64,000 nucleotides of DNA, taken from contig CM026426.1 of NCBI GenBank assembly GCA_014871385.1, positions 19,354,270-19,418,269 of the forward strand, read 5' to 3'. Numbering within the stretch: the stretch's first letter is position 1; each line of letters starts with the position of its first letter. This stretch comes from Ceratodon purpureus. Taxonomy: Eukaryota; Streptophyta; Bryopsida; Pseudoditrichales; Ditrichaceae. A program made the position numbers and the translations under genes. Under the pieces are notes generated by a model. That model saw only the letters and a program-made list of their open reading frames with translations, did not search any database and was not told where the DNA came from. Shown one piece after another: positions 1 through 64,000 of the stretch.

Positions 1-640
1 CTAAAGGTTTTGGGTTTATCTTGGATAACGAATGTCCATTGGGGATTTAAAACATCCTGTGAAAAAAATATTTGTTCTACTGTAGCAGGGAAAGCAAATG
101 GTTGGTCGTCCAAGTCGCCATCGCTAAGGAACTCTATATTTCTCACCGAGTGAAACAAACAGTCATTCCAACAAACCTCATTCTTGTACCACTTCCCTTT
201 AAATACCACAATTGGATCTATGTCGATGAACATGATCTCCAATATTTCTTCCAGCACTCTAACGTAATCCACGAGCCTTTCCCCTTCTTTCATCCTGCAT
301 GCTATACCACAATCGCATGTTCGCTTTGTTTTGTCAATACGCTCTGTACGAAAATGGCGGCCCTCGTCGTACATAGCTGAGTATCTCTTGCATTGCAATT
401 CAAATCCTTGAGCTATGTTCACAATGACATCATCCACTTCGATATCGTTATTGAGATCATCAATCACCGCATTAGAAATCCAATGATCAATACCATCAAA
501 CATGGGAGGTTCAGTCCTCCATCCCCTATTACGCCATTCCTCCTCAATGATTTTATAGCTGCTTTGTACCTTTGAACATACCATTCATATGTGCCGTGCC
601 TCTCAATAGTAATCTATGGATTTGTCTACACTCTAGATGT
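1..640 (-). pseudogene. DUF4216 segment of CACTA transposase
   Basis: The minus-strand translation contains DYVRVLEEILEIMFID, then VVFKGKWYKNE, then DDQPFAFPATVEQIFF and NPQWTFVI. This is the usual order of the DUF4216 domain at the C-terminal end of plant CACTA tnp2 proteins: a 'GVL.eIieL.Y' stretch, 'lFkC.W', then 'PFilA.qaeQVFY' and 'W.vV'. The piece is cut by the window edge on its C-terminal side. The role of DUF4216 in transposition is not established. I see no reason to think this copy is active. Confidence 0.75.
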
Positions 641-884
641 TGTTGGCCGGTAAATCGCTTGTTTCATCCTTTACTTTGCAAATATGTACCTACACAAAGC
701 AATTTTTTTGTAATAATATAATTACAAAAAAGGAAAAAAGATGGGAATTTGAATTATAAAATAATCTGGAGGCTTTTGTATGATATCCGAATACAACGTA
801 AACATAATACAATCTTGTAGAGTGAACCTACTCTAAACACTCTTGCTAAGAATAAACCATGTATTTTAAAATGAGAATCAAATC

Positions 885-1541
885 TTAAAGTGTACCTTTT
901 TTGCGATCTTCCGGCTCTTCATTCCAGGCTTGATCACTCTCAGCTTCAAACTCTTTGAATTTGTCATTGAATATGCGAATCCTCTCTTGCATCAAATACC
1001 CTTCAGCAATACTTCCTTCTGGCCTAGCTCTTTGACGTACGAAACTCTTTAAAACTTTTATATACCTTTCCACGGGGTACATCCACCTCAATTCTAGTTG
1101 GCTAGCAAGCTTCAGCTCCGCAGGTAAATGAACCAATTAATGAGGTTGACTATCAAAAAATGATGGTGGAAATTACATTTGAAGAAGCACCACAACCACC
1201 GCGGCTTGTTTTTCCAAATTAGCCATCATCCTTGGTGAAATCTCCCGCAAATATACATACCTCATAAATCTTGAGAGTCAAAATATTGCCTTGCTCACAC
1301 CACCACCAACCTCGGATGTTAACAACCCTCGAATTGCCAAAAGAAGTTGATAGCGCAATATGTTGAAAAAATCATGAGACTTCAAGCCCGAAAATGTATC
1401 TTGTTTCGTAAAGGCATTAGCCAATATAGCTCCAAAGTGTGAAGGTGTACGAATAGAACCAATGCGGTTATATAAAACACTCCTTTCCCTCTTTTCAATC
1501 GTGTAAGGTGCTATCGAGTATACTAATCTTCCCCGTCCCAC
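885..1541 (-). pseudogene. DUF4218 segment of CACTA transposase
   Basis: Two neighbouring minus-strand pieces give a DUF4218-like domain. The upstream part (1541-1278) reads FSGLKSHDFFNILRYQLLLAIRG, matching the family's 'lKSHDyh.lmq.lLPvaiRg'. The downstream part (1136-885) reads MVHLPAELKLA, RWMYPVERYIKVLK and RPEGSIAEGYL, matching 'MvHLp.El...GpV..RWMYPfER....LK..VrN.arPEgSIAegY'. The 140-base gap between them is not open in either frame. The domain is typical of tnp2-type CACTA proteins and follows the transposase core. It is decayed here. Confidence 0.85.
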
Positions 1542-1975
1542 AACTCCCTCTTCATATTAGAATCTTTCAAGTCACTCCTCTCCTTTGAGATATTCCTCAC
1601 TCCAGTTAAGTGTTCAAGCAATGACTTGCACACATTCTTACTAATATGCATAGGATCTAGCAGATGCTGTATTGGAAGCTTTGTCCAATATTCCAACTGA
1701 TAAAAAATGGATTTTCGAGTCAGATCTAGTGGAGTACTTACAGATTGGGAATGGGTTGGACGTGCCAACTATGAATCTTCGTAATCATTCCACCTAGATA
1801 TCCAATCTTTAACTGTCAGACGAATGGGATATGGTTGTTATTCAATGCAACCATTGAACAAATCCTTCAACTCCGTCCGAAATGGATGAAGTTCATCCAA
1901 ATACATGCGGAATTCATCATACTCTATTTTATAGAGTCGCACAGAGCGCCATTGTAACCCTTGGTAACCATTCCT
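1523..1975 (-). pseudogene. tnp2 transposase core, C-terminal part
   Basis: The minus strand encodes IFYQLEYWTKLPIQHLLDPM followed by HISKNVCKSLLEHLTGV. This corresponds to the diagnostic tnp2 stretch 'iff.LpYW..l.lrHnLDvMHieKNVcdslLgTLl'. Just upstream (1975-1770) is YDEFRMYLDELHPFRTELKD, also tnp2-like. An in-frame stop separates this upstream part from the core piece. The segment joins directly to the DUF4218 piece at 1541 and overlaps its edge in another frame. It is a plain DNA-transposon relic. Confidence 0.8.
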
Positions 1976-2463
1976 ACAATCACAACAACTTAAATTAGTG
2001 TTTTTCAAAATAATTACATTTCAGAATAAAAAATACAAATATGTTTCAATCAATCTCAAAACAAAAACAGTGAAAATTCACAAAATGTGCACCTTCATCC
2101 CTAAAAGCCAAAGCTGCTAAAGACAACTTCTAAACTAAAATAAAATAAATCCAAATCTTAATGGCTTCATTACATTCATAGGTTAGGAATTCAACAAAAA
2201 ATTGTTAACTCTAACATTTAATCTTAAACTGTAACAGTTTTACTTAAGTCCTACAAAATGAATCATAAATCTTAAAATCTCAATTAATTCTAATAAACTA
2301 TTAAATGAATTTTAGCTACAAAAGAGTAAGTTTAGGACAAAATTATTAATTATTACTTTTCTTGAGGGAAAGGTAACCGCCAATAAATGATGAAAAACAA
2401 AATAAAAAATATAAAGTAAAATTAAATCTCAACTTCAGGAAAACAAGTTCCTAAATTTTAACA

Positions 2464-2700
2464 AAGTTATCAGCAAGGGTATCATCAAGGGTATCAGCAA
2501 GGGTAGGAGCAAGGGTGTCAGCAAGGGTATCATCAAGGGTATCAGCAAGGTGTCAGCAAGGGTTATGAGAAAGGGTATCAGCAAGGATATCAACGAGAGT
2601 ATCAGAAAGAGTATTAGCTAGGGTATCAGTAAGGTTATCAGAGAGGGTATCAACAGGTTATCAGCAAGGTTATATGCAAGGTTATGAGCATTCAACAGAG
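2464..2700 (+). repeat. 12-bp tandem repeat (QQGY-coding type), about 19 units
   Basis: The unit CAAGGGTATCAG recurs about 19 times, with variants such as CAAGGTTATCAG. Unit length drifts between 11 and 13 bases. On the plus strand the regular part reads as Tyr-Gln-Gln-Gly repeats, with stops after a few units. It sits in the spacer between tnp2 core pieces of CACTA element 1. It ends just before a sequence (CCCATCCTCACAG) that recurs at 5710. Confidence 0.85.
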
Positions 2701-2820
2701 CCTGAATCTCCTAGCTATTTTTTTTCCCCATCCTCACAGGTAAGAAATTATCAAATTCTTTAATTATTTGAATTATTAATTTCTGTTAGAAAAGCAAACC
2801 TCCAACAAATGATAAAACAA
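2690..2820 (+). repeat. Dispersed repeat shared with 5690-5800
   Basis: The stretch from CCATCCTCACAG through AAATTC..TTTAATT to CAACAAATGATA at 2735-2815 reappears at 5708-5790 with about 80 percent similarity by eye. A second pair (2340-2460 and 4470-4600) shares CAATAAATGATGAAA and CAACTTCA..AAA..AAGTTC. These internal repeats suggest segmental duplication, or subterminal repeats, inside CACTA element 1. Confidence 0.55.
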
Positions 2821-2847
2821 TAAAAAATAAGAGAAATCAAATACGTA

Positions 2848-3213
2848 CTAGAAATAGATGTAGCACCTGGATAATCTGTAATTGTCCACAATACAATTGC
2901 ACCCTAAGATGAAATCTTGATGTCCAATAGGTTTGCTTATTTCACAAGCAGGAACTTCGGGTGACCATAACAATTGTAACTCCATAATTAGTGGTTTAAC
3001 ATAGACGTCCATATTTTTAACCTGGAACTTTTCCGGGATGATTAAGGATAAAAAAATGAATTCTTTCTTCGTGGTAAGATGAGGTGGTAGATTATAAACT
3101 ATAAGTGCCACCGAAGTTATGCTATAAGGGGAACTACATAGTGATGATGGATTAAAACCATCTGATACAACTGCTAGTCTTAACCCCTCAAAAGTTGAAT
3201 CAATGGTCATCAC
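2848..3213 (-). pseudogene. tnp2 transposase core, central part
   Basis: The minus-strand frame contains LRLAVVSDGFNPSSLCSSPY, then YNLPPHLTTKKEFIFLSLII, then PLIMELQLLW. These match the tnp2 family pattern 'rLgLatDGfNPf....s.yS.WPV.l..YNLPP.lc.k.ef.fLsllIPGp..p...idvyl.PLi.EL..LW'. The DG-NP motif is kept. The frame ends soon after ISKPIGHQDF. Sequence downstream to 1980 has the AT-rich spacer and the QQGY-type tandem repeat. Confidence 0.8.
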
Positions 3214-3955
3214 GATCTTCCATGATTTTGAATCAATAACACTTCTGATGTATCCATCATCGCTGCCTGGGGACCTGGGGTATCATTTGTGGCCAAATGA
3301 GGGGCTGTGCGGGGAGATGTATACAACTGTAGCAGCCTTGGAATGATTGGTTGAAAGCGCACAATCTGTCAATTTGTGATTCTAAGTTAAGTATTGACTA
3401 CTTGAAAAAACCAAAACAATGTACTAAAACTACAATTTGACATTACAAATTATAATATACATAAATCATCGTACTTTTTTGTTAAAATTCTTACAAACTA
3501 TCAAAAGATTTTAGAAACTTTTCTTATACACTATCATGTAATGTGTTGACAACTTTTTGTACTATAACATCAAAATGCAAAAAAATCAAATTGAGATAAT
3601 TCAAGTGTACGTCCATCAGGTAATTTTCCATAAAAAAATCTCATAATCGTTCACACATGGGTCTATCAAAAGTGACGGTAGACTCATTGGTTCAAGCAAT
3701 TTCTTGACCTACTTGTGAGATGATGGCATTGTGTTGTCATTGAGTAACACTTTTTCCTTGAAAGCCTGCAACAAATCATTATTGCAACACTTGTTACTAA
3801 ATTAATGAATTGTGGTACATGAGGTGATAAGAAGTTCATTTGTACATCAAGTAGTTTAAAGAAAAGGTATTAGGAGTCTCACAAATAGGTATTGATGCAA
3901 ATTGTACTCTAAAAATTTTCACTACAAAAGTGTTGATTGAAAATTGTTTAGAAGA

Positions 3956-4195
3956 TTATCTAAGTAAGTCTGTTACACTGGTGTTACTCCATTTATGTTG
4001 GAGTTGCAGTTTTAATATTCTGAAAATTAATTCCATTTCCCCCATTGTACTTTCCGAAAACAATTTTGGCACGGCAAACGACTCTAGAACAAAAAAAATT
4101 TCAATTGCTTCGGCTTGGTTGAGATGCACAACCACATCAATATCTTCATCCACATAGCTTATCTCCATGGATGAAGCAGCCTCGTGAACAATCAA
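3956..4195 (-). pseudogene. tnp2 N-proximal fragment
   Basis: A 79-codon minus-strand piece includes FFVLESFAVPKLFSESTMGE and MELIFRILKLQLQHKWSNTS. The spacing resembles the tnp2 N-terminal region, where 'lle.Lk..lP....lP.s.yeakk.l' precedes the zinc-binding cysteines. The match is weak, and the call rests mainly on its position between the central core (3213) and the cysteine-rich N-terminus (6534). On the plus strand an overlapping open frame of similar length exists and is treated as a shadow. Confidence 0.4.
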
Positions 4196-5254
4196 ATTGT
4201 CATGATATTCCTCGTAAAGGAGAAAAACACCAACAACACGCTCAGTGTTACTGTTTTATATTCATAAAAAATGTTGAGTTATACTTACTCTCATTAATTA
4301 ATTATGAATAACTTCAATAAATCCTTCATGATTTTAAAATCAAATTAAAACTTAACAAAAATAAATGACTTATGCAAAGAAAAAAATTAAAATTAAAAGA
4401 TCCCAACTTCAGCAAAACAATTTCTAAAATCTATGTAACCTGCTTTCATAAGGAGTCAAATTTTGGAACAACATTATTAATTTTTAATTCCCTTGAAGAA
4501 AAGCTAAACGTCAATAAATGATGAAAGAAAATATAAAACAAAAAATATAAAAATTAATCGCAACTTCAACAAAATAAGTTCTTAAATTATTGTAAGCCGT
4601 TTCAAATGAGTCATATTCTATTAAAAAACGAATACTTTCAAAAGTGATACCTCACAGTCTACTCAATACTGTGAAAGGAGTATTTTTATTACTCCTTCAA
4701 AAATAAATATCGTCCTAAAACTCTCTGAAATCCTACAAAAATTACTGTATTGTCCCCCTGAAACTGCCCGAAATCCTGCCTTAGATCTGAAACTGTCCAC
4801 CTAGATCTACGAAAATTCTGGAAGTATATTTTCAGATCTGATACATATTCCTACTCTCCTTGGTCTGATCTACAATACCCACTCTTTTAAACACCAGATC
4901 TACTATACCCACAAGGTGAATAGACCAATCAGGTCCCTCAACCACTCATTACTGCAAATCTAAGCATGTATACACAAAGGTAATCAATTCCTTTCTTTTA
5001 CTTACTGTAAATCAGAACATCATCCTGCTCCCTACTGCTAACACTCCCTGGACCCCCCACGATCCTCAAACTGTCCTAGCATCAACTCTCCTACCATCCT
5101 ACAACATATTCTACACACACTAAAATCTGAGAGCTCCAAAGAAAACTCCCAAGGGGAGAGAGAGAGAATGAGCTTCGTAGCCCCCTCTCTCACAACCCCA
5201 CCCAAAACACTAGCCGTCACCTAAAAAACCCTAGCTGCCACCTTAAACCCTAAC

Positions 5255-5355
5255 AGTTTTCATCTGACCACCAGACTTCATCCGACCACCAGACTTCATC
5301 CAACCACCAGATTTCATCCATCCAACAGTTTTCATCCATCGTGCAGTTTTCATCC
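5255..5355 (+). repeat. Short tandem repeat, TTCATCC-based, about 17-18 bp
   Basis: Units of the form TTCATCCGACCACCAGA, CTTCATCCAACCACCAGA and TTTTCATCCATC recur five to six times. The array lies in the AT-rich spacer of CACTA element 1. It shows no coding role. Confidence 0.6.
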
Positions 5356-5952
5356 AAAAACAGAGTTACTGCAGGGTAGAACAGTAACTTAACAGTTTAC
5401 TGCCCCCCCTCTAGTAACTGCAGTTTTTTTGCTCCCCTATAGTTTTACTGCCCGTCTTTTCTACTACCTTAAATCCCTAGTTAACAAATACTCAGAAGCT
5501 GGACCACCCAAGTAATTTCGAAACACCACAAAAAAACAAGCAGCCAGTGCAGCCTTAGCAGCCTTACAATGACGGCTTGAAAACACAACATGGAAAATAA
5601 TTACATATCAAAGCCCCCACAAACTTACCAAGCGACAACCCAGGCCTCCTCCGGGCAATTGCAAGGGTAGTCACTCAGAGACTGAATCCCATCTATTGTC
5701 ATTTATCCATCCTCACAGCTAAGAAATTCCCAAATTCTTTTATTTTTTCAACTATTAACTTCCCTAAGAAAAAGCTAACCACCAACAAATGATACAAGAA
5801 ATACAGAAGAGGTTATAAAAATTTGAGAATTTATTTTGCTGGACTTAGATTTTTTTAATTCTTCAATCATTGAATGACGGAGACCTTTCACTCTAAAAAA
5901 CATATTGAAAAATAAATATTAACATTCATAGTAACTTGAACGGTACCTGCGT

Positions 5953-6486
5953 TCATTCCTCTCCACTAATAGATTCGGAATTTGATGTTGCTAAGTTAGT
6001 TGAAGTTGCATTGGCCAAAATTGCATCACAAGTCCAATGTCCATACAAGTGAAGCAAATGTTGATGAATGATGTCGCGAGTCTGCCATGCTCCATCTTTG
6101 CAACCATTGCAATAACATGGGTAATATATTCCTCTCTCCTGAGATGGCTCTAAATCACGTGGACCTCCTACCATAGGTCCAAACAGTTCTATAACATGAC
6201 GATTAATGATGTTAATTTTGTGCTTGTGCTCTCCTTTACACATATCACAAAAACAAATGTATCTGGGTTCTCTATTACCTTCTACATTTCTAGAAGATGA
6301 GAGATTACCAGATCCATCTACACTCATGTCATAATGAGATGGACTACTCCCAATACTATCTGTTGATATATCACCACTTCTAGACAAACCACCAATACCG
6401 CTGCTAGGCAAGTTGCTGCTATTGCCATTGCGCGAACCACTATGAGATGAACTACCTCCACTACCAATTGATATATCACTAGCCAT
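5953..6486 (-). pseudogene. Cysteine-rich N-terminal exon of CACTA transposase
   Basis: Starting from the methionine at about 6486, the minus strand encodes a Ser/Gly/Asn-rich leader. Two zinc-binding-type pairs follow, CFCDMCKG and CYCNGCKDG, each with a histidine-containing tail (NRHVIELFGPM and IIHQHLLHLYG). CACTA tnp2 proteins often begin with such 'C.C..C.g......r.v..Hl...G' blocks. The end at 5953 lies just downstream of SNSESISGEE. Sequence at 5945-5950 could be a splice donor, but this was not resolved. Length is 178 residues from the chosen start. Confidence 0.6.
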
Positions 6487-7249
6487 GATGTACTGCGTTT
6501 TCACAATGACAATTACAAAATATATGAGAGACACAAGTTAATAGAAAGTGTTATTCTATGTTGTGCAAATATAATGCAACCGCTCTTTTATTAAGAAAAA
6601 CTAGAATAAGAGGTCCTCTCTTCTTTCAAGTTAAATACTTACAATACATAGAACCTCCCAATTATAACTGACCCTTTTATTTCTCTTCTTGCTTTTACTT
6701 TACATTAATATCAACCACCCAACTAATGAAAAAGGAGTGAGCTTTCCCTTTTTATTTCCCAGATTTAATTCCTAAAACTTTATCACTGTTCGAACTAGTA
6801 GTCTATCACTTGATTTAATGTCTTTTTTCAAAATTAAATCTTAACTTTTAATCCCAAAAAGTATATTGTAATAGAATATATATTGGAATTGATGGATAAG
6901 GAGACTTTGCACCAAAATTATGTTAATTGTGAATCTAACTTCAATAAAAAATTATGAGGTTTCATTGAAACTAGGTATTGAAGAGACTTACTTTAAAATG
7001 ATATGCACTTTAGTCTAAAAGTTTCTTTGATCTGAAGTGGCAATCTTCGGGAAATATTCAGGAAACAGCAGCCTGGCTGAGGCAGTAAGCTCCTGGTGTT
7101 GCGACGTAGCTGTGACAACCTTGTGTCCACCGCCCTTCTTACACTGCGACGAGATCTTCACACTGAAACACCGTCTGTAAGCTAGGGGCAAAAAGGATGG
7201 TGATGGTTATCTCATGCTGTCTCGTTTTGGATTCGGATTCTCAAGTGAC

Positions 7250-7306
7250 CATGTGGTTTCTCCTTACATGTGGTTTCTCCTTACATGTGGTTTCTCCTTA
7301 CATGTA
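7250..7306 (+). repeat. 17-bp tandem repeat, 3.4 units
   Basis: The unit CATGTGGTTTCTCCTTA occurs three times without change, followed by a partial unit CATGTA. The lack of divergence suggests a recent slippage event. Confidence 0.9.
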
Positions 7307-7579
7307 GGTTCACGGTGATGGAGGGTTTAGCTCGTGATTATTTTGTGCCAGGTTCTGTGCACCAGTAGCAGTTGGTTTTTCGTGTTTTTTTGGAGCTAGA
7401 GAATTGGGTTTGTCATGAGTTGGGATTGAAGTGCAATCAAAGTTTCTTGCTCTTTGATCCGGGCTGTTTTTCCTTATGTAGGTGTAAGGTGAAGACGGTT
7501 CAATCTTGGGCTTGTTTTGAGATTAATGGTTTTGGATTCTAGTGGAGGGAGCAATGAGGAGTGTAGTCTGAAATGAAGG

Positions 7580-7691
7580 GTGTTTGTTGGCTCTCTCAGG
7601 AACCTTAGAGTCTAGTTCTCTGTTCTTTCGTCGCAGTGTTTGTTGGCTCTCTTAAGAACCTTAGAGTCTAGTTCTCTGTTCTTTCGTCAGC
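7580..7691 (+). repeat. 56-bp direct tandem duplication
   Basis: Two adjacent copies start with GTGTTTGTTGGCTCTCT and end with CTGTTCTTTCGTC. They differ at only a few positions (for example CTCAGG against CTTAAG). Confidence 0.9.
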
Positions 7692-9373
7692 AGGTTGCTT
7701 AAGAGCAGAAGACGATAATAGTAACATCTTTGACCATTGCGTGTGCAGGAATAGCTGCTTGAAATTTATATGGTAAAGGTGCGAGTGAATTCATGCTGCT
7801 GCAGGTGCGAACCCAAATCCTATTGGTCCCGCTTGTTTCTTGTCTGTCAAGCTTGCTGGCATGGGATATGTCTCAAATTTGATTTCCGTGAGTTATAGCC
7901 TATGCCGCACTATTTTAGGGAAGAGCTGCTCTGGAAGCCCGAGGGTTATGCATAGTATGCTGAATTCCGCTGTTTATGTTCATTTTTGCTTTCAACTTAG
8001 ACAGGCTAACAAGGATACAGATACAATGTTTCTTCAAAGTCTGATGGTACCATCGATTTTGGCACGTACACGATTGATGAGTGCACTTGACTGAGAAGAA
8101 ATTTAATGTTTATATTTGTCGATTTCTGACTGATATAGTTTCAATTTATTAGTTCAGATCTGATACGCTAGCTGCTGGCGTTGAATGAGTGATTTTGAAG
8201 GCGCATCGATCGGCACCTGGGTTCCGAATTAGCAAATACAGCTTGCTCCAACTAAATCACCTTGATTTAGTGTAGTGATACATTTGAGGTAAGTCCGAGT
8301 TGATTGATATTGGTTTCAAATTCGTGTGAAATTTGTAAGCCTACTGGAAATTTATCACTGGAATCTATCAAGATATTGTTATTCACGTTTAGTTCTGCTC
8401 TTTCAAGTTCTTCTAGTTCAGTAGTTCAAGCTGGTATGGATTCATTGTTTGGATTCAGAGGGTCTGGATTTCTAATCCTAATGTGATCCGGCAGGTTTAC
8501 CCAGGGACCTGTGCAGTCCACGAATGTCACAGGGAACGAGGTTCATCGAACTACAGATCATTCGTTCCTTCCATATAGTATTTGGATGATAGAGCTCTAG
8601 GACTAGTTTCCATTACCACGCTTTCATGAAGGAACAACACTCCATAAGTGTAAAGTGCTGGTACGACCAAACCGTCAAAGAAATGGGTGTACAGTTAAAG
8701 ATCTTTGTGTCCCAAGAGTGTTCTTGCCACGCTTAATTGACAATGTCCACTCCGTTACCAAATCCTTTGGTGAAGTATATGGTTACCGAGCTGACTTCTG
8801 TGGATACTCCCATATTTAATCACATACATATTCATGAACATAATTAGTGACACTCAATCCCACTTAAATAATAAAGTACCCCGCATTAACATCTGAATCC
8901 TAATGGACGAGGCATGGGTGGGTGACAAACAAGACACTACCGATACGTACTTCCATTCAGGGCCTAAGAGCATCCGCACCCATGCACGTATTAGGTAACC
9001 GGCGGGGGGCCGTCGGATTTGGCTCGGACGGCGAGGATTAATTCCGATTTGGGCGGAGATCATGATGACTCTCAGTTATGGACGGTGATGATGAAGATCC
9101 TCTGGATCAACGGTGATGATGAGAATCGAAGTTTGAACGGTGACGATGTCATGATGGGGATCAACAATAATGATTACATTCTGAATTTAGATCGGAGGGT
9201 GTGGGTTAATAGGGGGTTTGGCGTCGTCTTCTCCATTAGGTTTGTGGTTTGTGTCTTCATTGTTTTCTGTCTGCGTGAGGGTTTCTGTGTCTTCGCGAGG
9301 GTTTCTTTGCTGCGCTCGGATTCCGCTCAGCATGTTGTGATTCCGCTCTCAATAGTGTGCGATCTCATTTTCT

Positions 9374-9405
9374 TGGTGGTGAGAGATTATTGCTTGAAAT
9401 CCTGA
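9374..9405 (+). repeat. Dispersed direct repeat shared with 10799-10832
   Basis: The stretch beginning TTGGTGGTGAGAGATTATTG and ending GAAATCCTGAT is present almost unchanged at 10799-10832, right in front of the MAP70-like exon. A further pair, GCGATTGCTGGT with AAGGTTTCGTTGTT, occurs at about 9747 and 10344. The region 9300-10850 therefore contains an old internal duplication. Confidence 0.7.
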
Positions 9406-10856
9406 TCCATGGAGCCTGAGCTGCGGTGCTAGAGGGGTTGATTTGGGATCTACTTCGTCGTGTCTGTTGATGGATAGTTGAGGGGAGTAGTAGTAGGGAA
9501 GGTGAGGGTGAGCTTTGATTCTAGCGTCTGCCATTTTTTTGATACTAAGTAGAATGTGCTCCTGTTCGGGTTTAGTATTCTGCTCACATTGAAACCATTG
9601 GCAGGTTGTTTGGGTTGGTTTTGTGTGCTTTGCATGTTTTGTGTTCTCGTTGTGTATTGATTTTGCTCTGCTTTCTTTGATTCTGCTAATCGCTCTCTCT
9701 GCACTCGCTCTGTGACAGATCTCCGCTCGCTGAGGTTGTCTGGTTGCGATTGCTGGTAAGGTTTCGTTGTTGTTTTGGTGCTCAGGTTGCTTTGGATTAG
9801 GGTGGGAGTTTTTTGGTGGAGTTAGGGGTTGGTGGAGCGTGGGGTGTTGGTGGTTGTTGTCTGGTGTTTATGGTGTTGGGAATGTGAGGGAATTTTTAAT
9901 CGTGACGTGTTCGGGGGAAGGTTTGATGATGTGATTTTGTTCTTTTTGGTGTGAGTTTCGGTGTTGTTGCAGGGAGTGTTTGTACGGTTTGTTTGTTTTG
10001 ATGATGGGGCGAAGGTTAATGCGTGGGGGGGACTCAGGGAATTTGTTGAAGTTGGGAATATTAGGGTGGATGGTTTTTAGCTTCAAGGGTCTTTGTTTTT
10101 GTGTTGGATCTTTTGGGGTTCGGGTGTGTGCTTGAAATGAGCTTGGTGTTCGAAATTAGATCTTCGGGCATGTGTTTCTTGAGCGTCTTGTTCGTGTGCA
10201 GGAGTTTGTTTACGGGGAAGATATATTTCTTGTTTCATCGTTTGGTGGGGGTTAGCTAGCTAATTCCCAGGGTCGTACAACCAGATCTATCATACTAATT
10301 GGAATGTGTGGGAGACAACGCAGGGATTAAGTTCGAAGCGTTTGCGATTGCTGGTGAGGTTTCGTTGTTTTGCTTGCCATTTACATTCTGTTTGCGTTCC
10401 GCCAGGTTGATATGAGAGCATGTAGCTGGAGAGAGGGTTTGATTTTGGCTGTCTTTATTGTTTGAGTTGTCGTTGATCTGTCTAAGGTGTTTCGTTTTGT
10501 ATGTTTGGCATTTGCAGATGCTAACAAACGAGAGCGTAGAGAGAATTTATAGAAGGTTTGCAGCGAAATCATTTTTGTTGTTGTTTAGTAATAGTGCTTT
10601 GATGATGTGTAATGGTCGATTATGTCAGCTCCTGGATGCTTTGTTCAGTGTTCTGCAATCCAGTCATCAGAGTATTTGTATCTTCGGTGAACTTCGTATC
10701 AAGCGATATAGTATCCGGCTTTGCTTCTCTTTGATAGCATAGAAGAAGGTTTACAATGTATTGCTGTGGATGCTCGACATCCCTTATGTTCAAAGCGTTT
10801 GGTGGTGAGAGATTATTGCTTGAAATCCTGATATTAATGTGGTGTTGTTGTTTTAG

Positions 10857-10942
10857 ATAAGTATCGCGGATTGGCTGAAGCTCAAGCGGAGATCAAATCC
10901 CTCCGCCTCTCAGATCGCTTAAAACAGAAAGAAGTGTATGAG
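10857..10942 (+). CDS. MAP70-like exon (microtubule-associated protein 70)
   Basis: An 86-nt open segment is bounded by a polypyrimidine AG acceptor (TTGTTGTTTTAG) and a donor GAG/GTATGC. Read with two leftover 5' bases it encodes YRGLAEAQAEIKSLRLSDRL then KQKEVYE. This closely resembles the coiled-coil segment 'ELsEAQAEIKaLrLSERLrEKaVEE' of the plant MAP70 family, which binds microtubules in interphase arrays and secondary wall patterning. No other MAP70 exon was recognised on either side: the conserved downstream 'LTEEL.KvdeKL' is missing. It is therefore either a captured fragment or the lone survivor of a lost gene. The match is from memory, but the run is specific. Confidence 0.7.
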
Positions 10943-11471
10943 GTATGCATCCAGTTGCATGTGCTGTGAGTTGCATGGTGTGGGATGTTATTCAGGATCT
11001 GATCTGTGCAACAGTGATAAGTTCTTGTTATTTTCTTCTAAGATCTAAGTACGTTCGCTCCACTTTCTACCATGCTAGGCTGCGGATCAGTTTCTTAAGA
11101 AAAGAGAGTAGCGGCTTTTTGTGATAGTTCTGAAGTGATTCATTTAGGTGCAGATTAAAGTGCGTTCATTAAATCTTGGTTCCGACAGCCTCATATGAGA
11201 CACTGTTCGACACAGTCATTGCTTACCTGATAATGCTTTTGTGTGTAGGGTGCCCAAGCCTTTCAAAAAGATCTTACACCCTGTTATCACTGCAGCTGTT
11301 TAATATGTGTCAATTGTTTTGCAGATTGTGCGGAGCCTAGAGTCAAGATGGAGATGGAGTTTTTCCAGTTTGATTTTAGTTTTTTTGTATTTTTCTTTTT
11401 CTGATTTAGCCTTTTTTTTGGTTTTCTTGAATAAACTCGTTTTTTTTTTTTTTCGAAGATCGATTTGTGTG

Positions 11472-12700
11472 ATGGCTTCTGTAAGAGTATCCTCTCGTTC
11501 AACGAAAGGGAAGAGAGGGGTGAGAGTCACGGCTTTTGAGTCTTTTCTTGTCTCAACGGCTGTATCCCCTGTACCGAAGAAAAAGAGAGGGGGGAAGAGG
11601 TCTGTGAAATCAGTCATCGCGGCTAAAGATGATTCGTCAGCAGGTGGACCTGCTGATGATGATTCTTTGGCATTTCCGTCTAGTCAGGAGGATTCTTTAG
11701 TGATTCCTTCTACTGATGTTGATTCTGCTCCTACAGTGACATGTTGTGCCGTAGGTGCAGACATGTACCAACATCTGTTTGGTAGTCTTTTTGATCTTTT
11801 GCCGCCAAGTCCAGTGAGTGAACGAGAGATCAATGACTTCTTCAGTGTTCGTGATGTTCGTGGTACTTCTCCTGTAACAACCGTTGGTCTGAGTGTAAAT
11901 CTTGAGAGTGAGAATCTTGTGTGTGGGACTGTTGAGTGTGGGAATGTTGAGAGCGTGAATGCTGGATTTAGTGACACTCGTTCTTCGGATTTGGAAGCTG
12001 ATCGAGTTCTTGCAGTTCCTGTTGTTGATCAACAGCCGGCAGTTTGAAGTGCTTGTACGTCAAGTCAGTCTAGTCAGTCCCGCTTTCTTCCCCTTGATCC
12101 AACACTTGTGAATCATGTCAAGGAACTGAAGAGAGGTAAGAGTTTTAAAAACAACAATTGGGCCATAAATCGTCTTAATGCATGGAGAAGTGAGGTTGGT
12201 AAGGAGCTTACCTCTATTGATAAAATGCCATATGAGGAGTTGTCTGGTGTCCTGCTAGAGTTTTTTTTATGCATCTGTAAGGATTCCGGTGAGAGGTATC
12301 CATCTGGATCTCTCAGAAATTTCCATAAGTCATTTAATCGCATCCTCAGGGATGCTCAGAGACTTTGAATTTCTTAGACGAAAGTTAATGAGGAACCATT
12401 CTCCATTGAAACAAACCCATACTTTGTGGAGGTAAATTCTGCAGTGGTTGCCTCTATGGAGAAGTCTAGAGATGCAGGTGCTAACAAGGTGAGGCGTAAG
12501 CCAAAGTGTTTATCCTTTGCTGAGGAGGCTTTAATCCTTGGTCATCCATCACAGTCACTCTCCAGCAATGTTGATGTGCTCAAGAGAATCTTATGGTTCA
12601 ACACATCACAGTTTATCATTCGTGGCAACACTGAGATGTATAAGTTGAGGTTCAAAGATTTTACTCAAGGAATAGACGATCACGGTCGATGTTATGTTGA
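11472..12700 (+). pseudogene. Recombinase gene exon 1 (N-terminal region)
   Basis: The ATG at 11472 follows a long T-rich tract (11375-11455) and opens MASVRVSSRSTKGKRGVRVT. The same frame runs to the donor TTGA/GTAAGT at 12700/12701. It encodes a low-complexity region to about residue 190, then the core-binding segment LDPTLVNHVKELKRGKSFKN through RILRDAQRL. After that comes the start of the catalytic domain with RRKPKCLSFAEEALILGHPS and FNTSQFIIRGNTEMYKLRFK. The three stops are each one C-to-T change from an Arg or Gln codon. An earlier start is possible because the frame is open from 11307, but it would run through the T-rich tract. Confidence 0.65.
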
Positions 12701-14231
12701 GTAAGTTCCTGTACATTCCATTTGCTTGCTTGTTTTAAATGCTTGTTTTGAACTACCATGTTCAAATTGGCGTTAAGTCTTAGTTGGACATAAGTCTTTG
12801 CATTTTCATTTGCTGTTAGCCTGCTAAGCTTGATACTTTCCCTGAAATTGTGAACCGTATCTTGTCACTTATATTTTTCTGTTTATTTATTGCTGTTTTG
12901 CATCTCTGTTCAGAAAGATGCAAAGCTACTGCCTTTGGTGTTTGATCGACGTATCTTTTTCTATTCTTTTAGTTGGGTTTTCGTTTTGATTCGTTTTGAT
13001 AGGAATTAGATGAATAGAGTTTCCTTGGATGGTAGTCTTGATGCCGGATTTAGGTCTGTCTTAGAGGGATCTGGTCCATGATGGGTAAATTTTGCGTTAT
13101 CTTTTGGAATGGTTGACGTTGTTGGCCTTGTGGAATTGAAATGACAGACCATTTTTTGCTTTGGGCTTTGGTGATTATGATCATGAAGAGTATTTGCTGT
13201 TTCCCTCGTGTTGTTTGGTGACAATTGTTTGCTGTCTTTACTGTGTTCAGAATTATGTGATGTTGTTAGGCGTCCGATTGGTGTCGAAGTTGGTAGATGC
13301 AACAGTTGTCGAGCTTGGAATACCTTTGTGCAGTTTGCAAATGTAGCTGAGGTTTTTTGATGTTCTGCAGCTGAGGTTTTCTGATCGATCATGGACTGGT
13401 CAATGTAGTTTGTTCACGGGTGTAGAATCTTCTTGAATGTACATGTTGTTCACAGGTGTTTCTTCGCATGCAGCCTGGGAACCTATCAACATAATTATGT
13501 ACGAGTGAATCGGTAGATATTTTTAAACTTGGAGGAATATGCCGTTGGGAATGAATGACATGAGTCTACCTTTCTGCAGCTTGGAAATATCATAGCAGCT
13601 CTGAACTTGATGAGCCTGAACTTGTGATTTATGATTTGTGCGCATTCAAGTGTGATTCATGTCTGTCTCGGAGGGATCTGGTCCATGATCGGATAATTTT
13701 GCGTTATGATTTCGGAATGCTCTGAGAAATTCTGTGTCATTGAGCTAAATAGAAGATGTCACTGCATGAAAGAGAAATGGATAGTATGCTTGTTTGGGAG
13801 TATCCTTTGATTTATTGTCCACAGTGCATCGCTTCTTCCACATTCTTTATCAGATGCAAGTTATGGAACTCCTTGACTGAGCCTGATACTCTTGTTTATG
13901 TGCAAGAATCAGTGTCTGGTTCTTGATATCTCAGCTGAGTTCAGGTTGTTGATTAGAAACACATGGATGTGAACCACTGTATCAGATGCACTAGACCACA
14001 ATGACTCTCGAGGTTTAAGTATTTCTTGTATTGGAGCTTTGTATCGTACTCTTGTTGTGCCCGGACCTTTGACTCGTTTCTCATTCTTAAGGATGACATT
14101 TTCTGTGCTATGTGAATGCAAGGACTATACACTTGCATAGTTTCCGGTTAGAGCATATGTAACCAGTTTGACTTATCAATTTGGCTGGTTACTAATTGTT
14201 TACTAATTGTTTGTCTGTGCTTGTTTTTTAG

Positions 14232-14627
14232 GTACAATGAGCGCACCTCAAAGGCTTATGCTGTAGCCCTCAATTGCTGTCAGGACGAAGATTTTCGCCC
14301 TCCTGTTCGTGCCTATCACCCTGCGGTGGTGGAGACTTGGAGAGTATATTCCCTCCATTTGGCTGATGACATGAAAGAGGGAAACCTTTTCTTGTCTCCC
14401 ATTCAACCTCATCCGATCAGTTCTCAAGTGTGGTATAAGCATACGAATGTTGGTGAGAAGAAGCTGCGGCAGTGGTTGAACCACATGGCAAGAGAGGCAG
14501 GCATTGCAGGTGATGTTACAAATAAAAGTGGCAGACGTACTCGTATCACGAGAATGGCGCTAAAGGATACTCCAAGGGACGTTATGTGTCAGATAACTGG
14601 GCAGAAGAGTGCTTCATCACTTGATAG
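14232..14627 (+). CDS. Recombinase gene exon 2 (catalytic domain)
   Basis: The acceptor TGTTTTTTAG precedes the exon, and the donor AG/GTGATT follows. The exon encodes YNERTSKAYAVALNCCQDED, then VRAYHPAVVETWRVYSLHLA, SSQVWYKHTNVGEKKLRQWL, and the box-II arginine in TNKSGRRTRITRMALKDTPR followed by MCQITGQKSASSLD. The order 'WY....vG...l......m...aGi......TNkSgR.T.iT.m.......v...TGqkS' is that of DUF3504 proteins. The preceding 1531-nt intron and the following 1534-nt intron contain only small duplications (for example 13060-13105 with 13668-13712, and three related blocks at 15541, 15680 and 15841). Confidence 0.75.
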
Positions 14628-16161
14628 GTGATTAATTCTTCTGTCCAATTGATTAATGCTTTGCGTACTTTGAGTTCATGTACTTTGGATAAGTCTTTCT
14701 GTATTTTTGGATTCCTTGTCGTTAGTCCCTAAGATGGGCTTTTGTTTGAGTTATATATTTGTTTGAGGTACACTGAGTTAGTTCGTCAAGGTCCTGATTT
14801 CTGTGTCGTTCGTTGCATGTTTGGTTGCGAAGCTGTGTGTGTGTTGATGAGTTGCGTGAGCTCAGTGACGATGCGCATCCTCGTGGGCTGTGGCTCTTGA
14901 GAGACGGTTATGGAATGCTAGATTTCCATTCCTGGTTTAGTGCCATGTGCGAGTGTTCATATTGTGAACTTGGGGAGGTGAAGTTAGGGTGGTCTGTATT
15001 GGTATTCAAGTGACGCTCTTGTACGGTGGGGGCTCTAATTTTTGTTGAGGTAAATAATCAGGTGTGGAGTCCAATTGCTTATACTTTGGACTGATACAAT
15101 AAAACAAACGATTCCTAAGAGAGAGAGAGAAACAGATGTCCTTCTTTGTCTTATCGTGCTTTACGAATGGACGCTGAGCCTTTCTTATCAAGTGCTACTG
15201 AAAGTGAGTGTCCGCATCTGCGTCGTGTCCTCTGCGTTTCATGTGCACTGGCGGTTTGCTAACTCTGATTTGCCTTAGTGGTGTCACAATAGCATTTTGT
15301 CGAGCTGAGTAATACAGAATTAAGCACTAGAGTAGACGAATTCAGTTTCTGTTATAAGTACGATGCAGAGGTTCAAGTCAAGTCGTTTTCCAATACTGGT
15401 AACAGTTGTAGAAGCGTTGATATGATATTGCTCGAGGCCAGTGATCAGCAAGTCCTTTATGTTTTTCTACCTCTTGCTTTCGTTTACGTTTAGGTAGAGC
15501 TTAGAGTTAGGGAGAATGTGTTCGCTCGACTTGTGGCAGAGACTCCTACTCTGAGAGTTGAGACGAGCTCTTTGGTGACAATGACGTACAATCCCGGTTT
15601 GCGCATTGTGTATTAGTCATGACTGCAGGTCTGGTATCCGTATCTGCTTGCGTTGCTGAGGTGATTTTAAATAGATAGAACTCCAGCTCTGAAAATTGAG
15701 AGTGACTCTTTGGTTACCATGGCAACCGATTTTTGTTTGTGCATCTTTTAATTGTTGGTCATAGATTCCCGCTGCGTTTGAGAGGTCACTCTGCAGATCT
15801 TTAAATGTAGGGAGCAAGTGTACGCTGCTTGTGGCGAGAAACTCCTGCTCTGAAAGTTGAGAGGAAGTCTTTTGGAGATTCCTGTTTGTACATCTCTTTT
15901 TGGCCATGGGCTCAACTCTTCGCTGGCGAGGGGTGCAGTGGTTTTGAAGATTTCTGGCTGGTTCCGGCCCCTCGCTTGTGCCGCAACGCTTAGTTTCGGT
16001 GTACATGATTCTTAGTTGCTGTCGTCTTGAATACAATGCTCAGCTTGTCTTCGGTTCTTGTAATCCATTTCTAGTTCCATCTTGTGTGCAGAGTTTTGAT
16101 TCTACTTGTAACTCTCATTAATGCTGTTTGGATTGATGCTGTTTGGTTTTCTGTGGCACAG

Positions 16162-16495
16162 GTATGATGACACTTTGTTGTTGAAAAGGGAAGCGGCTTT
16201 GAAGGCTATTGCGACAGATAGCGAAACTGGGGATTATCACCAAATCAAAAAACAGCTTTTTAAAGAGCTTAGTAATGGAGGGAGTGGCTCCACTTATTCT
16301 CAGTCTAATAGTCTTTCTGTTGTCCCGTATTTGCCTGAGTTGCCATCTCCTCAGATTACTGATGCAAGATTATTTGCAGAATTTCAGATTCCTCCAATTC
16401 GTAACTCTGTTTCTCAGAGTTCGTTTACTCCTGGCCAGTTTTCCAGTCCATTACAATGCCTTCCCTGCAATGCATTCTCTGCAATGCATTCGCAG
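16162..16495 (+). CDS. Recombinase gene exon 3 (nucleophile tyrosine)
   Basis: The acceptor GTGGCACAG is followed by codons RYDDTLLLKREAALKAIATD, placing the candidate catalytic tyrosine at the very start of the exon. The rest is Ser/Pro/Gln-rich and ends at a strong donor CAG/GTACGT. Reading through this donor instead adds the 24-bp repeat and reaches a stop at 16768, so an intron-retained isoform would be shorter at the C-terminus. Confidence 0.6.
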
Positions 16496-16525
16496 GTACG
16501 TGCAGTTGATTGTGTTTCTAATGAG

Positions 16526-16760
16526 GCTGTAGCCAGCCTTGGGCATCAGGCTGTACCCAGCCTTGGGCATCAGGCTGTACCCAGCCTTGGGCATCAGGCT
16601 CTACCCAGCCTTGGGCATCAGGCTGTACCCAATTTTGGGCATCAGGCTGTACCCAATTTTGGACATCAGACTGGACCCAATCTTGGGCATCAGTCTGGAC
16701 CCAATTTCAAGCATCAGGCTGGACGCTACGTTGGGCATCGGGCTGGACCGAACCTTGGGA
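16526..16760 (+). repeat. 24-bp tandem repeat, about 9.5 units (LGHQAVPS)
   Basis: The unit GTACCCAGCCTTGGGCATCA with GGCT recurs with growing divergence toward the right. In the recombinase frame it reads as LGHQAVPS/N repeats. By splice-site and phase logic it lies inside a 315-nt intron (16496-16810), but it stays in frame with exon 3 until a stop at 16766-16768. Confidence 0.9.
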
Positions 16761-16810
16761 GTACCTGATCGTTTTCTTGTGAAATTCATTGCCCTGGGCA
16801 ATTTTATCAG

Positions 16811-17344
16811 GACAAGAATCTTGATCCTCTCAGACCTGTGAGGAATTCTGTTGGCCCTCAGCCATTTGTTCGCCCAGTATATAAGAGTGTCCCTAAGAAG
16901 ATACCTGCGCAGTTTGCACGCTCTCCCGGGCAAATTCTTCGAGATGTTGAGTTTTTACCGAGTGGTAATGACAGATTTATGTACCGTCCAGAGCACGGTT
17001 CTACTAGCACTAGTAATGTCTCAGAAACTTCTCGTTCAGTTCCAGATGCTTACGATGGTGAGCTAGATCAAATAATTCTGGATTATGACTTAGAGCTTTT
17101 TGAGCGTGGGAAGATTGTGAGAGCAGGTCGTGAACAGGTGAAGGAGAAAGAGCCAGATGCAGATTCGGGGCTGGGAGCTGTTGTGAAGCCATATGCTTCT
17201 GCGGTTCAGCAGCAACCAAAGTTGCAGGTTCAGCAGCAACCGGAGTTGCAGGTTGAGCAGCAGCCCGAGGTTCAGGTGCAGCCACAAGTGCATCGGAGTC
17301 AAGTAGCTGCAACGCCATTTAGCAATGTTAGTCAATTCATATAG
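16811..17344 (+). CDS. Recombinase gene exon 4 (Gln-rich C-terminus)
   Basis: The acceptor TTTTATCAG precedes phase-0 codons DKNLDPLRPVRNSVGPQPFV. The exon encodes a charged region (LDQIILDYDLELFERGK) and a Gln/Val repeat (VQQQPKLQVQQQPELQVEQQ) before ending ATPFSNVSQFI and a TAG. No domain is recognised. Possible poly(A) signals are AATAAA near 17450 and 17522. Confidence 0.55.
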   Translation, partial: DKNLDPLRPVRNSVGPQPFVRPVYKSVPKKIPAQFARSPGQILRDVEFLPSGNDRFMYRPEHGSTSTSNVSETSRSVPDAYDGELDQIILDYDLELFERGKIVRAGREQVKEKEPDADSGLGAVVKPYASAVQQQPKLQVQQQPELQVEQQPEVQVQPQVHRSQVAATPFSNVSQFI

Positions 17345-18000
17345 ATTAACAACACTATGGATCTGAATTTAGAGAAGATTATGAGAGGGTTTTTTAACCC
17401 CAACAATCAGAATTGATCTTTGACTAAGCTTTCCTCCTCATTGGTAAAATAGAATAAATGTACGCGAGGAGGTTTTAATGCCAGTCTGGAGTACATTCTT
17501 GCTGTAAATCTGTGATTCCTTTAATAAAAAGCAAGAAATTTACTTCTATGATTTATTGTTATGATCTTTTTCAATCTCTGCCGAAGTGGATAGAATGAAG
17601 ATGTGAGATTCCATGATTAGTCGGTTCGTCTTTACAAACAATGCCTGGTTTAATTAAAGGGCGTTGTGAATTTAGTGTTTGTGAATTGGTTGTTTTTGTG
17701 ATGAAGGTATTGGAGCTTGAGATTGTGGTGATAGTTGGGATCTTGTTGCTACTTTGATTTGGTGCTTGTTTTGTGTACTAACTTGTATGGTTTCAATCTT
17801 ATGTGTTTGTTTTTCTTATTTGTTAAGATTGATTCAGGTGGTGTTCTGGGATATTTTATGTTGTTCATTTGTGCATTTGGATGACTGTTTGCAGTCAATT
17901 GTCGTCGAATTGTTTATTAATTTGACGAATATGATGGGTGATTTTTCTCTTTTCATCTCTTTATTTCGTAGCTTTTCATTCAAAATTGAAATGTGAAGCA
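17345..18000. other. 3' flank of recombinase gene, no gene seen
   Basis: This stretch is AT-rich on the plus strand with poly(A)-type signals at 17450 and 17522 and T-rich stretches after that. No coding signal is seen before the Harbinger region begins near 18000. Confidence 0.5.
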
Positions 18001-18022
18001 TGATTACGGCTCCGGAAATTCC

Positions 18023-18055
18023 GCAGAGCAGCAGGTTACCGCTGGTAACCCTGCT
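18023..18055. repeat. Near-perfect hairpin, 16-bp arms
   Basis: AGAGCAGCAGGTTACC is followed by GCT and then GGTAACCCTGCTGCTCT. The arms pair completely except for one bulged C. It lies at the GC-rich left boundary of the Harbinger region and might be an element end or a cruciform-forming site. Confidence 0.75.
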
Positions 18056-18649
18056 GCTCTCAGCGAATCAAAAATAGCCACGTCGACGTTCTTGAGCCCC
18101 CTGCCGGTTACGAGGAAGCATCCTGGCACGGGTATGGGCGGGCCCGGCAACAGAAAAAGCTCCGCAACGGTACTCTAGCAACGGCCGGCAGGAAGGTGGG
18201 CTCCTCAAAACTGCCCTCCACCACACTAGTTTTAGGGCTCTTGACGGGGTCACGGCACCTCACCTCCACCGTTTACGCAACATTGAACGGGTGAGCTGCA
18301 GGGTTGACTAGGTGACGTGCGATGGCGGGAAGCGGAGGTGGAGCTCGAAGGGGAGCTGCAACGCAGGGTTTCGACAACTTGCGGGAGGATTTCGGAGAGG
18401 GGGATTGGTTCGGTGAGGGTTGGGAGGATGCATCCCAGTGCGATGCAGACGTGCAGACAGGGGGCAATACACAAATTCGTCGAGAGGGAGGGGCCGAGGT
18501 GCATCGCAGGTTGTCCGCGGTGGAGCTGGGAGGGGGCGCAGTGGTGCCAGAAGGGGTCGAGGTCCGATTGCCAGGAGGGGCCGAGGAGGTCGCGTGAGCT
18601 CATCGGATTCGGGTGGAGTGGATGTGTGGGTGCGTGGAGAGGAGTTTGG

Positions 18650-19774
18650 TGCAAGCGTGGGTACGGAGAAGGTAGCAAAGGGGAAGAATTTTGTGAAAGA
18701 GGAAGAGAGGCAGTTGACGAGGAGCGTTCTGCACGTCACACAAGACCCAATTGTGGGTAACGGCCAGAAGGGGAGTTCATTTTGGGAACGCATCTCGGTG
18801 CATTATGAGGACAACAGACCTAGTGGTGTTTGACCTACCAGATCTTTAGAGACCAAATGTGGCCAAATCAAGCATGACGTTGCCAAATTCATAGGCTGCC
18901 ACCAGCAATGTGTCAACGCGAATCGGATGGCAGTAGCGCTGCGGACGTCCTCAAGAATGCAAAGGAGTTGTATCGTTTGAAGCACCCGAAGAATTCTGAC
19001 TTCACATTTCAGCAGATATGGTTGATGGTAAAGGATGTGCCTTGTTGGTCTGAGGGGTGGGTGCACGATAAACAACCGACCCCGCCTGCAAAGAGGAAGG
19101 AGCCGTCATCCGATTCTGGAGAATCTGAGTGCTGCATCATGGAGCCCGGTGTACCAGGTGCTTCGAAGGGACTTTTCAGCTCACGGCCATCTGGTTCGAA
19201 AATGGCCAAGGAGGAATTGAAGCAGTCCAAAATTCGTGAGAGCGCATTGCACAAACAAGCTGCTGCGACCCAAACAATTGCTACAGCCACCGTGCGCAAG
19301 AATGAGCTGATGGAAGAGGCAAATCTGCTTGTGATCATGACACTGCCTTCTACCCAGGATTTAGAGCCGGACCAGGTTGAGTACCTGCGCTTGCGGCGAA
19401 GGGAGGAGCTCAAGAAACTTAAGCGGCGTCTGGCCGAGGAGGAGGCGCGGGAGTCGAATGCAGCTGTGTCGACGTTGCCGGACCGACTCCCTAGCGACGT
19501 TGCCGGTCCAAGTTTACAGCCTCCACGACCGACTCCCCTGCAGGGTTTCGACAACGAGCAAGGTTTGGGGGGCAGCATGCAGGGTTTCGACAATGAGCAA
19601 GGCGAATGTGATCGCCTGGACCTCAACCTCGGCAATGACGACCAAGTTTTGGGTTCACAGGGAGATGGCGTCGATGAGGGCGATCACAGGCATCATGACG
19701 ATGAGGGAAATCGCGTAGACAAGGCAAATCAACACGATCAACACGATCAGGAGGAGGAGTTTTATGCCGACTAG
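18650..19774 (+). pseudogene. Harbinger ORF1, Myb/SANT-like (NAM-associated) DNA-binding protein
   Basis: An upstream frame gives RSVLHVTQDPIVGNGQKGSS, FWERISVHYEDNRPSGV, a TGA, and then PTRSLETKCGQIKHDVAKFI. After a change of frame near 18905-18930 the sequence continues SSAADVLKNAKELYRLKHPK, FTFQQIWLMVKDVPCW and a C-terminal coiled-coil region (LRLRRREELKKLKRRLAEEE). This is the trihelix-like protein of plant PIF/Harbinger elements, which binds the transposase and the element ends. The C-terminal tail is Asp/His/Gln-rich. The TGA replaces the arginine expected in 'RP.RSLe', one C-to-T step from CGA. The last 288 codons (from ATG 18908) are open. Confidence 0.75.
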
Positions 19775-20077
19775 GAAGGGAGCAGAGGCCATGGCCAATT
19801 TCTTGGGGGTCAGAATGTAGGACTAAATTTGAATTCTTTGTATTTCCATAGTGCATGAAATTAATAAAAGGACTTTGGATTCACACACAGTTTAGGCAAC
19901 TCTTGATTGCTTGCTTGCATGCTGACGGTGAGGGAGTTCGTGTGACTCGTGCAGGGTGTACATTCACTTGAAACCCTAGCCTCCTCAGGACACTGGACAG
20001 CTAGCTTCAAATGGATTCACCACTTAGGCACCAGTTATGCGTGCTGGCTCTTTCTATGCGATTTCAGCGAGTAGATT

Positions 20078-20450
20078 GGGGACCCCAGGCATTAGATTAG
20101 TGCCTGGGGTCCCCAGTCCCACAGTAGATTAGTGCCTGGGGTCCCTAGTCCCAGTGCCTGGGGTCCCCAGTCCCAGCGCCTGGGGTCCCCAATCTATGTG
20201 CATGGGGTCCCCAGTCCTAGTGCCTGGGGTCCCCAGTCCATCTTTTTTCAGTTTTTACTTTTTTTAATTTACTATGTAGAATTGTAAGTAGTAATACACA
20301 ATCTTCATACATATATAGCCTATTAAACTAAATTCTAGACCTCTTGTTTTCAATCATTGCATGTAAGTTCAAGTTTTTTAGAGTAACAACCCCTGTCAAG
20401 GGCCTGGGGTCCCCAGTCCATGTGCTTGGGGTCCCCAGTCCATCTTTTTT
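20078..20450. repeat. Cluster of CTGGGGTCCCCAG palindromes
   Basis: About eight units built on the palindrome CTGGGGTCCCCAG lie at 20101-20240 and 20400-20445. One inverted unit at 20078 makes a 14-bp-arm perfect hairpin (20078-20114, loop TTAGATTAG). A 49-bp block starting with the palindrome and continuing TTTTTTCAGTTTTTAC is duplicated at 20225-20273 and 20427-20475. The cluster lies between the 3' ends of the two convergent Harbinger genes. Confidence 0.9.
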
Positions 20451-20883
20451 CAGTTTTTACTTTTTTTAATTTACTGATGGCTTAAGTTTAAGAGTAGGCC
20501 GATGTTCCTACTTCAAGTCTCCAGTTTGCATAGACTTAAAAGTAATATATATTGTTCTCCTCTTCTTCAGTAGGGTGTAGGTAGCTCACATCTTTATCTA
20601 TTCCTTACATTGTCTTTGCTCACCTTACTAGGGGAAGCAGTGTTGGTGGAAAAAGTGGGAATTATCTCATGTAGGATTAAGACCGTCTTCTAGGAACATT
20701 GTTTTAGTTCATAGCACATAACTTAGAATTGGCTGTTCATGCCCATGTGTAGATGAATACATTATTGGCCTTGAAGACTTTGGATACAGATTTGATGGTT
20801 GTGGATTCATTAATTATAGACTCAGATTGTGGGTGTTGTGCCCCTGATATTTTTATTTCCAAAGTGCATGAAATTGCTTGTGA

Positions 20884-22170
20884 TCAGTACATGTTTTGTC
20901 CTTTTAATGCCCACATGTGCTCTATGAGGTCTCCTCTAAGATTGTAATGTACATCTTGATTCTCGACCTCTAATGTACGTGGAACTAATTCATCAAAAGA
21001 TAGTCCTCGACGTAATGGCACCCCCCAATTGATGTCATATGGAAGCTCCAAGGCAAGATCGTGCTCATCATCCAAGATCATGTTGTGTAAAATACAACAT
21101 GCGAAGATAATGTCGCCTATGGTGCTTGTTGACCACTGCCTGCAAGGGTTTTGTATGATAGCGAACCGAGCCTGCAAAACCCCAAAGCACCGTTCGACAT
21201 CTTTGCGGCATGCTTCTTGACTCTTGGCGAAATGAACTCTCTTCTCATCGGTAGGCTCGTGAATAGTCTGGACAAAGCAACTCCAGGGAGGATAGATACC
21301 GTCCGCCAGCAAATAATAACGATTGTTCTCACAACCGTTCACTATAAAGGTCATGTCGGTAGCATCACTTGTCAACATATTGTGAACTAGCGGTGAACGA
21401 TCTAGTACATTGATGTCGTTATTTGACCTAGGCAAACCGAGGAAAACGTGCCAAATATGAAGACTTTGATCAGCAATCGCCTCTAAAATGATGGACTTGG
21501 AACCATCTCTGTCTCCATAATCGCCCTGCCACGCAACGAGGCACTTCTTCCACACGTAATGCATGCAGTCAAGCGACGCAAACATACCTGGAAACCCACT
21601 GGCAGCATTGATACTCAATTGTGCTTCAAAATCCGCACGCGTTGGCTGCCTCAAGTAGTGTGGTCCAAACTCGGCCCGAACAGCTTGACAAAACCTCTTC
21701 ATCGATTCCATTGCCGTGCTTTCACCAATGCGGCAATACTCGTCCGTGGCGTCAGCTGACACACCATAAGCAAGCATGCGCAACGCCGCGGTGCACTTCT
21801 GGATTGAAGATAAGCCCAATGAACCACACGCATCAAGCTTTTGCACAAACCAATCATCACGTGCACAAACCCGGGCCATAACTCTCAAGAATAACGAACG
21901 TTGCATTCTAAACCGTCGTCTGAAAACATTGGGGCCAAACACAGGAGAATCCAAAAAGTAGTCAGCAAAAATCCGATCGTGTCCTTGCTGCCTCTCCCTA
22001 TCAATGTTACGTGCTCTTCCTGGTCTAGATTCGCGGTGAATTACTCTTGGCAAAGCATCACCACCAACATCAAATTGGCCCACTACAAGGTTGAGCATGA
22101 CATCGTCCTCATCGTCATCCTGAAATAATTGTTGCCTGGACGCTGCTAGTCGCACTCGCCAAGCTTCCAT
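20884..22170 (-). CDS. PIF/Harbinger transposase (DDE_Tnp_4 / plant transposon protein family), intact
   Basis: From ATG at 22170 the minus strand is open for 428 codons with no break. Family landmarks are QQGHDRIFADYFLDSPVFGP, FRRRFRMQRSLFLRVM and GLSSIQKCTAALRMLAYGVS. The catalytic motifs follow: first Asp in GMFASLDCMHYVWKKC, second Asp in YYLLADGIYPPW, and Glu in KDVERCFGVLQARFAI. WQGDYGDRDGSKSIILEAIA and LPRSNNDINVLDRSPL are signatures of the plant group. It cuts and pastes the element together with the SANT-like ORF1 product. Length and motif order are normal. A frame extension to 22185 exists, but the methionine at 22170 is the usual start context. It may still be able to act if a partner ORF1 is supplied by another copy. 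Confidence 0.93.
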   Translation of the reverse strand: MEAWRVRLAASRQQLFQDDDEDDVMLNLVVGQFDVGGDALPRVIHRESRPGRARNIDRERQQGHDRIFADYFLDSPVFGPNVFRRRFRMQRSLFLRVMARVCARDDWFVQKLDACGSLGLSSIQKCTAALRMLAYGVSADATDEYCRIGESTAMESMKRFCQAVRAEFGPHYLRQPTRADFEAQLSINAASGFPGMFASLDCMHYVWKKCLVAWQGDYGDRDGSKSIILEAIADQSLHIWHVFLGLPRSNNDINVLDRSPLVHNMLTSDATDMTFIVNGCENNRYYLLADGIYPPWSCFVQTIHEPTDEKRVHFAKSQEACRKDVERCFGVLQARFAIIQNPCRQWSTSTIGDIIFACCILHNMILDDEHDLALELPYDINWGVPLRRGLSFDELVPRTLEVENQDVHYNLRGDLIEHMWALKGQNMY

Positions 22171-22485
22171 TGTGGCCCAAAACAAAAAATAAAAACCTCA
22201 GTATTGCTGGACGTGCGAACAGAGAGAGCTGCTACAAATGTGTCGTTGCTGGACCTGCGAAGAAGAAGAGCTGCTGAAGACGTTTCACTGCGAACTGAGA
22301 GAGAGACTATTAACCTGTCAGAGAACTGAGAGAGCCGTTGGCCGTTGCAGGGCAGGGCTGTGGCGTGGCAAGGCTGCGGAGGCTGCATGCTATCCAAGAC
22401 CACTCTAAACTCACGGCTCAAACTGGCACGCCAAAAGGCAGGTACCGAGTCCTTTCCCCGAGCCAAGGGTGGGGATGTTGTAATC

Positions 22486-22500
22486 CACTAACAAGAACCG
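22486..22500 (+). repeat. Probable CACTA left terminus
   Basis: CACTAACAAGAACC stands 279 bases beyond the tnp2 stop codon at 22765, the expected place and sequence for a CACTA end. Support is limited because the opposite end was not recognised. Confidence 0.5.
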
Positions 22501-22764
22501 TGGAATAAATATGTAATTTGATATAGCATGATCTGGATCATTGTAGAATCGGGATACACAAAAGGGGCATCTTATACGTCACTACTGTCATGGCAATAGA
22601 CCACAGCTTCGGCTCAAAATACTGATGCAGACAAACAACATGAAATGATGCACGTGATCTCCAGGGGAGCCCCGTATATCATCCTACAAGTGATATACAC
22701 CAACATCTTCATAACCCTGGGAAAACTCCATGTCTACCTTTCTCTACGCAGTCGACAGTATCAT

Positions 22765-23130
22765 TCAGTACTGATCATCCATGTCAACAGTAGGTTGTTC
22801 GACGTCATCCTCGCCTTCTACCTCAATGTTGTCGTTGTCGTCATCCCCGACGAGATCCATGTTGTGGAACGGCTCTGGAATGTTGGGATCCTCCACCAAC
22901 GCGTCAATTAATTCCACTTCTTGTATAGGTATTTGCACTCCATCTCCTGCTCGATTATCTTTCGGTGTGCGAGGGCGAGGGCTTGTCGGATGATGGGTCG
23001 TGATAGGCTGTGCTAATCCAGCTGCTTCAATGACATTTTCCTCTACGTCTTCTTCAGACCGGCGTGACCGAGGCTCCTTCTGAATGACTATGCTCCAGGC
23101 ATGGTTCTCATATTCTGTCGCAAAAAATAC
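22765..23130 (-). CDS. tnp2 last exon (acidic C-terminus)
   Basis: The minus-strand acceptor GTTGGTTTGTAG is followed by VFFATEYENHAWSIVIQKEP, the end of the DUF4216 region. A linker and a very acidic tail (DLVGDDDNDNIEVEGEDDVE) end in DMDDQY and a TGA. The preceding intron is 163 nt (23131-23293), with donor CAG/GTGAGG. The acidic tail is usual for CACTA TnpD-type proteins. Confidence 0.8.
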   Translation of the reverse strand, partial: VFFATEYENHAWSIVIQKEPRSRRSEEDVEENVIEAAGLAQPITTHHPTSPRPRTPKDNRAGDGVQIPIQEVELIDALVEDPNIPEPFHNMDLVGDDDNDNIEVEGEDDVEQPTVDMDDQY

Positions 23131-23293
23131 CTACAAACCAACAGTAACAAGGATTAACTTAGCGTCGTTGAATATTGGACCAAACAACAAATTAGGGGAG
23201 GACGTAGAAATTTCATAACATGTAATCGCGACAATTACATGGCCCTGGATAACAACATCTTGTCAATGCAATACAACGGATAAATGCCCTCAC

Positions 23294-23893
23294 CTGCGAT
23301 ACGTGAGCTGGCATCACATACGGCTCGGCATTTGCAGGCTGAAAAGCAACGTGCTTTATTAACGTGAACTTGTGGGAATCTTGCCGCATGGAGGGATTTC
23401 CCATGACATTCGGTTTTATCCATGAACATGCCAATACATTAATCTGCCTAACAATATAGTCCAGTTGAATAATGTTATCCAAAATGCCCACGTATTGGAG
23501 AGTAGCCTCGGCTGGTCTTCTATCAGCTGCGGAGGCTTGGCACACCGTGGCTGCAACACACGCGACTCCGGAGTCGTATGTGAGGTACTGATTTCCCATC
23601 AACGGGTCCTCCACTCGAAAGTGATTACCAAACGCCCACATTGTCCTATATTCAGCTACGATAGATTTTGGTAACTGTGATAGGTTACGTAGTTCAGGAC
23701 TGACAACCTCATTTGCAAGAAGCATAGAATCCACCCTATCATCAAGCCAAGCCGAGAAAAGAGGGTAAGATCGGTTTCGTGCTCTCCGAATTTGAGCTTC
23801 ACGCATAAGGTCGTACTCCTTGGAAGTGCATTGTACAGCCCCAGCACAAGTACACACGTAAAACAAATGGAACGTTCCATGTACAAGTCCCAT
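23294..23893 (-). CDS. tnp2 exon with DUF4216
   Basis: The minus strand encodes YPLFSAWLDDRVDSMLLANE (the 'FP.Wf..rv' box after DUF4218). It continues LSQLPKSIVAEYRTMWAFGN, LTYDSGVACVA, LQYVGILDNIIQLDYIVRQI and HVAFQPANAEPYVMPAHVSQ. These are the DUF4216 landmarks. The exon ends at CAG/GTGAGG. The upstream boundary near 23893 is uncertain. Confidence 0.8.
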
Positions 23894-23972
23894 GCTGGCA
23901 ATAAAGTGGAGTACATTACATATCAGTATAAAACATGTCAGGCCATTTTAGAGATAGAAATTAATGAACGTA

Positions 23973-24875
23973 CTATTGTAGGGCCTTTGTGACGGTTGAG
24001 TTGCAAATCACAAATTTGTGAATGGCCCTTAGCTCCCTCTCCCTTAAACGGCAGTAAACATGTGCACCTTCCAAAATTTCTCCTGTGCTCTTCTCATCGT
24101 CCTCAGGGTCCGACATACGTTTATGTCCAGGGTACAGGGAGAGGTGCTCTGTCACAAAACCTAGAGCTTCTGCGTAGATATACCCACTGGCAATAGAGGC
24201 CTCAGGCTTCGCCTTATTCCTTACATACTTTTTAAGCACGAATAGATAACGTTCGGCCCCATAGCACCATCTCGCATGAACTAGCCCCAACCAGTCTAAC
24301 TCCACTATGTGTAACAGAAGGTGGGGCATGATGGCAAAAAAGGAGGGGGAAAACCATATTTCCAAAAGGGACATGGTCTCAGCTACATACTGTTGAAGTG
24401 ATGGCATTTTAGTAGGATCTATTTTTTTTTGACATATCATCTTTAGGGAGTGACCTAGTCGGATGACTGCGTCACGGGCTCGCGGATGTAGGAAACCACG
24501 GATGGTAGCTGGCAGTATATCCCAGATGATCAAGTGGTGATCATGGCTTTTAAGGCCATGAAGCTTCCTGTCAGCTAGGTGTTTCAGCATACTTGAACTG
24601 TATCCCTTAGGTACCTTTATGGTTGAAACTCGTTTCAAGAATCTAGGTGTCTCCTCTGGCTGTAAAGAATACGGTGCTTGCGGTTTGAGAACGTTACCTC
24701 CACCAGATCGGGTCTGTAAGTGCAAATTCGTGGACATGCCGACGTCTTCCATATCTTTCTGAAGAGAAACTGTGTCATCCTCGCGTAGGACCTACCCTAG
24801 GATTGACGCGGAGATGTTCTTCTCCACGTGCATAACATAAATGGTATGTCGAATTTTGTGCATCTGCGCTCTACA
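23973..24875 (-). CDS. tnp2 exon with MHxEKN box and DUF4218
   Basis: After acceptor GAGCGCAG the minus strand reads MHKIRHTIYVMHVEKNISAS, the diagnostic 'DvMHieKNv' box. It then continues through one in-frame stop into TVSLQKDMEDVGM. From 24752 the frame is open: LADRKLHGLKSHDHHLIIWD, LPATIRGFLHPRARDAVIRL, MPHLLLHIVELDWLGLVHAR and YVRNKAKPEASIASGYIYAE make a full DUF4218 domain. The end near 23973 is where the next intron should begin. The single stop is TAG following ILG. Confidence 0.85.
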
Positions 24876-25609
24876 TCGGCAGAATGATACAAGACATTAA
24901 ACCGGATACGAGGGTCGTATGTAAGACTGTAACTCAACTTATTTGTCACACAATAAAAACTATAGACCTATGATACATATAGGTATATTCTTAAATAGTG
25001 CATATACTTAATTGTTTACCGCACAAATTCAAACCCAAAACATACACTATGTCAATATGCGCCTTAATAACACATATAATACTGTTTTAACCAAACTACA
25101 CACAGTCAAATATTCAGTGAACGGCACAACTAATGAACTCAGCAAATATCCCTCTGAGGATTACATATTATAAGGATATGCTCAATCAATAGCGTCACAT
25201 CGAGCACATGGCTCCCACCGCCCTTGTTATACGGCCCACATACCATTGACATGAACATATGATCGAAACATGTGTTAAGTTCTACAGCTCGTGTGCCATA
25301 GTCAACTCCATTGACTCCACCTAGCGAACTAGAATCAATACTCGACTTCTAAACAAACACTGCGATCACTATCGAAAAGACCGTCCGAAAAGACCGTCCG
25401 GTCCAAAAGACCGTACGGTCCGCTCGTCCGTCCGTTAGGGGTCAGGGGAGGTCCGTTAGACCGAGACTTAGGGTTGACCGTCCAAATGGTAAAATGGAAG
25501 TTACCTTGGCCACCTAGGATGCCATGCGTCTGACATGTCACCAAATATTCCAAATATAGAGTTGACACGGAGGATGACGGGGCTGGGAGGTAGGGCGCCA
25601 AGGGCTGGG

Positions 25610-25790
25610 GAGAGGGAGGCGCGAGCAGCTGGAGGGGGGCGCGAGCTTCTGGGAGGGGGGGGGCGCGAGCAACTGGAGGGGGGCGCGAGCTTCTGGGAGG
25701 GGGAGGCGCGAGCTTCTAGGGGGGGCGCGAGGTGCTTGTGGGGGGGGCGGGAGGCACGAGCTTCTGGTAGGGGAGGCGAGAGCTTCTGAG
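25610..25790 (+). repeat. Left GC-rich array
   Basis: About seven units of GGCGCGAGCTTCTGGGAGGG type, with variants AGCAGCTGGAGGG and AGCAACTGGAGGG. They are inverted relative to the array at 27185-27610. The long open frames on both strands here are by-products of the repeat. Confidence 0.85.
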
Positions 25791-26234
25791 TTTAGGTCGA
25801 TTCTGGTGAAGGGAGCATACACTTGATAATTTATTTTATTTTTGTTCCATTACAAAAACAGCAATACAATTTTATTTTCCACAAGAGTATATAGCCGTTG
25901 AAAAAAGATTTATTACAATTTTGCAAACGTGTAAACAAAGTCATATAGACAATCAAAATGTTACATATGCAATTCACTATGGTACTACAATGTGCCTTTA
26001 AAACAACTATCGGGAGCTTTGAAGTTGTAAGGGGACTCATCAAATCATCTACAACTCTTGCAAGTGATAGCCTCATTGTGGGGTCTTCGTTAAGCAAGCC
26101 ATTCAACTTCATTGAGAATGCAATCATTGACATTGTATCCTTGAAGAGGTCTCGGCATTGTTCATCCCTTCATATCATCTTTGCCAAATAGCCTACCGAA
26201 AATGCATTAGATTGCTCCATCCTGAGAAACTCTA

Positions 26235-26591
26235 AAATTTATATTATCCCCTTTCTCTTCCAATATTAATGTTTCATCTCTTAATGTTTTGTGCATACTT
26301 CCCTCTGTAATGATTCATTTATTTATTTCTCTTCCAACCTTGTTCCACTCTATACTATTTGTTTATATTTTTCCCTTTCTCATCCAATATTAATGTTTTT
26401 TTGATTGATTTATTTTTTTAATTTTTTCTAATTTTTTTTAACTCTTCCATTTATTTTTAATTCTAAGTTAGAGCACTGTTTGCTTCTTCCGTACTAAATC
26501 AATTAATTATTCAAATATTTATTTCTCTTCCAACCTTCTTTCATCCCATGCTATTGATTTTATGTTATCCACTCTCTCTTCCAATTTTAAT

Positions 26592-26633
<42 letters not shown>

Positions 26634-26880
26634 CTTTTATAATTTTTTGTCTCTTCCATTTATTTTTAAATCTATATTACTTTATTGTTTGTTGCTGGCA
26701 TACTTCCTTTTTTAATTATTTATCTATTTATTTCTCTCATAACCTTCTTCCGTTCTATACTATCGATTTTATATTCCTCCCTTTTCTTCCAATATTAAAG
26801 CGTGTTTTTATTTTCATCTCTTCCATTTATTTTTCATTTTATGTTAAAGTATTCTTTGTTTCTTCCATACTTCCCCGTTT
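26235..26880 (+). repeat. AT-rich tandem repeat, about four copies of 120-205 bp, with poly(T)
   Basis: Each copy carries CTCTTCCAATATTAATGTTT, then CTCTTCCATTTATTTTTAA and ATTTATTTCTCTTCCAACCT in order. One copy contains a run of 41 T at 26593-26633. The unit length varies because of internal loss or expansion of T-runs. Confidence 0.7.
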
Positions 26881-27184
26881 AACATATACATGTGATGTGT
26901 TGGATGTTACACCGAGGAAACCTTGGAGTTTAAAAATTGGACGCAATTGGACGTCAACACTCCATTTGATGTTTTCCCCATCTTGCATTAAATGTATAAA
27001 GATTCTTGACTTGGGGGTATTTTTTTAACTGTTCTTTTGACATAAAGGTGTAAATTTTAAATGTGGTCTGAAGAGAACATACATTAATCAAAAAATCCAA
27101 AGACCGTCGTGCATTTTAAAATTCAAAAAAAGAAGAAGTGGAAACCCCCACGATTCAAGTCTGGGACCAATTCGCTCTCCCCCC

Positions 27185-27610
27185 CCCCCCAACCCGCTCG
27201 CGCCCCCCCGCCTCCCGCTCTGACCCAGCTCCTAGAAGCTTTGGCTCCCCCTCCAAGAAGCTTTGCCCTCCGCCCCCCAACCAGCTCGCGTCCCCCCCCT
27301 CCGACCCGCTCGCGCCCCCTTCAACCCGCTCGCGCCCCCCCCGCCTCCCGCTCTAATCCCCCTCCCAGAAGCTCTCGCGCCCCCCCCCCCCCCCCCCCCC
27401 CACCAGAAGCTCTGGAACCCCCTTCCAGAAGCTCTGGCCCCTTCCCAAAAGCTCGCGCCCTCGCGCCTCCCGCTCGCGCCTCCTTTGAACTTGCTCGCGC
27501 CTCCCTTGAACTTGCTCGCGCCTCCCTTGAACCCGCTCGCGCCCCCCTTGAACCCGCTCGCGCCCCCCTTGAACCTGCTCGCGCCCCCCTTGAACTCGCT
27601 CGCGCTCCCC
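27185..27610 (-). repeat. Right GC-rich array, inverted relative to the left
   Basis: Units of the type CTCGCGCCCCCCTTGAACCC and CCCAGAAGCTCTCGCGCC repeat about 18 times. The minus-strand form GGCGCGAG..TTC..GGG is the left-array unit. A run of C near 27380-27402 interrupts it. Confidence 0.85.
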
Positions 27611-28112
27611 TTTGCATATGTGGAATTCCCCGTAAGCGTTGGTTGTCCATGTCATCAATACGTTTTACCTTTTGGTAAGTTGTAAAAAACAATAATTAAC
27701 CTAGTAATTTTTCTTCTCTCCTCAATGTCCGATTTTCTCCTAGGACCAACCGGTCCATCCGTCCGTCCGTTCGTCTGTCCATGTCTGGAGATTTTGCCCA
27801 TGTCCGTCCGTTATGACAACCCTAATAGTAACTTACTAGCCGTGAAGGAAATAATCAACTATTGTAGCGAGTATAGTCAGATAGTAACACCATGCAAGTT
27901 GAGGACCACTGTTATCAACGAACCATTTAAGCGGAGGGGTCATCGGAGGTGGAGTATCAATCCAACCCTATTCTACCTCGTGACAATCACCTCTGTATTG
28001 AGTTACAGGCCTATCAGAATTATAGGGGAGCTATATTCTGCACACCATATCGAACTGAGTGCTGTAGCCCGTATCATACATTGAAGAGCAAGAGTTAGGT
28101 TTAAACGTGATT

Positions 28113-29700
28113 ACCTCCCAATATGGCAGGCGGTAAAGAATGTTGCGCCTCTTGATGCCGGTGGTGCGTACCAGGTTGTTATGAGAGCCCGGGACTCCTC
28201 CGCGATTAAGCCACCGTTGCCTTGTATTAGCGCAAGCCACTACTTCGCTACCTGTAACTCTAGGTGGTGCCGCCCTTAACTCCGCTCTGCCTCGGAAGTT
28301 GCGGGTATTTGAACGCATAGGGTGATCCTCGTTGAGGAACATCCTAGCCTGGTCGTCATACACATTCTTTTTTAAGAATCTAGACCTCCGTGAGAGAGTG
28401 TTAGGGCCGCAGATGGGGCACCCCCGATACCCCTTTGTCATGCATCCTCCGACCATCCCATACGCGGGGAAGTCGTGGATGCAGAAGAGAAGAATTGCCT
28501 TCATGAGAAAGTGCTCATGTTCCTGGTACCTGGCTGCATCCCGCAAGACAACACCATCGTACCACAATTTCTCCAAATCCTCCACCAAGGGCTCGATGAG
28601 GGTGTCAATATCGTCACCTGAAGGGCTCTTGGGTCTAGGAATCAGAACAGATAGCATTATAAAGTACCTCTTTGTGGTCATCCACGGAGGTATGTTATAA
28701 TTCATAAGGGTAACCGGCCTGGTTGAGTAAATGCTGCGCTTTTCCGAGAATGGGTTCATCCCGTCTGTTGCCAACGCAAGAAACAACCTCCTTGGATCCT
28801 CACAAAACTCAGCTCCCTTTCCCGTATATCTTCCATATATTTAGACTGAGAGAAGTGCCTAACCATACCATCATCAACCATGTCTCTTGCGATCCATGTC
28901 ATAGATCCAGCCATGAGTCGGCTTCGGAACATTTGTCTTAGCGTGGGAATTAAAGGAAAATATTGCAGTACCTTCTAGGAGATCCATGACCTGCCGTGTC
29001 TTTTCTACCACAGCTTGGGCAAAGCAGGTGCTCTTTAAACACCCCACAGATGAGGATATAGTTGTTTGGGCACACTTCTATGTTCTCGAACTCCAGGCCC
29101 AACTTCCGTAACATCTGCGACGCTGCGTACTCAGAATCTGGCATGGTGTTCAGCCGTGGGAGGAGAACTCTGTGCTGAAGTTCAAAGGCTTGATCAGTCT
29201 GCACGTTGGTGGAGTTGTTTGCAAGGTGATGGTTGAGCATCAATATAACAGCCTGTAGCGTTGTTAGCTTGGCTCCCTCGTACAAAGGGGTACTCCCGAC
29301 TTCGTGTAATCTCTCAAGCTCCTCCACTGTACACCAATCCATTGCATCGTCATCTCTCCATGCAATGTCCTCTTCCTCCCCTTCATCGAAATTTGAGACT
29401 TCCACTTGCTGTGAGTTCTCTCTAATCCCCTGATCCTCTTGCATTCCTGCGTCATCCCTGGCTTCTTTGTGTTTGCTTGGAGAGCTACTGTCTTCCCTTC
29501 CATTTTGCAGCTTTGGCAGCTTCCATTCGGATTTCGTCCGAGGTTCCGAAGGCTTCCCTCACAACCTAGACAACGTCGACCGTTGCTGCATCGGGGTCAG
29601 GTGTGATGTCACTTTGCCTCCTGGCAATGTCACTGTGCTTCTGTAGAATGTGCTGCTCCCATTCTTGGTCAGATGCATCTGGCTCAAAACCCTAAGAGGC
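28113..29700 (-). pseudogene. tnp2 (TnpD) N-terminal and core region
   Basis: Minus-strand landmarks in order are EWEQHILQKHSDIARRQSDI, LTTLQAVILMLNHHLANNST, PNNYILICG, the zinc pair CPSCGRK, FPLIPTLRQMFRSRLMAGSM, EDPRRLFLALATDGMNPFSE, YNIPPWMTTKRYFIMLSVLI, YGMVGGCMTKGYRGCPICGP and ILYRLPYWE. This is the standard tnp2 transposase, the DDE enzyme that cuts CACTA ends. The frame changes near 28975 and again near 28850, and a TAG lies near the start (after ATVDVV). The rest is well conserved. It diverges from the TnpA-like gene, with about 1 kb between them. Confidence 0.88.
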
Positions 29701-30700
29701 GCATGAAAAATTACACGAACCCCAATTTAGTGCCGGCAGCAAATTGTCGCAATTTCGAGGACATACTTTCAGAAATTCGGCGTGACATGATCATTGAGGT
29801 AGCACTTCATAAGAGCAGTAATGTATAAGGATCAAAGGGAGAATGCAATGATGTGGAATTAAATAAACTCACTTGCGTCGCGCCTCGCTGCCATGGATGG
29901 TAGCCAAAGCATTGAATGTGTCTCGTTATAGCGGCAGTACATAAGAAGGGAAATAGGTAGTTCAGTCCCATAGAAGAGGGAATGCACATGTGGGGGTTAG
30001 AGCGTTTACACCTCTAAGGCAAATACATTGATTACAAGCAAAGTTAGAAATAGTGACTTACCCGGGTAGATGACCGCCTGCCCAAGTACCAAAAATATTG
30101 AAGCCCGAGAACGGATATGAACAACGACCATACGGAGTGAGTGCTTGCATTGGCGACGTCGTGATCTCATGGATCCGCCGCTAATGTCGAGTTACAGGCG
30201 CATCTTATCAATGGACAGCAGGATACATCCGAGGAAGTCTCAGGAACTGCCAGTTAGACTGCAGCATCAAACTCATGCGGTCGTGTGGTATCCCAATAAG
30301 TAGTGCAGGGCATGCACAAGGGATAGATCAAGACACTGTCTCCAACATCTAAGAGGCATTCTGGAGACGAGATTGTGCTTATGCGGAAGGAGGGCGTAGT
30401 CTTCCAGAGGAGTGCTCAATAGGCACACACGGCTTGCAAGTCTAATGAGAGTGTGATTAGCTTGAGTACGGCGGCTGTGGTTATTGTTTTTTGACATCGT
30501 TTCAACTCACACTTAGGCCAAATGACACTTGTCTCTCCCGCGTCCTTGGTCATGCTTGCACTGAGAGCGTCGATATGATTTTAATGTCATGTTGATGCAC
30601 TATCACGTCCTTCTTGACTAGAACTCATAGCTATGAGAAACAACCTGATTTGACGGTATGCGTTGGTTGGTTATTGCTGTCTCAAGTTGGCACTTGATAC
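29700..30700. other. Divergent spacer between the two CACTA genes
   Basis: No convincing gene is seen. This 1-kb spacer should hold the promoters of both the minus-strand tnp2 gene and the plus-strand TnpA-like gene. I could not pick out clear TATA boxes. Confidence 0.4.
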
Positions 30701-30705
30701 TTGTC

Positions 30706-33604
30706 ATGGATCCTGTGTCAAACGCCACGGACGCCCCAACGTCTTCTTCTATGCCAGGGTCCATCGGAACCGAAGCACATCAACCACAGCAGGTAACGGG
30801 GATGAACGCACGTGCGCCTACCGTGCCCGACATTTCGGAAGTCATGACTCACGTAGTAATGCAACACATGATGTATTACTACGTCGGTGCACAACGAATG
30901 CAACCAGCGCCGCCACTGAGCCCGCAGCCGTCGACGACGGTGTCCATCAATCCCGAGAGTGCGCCACTGTCGCTGGGCCCATAGCGGAAGACACGAGCGT
31001 CGCTTGTTTGCATCTGCGGGTGGTAGAGGTCGGAGAGCTAGAGGAACAGCAAGGGACGACAACTCCGGCATATTTATGACGCATGAGCACAGCTTCAGCG
31101 ATTCAAAAATGGATGCGAGTACTCGAAACGGGCCCTTACGCAACAAACATCCCGGCATGTCATTGTCACCGTGTACTCCTTTGTCTGAACACCTTGCAGG
31201 AGCGACGTCCTTGACACCGATTAGTCGACCGCAGCCAAGGCAGATTGGCTCGGTGGCACTACAGAATTCCGCTCCAGTACAGCTGACCAGTCCGAACGGA
31301 TTATTGTCATCGAACGAAAGACGGAATTTCATGAGACGACAGCGGATAGAGTACCTACGCAATTGCCGCACTCAAGGGCGAATGGGTGAACGAACCTTCG
31401 TTCCTACGGATGCATTCGGAGAACCCACGGCTTTGAAGACTGTATTCAATAGAGCTATTCAAGATATCGCAGGCCAAGTTCTTGACGTTAGCGTGAAGGA
31501 ATTTGCAAATCATCTGGCTCATTCCTTTGAACTGATAGAGCACGACATTGCAAGCAAGTTCCGCTTTGATCCACCACTCAGGAAAGGGTACGTCATGGAC
31601 TACTTGCAGGGGGCTCTAATCTGGACTCGATACGAGTGGAAGTGCTACTAGCGGTAGCACGCATCTCGTCACCCGCAGTGCCCCCACAAGAGATATCTGG
31701 CCCTTGTTGCGATGTGGGTGACAGAGGCATCATAAGGCAAGAGCGAGAAAATGAGAAGCATACGGCGCCTCCGCAAGTCGCGTACAAACTCGGCACTGAA
31801 CGATGAAACAGCGGGGATCGACAACGGAATAGAAAAGATGGAGCGTTCGTTGGGCTTCTTCCCAATACAGGTATACAAAACCAGAAAGTAGTGGTATATT
31901 GACAAGTTGCATTCTGTGTTAAGTATTCTTTCTTCACAAGACGGTTGCCCACTTTCTGCGGAGGATAGCACCGACGATGTATCAGTAAGGCATGTATTGT
32001 TTCTATGTAGCCATGCCATGCATTAAAGCATGTATTGTTCCTATAATGATCTATTACTTAAAGTAGCGCATCTAGGGTGTTAAGATGTGCTTTACTGTCA
32101 CATATGTTCAGATACACATGGATGAAGATCATATCACCTCACGTTAGCTGGACTTTGATCCCAAAGAAGCCATTCCACCAGCACCGAATGGTCCACGCGA
32201 TTCGCCAATGGAACCTTTTGAAGACATTGCCCTTACCCCAGAGTCTCCTCTGCTGCCGAGTCTTGTGTAGTTAGAGATGGCTTCACTGGCCCGAAACCAG
32301 CAGACCAACTTGGAGACCCCGACTGCGTTGCTCGAGAGCATCCGAGGGGAGGTGCATGACGTCAAGATGGAGCTGCATCAGACCAAATCCAAACTCGCAT
32401 TATTAAAGCGAGAAGCCGAGATAACTAAGGGTGTTTTCCAAAAACTTGAGCTCGGTGAGGCCTTTAAGAAGGAGATTGCCATTTTAATGAAGTCGGTGAA
32501 AACATTGGCAATTAATGGGCGGCATGGTATACATCGACCGGGTTCGACGTATGTCCCGACCACTGATAGCGATCCGTCTCACCATGTATAAGCAAACGTG
32601 CAAATGCAGTAGCGGCGGATTACGGTACCAGATCCAAGAAACGGTCTGTCGAGGTGGAGGCAAAGTCCAAGGACAACGATAACGGACTTGACAATGGTAA
32701 CGGTATCGATAACGATGATGTCATGGTGGGGACACAAACCGAACGGGAAGAAATCAACCAGGGCGGTCATGGTAACATACTCCAGACTTCACTTTTTTTT
32801 ACATAATCAATTGTTTACATTAAAAGATGTTGGTTCACATCCCTAACCATGTTGGTTATTATTCCTTTTCAGAATGTGCAGTTGTGATTGGCAAGAGAAG
32901 GGGCCGTCCCAGGAAGGACGGACAGCCATCGATGACTAGAGAGAAGCATGCGGCCAACGTGATTGACATTGACAATGCATTGCTCCTTAATCTAGCCGTG
33001 GACAAGGTCGCATTGGCTGAGGAGGGCAAGACCTTGAAGGAGAAAATGGCCCGCCAGAAACGACGACCACAAAGACTAGGCGATGATCTTCCGGACTTGA
33101 GCTTTCTCCCACGAAATGGCCAGGTAAGAAACTTGACATGGCCAGGTAAGAAACGTGGTAATTCACATGTTATAACTTACATGGTATGTGTCACCTTTCT
33201 GACGTAGAATGTACCAGTGCCGTTCTACCAAGAATAGTGTTAGTGTTCTTTGAAGACAAGGTATAGACTCATTGTTTTCGGGACAACTTTGACACATGAC
33301 AGGACCCAATCCGGTTGCACAGAGAGGTGTGGATCTTACATCCGGAGCACAGCGGCACAGTTATCGGGCAAGGCAGGGCTGGGCCGCACTATAAGATGGC
33401 AAAGTCAATGATATCTGCCAACATGCCATGTGAAATTGGAACTCAGTGGGTCAGCATTATAACTGTGTTTGTACCTAGGGTCGTTCCAATGTACGCAAAA
33501 AAAAACAGAGGGGCATCAGAGTCATGGTAGACGTTGTCTCTTCTGACTTTGAAGACGGCGCATGGGTCCTCTGGAATACTGACTACCTTCTGCCGGTGGA
33601 GTAA
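30706..33604 (+). pseudogene. TnpA-like (Ptta/En/Spm) accessory gene of CACTA element 2
   Basis: Plus-strand segments in order follow. 30706-30981: a Pro/Ser-rich leader with MMYYYVGAQRMQPAPPLSPQ. 31065-31651: RNFMRRQRIEYLRNCRTQGR, TALKTVFNRAIQDIAGQVLD and KFRFDPPLRKGYVMDYLQGA. 32110-32590: an acidic Pro-rich part, then a coiled coil (LHQTKSKLALLKREAEITKG). 32880-33121: GKRRGRPRKDG, an AT-hook. 33300-33604: REVWILHPEHSGTVIGQGRA and WVSIITVFVPRVVPMY, then ending WNTDYLLPVE. The final segment matches the C-terminal beta domain of Ptta/En/Spm proteins ('v.L.......VA.G.v.....'). TnpA binds subterminal repeats and helps TnpD. Several TAG stops and one frame change at a run of nine A (33497) break it. 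Confidence 0.6.
32880..33121 (+). pseudogene. AT-hook exon of the TnpA-like gene
   Basis: The exon contains VIGKRRGRPRKDGQPS, a canonical AT-hook core (RGRP flanked by Lys/Arg), followed by NVIDIDNALLLNLAVDKVAL, EEGKTLKEKMARQKRRPQRL and PDLSFLPRNGQ. It ends at a donor CAG/GTAAGA at 33121. An AT-hook suits a protein that binds AT-rich subterminal repeats. Confidence 0.6.
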
Positions 33605-35235
33605 TGTCGTTTCGTCCGCGGGCCAGATAATTGAGAAGCCGTTGGTTAGGCGGTCACTTCTATTGAGGTGTAGATGGCCATTGTGGAGAACAAGTTAATA
33701 GTATTTGTGTTGGTTATTTGCAAGGAGTCACTGATCTTATGGGTGTACTGCTATGCAGAATCAATTGCTCATATGAATGGCACTTACAAGAGGAGAGTAG
33801 GACTTTAACCAGGAGAAGAGCATTATACCTCGGCTAAAGGATAGAATGTAACATCTCTGAATTGGAATTGATGCTAGCCTCATGTGGATAATATGTGTGG
33901 TAAGGCGTGCAATATCATTGATTTTCTCGAACGATGTGTGCTGTTAATATAACTAGGAACGAAAGCGAACTGAAATATTTCGAGTCGAGGTATCTATCTA
34001 CGCGATGTCAGAGGTAATATAACTATCAACCTGCACAATTAACTATTCTGTGAAACCAGTAACTAAACGTACGCCAAACCAATAACTTGTCAACGATGTC
34101 TGATGGTTCTCTCATACCGTTCATGGAACTAGACCACCGCCGAATAAACTGCACTTCTACAAAAAAACCAGAGCGATAAGTGGGCAATGAAACGATATAC
34201 ACCGAGAGGGTGGATTTGAAGCGAGCGGATATAAATCACACCATACGACAGACCGCGATAAAGCAAATGTGCAATTTCCCGAGCTCACATTGCAAACTAG
34301 ATACCATGCATCGCTCGTTCAGCATTGAAACCATCAACCGCAGAAGTCTGTTTAATCAAACGGGTGTACGAAGCTCATATGCACGATCAAGTTGCACATT
34401 GATCTTCTACAAGTTACACATTGCAGACCTGGACAAAAGCCTATTTCTTGCGGTGAGAAGCATCTTCCGGTCCGTATAATTCGGATGGACGGCCCCGTAT
34501 GGTCATATCCAATGGCGTTTGGAACACAGTATAGACCAATGAACAGTGCCCACGTGGCTGTACTAGACGAAACCCTAATCCGAATGAACCAAACATTCGA
34601 CTTCCAGAATCTTATATGACCCACCATACCCTTATCCGACGGTAGGCATCAGCGGCATCGTTAGGTCGAGCTTCTGTTTATCGAATTGCTACGTAGTAGG
34701 GGAAAGTTTGTATGTGAGCGGAGAGCGGAGAGCACAGAGCAGAGAATGGAGAGCAGTGAATTGACATTTAGCCAGATTTTCAAAAGTAAAGTAGATCCTA
34801 TAACCGTGGAAAAATACTAAAATAAGGCATGATTTTGTTACTTATTTTAGTAAAGGAGTATAATTCAGGGTTATCTCTGGTAAGAATTTCTTACGTTTGT
34901 TTATTGAGGTACAAATTAGGGTTGATGTCATGATGACGTCATGCATACAATCCTTTAGATTTGGTTTCATATTGGAATTAGATACGAGTATTCCAGCATC
35001 ATGTTTTTAGATCACAACCGTAAATATTGAATAGATAATATAGAAAATTATAGGAAAAAAATTTCACAAAAGCTAAAGTTAATGGTTTGAAAACTTCGTG
35101 GAATATTTCAAAGTTCGTGGACAATAATCGAGCTGCGGAAACCAAGATGTATACCATGTCAGAGTGCTTGTCTTCGTCGAAGATTCTTCGGTCTTTAGAG
35201 AAGACCATTCCTAGCTAAAGTGTCTAGCAACGATC
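33605..35235. other. Intergenic stretch
   Basis: No gene is supported. A purine-rich stretch of GAGAGC/GAGCGGA repeats lies at 34715-34758. The right end of CACTA element 2 should be somewhere here. Short open frames at 34180-34627 on both strands show no domain. Confidence 0.4.
34934..34941. promoter_or_regulatory. TGACGTCA palindrome (bZIP-type site)
   Basis: A perfect TGACGTCA sits in a longer imperfect palindrome (TGATGTCATGATGACGTCAT). It is about 300 bases before the TATA box of the small gene at 35324. Plant bZIP/TGA factors bind this core. Its use here is unproven. Confidence 0.35.
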
Positions 35236-35243
35236 TATATAAG
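35236..35243 (+). promoter_or_regulatory. TATA box of the small gene
   Basis: TATATAAG lies 81 bases before the ATG at 35324, leaving room for a 5' leader of about 50 bases. The same octamer is found on the minus strand at 60502-60509. Confidence 0.6.
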
Positions 35244-35323
35244 CCTTAGCAGACGTCCTTGACGTTGTATTAGCTCAATGATTTCTATAGAACTTAACCT
35301 TGTACTTGCACTTGTTTGAAGGT

Positions 35324-35836
35324 ATGGGCGATTCATTTGAGGTTGTTGCTTGTGAAAAGATTTTACAGGATTTGCTTAAGCGGATGGCGGATGGGCCTAA
35401 CCCCTTGGATCATATAGGTAGTACTACAACGCAAGGTTGGACTCCTTCGACGGTAATCACGTTTGAAGACGTCAAGAACGCCCGTGCTGTGTCGAAGCTG
35501 TGGAAGTGTGAGATTGACAGCAGTCCTGAATACGCATGCCTTCGGCTAGCAAGGTGGGATTACTTGTCGAACACGGGTCGCCATTGGAGTCCAAAGGACG
35601 AGTACGAAGTTAATCGGTTCAACATCAATTGGAATGTTTTTAGGAGTTCTTGGACACTTGTAAATCCAATTAACAACGAGAGGTTAGAGACAGCGTCCCT
35701 TGGAGAACTTAGTTGCGTTGAATTAGATCAGTTGAGGACATTGCTATGGGCCAATGGGAATCAGGTCTGCGATGTGCCGGAAGGAGAGAAAATCTCTCCG
35801 AGAGATGGTATTTGGATCTCTCTGGAGAGTAGATAA
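35324..35836 (+). CDS. Small gene of unknown function, 170 residues
   Basis: The frame is open from ATG 35324 (MGDSFEVVACEKILQDLLKR) to TAA at 35836, preceded by a good TATA box and followed by AATAAAG at about 35865. The protein is acidic to neutral, with no signal peptide, membrane segment or known domain. Notable stretches are WDYLSNTGRHWSPKDEYEVN, NINWNVFRSSWTLVNP and LGELSCVELDQLRTLLWANG. It runs toward the minus-strand ParB/methylase gene, whose 3' end is about 400 bases away. Its intact frame among decayed elements, and the TATA box, argue for a real gene. It might be the partner gene of a two-gene element. Confidence 0.6.
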   Translation: MGDSFEVVACEKILQDLLKRMADGPNPLDHIGSTTTQGWTPSTVITFEDVKNARAVSKLWKCEIDSSPEYACLRLARWDYLSNTGRHWSPKDEYEVNRFNINWNVFRSSWTLVNPINNERLETASLGELSCVELDQLRTLLWANGNQVCDVPEGEKISPRDGIWISLESR

Positions 35837-36229
35837 CATGGCTATGGTAATGATAAATTTTGGTAATAAAGAAAGTAATTAGAGTATTCTATTTATTTTG
35901 AGCATTTTAGTTGTAACATTTCATTGTTCATGTTATTGTTTTCTAGTGTTGTGGTTAAAATAATAGAAAAGAAACCCCTTCAGAACTAAAGTGGTTTTCC
36001 CTTCAAACACATGAGAATTGAGAGCCAAAAGGTTTGCAGCTGTAGTCCTTTACATACACAAATATGAATTGGAAATGGGAATCATAACTACTTTAAGGTG
36101 TTTGCAATAGAATAGACGAAGGATTATGCAATCAAATCCAATCAAATCAAATCAAATCAGATGAAAACAATGATAGACCGAAGCCTCCTTCAAACTCACA
36201 ACATGCTACAATCGCTACTTCCACTCTCA

Positions 36230-39200
36230 GAACCAGATGACTCTGAATCTCCTTCTACAGCCTCTGCGTCGACGAATACAAGGCCCTGGGATCAAAAGTA
36301 GTAGGTCGACTAGGAACATATCTAAGGGCATTAGATTGAAGGGCTTGTGCTAAGTTGTCTACATAGTCCGGAAGTATATAAGGCTGAATCGGACTGGAAT
36401 GAAGACGCCACGATGGAATGGACACGGGTCTTGGCCTACGTGGCGGTGTTGCCGCAACTACTCTGCAAGAGAAAATTGATAGTGGTAAGAATGAGTGGGT
36501 GAAGTGGAATCAACAAAGAAGCAAAGAGAACTAGCCCAGAAGTAAGAAAATGTAAAGTAGAACTTACAATACTTATCTTGTCCTGCTCTCTTTGGAGGTG
36601 CTTCTTCAACTACTGCCAGTCTAGGATGTTTAGGAGGGCCCATGGCGAATGGCGTAGCCATATACGGTTTGAGAAGGTCGTTGAATATGGCTTTGTCCTC
36701 CTCACAAGCTATAATATGACGACCAATACTCTGGGAAGCCTTGATGGACGCACTTGAAACACGTAGCACAAGAAAGAAGTGGGTCTCTGTGGAGAAAACC
36801 AGAGGAATGGAAATGCAGAAACAGTTAATGAAAGATTACCTGTTCCTGCCTTCTACTCAAAGACTATGTCACCGGGCTTGGACAGCTCTCCAATTATGCT
36901 CTGCATCATCTCATGGGCTTTCTCCCTTAGCCCCCTCCATGGTACCTCCCCATTCATTTCCTGCAAATCCACATCGGTGAAGTTGAGAATGGCATCACTC
37001 ACGGTAATGTGGAGGTCGTTGTATATGACATCAGATTTCTGCGTTTGAAAAGTGAACTTGGATGGGGGATGGCCACCACGAATGAAGACGCGCACCCAGA
37101 ACCGAAGAGACTGCGGGACACCACAATATGTGAGTGTAAATAATAAGAAAGTTTAGCAGAATGCAAAGACAAGGAATGATTATGATGTACATACCAAGGA
37201 GCCGGGGATCGTAGGGTGAGCCAAGCCTAGTACATTGAAGCCCCACCAGTCTCGGTGCTGAACAAATACATTAATCTTAGCCTCTTCAGAAATATGCGCA
37301 GCCAGGTCTTGGTCGTTGTTGTGGATTATGCAAAGAGCACCATTATACTGCAAGTAATGTCTTGCAAATTCGAAGAGGTTTTCCACATACTCCTTATCAC
37401 GAGAGTTCCAAGGTGGAATGACGTAGGGGGATTGGATTCCGGAGGGACGGGAAGATTCTCAGGAATGTCAAAAATGATCAAGTCGAATCCCAAGTGATTC
37501 TGATCTTCGCATCTTGGCGGAACTTGATTCTGGCGGCCTGCTCCAAACTAGAGGAAACAAGAAAACATAGTTAGACAGTATAAGATTTACAGTATTGTAC
37601 GTATCGAAGGGAAAGCACTAAGCAACGGATCATACCTTTTGAACGATGTCTAGAGCCTTGTTCCATTCGTGATCGCGACCCATGTCAGAGAGTTCCTTCT
37701 GTCGAAGCAAAACTGAATCCATAGAGGAGTTGATGACATAAACCTGTGTGGAAAGCGGAGTTCCAGCGGAAGAAGTAGTCTGAGCAAACTGCTTGGCCTT
37801 CCTGTGCTCAAGGAGACTTCTGGTGATCTGGAAGCACTGATTGAGGAAGGAGCCGGCGAAGAAGTTGGAGAAGTCTTCGTAACGACATTACCTGGAGAGG
37901 GCTCTGGTGCCTTCTGACCTGACGCAGAAGACTCCACACCAATTTGCTGTTATGTCTCCGACTGAGAACGCAGAGATTTCAGTTCCTTTTCCTCTCCCTC
38001 TCCTCGGTGGAGGAGCAAATGATTGATACTGCTGTCCTTTGTGATCTTCTGCATCATCCACCAAGTCTTCGACCAGTACCTCACCCCCATCATGTAAAGT
38101 CTTGTGGTCGGCCTCTGAGTCAATCGTGAAACCACGAGAACAATCAAGATACCAGCATCCAGCATCCAAGTGAGGAGCTTTGTACCTTTTCAACTGCTGA
38201 GGAGTATAGATACACTGGTCCGAGCTTCTTTGCGTCCAAGTAGTAATGTACTTAGGGAGCTGCTGAACCTTGATGGCCCCCTTTAAAACAAGCTCTTACT
38301 TGAAGTACCTAAGGAAACCAATTTGTAGAAGGTTAGTATGGGAAAGATATAGAGAGCTCATTTTGGAATTTGAATCCGATAAAGGTAAGTAACGTATCGG
38401 TAAGTAACCCGCTTGACAACCTGAGCGGTTTTAGGGAATTTAGCAAAATTGGACTTCTTGTCGAAGACCTTCTCAGCCTTCTTCCCAATGAACATAGGGA
38501 AGGCCTTGTCCCATAACAGAATACGTGAACTCTCCACATAATCGCTTTGCTGTTGGACATCTGGAAATGCCTTCCAATTGATAACGAGGTTCTCCGCCTT
38601 GCATATGTCCTCGACTTCGTTGATGACGGCTTCCTCCAACTGTGATTCAGAATTCAAATCATTAGCAATGAGAATGAATTCAGGAAGGTAAGAAAGGATC
38701 ATGTCATTGGAAAGGTTTTTTATGAAACTATACTCCAGCCCAGAATGATGCCTTGTTCAACCAAGAGTCGAATTCGGTATCCTTGAATTCAGGTGGTAGA
38801 AATCAGTAAGATAGTCCGGAACTCAGAGATGAGTTCCACCACCTCAACCAATGAGCCTAGTATTTGGCCTCAACGGCCGCTGGAACAATCTTCTGGAGCT
38901 TATCGAGTGACATCTCAGGTTTAGGGAAGTCACTAAAATGCCGATTAATCTGCAACAAGTAGAGAAGTTTTAGAAAATATGAATACAAAAATGTTGTAGT
39001 GAAACGAAATACTGAACTCAACCACAGTGAGGGTCTCACTTCATTGACGAAGTCGTCACCATTCTTGGGATTTGCAATTGCCAAGTACTTGGTAAAGTCC
39101 TTCTTCGTAATGGATTTGACCATGTTGTTTGAAGCTGCAGTCATGGCATCCCAAACACCAGTCGCGGTTTGGTCTTCAGTGGCTGTTTTCTCCTTGTAGA

Positions 39201-40949
39201 TTCTGGCAGCTTCGTCAGAAGCAACCACAATTTCTCGCTGGAACATAGAGTTATTTTTTAGTGAGTTTATAAAGCAGTGTAAATCAATTGTCTAATGGAA
39301 GCGTGAGGGAGGCAGAAACAAGTACTCACACGATAAAGAAACGCGATGAAGACTTTGGTTGGCAAGGTAAACCAGGAACAAATAGCTAGTTTGTGATTCA
39401 AAGATAATTGATACTCCTCTGGTGTGAGCAGGTCCTTAAATTCCTCCAATTTCATGACACCAAATGAGCGAATAGAAAAAGTTTTGCCGGAAGATTACTC
39501 TTCACGTGATCATTTTTTGTAGACCTGTACGAATAGACGGTAGTCAATAAAATGCATAAAGTACGAGTTGAAGCAGCGTGCAAGAGGTGTGGACAAAATA
39601 AAGGGAGTTAATTCTTACCAGTTGATGTCGGGCATGGCATGAAGAAGGTTTCCCACATGACCGCGTGCGTCAAGAACAATGCAATGCACAGAGATGTGCC
39701 ACGCTGGATCTTCACTGTGATGGTTGTTGATATGTCTGAACCATGCGGCGAGGCGATGGTTACCTTCCCAGACATAGAACATCTTCCCAGAGAACTCCTT
39801 CCAATCTGAGTCAGCCAATAGCTCATCTTCAAAACTAGCATTCACTTTTTGCCAACAAGGGCTCCACTCAGCCTTGATCTCTTCAGTGACATCGGCTGTC
39901 TTCTCTTCGTGGTAGTACATGGAAATGTACATAACCCGGTCTCCATCTCTATAGCCTTTGACAAACTCAAGCTCGAAATGTTGAACTCCCATTTCTCCTA
40001 CAGGACGCACTTTTGCCATTGAGAGCATCCTAGAAAGGGGCACAAGGATACCCGACTTTGACTTTGGGAGTATTTGGAGGTTGTTGATGACGCCTATGGA
40101 GTCCACTTTGTGCTGTTTGCGATGTCCCAATTCACTGTCCACTGCATTCGTCAAATCAGTAGGACAAGATGGGGCTGACAACATATCCTATGTCTGAGTT
40201 ACCTGCCATAAGTCATACATTTTCAGGCTTCATTCCAAGACAAGGATCGTAAGAAAATAAACAATTATGAAGAATAATAGAACAATTGCATCTTGAACTA
40301 ATACATCTCTTTGAAAACCTAGTCATCAGCAAGAGCAATAAGTAGTACAGAGGCCACTATGTACGTGATGCACGACTATAATACTCCCTAGCATGTCTAT
40401 AGTTCCAATGACGGCGCCTCCTCCAAAATCGCCTGGTCTGTTGGACCGGGCATGGCAGTATCGCCGGAAGGGCGAAGACAATATGGGCAGGCCTCCTCAC
40501 TCTAATAGGCGAGGAAGGAAAAGGTGAAGACGTCGGCGGGATACCAAGTCGTGGAGAAGAAGGCACGTAGCCCGAGGATGTAGGCTCATAGACAAGAGAC
40601 GTAGGCATGTACTGAGGAGAGTGGACCTCGAGAGGTCCACTACCTAAACCTACAGTGTTTCCTAAATGACACCTACAATAGGGCTGATCAAATAAATCCA
40701 AGAGGTCCAAAACATTGATCATAGTGAGTAGGGAACTGATGGACAAGGGTGCATCTCAGAATACTTAGAAGCAGAGGAATAAAGACAATGTCGATTTCCC
40801 AGTCTAGTTTACAAAAAAAATTATAAATAATGAAGGAAGGTTAATCTACTAGAGTATGTTCAAGACAAAAAGCAAATTAGATTAGAGTACCTCAGTTTCT
40901 GAAGGAGTTGGGCCATCAAAGTCACTTGCAGTGATTTGCTCTGTCAACT
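36230..40949 (-). CDS. ParB-like plus DNA methylase (N-4/N-6 type) fusion gene, multi-exon
   Basis: At least ten short coding segments with good splice sites lie on the minus strand. The first recognised exon (40949-40890, ELTEQITASDFDGPTPSETE) is bounded by TTTTGTAG and GAG/GTACTC. Next come a Pro/Arg-rich exon (40746-40365), the ParB-like exon (40187-39619), helical exons (39480-39310, 39246-39060, 38950-38860, 38702-38380), a hydrophilic linker (38300-37900), and QVYVINSSMDSVLLRQKELS (37800-37640). The methylase part (37547-36590) and a Ser/Glu tail (to about 36230) end it. In the methylase part motif IV precedes motif I, the order of beta-type amino-methyltransferases. Frames change at a few points, so it may be a recent pseudogene or my exon limits may be wrong. 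The 5' end may lie at 60441. Confidence 0.6.
36590..37547 (-). CDS. DNA methylase (N-4/N-6-like) region of the fusion gene
   Basis: After acceptor TTTCCTCTAG the minus strand reads HLGFDLIIFDIPENLPVP, the position of motif IV ('fDlIi.DPPY'), followed by a Pro-Pro stretch. Then come KEYVENLFEFARHYLQYNGA with LCIIHN (motif V/VI type), VFVQHRDWWGFNVLGLAHPT, SDVIYNDLHITVSDAILNFT and EVPWRGLREKAHEMMQSIIG. ELSKPGDIVFE leads into motif I, with SASIKASQSIGRHIIACEED and KAIFNDLLKPY (motif II/III type). The order IV-to-I is that of beta-class N4-cytosine or N6-adenine enzymes. The catalytic box is not a plain DPPY, and the frame is not continuous there or at motif I, so activity is doubtful. Confidence 0.55.
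39619..40187 (-). CDS. ParB-like (ParB/sulfiredoxin fold) exon
   Basis: The exon runs from acceptor AGACATAG to donor ACTG/GTAAGA. It encodes KVDSIGVINNLQILPKSKSG, MLSMAKVRPVGEMGVQHFEL, EFVKGYRDGDRVMYISMYYH and, near its end, KMFYVWEGNHRLAAWFRHIN followed by AWHISVHCIVLDARG. The 'v..GnHRlaAw' box with a following beta strand is the signature of the ParB-like nuclease/NTPase fold, as in ParB, sulfiredoxin and phage ParB-methylase fusions. 'P.......QHFELEFVKGYR' fits the 'vr.l.p.e..' start of the domain. The exon is open over all 189 codons. Confidence 0.7.
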
Positions 40950-41049
40950 CCTACAAAACAAACGAAATACAAATTACTAGAATTAAACTGATAACGTCAA
41001 TGATCAAAATGAAGCAAAAGAGTTGCAATCCAATCAAATAATTCCCCAT

Positions 41050-41888
41050 GAGTACAGCCCCTTCTTCCCCCACATTCCACTCCTCCACTCTAATGGCTAT
41101 CAGCGTCGAATGCCTTGAGAATGGGAGCCTTCTCCTTGCGGCAATGGCCATTGGGCATCCCTCCTTCTCCGCTCCTCCTTCTTCCGCCATAATCCCCTCC
41201 TCCTCTCCACCGGCTTTCGCCACTGAATGCCTTGTTAATGAGAGCCTTCTCCCCGCAGCCATGGCCAGTGCACCTCCCTCCTTCTCCGCCCTGCCTTCTT
41301 CCCCCACATTCCCCTCCTCCACTCCAATGGCTTTTGGCACCGAATGCCTTGTGAATGGGAGCCTTCTCCCCGCGGCCATGGCCGTTGTGCATCCCTCCTT
41401 CGCGAGCCCCCCTTCTTCCCCAACATTCCCCTCCCCCCCTCCAATGGCTTTCAGCACCGAATGCCTTGTGAATGAGAGCCTTCTCCCCACGGCCATGGCC
41501 ATTGCACCTCCCTCCTTTGCGAGCCCCCCTTCTTCCCCCACATTCCCCTCCTCCTCTTTAGTGGCTTTCGGCACCGAATGCTTTGTGAATAAGAGCCTTC
41601 TCGACGCGGCCATGGCCACTGCGCCTCCCTCCATCCCCGCCCCCCTTCTTTCGCCATAATCCTCTCTTCCTTACAACCGGCTTCTAGCAGGGAATGCATT
41701 GTGAATGGGAGCCTTCTCCCTAGGGCCATAGCGCTGCCTCCCTCCTTCTCCGCAGTCCCTTCTTCCCCCACATTGTGCTCGTCCACTACAATGGCTTTCG
41801 GCACCGAATGGCTTGTGAGTAGAGCCTTCTACCCGCGGCCATGGCCATTGCGCCTCCCTCCTTCGCGAGCCCCCCGTCCTCCCCCATG
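41050..41888 (-). repeat. 117-bp (39-codon) tandem array, left half, about seven units
   Basis: Landmark GAATGCCTTG recurs at 41108, 41225, 41342, 41459 and 41576, then in altered form at 41693 and about 41807, a strict 117-bp period. Because 117 is a multiple of three, long frames are open on both strands. In the minus frame, the orientation of the flanking gene, the unit reads GRRLPFTRHSVPKAIGVEEG NVGEEG..EKEGG..MAMAA. The array stops at the gypsy element and resumes beyond it at 58563. Confidence 0.9.
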
Positions 41889-44460
41889 TGTGAGTAGTCA
41901 AAGTGCTCTCTATTCCCATTTTTGTCAAAATTCCATTAGTTTAGTCTAATTTTACAATTTTTATGTTAGAAATAACAAAAACTAGATTAGTTAGACCTTT
42001 AATTACTAAATATTTCATTTTTTTCTAATTTCCTTAAAATCCCTAATTTGTAGTGCTCTTATTTCCCTTTAGTGTTTTTTCCCCTTCCGTTTCTAAATTC
42101 TAATTTACCTTTCTATTTTTTTAGTTTTCATTTTCCATTTTCCATTTTCTAATTCTTCGTTAGAACTTGGTTCCATTTTTATTTTATCTTCTTTCTCTTC
42201 CTTATTTTTATCATTATCTATCTTTCTATAATTTAGTTCTATTTTTTATTTTTTTATTTCCTATTTTCTATTTTTTAGTTGCCTGGAACAACTCAAGGCG
42301 GCTGCGTTAATGCAGCCGCCACAATTGACGGAGGGGCGCGCATCTCCAACTGAGCTACGCTAGTGGGCAGGAAAGTAAATTAGAAAAGATAAATTGTGAA
42401 CCGACCGATGAGGATCCTAGCCGAAGCTAGAGAAGTCGTGCCGGTTAGAAGTAGGAAAATTAGTGGTAGTTTAGTCACTTCTGAGATTTTAGTAGGTTAG
42501 TAAGTGGAACTACTGGAGGTCGATGATTCTTTTTGCTTTTAAAATCCCAATTCCCTCTAAACTATGGTAATGGTATTCAAGTAGTTAGTTAGTTGATACA
42601 TTTTTTTTGAATAGTGGAAAAAAGAAATAGTAGTTAGGAACTTAGAAAAAAATAAAATAGAACAAAAAGGAAAAAAAGAAAAAAAGAGATTAGGATGGAG
42701 ATAAGCATGCCATGGGAGAGGACTTAATGTAAGTTGACTATGTACATGGGGTGAGAGGGCAGCGACTCATCACAGGGTGTTAAGTCAATGAAAGGATAAG
42801 CTGCTGAGTCATGAGAGGAGGAGAGTCGAGAGAGTGATTGAGCCGAAAGGGCATGCTGAGAGGGAGGGAGAGGAGAGAGTGTGCTGGGTGACAGCAAGGA
42901 GGCAGTGTATGGGTGGTGATGGAGAAGTTAGGGTGTGAGCTGTGAGTTAGTGAAAAAACAGTAGAGTTAGTTGGTAAGAACTAGAAACAGGTTGCTGGCT
43001 AAAGGAGTTAGTGTGCAGCTAAACGGTTACATGTACTGTGAAGCGATACAAGCTGCATAGGCTGAAGTTAGTGAGAAGTCAAGAGTAGTATGTGTGCAAG
43101 GTAGGAGCGGTGTGTGCTTCTGTTGCTTGCATTGTGAGTGTAGTCGAAAGTGAGAGTGCCAATTAGTAGGATATACGTGACCAGGTGAAAGTTAGTTGAG
43201 TGTAGGGAGGGCAAGAGATAATGATAGTGTGTGACCATCGGAGCTGAAGTGAAGAAGGCTGCGGCGTTTTGTTGGTCGTTGTGGGCAGTAGAATAACAGT
43301 GAAGGAGGTTGATCGAGGTCCGATGAAGGATACGAGGAGTTGAGCAGAAGGTGACGGCACTTGAGAAACCAGCTCCGAGATTCTCGGCGGTGGGGGCTGG
43401 TTCAAGATTCGGCGGTTGCAGGAGAGCTTGCAGTGGTGGTTAACTTGGAGGTCTCGGTGTGACTGAGGCATGGTGACGACGGCTTGAAGGTGTTGCTGTT
43501 GGAGGGCCGAGGCTTGTGCATCGAAAGAAAGGCTCCGAAAAATTCGGTCTGAGTCAAGGAGCTGGGTTGCGGTCGGATGAGGCTGCTTGATGGTTGGAGT
43601 TTTCAGTCGCTCTTCTGCTGGGTGGTTGCTGTTGGTAGCAGGCTTGGAGAATTCATGCCAGAAGGAGCCCTTTGATGAGCTATGAAGATCGGTGGGCTTG
43701 CTGGTTGCAGGCTGGTAAGGTTGGTGGTTTTATTTTTATTTTTTCCTTGGTGGTGATTGGAGCTGCACCGGCTGGTGAGAAGAAGACGACTGTTAGCAGT
43801 AAAGGAGGAGATTCGGCAAGGCTGCAGTCTGCTTGAGCAACAGGTGCTGGCTGTGTTAATTGGTGGTTGTCAATTGTTTATTTTATTTATGTAATTTTTA
43901 GTTCTTTGATTTGGGAATTCTGGATTCTTTTGGGAGTGCTGCTTGGTGTGTGCACCTTTATGTGTTAAATTATGCATCTTTGCACACAAAAAAAAATTTT
44001 AAAAAATTATAAAATTATGTGTTTTGTTTGTGAATTCAATTGAGCCTTATCTTGTTGGAAATTATTGGATGTGAGCTGTAATTCTCTGATTTGGTTGTTT
44101 TGGTTGAATTTGAATGTTACTTTTTACATGTGATTGCACATTAAGATAAGGCATAAAAAATCGGTCACTTTAAGCGTTAAAAATTCTAAATTACAACGTA
44201 AAGTGAATGAGTTAAGATAAAAAGTAATTAAGTAACTTAAACCACTTAGAGTTACTAATTACTTAGGGTTAGTAATTAATTAGAGTTACTAAGGTATTTA
44301 GGGTTCATAATTACTTAAGGTTAGGGTAAATGTGATTTACCTTTTGCCCTAAAAATATTTAATGTGGTAACTTTTACATTTTTACCTTAAGTAACTAAAT
44401 TTTTACTCTAGGATAGTAAGCCAGGGCCAACCATTTAGGGTTGCGCTTTTTTGGTTTACA
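41889..44460 (+). repeat. 5' LTR of the gypsy element
   Basis: The repeat begins TGTGAGTAGTCAAA and ends TTTTTTGGTTTACA. It is nearly identical to 55992-58562. It contains a GC-rich hairpin and tRNA-like blocks at 42277-42370. Open frames in it (for example minus 43163-43471) are duplicated in the other LTR and are not genes. Confidence 0.95.
42277..42370 (-). other. tRNA-like segment in the 5' LTR
   Basis: On the minus strand TAGCTCAGTTGG (42357-42346) is a perfect A-box/D-arm. It is followed by GGCGGCTGC..GCAGCCGCC (42320-42297), a perfect 9-bp hairpin. A 5-bp stem with a 7-base loop follows, AGTTG-TTCCAGG-CAACT (42293-42277), close to a T-arm. The same segment lies in the 3' LTR at about 56380-56473. 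It is not a normal tRNA: the anticodon arm and acceptor stem are not clear. Confidence 0.5.
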
Positions 44461-45674
44461 TATGGTGCGTCTGGCGGGAGTAACTTTTTGTTTGGTTCAT
44501 TACTTGGAAGGTTATATTTTACTGTTGGACTAGTAGATTTAGAGTTTGTAATGTTCTGATTTTATAGATTCTAACATATTTTATGTATTTGAGTGTTTTT
44601 TGAGGTGATTTGGAGGTGTTTGGACTTCATTGAGCCTAGAGTTAAGGATGTTGGGGTGCGATAGGAAGGAGCACGGCATGAGGTAAGTCTTCTTTTAACC
44701 TAGCTTATGGCATTAGGGCTCTTAATCAATTTAGTGATTTTATAAGGGATAGAAATTCGAATTAATACAAGGGTGGAGCCTTGTATTATCTTCCTTACGT
44801 GTAGGATCGATTAGTGGCCAATTAGTTAATCTTGTTTATGGAATTTTGTGCTAATAAGTGATTGGCTGGAGTTGCTTCAAGGTAAGTTTCTCCCTCTTCA
44901 ATTAAATAATTAGGAGAAATTGGCCATAGGACGGGTAGATTTAGTTGTTCTTGGTCTTCATTGACAGTGACAGGTTGGCTGGCGACGCAGTCAGGTGAGC
45001 TTTCTTCAAGGTGTATGTTAAAATTGACAATTCCTAAGGTATTTGGTTATGTTTGACTGTCACGTTCATTGGGAGGAGGTTATAATGACAAAGTTGACCT
45101 CATAGTAATCGTGAAACACGGTGAAATGGATGACACTAAGTTATAAACTTCCCTCATTGATAGAACCCGACTTGCATAGCCAATTGCCACTTAATCGGAT
45201 TTTTGTAACGTGATATATGTTGTTTATCCCCTAGAGAGTAATTCCTCGAGTGCTCTCCAGAAGTGCGGGGAGTGGGGTGATTCCCTGCTGCCGCGGTGGC
45301 AGAGTGCCTTCTGGTTAGTTCTACGGGGTCAGCCTTTCAGCGGTGTTGTACAATGTAGCGTTGGTTTGAGAAGAGACGTGACGGAGTGATTTCCGGACAT
45401 CAATTCTCATTCTGATTGCTGTTTGCTGTTTCCTGCCCTATGCGGCAGTTTGATCACTTAAGTGGCTTGCAGGTTTCTGGTAAATAACCTCCATAATCTT
45501 TTCACGAAATCAGATCTAAGAACTAAGTTGTTGATTAGGTCTTGACTGATTGTGAGGTAATTAGGGATTCGTTTTATCGATAAGTCACGCTTAGGTCACG
45601 TTATCTTCTAGAGGTTTAGCGGAGTAGCATTATAGGTTGTTCATATGGGATGAGCTATCTATTAGAGGAGTTAG

Positions 45675-48502
45675 ATGCATAGATCCACTCGCTCAAAAAC
45701 CCCATCTTTAGCTTCCCCTTTCATACCTAGGCTACTACATTCCAAATCTTCGAAGACTAAGGGGTTTGATTCAATTGGAGGAGAAGTGGAGAATATTGAT
45801 AGCTTAGAAAATCCTATTGGGGAATTTGTGGACGTCAACCAAGGCACAGCTAGTCCACTCCTTAGCCCTACCAGTTCTGACTTTCGAAACAACCAAGACC
45901 TAGGTGGAATTAGACACTTAAATATACCTGGCCCGTCTCTTGTTTCGCCGATGGCTACTGGAGGTGCAGTTCCAGGTGGAGGAAGGCCACCTCCTCCACC
46001 TCCTCCAGCTCCTGCCAATCCCTTGGTTCAACCAAGGGGCTTACCGATTGTGGTATCCGGAGGTTTGCAAGCGGCCCCTATGCCCCCTAACCTCCCCAGT
46101 TTCAGAGGAAGAAAGGATGAAGACCCTTCAATGCATGTGGAGCGCTTCATAGAGTTGCTGACTACTTGCCTTATTTCCGATCACCGCTACTTCTTAGTGT
46201 GGTTTCCTACCACACTTAAAGACTCTGCCTATGAATGGTACCGGGCAAAAGCATGGTAAAGTGGTCTACAAAAGTGCTTAGCTATTTGCCAGTTTCAGCC
46301 CTTTTGAAAAAATTGCACAAAAGTGATGGAAAGATGTAATTGAAGTCAACTTTTTTTGCTAATATGGATTCTCAACTTGTTTTTCTACAACTTGGAAAAG
46401 TTTCGTGCAAAGTAGACACTTTAAAGTTATTGTATGAAGGCTTTAAATCCAAGCAAAGTGAATGCAGTCATTTGGAAAAGTGAACATAACGGTTTAGGGT
46501 TTTGTCCGAAATCACTTTTAATTTCGCGGTGCCCTCTGTATGTTTAAGAGGTATTCTAAAATAGTCAATTCATATACTCATTAATTTGTTTAGCGTTCCA
46601 AAAGTACCGCAAGGATGTTTTTTAAGAGGGTCACTTCCGCGGTACTCTTCGTGCGTTCTTTTTCACCGAACATTGTTTTTTAAATTGATAAAAACATCCT
46701 CTAAAGATAATAGAGGGCCCCAAATGAAGAAATCAAGACTTTGGAAAAGTTCATTTTCATGATTTAGAAGTAGTGGTCAAATTTAGTTTCAATTTAGGAT
46801 GTTCTTTCTATGAAGATGTGTGAAAGATACCTTATGACACCCTAGAAAGTGACTAAAATGCTCAAAAACTACACCAAAATGCTCAAAATCAGCTTTGAGC
46901 TTTAAAAAACAGCACACTTCATATCACTTCTTAGTGATCACATTTTGCACTTTGTGGTCCACTTTACCGTGCTTACATCCTACCGCAACCATGCAGCATC
47001 AACATTTCGAGATTGGGATGAGCTTATGAGGGCTTTCTTGGAGCAGTATAGGCCTGAAGTAGGCCAAAGTGCAGCATTGACTGCCTTGGCAAATTTTAGG
47101 CAAGGAAAGGATGAAGATATCTTATCTTATATCTGTAGATTTGAGCATGTAGTCACTCGCTTTGTAGGTAATTTGCTCACAGATGATACCCTAAGACATT
47201 TTTTCCTTCAAGGTTTTTATCAGGAGAAAACTGTGAGGGAAATCCTTCAAGCTAGGCCTACTACTTTACAAGAGGCTAAAGAGGCTGCTAGGACAGTGGC
47301 AGCAGTTGCTATGGAACACAAGAAGCTTTGGAGGAGGGAAAATGAGAGTATCCCTAGTTTTATCCCCATTCATGCTCGTGACAAGTCAGGCTCAGTGGAA
47401 TCTCTTCCTATCCCTTCAAATTATCCACCGCAGGTGATAGATCCCATTCCTTTGAGTGTTAGAGTTCCTGCATCTCTACCTACCTTGACTTATGAGCCCG
47501 ATTGGCGCCAAGAGATGAAGAAGGAAATTCAAGACGCTCAGAAGGGATTTCAGGAGCAACTTCAACTTCAGATGAGGACTATGACTGATCAGATGGCCTT
47601 GCTGTTGAGAAATCAGAGTTCTAGTGGCCCACCTCCTCAAATTGAGTCTGGTAGACATGCCTCGGGGTCGTGGTGTAATTCTTGTAGGGAAAATGGACAT
47701 ACGATGCAATTTTGCACCATATTCCCTCAACACCCTAACCTTTACCAGCCTCCACACAGAAACCAACAATTTAGTCAGCAACAGGATTCAAGGCCCCCAC
47801 CACGATGGGATATTTGCCATTCTTGTGGAAAACGACATCCTCCTCAATCTTGTTGGATAGAAAATCGAGTGGTGTGTGGAAATTGTGGGGGAAATCATCC
47901 TACTCATTGATATACGTCTAGAGACAAGGTTATTCCGATGAAGCCATTGGTGGGGAATTTTGCACAACAATCTATGGAGAATCAGAGGGGGTCTAGAAAT
48001 CCCCCACATGACAATAACCTTCATCCCCCTAACATGTATTATGATTACAATAATCATAGGCAGAATCACCAACCACCTCAGGGTTTGCAGACTAAGCAAG
48101 GTTTTGTGCCTTTAGGTCAGAATCAAGGCCAGTCTAATCAGGATGCGCGTTTTGCATCCAATACCTTTCTTTCTACCACTGCTACATTGACAGAGATTGG
48201 ATCTCAAGGTGCCCCACAAAGTTCTACTTCGACTCAGTCGCATTTTGTGTCACATGAGCCTGTTATTACACCTGAAGTGACTCATCTTTCACTTCCTGCT
48301 CATGCAGTACTGACACGGGCTCAAAGGGTTAACCAACCTTTTGTAGAACCTGAATCTAAGAGTGTCTCCGATGACTCACTGCACTTATCTGAATTGGACA
48401 ACGTTATTCAGAAGGCTTTCAAAAACACCAGGAAAGCTAACATGAAAGCACCTTCCATTGATCCAGTGATGTTGGATCCCCCGTCCTCTGAAGAAGATGG
48501 AG
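45675..48502 (+). pseudogene. Gag region of the gypsy element (interrupted)
   Basis: The first part encodes a capsid-type retrotransposon gag start with a Pro-rich stretch and RKDEDPSMHVERFIELLTTC. After the 0.7-kb insertion the gag domain continues with FRDWDELMRAFLEQYRPEVG and LSYICRFEHVVTRFVGNLLT. Zinc-knuckle-like pairs (CHSCGKRHPPQSC and CGNCGGNHPTH) follow. This is a fossil of the Ty3/gypsy family, and the region is broken. Confidence 0.85.
46244..46980. mobile_element. Non-autonomous DNA element (MITE-like), 737 bp, nested in gag
   Basis: Inverted ends share GCATGGTAAAGTGG at 46251 and CCACTTTACCGTGC at 46960, extending imperfectly to GG..CC at the edges. TACCG stands directly outside both ends (46239-46243 and 46981-46985) as a likely 5-bp target duplication. 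No protein is encoded. The superfamily is unclear. Confidence 0.75.
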
Positions 48503-49557
48503 TGTAGAAGGACGTGGTATCCGTATTCCTCCGGAAGGCACTTAATTCACACTAAATACCCTCCAAAGTGAACCACTCCGTGTTCGTTCCCACGAAGACC
48601 TATAGTTTTCCTCCTTTTAGATCCTAACGGAAATCACCACCCGTATCCAACCGTATTCCGTCTTTCGGCCGGTTGGCCGAATCCGGTAGTTTTTGCCTCG
48701 TTCCTATTTTCCGGCTTTTTAGACTAGTGGCCGGTTCCCACTGATCCGTCTATCCTTTCAAGTGGCTGGATTTTCCACCGTCCCGTGACTTAAAGTGGCT
48801 GGACACCCCACTGTTCCTATCTACCACCCGAGAAGTGGAGTAATAATCCTTCCGTATGACTAGGTACCGGTCCGGATAACTACTCAGTATCGGTTATGGA
48901 TACGGAAATCATACTACAATGACATCACCTTACGGCTGCACGGTATTCTACTATACTATCTCCCTTCCGGATTGGTTCGCAGTAGGACATCCGGCTTTTA
49001 TCCCATCTACAGGAAGCGACCGGTCCGTTTCCGGATCCCGGTGTACACACCGCTCTCCGTGTCCTTGAGACTACCAGCCCTACTGCAGTACGTCTCTCCT
49101 TCCCTACGGACTCCTTCCGCGACTGGAAACCGTAAACACTCGACGCTTGACACCTCTCCAGTCTCTCCGAGCGCTCTCTAGATTATCCCACTGTTCAACA
49201 CTCCTCCGGAACACTACTGAAGACAATAGTACCAACAAACCATACGGCAACGGACTCGTCAGCAGCCGGTTGACACAACAATTCCAAAGGTATATTCTCA
49301 ATTGCAACAACAAAACGGCGTACAAAACAAGGCCCCGGCCTTGGAAAAACGTCCTGCTTAAATACTAACACTATCGATCCTAAAGCGACCAAGTGGCCCA
49401 CCGAGATCCAGAAATTCCGGATCTTGGATCCGGGAATCCCGGACCGGTGGCCGCCTTCTATTCCTAGTTAGTGCCGCTACCTATCCGGATTGGCAGCCGG
49501 GTGCACTTGAGCCCCATCGTTAGTCGCTGCCATTTTATCCGGTCCTTATCCTAACTT

Positions 49558-50124
49558 CTACTCCTTGTGCTTATCGAAGCGGGGACTGTGCCGGGTTCCA
49601 TCCATCCGTTCCTTCTTCTGTACCTTCTTCAGCCTCTTCAACGAGGGGCCTTCTTCCGGAGCATCAGCTGCCGACGGGTCGCTGGCCTTCCGGGATCGTC
49701 CTGCTTGAACCGCCGGGGATGGAGATCGTGCCGCCACCGGAACTGCGCTCAGATCCACTTGGAGATTTTCCGGAGATCCCTCTACCGGCATAAAGTCTTC
49801 CGGTGGTGGGCCTCGGGCCGGTTCCAGCGGGATGTTTCCGGGGTTAACAGTCTCGATTCCTGCCAAATTGGGCAGAGTGTGCAAACTGCTCAAGGTATCC
49901 GGAATAGGATCCTCCAGCGGCTGTCCTATATCCTGTTGGACTGACCGGATGGTCGACCGTACCGGCGAGGCTGGAGGTGGCACCGGCACCGGTTCCCTGG
50001 GTGGGGCCGGTAGTCTGGGCTCCTCCCGATCTGCCGGTGGCTCTGGTGGTCTTGACGGACCGGCCTTTGCGGCACTGATGATCTCCACCATATTCTTCAT
50101 CTGCACCCAAGTGTCCCTCATCAC
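49558..50124 (-). CDS. Pro-rich second ORF of the nested element
   Basis: This 188-residue frame starts MMRDTWVQMKNMVEIISAAK, has a long Pro/Glu/Arg-rich middle, and ends in a basic stretch (SLKRLKKVQKKERMDG). It lies seven bases beyond the stop of the preceding ORF. No domain is recognised. Confidence 0.35.
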   Translation of the reverse strand: MMRDTWVQMKNMVEIISAAKAGPSRPPEPPADREEPRLPAPPREPVPVPPPASPVRSTIRSVQQDIGQPLEDPIPDTLSSLHTLPNLAGIETVNPGNIPLEPARGPPPEDFMPVEGSPENLQVDLSAVPVAARSPSPAVQAGRSRKASDPSAADAPEEGPSLKRLKKVQKKERMDGTRHSPRFDKHKE

Positions 50125-50130
50125 CTGCGT

Positions 50131-51309
50131 CTAGTCGTGCATGAACGTCACAATCTTCGTTACAGTCGGATCCGGCTGACGGGTCAAGAAGGCTTGGTAA
50201 ACGGCGCACTGATTGGCCACATCCACCGGAAGGGCTAAAGTGGCCTTGATCTCGACGACCGACTGGATGGCTTCGGATGCCCGGTCACGGGCATCACTGT
50301 AATCCTTCTGGGCATCACGCACCTCCTGCTCGAGCTTGTGAATCCTCTCCCGGTACTGCTCTAGCCGGTCCATGTGCTTGGTCTGGAGACTGGCCAAGTC
50401 CCGGTGCTTGCAAAGAATATTCAGGCACTCCTCCAACCGATCCGAACCCGTAAGGGCAATTACCTCCTTAGCCAACCGGCCCTCCGTCTGCCTAGTCGAC
50501 TGTAGGAACCGAGCATACGTCGACACCTGCTCCGAAAGGTTAACTAAGTCCTGGCACGGGTCTCCGGTGTGCTCCGGTGGTCCGGTGGGTTTTTGGACTT
50601 CCGTGTTCAAGGTTCGCTTGGTCGGGGTGGGAGTCCGAGGTGATCCGGACGGCTGTCCCTTCTCTGGGCTAGGACGGGGTCTCTTAGCCGGCGTGGGAGA
50701 GACCTCGATAACATCATCATCATCGTCCTGATCGGACACCTCTTTCGGTTCGGCGTACTGCTGCAGGCTCTTGATTTCATCGTACTCCCGGATCTCCTTA
50801 GGGCTCAACATCCCCCGGTGACGGTAGAGGTGAATGAGGAAAGACGGAAGGCAGGTGGTCTGTTTCTTGGTCTTCCGGAGATTGGCTACCTGCCGGTCGA
50901 CTATCGTCTTTATCATGAGGCCCCAATCTACCGAGAACTCACCGATCATGGCCCCAATGAAAACGGACGCCCACTTGATGGTTATCCGTTTGGGCTTTTC
51001 CGGATGGAAAATAGGGTTCATAAACCCTACGACCCTCCGGGCCTCCGGATCCGTGATGTCATCCAGCTCCCATCCTTCTCTCCGGTCTCCGGGCCCCTTG
51101 ATATACCCCCACACAAACTCCCGGGTCTTCGGTGCTGAGATCTCTCCAGCGTTCTTGAAACCATACGTCTCCCTCCAGAGTTGTGCCGTCCACTGCTCCG
51201 TTTCTCCCCGTATGGTTCCTCGATTTTCGGGATTCTTGACGAGGATATCCTGGGCCGGAATGGAATGTTTCCAACCCCATGCCTTGTCCAGTAGGAGCTC
51301 ACAGCCCAT
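50131..51309 (-). CDS. Plant transposon-protein-like ORF (PF20167-like) in the nested element
   Basis: An open frame of 392 residues begins MGCELLLDKAWGWKHSIPAQ and contains WASVFIGAMIGEFSVDWGLM and KQTTCLPSFLIHLYRHRGML. These resemble the 'putative plant transposon protein' domain found in non-autonomous plant retroelements. A Pro/Ser/Asp-rich linker and a long coiled coil (ERIHKLEQEVRDAQKDYSDA) follow. A second minus-strand frame (50124-49558), rich in Pro and Glu with a basic end, lies directly downstream. Function is unknown. Confidence 0.5.
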   Translation of the reverse strand: MGCELLLDKAWGWKHSIPAQDILVKNPENRGTIRGETEQWTAQLWRETYGFKNAGEISAPKTREFVWGYIKGPGDRREGWELDDITDPEARRVVGFMNPIFHPEKPKRITIKWASVFIGAMIGEFSVDWGLMIKTIVDRQVANLRKTKKQTTCLPSFLIHLYRHRGMLSPKEIREYDEIKSLQQYAEPKEVSDQDDDDDVIEVSPTPAKRPRPSPEKGQPSGSPRTPTPTKRTLNTEVQKPTGPPEHTGDPCQDLVNLSEQVSTYARFLQSTRQTEGRLAKEVIALTGSDRLEECLNILCKHRDLASLQTKHMDRLEQYRERIHKLEQEVRDAQKDYSDARDRASEAIQSVVEIKATLALPVDVANQCAVYQAFLTRQPDPTVTKIVTFMHD

Positions 51310-52020
51310 GGCTTCTAAAGCAGTCCGGAGGAGCTCCTTCTCTCAGTCGTCTACCGGCATCAACGGCATGACCCGTTGTACCCTGAACAACTATCCTTCC
51401 TCCGCCGGTTCCTTCCCCTTTCTACCCATTTTGCTAAGTCCTCCTCACCGTCACTCCGGTAACACCTGCACGCACGATCCTCACCACAATCCCTCACCTA
51501 ACGGAAACACTTCCGTCTCACCGTCTCTCTCTTACCGTCCAACCCTAACTGCGCCCTCCGCCGTGGAACCCAAGGACCCAGCGCGCCACAAAATGACAAA
51601 AGAAAGGAGGAGCACGGCTGCTCTTCCTCCTTTTATACCTGCCCTCACGCCCACCCGTTCGTAGCTCATCATGACGGACGGTCGTAGCCTTTCATCATTG
51701 GACGGTCGCGACCGGCGGCGCTTTAATGGTCGCAGCCATTCTTCCCGCGTGCCTCGTACCTTTCGGTGGTTACCCTTAAGTCTGCGGTGTCAGGGTTCTG
51801 TCACACGGACGGTGCTTCCTCTCCTTCACCACAGACGACCGGATCTCACCCGGCTAACCTTCCGGTTCTCTCTATTTTATTCGGCCAACCGTCTTAACCG
51901 GTTGTTTTACTTATCTAAGTAGTATTTCCGTATTCCTAACAAAATTTTTTTTAAATTTTTATCATTTTCCTACCGGAATTAGTATTCCGGTGTGTAAACC
52001 GTGGAAACCACTTTCCACAT

Positions 52021-53439
52021 GGAGATGAAAATCTTGAGTCACTAGGACCAACTTGGGAGGGGCCACAAATTCCCATTCATGAAGAAGGGGTAAAAGTTCC
52101 TCTATCGATCTCTACCATTAGACCTTATGACCTTTGGGAAGACCTAGATGAGTTAAAGGCTAATATTTCTATAGCCCAAGTTCTCCAGTTGGCACCTTCT
52201 ATGTGCAAAGGATTGAAGAAGAAGAAAACAACATCTAAGAGAGTGAAGGTGAAAACCAACCTAGCTGCTAGAATAGGCACATCTCGGAAGTCTTTGAAGA
52301 AGGTATTTGAGGTTCGAGCAGTGGAGATTGAAGCCACAATTGTGGACAAGGTTTTGCCAAGGGTGTTGGTTGATGGAGGTAGTGGTGTTAACATCATGTC
52401 TCTTCGTACCATGGAGCAGTTAGGGCTAGAAATGACTGGGCCCTCACCCATTGTGATCAACATGGCCAATCAGGCACGAGAGGCACCACTTGGTCAGATT
52501 TCGGGGTGCAAAGTCAGCACGGGAGGGGAAGAATATACACTTACCTTCCAAGTTATTCGAATGCATTCCAACAGGAATTCCTTTCCTTTACTTTTAGGAA
52601 GGCCGTGGTTGAGGGCAGCCAATGCCAAGGTAAATTGGATTGGAGAAAAACCTCATATCATTTATGGTACAGAGGCTAATCTTACCAAAGTCTACATTCA
52701 ACCTACCTATCCTGTGAACTCAGGATTTTCTGGCTCATCTTCAGAGGGTGAAGATCATGTACCACGTGAAGTGATGAAGACTATAGAAGGGGCCAAATTG
52801 GCACTTACCAAAATAGCAAATCCCACGACTTCTTTCCCATTAAGGTGCTTAGGCCCTAGTCTATATGAGTGGGAAGATGATGGTGAACTGTCCACTTGGT
52901 TAGCCGATCACCCCTACACTGAATCTGAGCCCTCCATGGATGTTTTCTTCATGGAAGAACTTGAGTATGGTCCATGCGGTGACATCAATTTAGCTATTCT
53001 TGTAGATGACATTTCCTACAAGGATGTATGTGAGGTTACATTGGATGGCACACAATTATCTACTCTAGAGTCCATCTTGGATGAAGAGGCTCTCATTTCG
53101 CCACTTCATTTCAGAACCACTGCATCAGGGTTACAAGTAGGAAATGATTTACCCATTTACCCTCCAATTCCTAATGATTGGTATAAGGGTCCAACGGAAC
53201 AACCACATGCTAGCCCAACTGATTGGCAAGAGATGGATATTTCATTTGAAGGTGAAGAACCACGAATGATCAAGGTTGGGAAGCAACTTACGAAGGAGGA
53301 ATTAGAACCTTATAGAGCCTTGGTCATGGAGTATCGTGACATCTTTGCTTGGTCCTATAAGGAACTCAAGGGCATTCCTCTAGAGGTAGTACAACACCAC
53401 ATTCCTTTGATCCCTGGTTCAATTCCCATTTGGCTATGA
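52021..53439 (+). pseudogene. Gypsy protease region
   Basis: The frame holds an aspartic protease core, VLVDGGSGVNIMSLRTMEQL with LLLGRPWLRAANAKVNW, followed by a linker toward reverse transcriptase (KEELEPYRALVMEYRDIFAW). It belongs to the surrounding Ty3/gypsy element and is a fossil. Confidence 0.88.
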
Positions 53440-54568
53440 ACTTTATACTTTCATCGGTGGTTATTCAGGTTATAACCAGATCTCCATCAAACCTGAGGAC
53501 TACCACAAGACAGCCTTTACTACTCCTTCGGGCACCTTCATTTATGTAGTCATGCCATTCAGATTGTGCAATGCACCAGCAACTTTCCAAAGGGCTATGA
53601 CTTATGCCTATCCTGACCTTCTACACACATCTATGACGCTGTTCATAGATGATTTCAGTACCCAATCCTTAATAGAGGAGCATTTGGCATGTGTTAGAGA
53701 AATTTTTGAGCGATGTAGAAGAGTTGGCATAGCTCTTAACCCAGACAAAATCTTTTTAGCGGTTTTAAGGGGTGTTTTGTTAGGCTATGTGGTCTCTAAA
53801 GCTGGAAGAGAGCCAGATCCTGAGAAGGTCAAGGTGATAACTAACTTACCTCCACCTACAGATGTTAAAGTGGTTCAAAGGACTCTTGGACACTTGGGTT
53901 GGTATCGAGAATTGATCCCAGATTATGCCACAATTTCCATGCCAATCAATTGCTTGCAACAGAAGGCAGTGAAGTTTGAGTGGATTCCAGAATGCCAGGA
54001 GGCATTAGACACCCTCAAAACCAAAGTCAGTACCTTCCCAGTCTTGAAACCTCCGGATTGGAATTTGCCTTTTCACATTTATTGTGATGCTTCTTCCACA
54101 GCTGTTGGAAGTGCATTGTGTCAGCCAACAGGAGAGAAGGGGAGAGATTATCTTGTAGCATTTGCCAGCCGCCAGTTGAATCCAGCTGAGAAAAACTACA
54201 CTACCACTGAGAGAGAGTGTTTGGCCATGGTGTTCTCTTTGAAGAAGTTCCGCCATTATCTGCTACTAAACAAAGTAGTCTTCTTTGTGGACCACATGGC
54301 TATCAAGTACTTGGTGAACAAACCAGAACTCAGTGGTAGGCTTGCTCGATGGGTGCTCTTATTAGAAGAGTTTGACTACACCGTGGAGTACAAACCAGGG
54401 AAGAGACATTTACAGGCAGATCATCTATCTAGGATACCGGGAGAGCCAACCATCACCCCCATTGATGACAAATTGATAGATGAAGATCTTTTCTTGGTTT
54501 CATCTTCTCAACTTGGTACCAAAACATTGCGGAGTTTCTTCAAACTCAGCAAATGCCTGCTAACTTGA
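53440..54568 (+). pseudogene. Gypsy reverse transcriptase and RNase H region
   Basis: MPFRLCNAPATFQRAM, a YIDD-like LFIDDF, and LGHLGWYRELIPDYA show the second half of reverse transcriptase. FHIYCDASSTAVGSALCQ, TTTERECLAMVFSLKKFRHY and GKRHLQADHLSR show RNase H. The region is broken, and the N-terminal part of the polymerase domain is not all present. Confidence 0.9.
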
Positions 54569-55398
54569 GTAAGAATGATCGAGGGAAGGTGCGCATTAAT
54601 AGTCGCCATTTTGCCATCATCGGTAATCGTTTATACCGTCGTGGAGTGGATGACATCCTCCGGAGATGCGTGAATTCCACTATGATACCCACCATTTTGG
54701 CTTCTTGTCATGATAGTGCTTGTGGAGGGCACTTTTCTGGCACCTTGACGGGCCGGAAGGCTTTACGGGCTGGTTACTATTGGCCTACTATGTTTCGAGA
54801 TGCCCATGATTACACCAAACGTTGTGATGCTTGCCAACGTTAGGCACGCAATGACCTTCGAATGGAGATGCCTCTTCATGTCTCTCTTCCTTTAGTTCCA
54901 TTTGAAAAATGGGGGATAGACTACATTGGAGAGGTTCATCCCCATTCTAGCAAAGGGATGAAACATATCGTGGTAGCTACGGAATACCTCACCAAATGGG
55001 CAGATGCCAAGGCTGTGAAGACCAACGATGCCAAGAGTGCTGCAACATTCTTGTTTGAACACGTGATCACACGTTTTGGATGTCCTAAGATCCTCATTAG
55101 TGATCGAGGTAAACACTTCCTCAATGAAGTCATTGAAAACTTGACTTCTCGGTTTCAGATTGACCACAGGAAAACCACTCCCTACCACCCTCAAACTAAT
55201 GGCCACACACAAAGAGTCAACCAAAGCTTGGCGACCATTTTGAGGAAAACCATTATAGATTCCAAACGAGATTGGGATGTCAAACTTCCTGCTGCGTTAT
55301 GGGCCTATAGAACTACGTTCAAAGTGACCACACTGGCTACTCCTTTCTCTTTGGTTTATGGAGTTGAAGCCGTTTTACCCATCGAATTCGAAGTTTAG
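54553..55398 (+). pseudogene. Gypsy integrase region
   Basis: The zinc-binding HHCC type segment (CHDSACGGHFSGT..CDACQR) precedes an integrase core with EKWGIDYIGEVHPHS, ISDRGKHFLNEVIENL and YHPQTNGHTQRVNQSLATIL. No chromodomain was seen. The region is broken and is a fossil. Confidence 0.92.
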
Positions 55399-55991
55399 TT
55401 CACCTTTCCCGTGACAATCTGGACAAATCAAGGAGACATGAACCTCATCTTTCATTTAGTGCCTTTGTCCACTATCTGATGGTTCATTTTTTAATGCTAG
55501 TCCAAAACCCTATCATTTATTAGTGAAGCACTAACATTCTCTTTTCATAGTCACTTTTCCATTTAGAAACTAATCTTTCCATTATTTACCTTCTTACCTT
55601 CCAACTAGTTGAAATTACTATCTTTCTGGAGTCCAAATTCACTCTGATGAAGGAGGAAGGTGGTTTTGAAAACTTTTTTGGCTATAGATTCAAACTGGTT
55701 CCGTCCAGGGAGAATGTGGGTATAACATTAAGCCTAGAAGCTAACTTTGAACTTCTAATTTTCCAATTTCTCTTTAATAATAGCGTCTAAACTACTTATA
55801 CTTCCAATTTATAGCTTACATTTTCCTTCTCCAATTCACTCAACTCTTCCTCTACAATTCTAAATACTACCTCTCTAATAACTCTTCTATTTTTTATCTT
55901 TTTATTTTTGAGAACTTTCTAGTCACTTGCCTACAAGCAAGAAGATCTAGAATCTCTCTCCTCTAACCAGTCCGCCATCATGGTCGCCATT
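55399..55991 (+). other. 3' internal region of the gypsy element
   Basis: It is noncoding and AT-rich. A purine stretch GGGAGAA directly followed by TGTGGGTATAACA at 55714 looks like a polypurine tract with an LTR start, so the 3' LTR may really begin there. The 5' repeat would then be shorter than the 3' repeat. Confidence 0.5.
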
Positions 55992-58562
55992 TGTGAGTAG
56001 TCAAACTGCTCTCTATTCCCATTTTTGTCAAAATTCCATTAGTTTAGTCTAATTTTACAATTTTTATGTTAGAAATAACAAAAACTAGATTAGTTAGACC
56101 TTTAATTACTAAATATTTCATTTTTTTCTAATTTCCTTAAAATCCCTAATTTGTAGTGCTCTTATTTCCCTTTAGTGTTTTTTCCCCTTCCGTTTCTAAA
56201 TTCTAATTTACCTTTCTATTTTTTTAGTTTTCATTTTCCATTTTCCATTTTCTAATTCTTCGTTAGAACTTGGTTCCATTTTTATTTTATCTTCTTTCTC
56301 TTCCTTATTTTTATCATTATCTATCTTTCTATAATTTAGTTCTATTTTTTATTTTTTTATTTCCTATTTTCTATTTTTTAGTTGCCTGGAACAACTCAAG
56401 GCGGCTGCGTTAATGCAGCCGCCACAATTGACGGAGGGGCGCGCATCTCCAACTGAGCTACGCTAGTGGGCAGGAAAGTAAATTAGAAAAGATAAATTGT
56501 GAACCGACCGATGAGGATCCTAGCCGAAGCTAGAGAAGTCGTGCCGGTTAGAAGTAGGAAAATTAGTGGTAGTTTAGTCACTTCTGAGATTTTAGTAGGT
56601 TAGTAAGTGGAACTACTGGAGGTCGATGATTCTTTTTGCTTTTAAAATCCCAATTCCCTCTAAACTATGGTAATGGTATTCAAGTAGTTAGTTAGTTGAT
56701 ACATTTTTTTTGAATAGTGGAAAAAAGAAATAGTAGTTAGGAACTTAGAAAAAAATAAAATAGAACAAAAAGGAAAAAAAGAAAAAAAGAGATTAGGATG
56801 GAGATAAGCATGCCATGGGAGAGGACTTAATGTAAGTTGACTATGTACATGGGGTGAGAGGGCAGCGACTCATCACAGGGTGTTAAGTCAATGAAAGGAT
56901 AAGCTGCTGAGTCATGAGAGGAGGAGAGTCGAGAGAGTGATTGAGCCGAAAGGGCATGCTGAGAGGGAGGGAGAGGAGAGAGTGTGCTGGGTGACAGCAA
57001 GGAGGCAGTGTATGGGTGGTGATGGAGAAGTTAGGGTGTGAGCTGTGAGTTAGTGAAAAAACAGTAGAGTTAGTTGGTAAGAACTAGAAACAGGTTGCTG
57101 GCTAAAGGAGTTAGTGTGCAGCTAAACGGTTACATGTACTGTGAAGCGATACAAGCTGCATGGGCTGAAGTTAGTGAGAAGTCAAGAGTAGTATGTGTGC
57201 AAGGTAGGAGCGGTGTGTGCTTCTGTTGCTTGCATTGTGAGTGTAGTCGAAAGTGAGAGTGCCAATTAGTAGGATATACGTGACCAGGTGAAAGTTAGTT
57301 GAGTGTAGGGAGGGCAAGAGATAATGATAGTGTGTGACCATCGGAGCTGAAGTGAAGAAGGCTGCGGCGTTTTGTTGGTCGTTGTGGGCAGTAGAATAAC
57401 AGTGAAGGAGGTTGATCGAGGTCCGATGAAGGATACGAGGAGTTGAGCAGAAGGTGACGGCACTTGAGAAACCAGCTCCGAGATTCTCGGCGGTGGGGGC
57501 TGGTTCAAGATTCGGCGGTTGCAGGAGAGCTTGCAGTGGTGGTTAACTTGGAGGTCTCGGTGTGACTGAGGCATGGTGACGACGGCTTGAAGGTGTTGCT
57601 GTTGGAGGGCCGAGGCTTGTGCATCGAAAGAAAGGCTCCGAAAAATTCGGTCTGAGTCAAGGAGCTGGGTTGCGGTCGGATGAGGCTGCTTGATGGTTGG
57701 AGTTTTCAGTCGCTCTTCTGCTGGGTGGTTGCTGTTGGTAGCAGGCTTGGAGAATTCATGCCAGAAGGAGCCCTTTGATGAGCTATGAAGATCGGTGGGC
57801 TTGCTGGTTGCAGGCTGGTAAGGTTGGTGGTTTTATTTTTATTTTTTCCTTGGTGGTGATTGGAGCTGCACCGGCTGGTGAGAAGAAGACGACTGTTAGC
57901 AGTAAAGGAGGAGATTCGGCAAGGCTGCAGTCTGCTTGAGCAACAGGTGCTGGCTGTGTTAATTGGTGGTTGTCAATTGTTTATTTTATTTATGTAATTT
58001 TTAGTTCTTTGATTTGGGAATTCTGGATTCTTTTGGGAGTGCTGCTTGGTGTGTGCACCTTTATGTGTTAAATTATGCATCTTTGCACACAAAAAAAAAA
58101 TTTAAAAAATTATAAAATTATGTGTTTTGTTTGTGAATTCAATTGAGCCTTATCTTGTTGGAAATTATTGGATGTGAGCTGTAATTCTCTGATTTGGTTG
58201 TTTTGGTTGAATTTGAATGTTACTTTTTACATGTGATTGCACATTAAGATAAGGCATAAAAAATCGGTCACTTTAAGCGTTAAAAATTCTAAATTACAAC
58301 GTAAAGTGAATGAGTTAAGATAAAAAGTAATTAAGTAACTTAAACCACTTAGAGTTACTAATTACTTAGGGTTAGTAATTAATTAGAGTTACTAAGGTAT
58401 TTAGGGTTCATAATTACTTAAGGTTAGGGTAAATGTGATTTACCTTTTGCCCTAAAAATATTTAATGTGGTAACTTTTACATTTTTACCTTAAGTAACTA
58501 AATTTTTACTCTAGGATAGTAAGCCAGGCCAACCATTTAGGGTTGCGCTTTTTTGGTTTACA
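55992..58562 (+). repeat. 3' LTR of the gypsy element
   Basis: It is nearly identical to 41889-44460, with the same TGTGAGTAG start and GGTTTACA end. It carries the second copy of the hairpin (56400-56423) and A-box (56449-56460). It may extend left to 55714. Confidence 0.95.
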
Positions 58563-58815
58563 CTCGACATTCCCTTTCTCCTCTCGACGGGCTTTCGGTA
58601 CCCAATGCCTTGTGAATAAGGGCCTTTTCTCTGAGGCCATGGCCACTGCGCCTCCCTCCTTCTCCGCCCGCCCTTCTTCCCCTACATCCCCTCATGGTCT
58701 CCACTGGCTTTCATCACCGAATGCCTTGTGAATGGGAGCCTTCTTGACACGGCCATGGTCATTGCGCCTCCCTCCTTCTCTGCCCCCCCTGCTTCCTCCA
58801 CATTCCCCTCCACTT
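58563..58815 (-). repeat. 117-bp (39-codon) tandem array, right half
   Basis: Two to three units with AATGCCTTGTGAAT landmarks at about 58603 and 58720 continue the array of 41050-41888 beyond the gypsy element, in the same orientation. The units are more diverged toward the right and merge into the coding-like segment ending at 59208. Confidence 0.85.
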
Positions 58816-59840
58816 TGTGGCTTCATCAATCTTTGGATTCTCCACCTCGCATTTCGCGCACATTGCTGCGAATTGCATCAAAACCCCAATCTCGAACCAC
58901 GCGGCGCTTGCTGCTAGAAGATTTGCAACCTCCACCTCATGCATTGCGGTCCCTGCTAGTAATAGGATCATTGCGTGCACCACACACTTCAAACCTCGAC
59001 TGCTACAAGACTCGCTGTAGCCACCTCCCACTTCGTTGCACAGTGCTTGGTAACCCCTTCCACACACCCTGTGGCCAGGGTATGCGACAAGATTTGCAAT
59101 TCTCATGTTATGATTTTCCGCAATGGCTGCAGAAATCGATGCCTCCTCCAGCTCAAACATCGCGGCCATGGCTGTTGTGTGATGCCCATCCGCGACCTCC
59201 GCTCTCACAGACAGAGCTGCAGATAGATTTGCAACCTGAACCTCACACTTTGCGACCCTGAGTATAGCAAACTACGAATCGCGAACCTCACACCTTGCAA
59301 CATTCATCCAAACCCTTACCTCATTTTGTGTCTGCACCCGGATCCGTCTCGCCGCCCGCGCTCTCCATCTCCTCGTCCCCACGGTCTTCTCCGCGCCTGC
59401 CATTCTCCCAACAGTAGCCTCCTCTTCCGACGCCGCAAGTTGGAGTTGAGAAGTGGCCTCAATAGTATCCCTCTCACGACTACCTCTACCTCTCCCTCTC
59501 CTTGGACCACCTCCTCCTCTCCCTCAATCCGCAATCTCACCCTTTTCACACTCTGGGTCGGCTACGGGGCCCTTCATGCTCTCCTGTGATTGGTCCTCCT
59601 CCACACTCTTCTGGGAAGGACTTCCCGGGTCCCCTTACTCCACTCTTCTTGCAGCCATAGCCTCCCCACCTTTGCCTACTTCCATAATTTCGCGTCTCGC
59701 TCTCCGAGCCACTTTTCTCAATGTCTCAGTATCTGAATCCTTGCCCGCATCCACTAGTGGCGTCTTCTCCTCTACAACCTCTTGTTCAATCCTAATCGAC
59801 AATTTGCGCAAATATTTAAGACTATGACGAGTATTACTAC
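58759..59840 (-). pseudogene. Coding-like segment upstream of the 39-codon array
   Basis: One minus-strand frame can be read from LKYLRKLSIRIEQEVVEEKT (near 59830) through RKVARRARREIMEVGKGGEA, GPVADPECEKGEIAD, LQLAASEEEATVGRMAGAEK, MFELEEASISAAIAENHN and LAASAAWFEIGVLMQF to KIDEATKWRGMWRKQGGQRR. Only three stops interrupt it: TAA at 59637-59635, TGA at 59526-59524 and TAG at 59274-59272. Each is one C-to-T step from CAA, CGA or CAG. Composition is charged and helical, with no known domain. It continues the minus gene that starts at 60441 and leads into the 39-codon array. Confidence 0.5.
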
Positions 59841-60002
59841 TTCAGGTCCCATATTCTAAACAATCATTCGGGCTGATGCGGCATCATAATTCTAAAAAGT
59901 AAAAAAGAATAACCGCAACAAAGACATTACATTTAACTTAATAAAATAGACCCCACGAAAAGACATAATTTACATTTAGCATACTTGATTATGAAACTTA
60001 CC

Positions 60003-60441
60003 ACATCCGTGTTAGAATGGTCGCTCGACTGTGAATCCGTCCTTCTTGTCGAACAGTCCTTAAAATCGAAAGAAGGTGGTGGTGTCTCTAAAATCGGACT
60101 GGAATTGAACCCTAGTTCTTCCGTCATCTCTATATGTTTTTCCCTGCTACTTATTACCTCATGCCTTGATGCTCAATTACGTTGTCGTCTAAAACCTCCT
60201 CTTTTTCCTCTACTATAGACTCTAGAATGAGTTTACAAATGCTACAAAATTTAATTGCCAAAGGCAGCCCAGCTCCTCCAACCTTCAGAGGTGCACTCAA
60301 AAGGTTGCCTTTCGACTTTGCCTTTCTACATGATTCTCTCCTCTTCCTCGCTCTCCTATTCGTAAAATCTGTATCATATGGTTTTCTTCTAGGTTTAAGA
60401 GTGACATAAGTGGAGGGAGATGACCCTCCACTCTCCTTCAT
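60003..60441 (-). CDS. Exon 1 of an unknown minus-strand gene, basic nuclear-type protein
   Basis: ATG at 60441 lies 61 bases below a TATA box and opens MKESGGSSPSTYVTLKPRRK, PYDTDFTNRRARKRRESCRK (a clear nuclear-localisation type stretch), VGGAGLPLAIKFCSICKLIL and ESIVEEKEEVLDDNVIEHQG. The frame ends at 60154. A second frame (60127-60003, ELGFNSSPILETPPPSFDFK and RTDSQSSDHSNTDV) ends at a consensus donor GTAAGT, so a frame change or small intron lies between. No family is recognised. It may be the displaced 5' end of the ParB/methylase gene. The start upstream at 60471 would need a GTG codon and was not used. Confidence 0.5.
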
Positions 60442-60501
60442 GTGTCTAACTAACGAGAGAACTCTCCTCACAATATATCTCTCCTTCTAACTTCCCTTCA
60501 T

Positions 60502-60509
60502 CTTATATA
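60502..60509 (-). promoter_or_regulatory. TATA box of the minus-strand gene
   Basis: The minus strand reads TATATAAG, the same octamer as at 35236-35243. It is 61 bases before ATG 60441, with a 5' leader of about 30 bases expected. Confidence 0.55.
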
Positions 60510-60946
60510 TCCCAAACCTTCAACCCCTCTGACTCAGCCTTAACTACTTACCTTATGCTTAACCTACTTAAATTATTAAAAACTATGAATAAATGCATTT
60601 TGGATTAAAGCTAATGAGATCAATCTATATTGGTAGAAAAAAATCCAAGTCCACAAAATAATAAAAGATTAAGATTAAGCACTTGCATAGTTGTTTAAAA
60701 TATGGAAGCATCTGACAGTTCACTCTAATCTTACCAAACTTCACAACAGATAGAATCAGTTCCACGATTCAAATATTAAATGCGTAGTTCTAAAAACTCC
60801 TACCTAGTATATTTGGGCCAGCAAAAAGCTGCATTCTAATTAGTTAGCGCCGTCTCTATTTAATCATACATTCGTTACCTAACAAAATGAATTATTATCT
60901 AGTCGTCCAGACTGCCATTCCGACCTTGATAAAAGGATAACCATCG
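60510..60946. other. Intergenic, AT-rich
   Basis: No gene is seen. It separates the divergent minus-strand gene (60441) from the plus-strand Mutator-like gene (60947 or 61019) and probably holds both promoters. Confidence 0.4.
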
Positions 60947-63870
60947 ATGCATCATTCCTCTCACTTTGCTTTCGCAATACCGCATCGTCTGTCCACTCAC
61001 TACTTCCGTCTTTCCACTATGGCCCAGATCCCTGCGAACGTGGGTATGGTCTATCTGTATGCCCAAGGCATGGGAATCCCTCTTAGATTTTGCGTAGATG
61101 ACGATGGTCTAGCTATAGTGTCCTCTCTTCGCCTGAGTCTCAGATTCCATTTCCATGAGGATACCATCAATATAGAGGAGGAGATCTTTGATGACGTTAC
61201 CGCCGAGGTTACCCACACCCTCAGGCAACTTTCCATGAGAGATGAGAACAATATGTTGCAGTGGAGACTTTTCCCTGAATCCTATAGAGTCTATAGTCTC
61301 ACTGATTCTCTGATGGCTGCATCCACTGAGATCCTCACCCCCCGTCGCTCTTCTACTTGCACAAGTCAGACTCCCTTACCTCATGATGTCAAGGTCAAAG
61401 TCGAGCCTGGTACCGAGACTTTAGATGTAGATATACCTTCTCCTCCGTCCGTCGTATCTATCTCTTCAGATGATAAAGTGAGTCCCGTCAAGTTGGTGCC
61501 TAAGGTCCACGCTGATGCTCCTCCTTCCAACGTGTCTCCTCCATTGTCTCAGGCCATTGTTAGCATAGTTCCGCTCCTTAAACAGCTTGCAACGACGCGT
61601 GGGTCCAAAAACATTTTGAAGAAAATAGATTATTCTACTATTAGACACGAGAGAGTATAGTACTTGCCTGCAAAGTTTGATGGTCCGGTTCTTTTTGAGT
61701 TGCCCCCAGCTGCTGTAGGATCCTCTAAGGTTGCCGCCAAATCAATGCAGGGAATTAACAAACGATACGACAGAAACTTGTGGACCAAGACCATCACAAC
61801 AAACATCAAGGACGAATTCGGACTCTCTTTTCGAAGTTCAAGCTGCGTCGGATGGCTACGCTGTAGCAACAAGGACTGCGACTTCCTGAAGCGTGTTCCC
61901 AAGATCTTCAAGGTTAATGAGACCGAATTTGAAGGATGTACAATGCAAGCTTTTCCGTTGCTTCAGCCTCCTATATCCGACTCTTCACTGGTGTGCAAGG
62001 TATGTAAAGAACCTCCATCATGTGTGGCTACATGCGAGGCTAAGATTTATTACGTAGTTGGCAAAGCGAATCAGACCAGAGCTTGTATTCACATAGGAAC
62101 ACATGATCATCCAGTGAAAGTTGGAGACTACAGAGACTCTAAAGCAGAGATTAGTAGCTTAATAGAAGAGCAGGTAGAGATGAACAACAAAGCAACCAAG
62201 AGCGCCGTTGTCTTGGAGGCGAGCAAACTCCTCATCGGGAGCTACCTGTTACAGCCGGAAGATGCACCACCGAGGAAGCTGACGATGGAGGAGTTGGTTC
62301 CTGTTCTGGATCGATGCAAAGACATGGCGTCACCAAACATCGGCAACAAAGTCGCAACCTTCAAAATCATCAAAAGGTACGGAATCATGGAAGGTATCAC
62401 CAAGCTCCGTGGAAACAGTCTGTAGGCGTTTGTCCAAGACAATAAGTTTCGTGGTCAGGAAGCTATGCGTGACAAAGTCTTCGTCTTCAAGATGTCGGAG
62501 GTCGGGTCGGGAAGTGGTGTCGACTTGGTCAGTCGAATGCAACCTGGCGGAGATCTGGAGAACGCCTGGATCATGTTCGACCATGAGCGACGCGTGTAAG
62601 AGTGGTGGACGATGGCATGCCATGTGTACGACGCCACCTACTGCCGCGCGATGACAATCGCCAGTTGTGACATGCCGTCCGAGGACACGGAGGCCCAGCT
62701 TGTCTTCTGGAAAAACCTGAACCTCGTCATGGAGAACAATGGCGTTGCAGCGCCAAACTTCAAGGGGTTCATGGCAGATAACGCACAAGCCAATTGGAAT
62801 GCAGTGCGAATCCTATACGGCAATGGCAACAAAGAGGACCCAATGGAGGACCGCGAGAGTTCGTGCTTGTTCCACTGGACACAGAACATGGTCCAGTATA
62901 CGGAGAAGTACTTCCCCAAAGAATTATGGGAACAATACAAGAAGATGTGCAATCAGTACAGGGCCGCGACCAGCATGGTAGAGGCGGACACTCTTTATCA
63001 CGCGCTGCGAGCATGGTGGGCATCCAACATGGTTGTTAGCGAGAGCGGACTTATCAAACTGGATCAGTGGCTATCAATCTGGCACTACCGCTTCCGCCAG
63101 TGGGGGGGGTTCATGCCCACAGGTATGATTTCTGTACTATGTTTTGATGTTTTTGATACTGGTTTCCTATCCTTAACCTAGGAAACTGAAATTGTTGAAT
63201 CTAATTGCTCCTACTTTCTTAACTGCAAAAATTCATGGAGGAAGAACTCACAGAGATGCCGACTTGCAACCTCGCCAAAAAGGTTCATAACAAGTGGCTC
63301 CAAGCTTCAGGAAACCATGGTAACGACCTCTTCGTTGCCACAGTAGACGATTTCGTTCGAGCTTTTCTACAAACTGTTAACTATTATCAGTTCCTGAAAG
63401 GTGACGTCGGCGGAACAGGGCCAACGAAGAAGGAACTCAAGCTGAGGATGACGGAACGGTGGGCAAAGAAAAGGAAATCCTACATTGCTCGAAGATCCCA
63501 TGCTCGATATGCCAGGAGCGGAAGAGTTCTGCACCCGTCAACCTATCATGCCTGGAGCGGAAGTGTTTGGTTCACAAAGCGAAAAGCCGACGTTCCTATT
63601 GGAGCTGAGGAGGAGTCTCATCGCCCAAACAAGACAAACTTCTCTCGCCCGAAAGGCCCAAGAGGTGCCGTCAGGGCTCGCACCGTGCAGATGCCCATCA
63701 TTCTGGAAGACGACTCCGAACATGACACCGAGGTAGACAGTACACAATCTCCTGCCCAAGAAGTTGATTCCCCCTTACCTTCACCTGTGAACAAAGCCGG
63801 CATTCGCCATATCAATGCGGTTGAAGAAACGAAGGTCGATGTGAAAGAGTGGCACATCTTGAGACTTTAG
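60947..63870 (+). pseudogene. Mutator-like transposase gene with N-terminal zinc finger, three in-frame stops
   Basis: One plus-strand frame runs from about 60947 (better start ATG 61019, MAQIPANVGMVYLYAQGMGI) to 63181, with stops only at 61658 (TAG), 62423 (TAG) and 62597 (TAA). After a putative intron (about 63120-63230) it continues to TAG 63868. Domains: an N-terminal globular region; a zinc finger with CVGWLRCSNKDCDF, CKVCKEPPSCVATCEAKIYY and ACIHIGTHDHPVKVGDYRD; and a catalytic region. The first Asp is in HVYDATYCRAMTIASCDMPS and the second in GFMADNAQANWNAVRILYGN. SSCLFHWTQNMVQYTEKYFP is the C-H block. The order fits MULE transposases. The basic C-terminal exon (63235-63870) ends with ILEDDSEHDTEVDSTQ. 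Terminal repeats were not found. The stops are single C-to-T steps from CAG or CAA. Confidence 0.7.
63235..63870 (+). CDS. C-terminal exon of the Mutator-like gene
   Basis: The frame is open for 211 codons: MEEELTEMPTCNLAKKVHNK, VATVDDFVRAFLQTVNYYQF, LKLRMTERWAKKRKSYIARR and an Arg/Lys-rich then acidic tail ending VKEWHILRL. It follows the region after QWGGFM and a donor-like CAG/GTATGA at 63121. It probably corresponds to the part after the DDE core that contacts DNA ends. No SWIM finger was seen. Confidence 0.55.
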   Translation: MEEELTEMPTCNLAKKVHNKWLQASGNHGNDLFVATVDDFVRAFLQTVNYYQFLKGDVGGTGPTKKELKLRMTERWAKKRKSYIARRSHARYARSGRVLHPSTYHAWSGSVWFTKRKADVPIGAEEESHRPNKTNFSRPKGPRGAVRARTVQMPIILEDDSEHDTEVDSTQSPAQEVDSPLPSPVNKAGIRHINAVEETKVDVKEWHILRL

Positions 63871-64000
63871 AAATCTTGCGAAGTGTTGCTGGGCCCAAAG
63901 AATTGTAACGAAAAAGAAGTGCATTGAGAGAATTGTCAGAGGGCCCAATTGCACTGCTGCATCGACCAACACTGGGGTTTGGACTAACTATTGCAGGAAC
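63871..64000. other. 3' flank of the Mutator-like gene
   Basis: No coding signal is seen in the last 130 bases. GGGCCCAA occurs twice (63891 and 63942). Confidence 0.4.

Follow-up and report, generated by a model that had tools for sequence, protein, structure and literature searches.

A decayed spliced gene of Ceratodon purpureus with remote likeness to amino-methyltransferases and a putative ParB-like first exon

Introduction

Does a plant nuclear genome carry a gene in which a ParB-like domain precedes a DNA amino-methylase, and if so, to whom did the gene belong? The question was raised by a first-pass annotation of a stretch of 64,000 nucleotides from Ceratodon purpureus (GCA_014871385.1, contig CM026426.1, positions 19,354,270 to 19,418,269), referred to here as the window. 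The pairing had been regarded as unusual for a plant nucleus. For eukaryotes as a whole it is not new: precedents exist, the combination having already been published as cargo of algal transposons (available text of PMC12477816). The locus is tentatively read as a decayed, intron-rich eukaryotic gene with a C-terminal part descended from a permuted N4/N6 amino-methyltransferase, a first exon that is probably ParB-like and, most likely, a past as cargo of a DNA transposon; taken as a whole, this reading has a little under an even chance of being right.

Gene structure

The minus strand from 40184 to 36255 reads as a spliced gene of ten exons and nine GT–AG introns of 53–112 nt (Table 1), with an exon total of 3116 bases (about 1038 codons) in its decayed state. 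The intron ends alone are not independent evidence, because the introns were placed by searching for such sites. The earlier proposal of one spliced gene of eukaryotic type is supported by the exon chain, by the phase, which agrees at eight of the nine exon junctions (seven of eight without the last one, the acceptor of which was chosen for phase), and by a GC content of 47.1% in exons versus 36.5% in introns (38% in exon E2). The chain would encode a single polypeptide. The peptides quoted in the annotation were all recovered on the minus strand: WEGNHRLAAW within 39618–40187, FDLIIFDIPEN in M1, GDIVFE followed by a TAG in M2 and IGRHIIACEED in M3.

At least five lesions (frame breaks and in-frame stops) are distributed across the gene, and motif I, the AdoMet loop, is itself interrupted by a stop. 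The copy is therefore dead and cannot work, as had been suspected from its broken frames.

Table 1. Features of the locus and of its upstream flank (window positions)
Feature	Positions	Strand	Remarks
Exon E1 (putative ParB-like domain); 188 full codons, counted from the first ATG	39619..40184	-	Open frame, donor GTAAGA; no profile match
Exon E2, internal frame break	39330..39524	-	Acceptor TACAG, donor GTGAGT; start in phase with E1 and end with E3, in different frames
Exon E3, open	39040..39237	-	CAG / GTGAGA; frame 0 stop-free
Exon E4, two in-frame stops	38734..38949	-	GCAG / GTATAG; 94-nt intron next
Exon E5, open	38421..38639	-	ACAG / GTTGTC
Exon E6, linker region (basic RGRG, Ser/Pro-rich) with one or more frame changes	37636..38308	-	TTAG / GTATGA; phase mismatch with E5
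Exon M1, methylase motif IV site (DIPE, 37469-37458) and the strand/helix after it; internal frame break	37195..37547	-	CTAG / GTATGT; motif IV placed by eye and forced global alignment
Exon M2, helix and motif I site (GDIVFE-stop-KAGT, 36873-36841; TAG 36855-36853)	36840..37110	-	GCAG / GTAATC
Exon M3, strand after motif I (IGRHIIACEED)	36568..36786	-	ACAG / GTAAGT; M2 phase kept
Exon C1, Pro/Arg-rich tail ending in stop codon	36255..36460	-	M3 phase kept if second of two adjacent acceptors used
Possible upstream coding exon	40891..40950	-	20-codon frame bounded by AG ... GT
117-bp tandem array upstream of gene, 7.1 copies	41058..41886	.	Further copies 58567-58811
Ty3-type LTR retrotransposon between the two array parts	41887..58562	+	LTRs 99.8% identical

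Methylase half

The methylase chain was compared with a profile of ParB–methylase fusions using hhalign and scored 37.0, a value reached by none of 300 shuffles (best 35.4) and by none of 61 other open reading frames of the window (best 21.3). The chain has two PHROGs families among the matches listed, both of them DNA methylases ('DNA methyltransferase', E = 0.0032 and 0.0067). A tblastn search of the methylase part against phage and plasmid sequences gave nothing significant (E values of 0.3 to 10); the places matched were annotated as DNA methylase in 17 of the best 20 of 23 phage cases and in 14 of 16 plasmid cases. Pfam N6_N4_Mtase (PF01555) matched the M2–M3 part with 12.4 bits (E = 0.15, curated cut-off 26.7) and MTS matched a piece of M1 (E = 0.012, likewise under its cut-off). 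The methylase claim of the first-pass annotation thus holds as a remote likeness beyond chance, but falls short of a Pfam assignment.

The local hhalign alignment (P = 1e-4, Prob 57%) comprised 59 columns at the motif I end only, and M2 was the strongest single piece (score 27.1), whereas the M1 pieces alone, with 14.2 and 12.1, were at the level of shuffles, which averaged 14.9. In the global alignment the motif sites followed the correct order, but confidence was low (P = 0.0015, Prob 6.8%). The permuted order, motif IV before motif I, fits by eye and by this alignment, with the M1 pieces at shuffle level. Separation by hmmsearch was poor, the methylase model giving 3.0 bits for the methylase chain versus 2.5 for the ParB exon. 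Judged from the letters, the C-terminal part appears to be a remote amino-methylase relative, supported mainly by the motif I end and weakly in each single test.

The catalytic motif IV of amino-methyltransferases is (D/N/S)PP(Y/F/W), and DPPY was seen in the methylase relatives retrieved. The motif is absent here, DIPE standing in its place, in agreement with the departure from DPPY noted earlier. DIPE hints that the role may be a non-catalytic one.

First exon

Exon E1 contains GNHR (39764–39753), a GxxR sequence resembling box II (the P motif) and weak when taken alone; GxxR in box II is a ParB-CTPase motif (available text of PMC12704722). The annotation had assigned a ParB fold to 39619–40187 and had itself named the lack of a significant match as grounds for refuting it; no match was obtained with any profile tried, which leaves the GxxR box and its place before the methylase. 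The ParB family (PF02195) was absent at E ≤ 10 from Pfam searches of single exons and joined chains, PHROGs returned only families of unknown function (E = 0.027 and 0.17) and a PDB sequence search gave no ParB match. Two home-made profiles, built from 15 and from 92 ParB domains of fusion proteins, produced no hmmsearch score for E1, and hhalign against the ParB profile gave P = 0.15 with the alignment at the wrong place. For the larger profile, three of 95 proteins (L119, L139 and L150), in which the pattern found no box or PPY, were left out. A strict box pattern was found in none of the 92 fusion ParB domains and in 18 of 100,000 shuffles of E1; a loose one was found in 92 of 92, but also in 1818 of 100,000 shuffles.

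How far such nulls weigh was judged from seven undoubted bacterial ParB–methylase fusions: two pass the ParB_N cut-off and one has no match at E ≤ 0.001, so that an absent ParB match does not weigh strongly against a ParB domain. Among the bacterial matches listed, 15 of 18 regions are ParB–N6_N4 fusions with the same N-to-C order, a proportion that is not a frequency because the regions were picked by frame length. Their ParB part was recognized by eye and pattern; the Pfam check, confined to seven, found N6_N4 in all seven and ParB_N in six at E ≤ 0.001. The same check of phage methylases H2, H7 and H16 found no ParB part.

In the available text of PMC12704722, phage and bacterial proteins combine a ParB-CTPase fold with an N6_N4 methyltransferase. 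Such fusions, with loci L081–L091, L093–L096 and L099–L178 as examples, share with the present gene the GxxR box and, if its parts are read correctly, the order of ParB before a permuted methylase. The gene described here differs in being about twice as long, in being spliced and in having DIPE for DPPY, and its likeness to them is remote.

The methylase part may be real and the first exon an unrelated domain with GNHR present by chance, a reading that we consider rather unlikely and the strongest of the alternatives. It is favoured by the profile results, by one phage tblastn match of E1 (E = 6, hypothetical proteins) and by fold searches: two single-sequence structure models were weak (mean pLDDT 41.8 and 52.0), searches with the second returned nothing significant, and none of the best 50 of 75 PDB and the best 50 of 281 viral fold matches carried the name ParB, many of the viral ones being unnamed. 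Against it stand the strand–GxxR–helix box N-terminal to the methylase, the poor ParB_N scores of true fusions and the algal transposons, in which the pairing is known (available text of PMC12477816). A ParB-like domain is probable for the first exon, short of proof.

Transposon surroundings

Pfam matches in the window include Plant_tran (4.9e-79), Transposase_21 (1.7e-57) and DUF4218 (5.4e-25), together with Ty3-type reverse transcriptase, RNase H and integrase. The LTR retrotransposon upstream of the gene is probably a recent insertion, as its LTRs are 99.8% identical.

Inverted 11-base seeds between 28.0–36.3 and 40.1–62.0 kb gave no convincing enclosing ends; the best inverted pair (16 bases) has its partner inside the LTR element. 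CACTA-type ends gave nine loose pairs that surround the gene, and a duplication of 2 or 3 bases accompanies none of them. No ends were found in the last 140 bases, for which one of five shuffles gave one, and a further search, confined to 16.0–36.3 kb, is silent on enclosing ends. An element end may lie beyond the window. A second copy of the gene was not found within the window by tblastn. A plus-strand gene at 61020–63870, transposase-like by eye, was considered as a head-to-head partner; it had no Pfam match and the partnership is unsupported, as are N-terminal exons considered at 59.3–60.3 kb.

The closest precedent by description is the brown-algal (Ectocarpus) Sola-1 transposon Sola1-1_Ec32, the 1104-residue accessory protein of which is ParB-like with a methyltransferase; green and red algal cases are cited in the same source (available text of PMC12477816). 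These proteins and the gene as read here have in common a ParB-like part with an N4C/N6A methyltransferase, a length of about 1000 residues and a setting in transposon DNA. In the present case the ParB part is putative, the copy is broken, the host is plant-like, no transposon ends or transposase are tied to the gene, and the likeness is one of description rather than of letters. No land-plant report of the pairing stood among the literature matches listed; PMC3671162, considered as one, matches only by 'Parbu' in its available text. The suggestion of a selfish element remains a reasonable guess, given the transposon-filled setting and the algal precedent, but no enclosing ends were found.

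Origin of the gene

Cargo of a DNA transposon is the likeliest reading on this analysis. The gene may instead be a pseudogene of a host DNA methylase, domesticated or horizontally acquired: no element ends were found, and eukaryotic hosts have co-opted bacterial amino-methylases. The available text of PMC8885841 describes N4CMT of bdelloid rotifers, which resembles the present gene, as read here, in being an intron-containing eukaryotic gene for a permuted amino-methylase of bacterial type, and mentions a liverwort case; N4CMT differs in having a chromodomain and in working as a host gene, and the term ParB is absent from that text. The transposon neighbours, the heavy decay and the algal precedent speak against a host pseudogene, which we judge unlikely.

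Neither domain would be real if this were an unrelated decayed gene or transposable-element gene that resembles the motifs by chance. The gene's Pfam scores all fall below the respective gathering cut-offs, the tblastn E values are high (0.3 to 10) and the best of the 300 shuffles comes close to the real hhalign score. The shuffle and other-frame controls argue the other way, as do the DNA methylases that make up both PHROGs families and nearly all annotated tblastn places listed, and such an origin is improbable.

ParB–methylase fusions look common in viral contigs, in which 593 of 600 candidate stretches among the matches listed match the fusion alignment by tblastn. No relative came to light in viral contigs, whether E1, the methylase chain or the middle exons served as query, nor in prokaryote genome contigs scanned with E1; such scans reach close relatives only, because short exact peptides are needed. 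Descent from an integrated DNA virus with a ParB–methylase is scarcely credible in view of the nine spliceosomal-type introns, the nameable neighbours, which are transposons, and the viral contig scans.

On the preferred reading, the C-terminal third of the gene descends from an N4/N6 amino-methyltransferase of permuted type, with motif IV ahead of motif I, and the gene was most likely carried by a DNA transposon like those known from algae. The ParB-like part of an intact relative would attach to DNA, perhaps together with a nucleotide, and so hold the methylase on the element, where it would write N4-methylcytosine or N6-methyladenine and might thereby affect silencing or movement of the element. 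That a family of plant nuclear DNA transposons encodes such a self-marking protein (4mC or 6mA on itself), with this locus as a dead member, is a speculative extension and on balance unlikely.

The present value of the locus is as a pointer to where to look, since the copy is broken, its ParB half is putative and the pairing is already published. Intact plant relatives, if they exist, would show that this class of transposon accessory proteins, so far algal, reaches a new host group, and would offer a testable source for the disputed 6mA and 4mC signals in plant DNA.

Gene structure and state of the copy

The locus looks like a genuine spliced gene that is now dead, and one part of it is remotely related to amino-methylases. 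Ten exons on the minus strand (40184-36255; 3116 exon bases in total) read as a spliced gene, as the first-pass annotation had claimed: E1 (putative ParB exon), E2-E6, M1-M3 (methylase exons) and C1 (tail). GC content is 36.5% in the nine introns (53-112 nt) versus 47.1% in the exons. All introns run GT...AG, which is not independent evidence because splice sites were assigned by seeking GT/AG at frame ends. Exon phase, counted from the gene model, is kept at 8/9 junctions, the misfit being E5-E6; at the last junction the second of two adjacent acceptors was picked for keeping phase. Because the introns leave no space for an intergenic gap, the sequence favours a single gene from E1 to C1.

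Frame breaks were found within E2 and M1, two in-frame stops in E4 and a TAG within motif I in M2. With at least five faults, not counting E6 (at least one frame change), the copy is a pseudogene, and the broken frames first suspected are borne out.

Methylase half

In single-exon searches one M1 piece matched MTS (Pfam, E = 0.012) and M2 alone a PHROGs methyltransferase (E = 0.46). The joined methylase chain (281 letters, X placed at breaks) gave MTS (E = 0.072) and N6_N4_Mtase (E = 0.15) in Pfam, both below the cut-offs; dividing the latter value by 24,736 models gives, by our own calculation, about 6e-6 per model for a family named beforehand. The sole PHROGs families listed were two of DNA methyltransferases (E = 0.0032 and 0.0067). 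No significant match to phage or plasmid sequences was obtained with tblastn; DNA methylase was annotated at 17 of 20 phage places among the matches listed (23 in all) and at 14 of 16 plasmid places, many of these records being near copies of each other. The remaining places listed lacked annotation or were of unknown function.

Bacterial ParB-N6_N4 fusions were gathered from 15 of 18 regions, chosen by frame length; Pfam (E <= 0.001) found N6_N4_Mtase in 7/7 and ParB_N in 6/7 of those searched. Together with 80 viral fusion loci, profiles were built from 92 of 95 proteins. These models were not discriminating in hmmsearch: with the 15-member model, 2000 shuffles yielded 1065 scores, 10 of which reached that of the real chain; with the 92-member model, 3000 shuffles yielded 1727 scores, of which 5 did so, and this model gave the chain 3.0 bits versus 2.5 for the ParB exon. 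For the chain, hhalign separated better. The local alignment to the fusion profile scored 37.0 (P = 1e-4, Prob 57%), reached by 0/300 shuffles (best 35.4, mean 14.9); the highest score among 61 other ORFs (at least 130 aa) in the window was 21.3. The match covers 59 columns in M2-M3, at the motif I end. Searched separately, M2 scored 27.1, M3 17.5 and two M1 pieces 14.2 and 12.1, the last two no better than shuffles, which weighs slightly against the favoured reading.

In a global hhalign alignment (P = 0.0015, Prob 6.8%) DIPE falls on DPPY and GALCII on the strand corresponding to it; GDIVFE-KAGT is set against the AdoMet loop and IGRHIIACEED against the strand after that loop. Column confidence is low. 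This order fits the proposed motif IV before motif I, but the shuffle-like M1 scores do not strengthen it. Of the proposed N4/N6 methylase there stands a remote homology of the C-terminal half to amino-methylases, for which the case is good at the motif I end and plausible at the motif IV end; the family assignment itself stayed below cut-off. The catalytic motif is lost or changed.

Putative ParB half

The ParB fold proposed for E1 was not recovered: Pfam listed no ParB family, PHROGs only families of unknown function, a PDB sequence search gave no ParB match and our fusion ParB profiles gave no hmmsearch score. With hhalign the ParB profile aligned at the wrong place (P = 0.15), and tblastn returned one phage match (E = 6), to hypothetical proteins. 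Two AlphaFold2 models could be made without an alignment, but mean pLDDT was 41.8 and 52.0, and the second gave no significant match in a fold search.

FYVWEGNHRLAA is the sole match to the box pattern in 121,661 six-frame residues, the pattern having been written after seeing the peptide. When slightly widened, the pattern occurred in 18 of 100,000 E1 shuffles and in none of the 92 ParB domains from fusions; a loose one matched all 92, but also 1818 of 100,000 shuffles. ParB_N is an insensitive model (among seven undoubted fusions, two above cut-off and one without a match at E <= 0.001), which lends slight weight to ParB. E1 carries, N-terminal to the methylase, a GxxR box, the P motif of PMC12704722; this putative arrangement is a lead that has passed no test. 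The ParB part, matching no profile run, is plausible because of its position and the precedent below.

Origin and surroundings

Transposon cargo is the likeliest origin of the gene, as yet unproven. The Ectocarpus paper (PMC12477816) offers a precedent for the ParB-methylase pairing, and a bacterial amino-methylase is described in bdelloid rotifers (PMC8885841). No land-plant case appeared among the papers listed in literature searches of far from complete coverage. In viral contigs the ParB-N6_N4 fusion seems to be very frequent: the fusion alignment was matched by at least 593 of 600 candidate stretches, of which 80 loci were kept (L099-L178).

The window is transposon-rich. It counts as plant DNA by its gene style and by transposon families that carry plant names. 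No inverted ends enclosing the methylase gene were found in it.

Features around the methylase gene
Feature	Position	Strand	Evidence or remark
Transposase-associated domain	5956-6537	minus	PF13963, E = 3.4e-6; 27.6 bits, cut-off 27.7
DUF3504 likeness	14152-14628	plus	E = 0.032, below cut-off
NAM-associated ORF	18878-19771	plus	E = 3.6e-5, slightly below cut-off
PIF/Harbinger-type transposase	20890-22197 (20.9-22.2 kb)	minus	Plant_tran 4.9e-79
CACTA-type ORFs	23.2-28.8 kb	same as gene	Transposase_21 1.7e-57; DUF4218 5.4e-25; DUF4216 0.0047 (below cut-off)
Possible additional exon	40950-40891	minus	candidate; possibly joined to E1
117-bp (39-codon) tandem unit	41058-41886 and 58567-58811	both	several open frames; flanks LTR element either side
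Ty3-type LTR retrotransposon	41887-58562	plus	LTRs ~2.58 kb, 99.8% identical
403-aa open frame	50134-51342	minus	between gag and protease/RT frames of Ty3-type element
Coding-looking exons	59300-60270	minus	start near 60.26 kb, donor gtaag; no Pfam match
Long frame	61020-63870	plus	three in-frame stops; no Pfam match

The Ty3-type element is probably young; by eye the 117-bp register continues across it, and a search for an exact target duplication of 4-6 bases gave none. The exons beyond this insertion lie on the strand of the ParB-methylase gene and may encode its N-terminal part or belong to a different gene. The NAM-associated and Plant_tran ORFs are convergent, a PIF/Harbinger-like pair, and the PF13963 region is perhaps a second CACTA-type element. 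DUF3504 is related to tyrosine recombinases (Crypton-type). The long frame holds peptides that we take, by eye, to be zinc-finger-like and DDE/CxxH-like.
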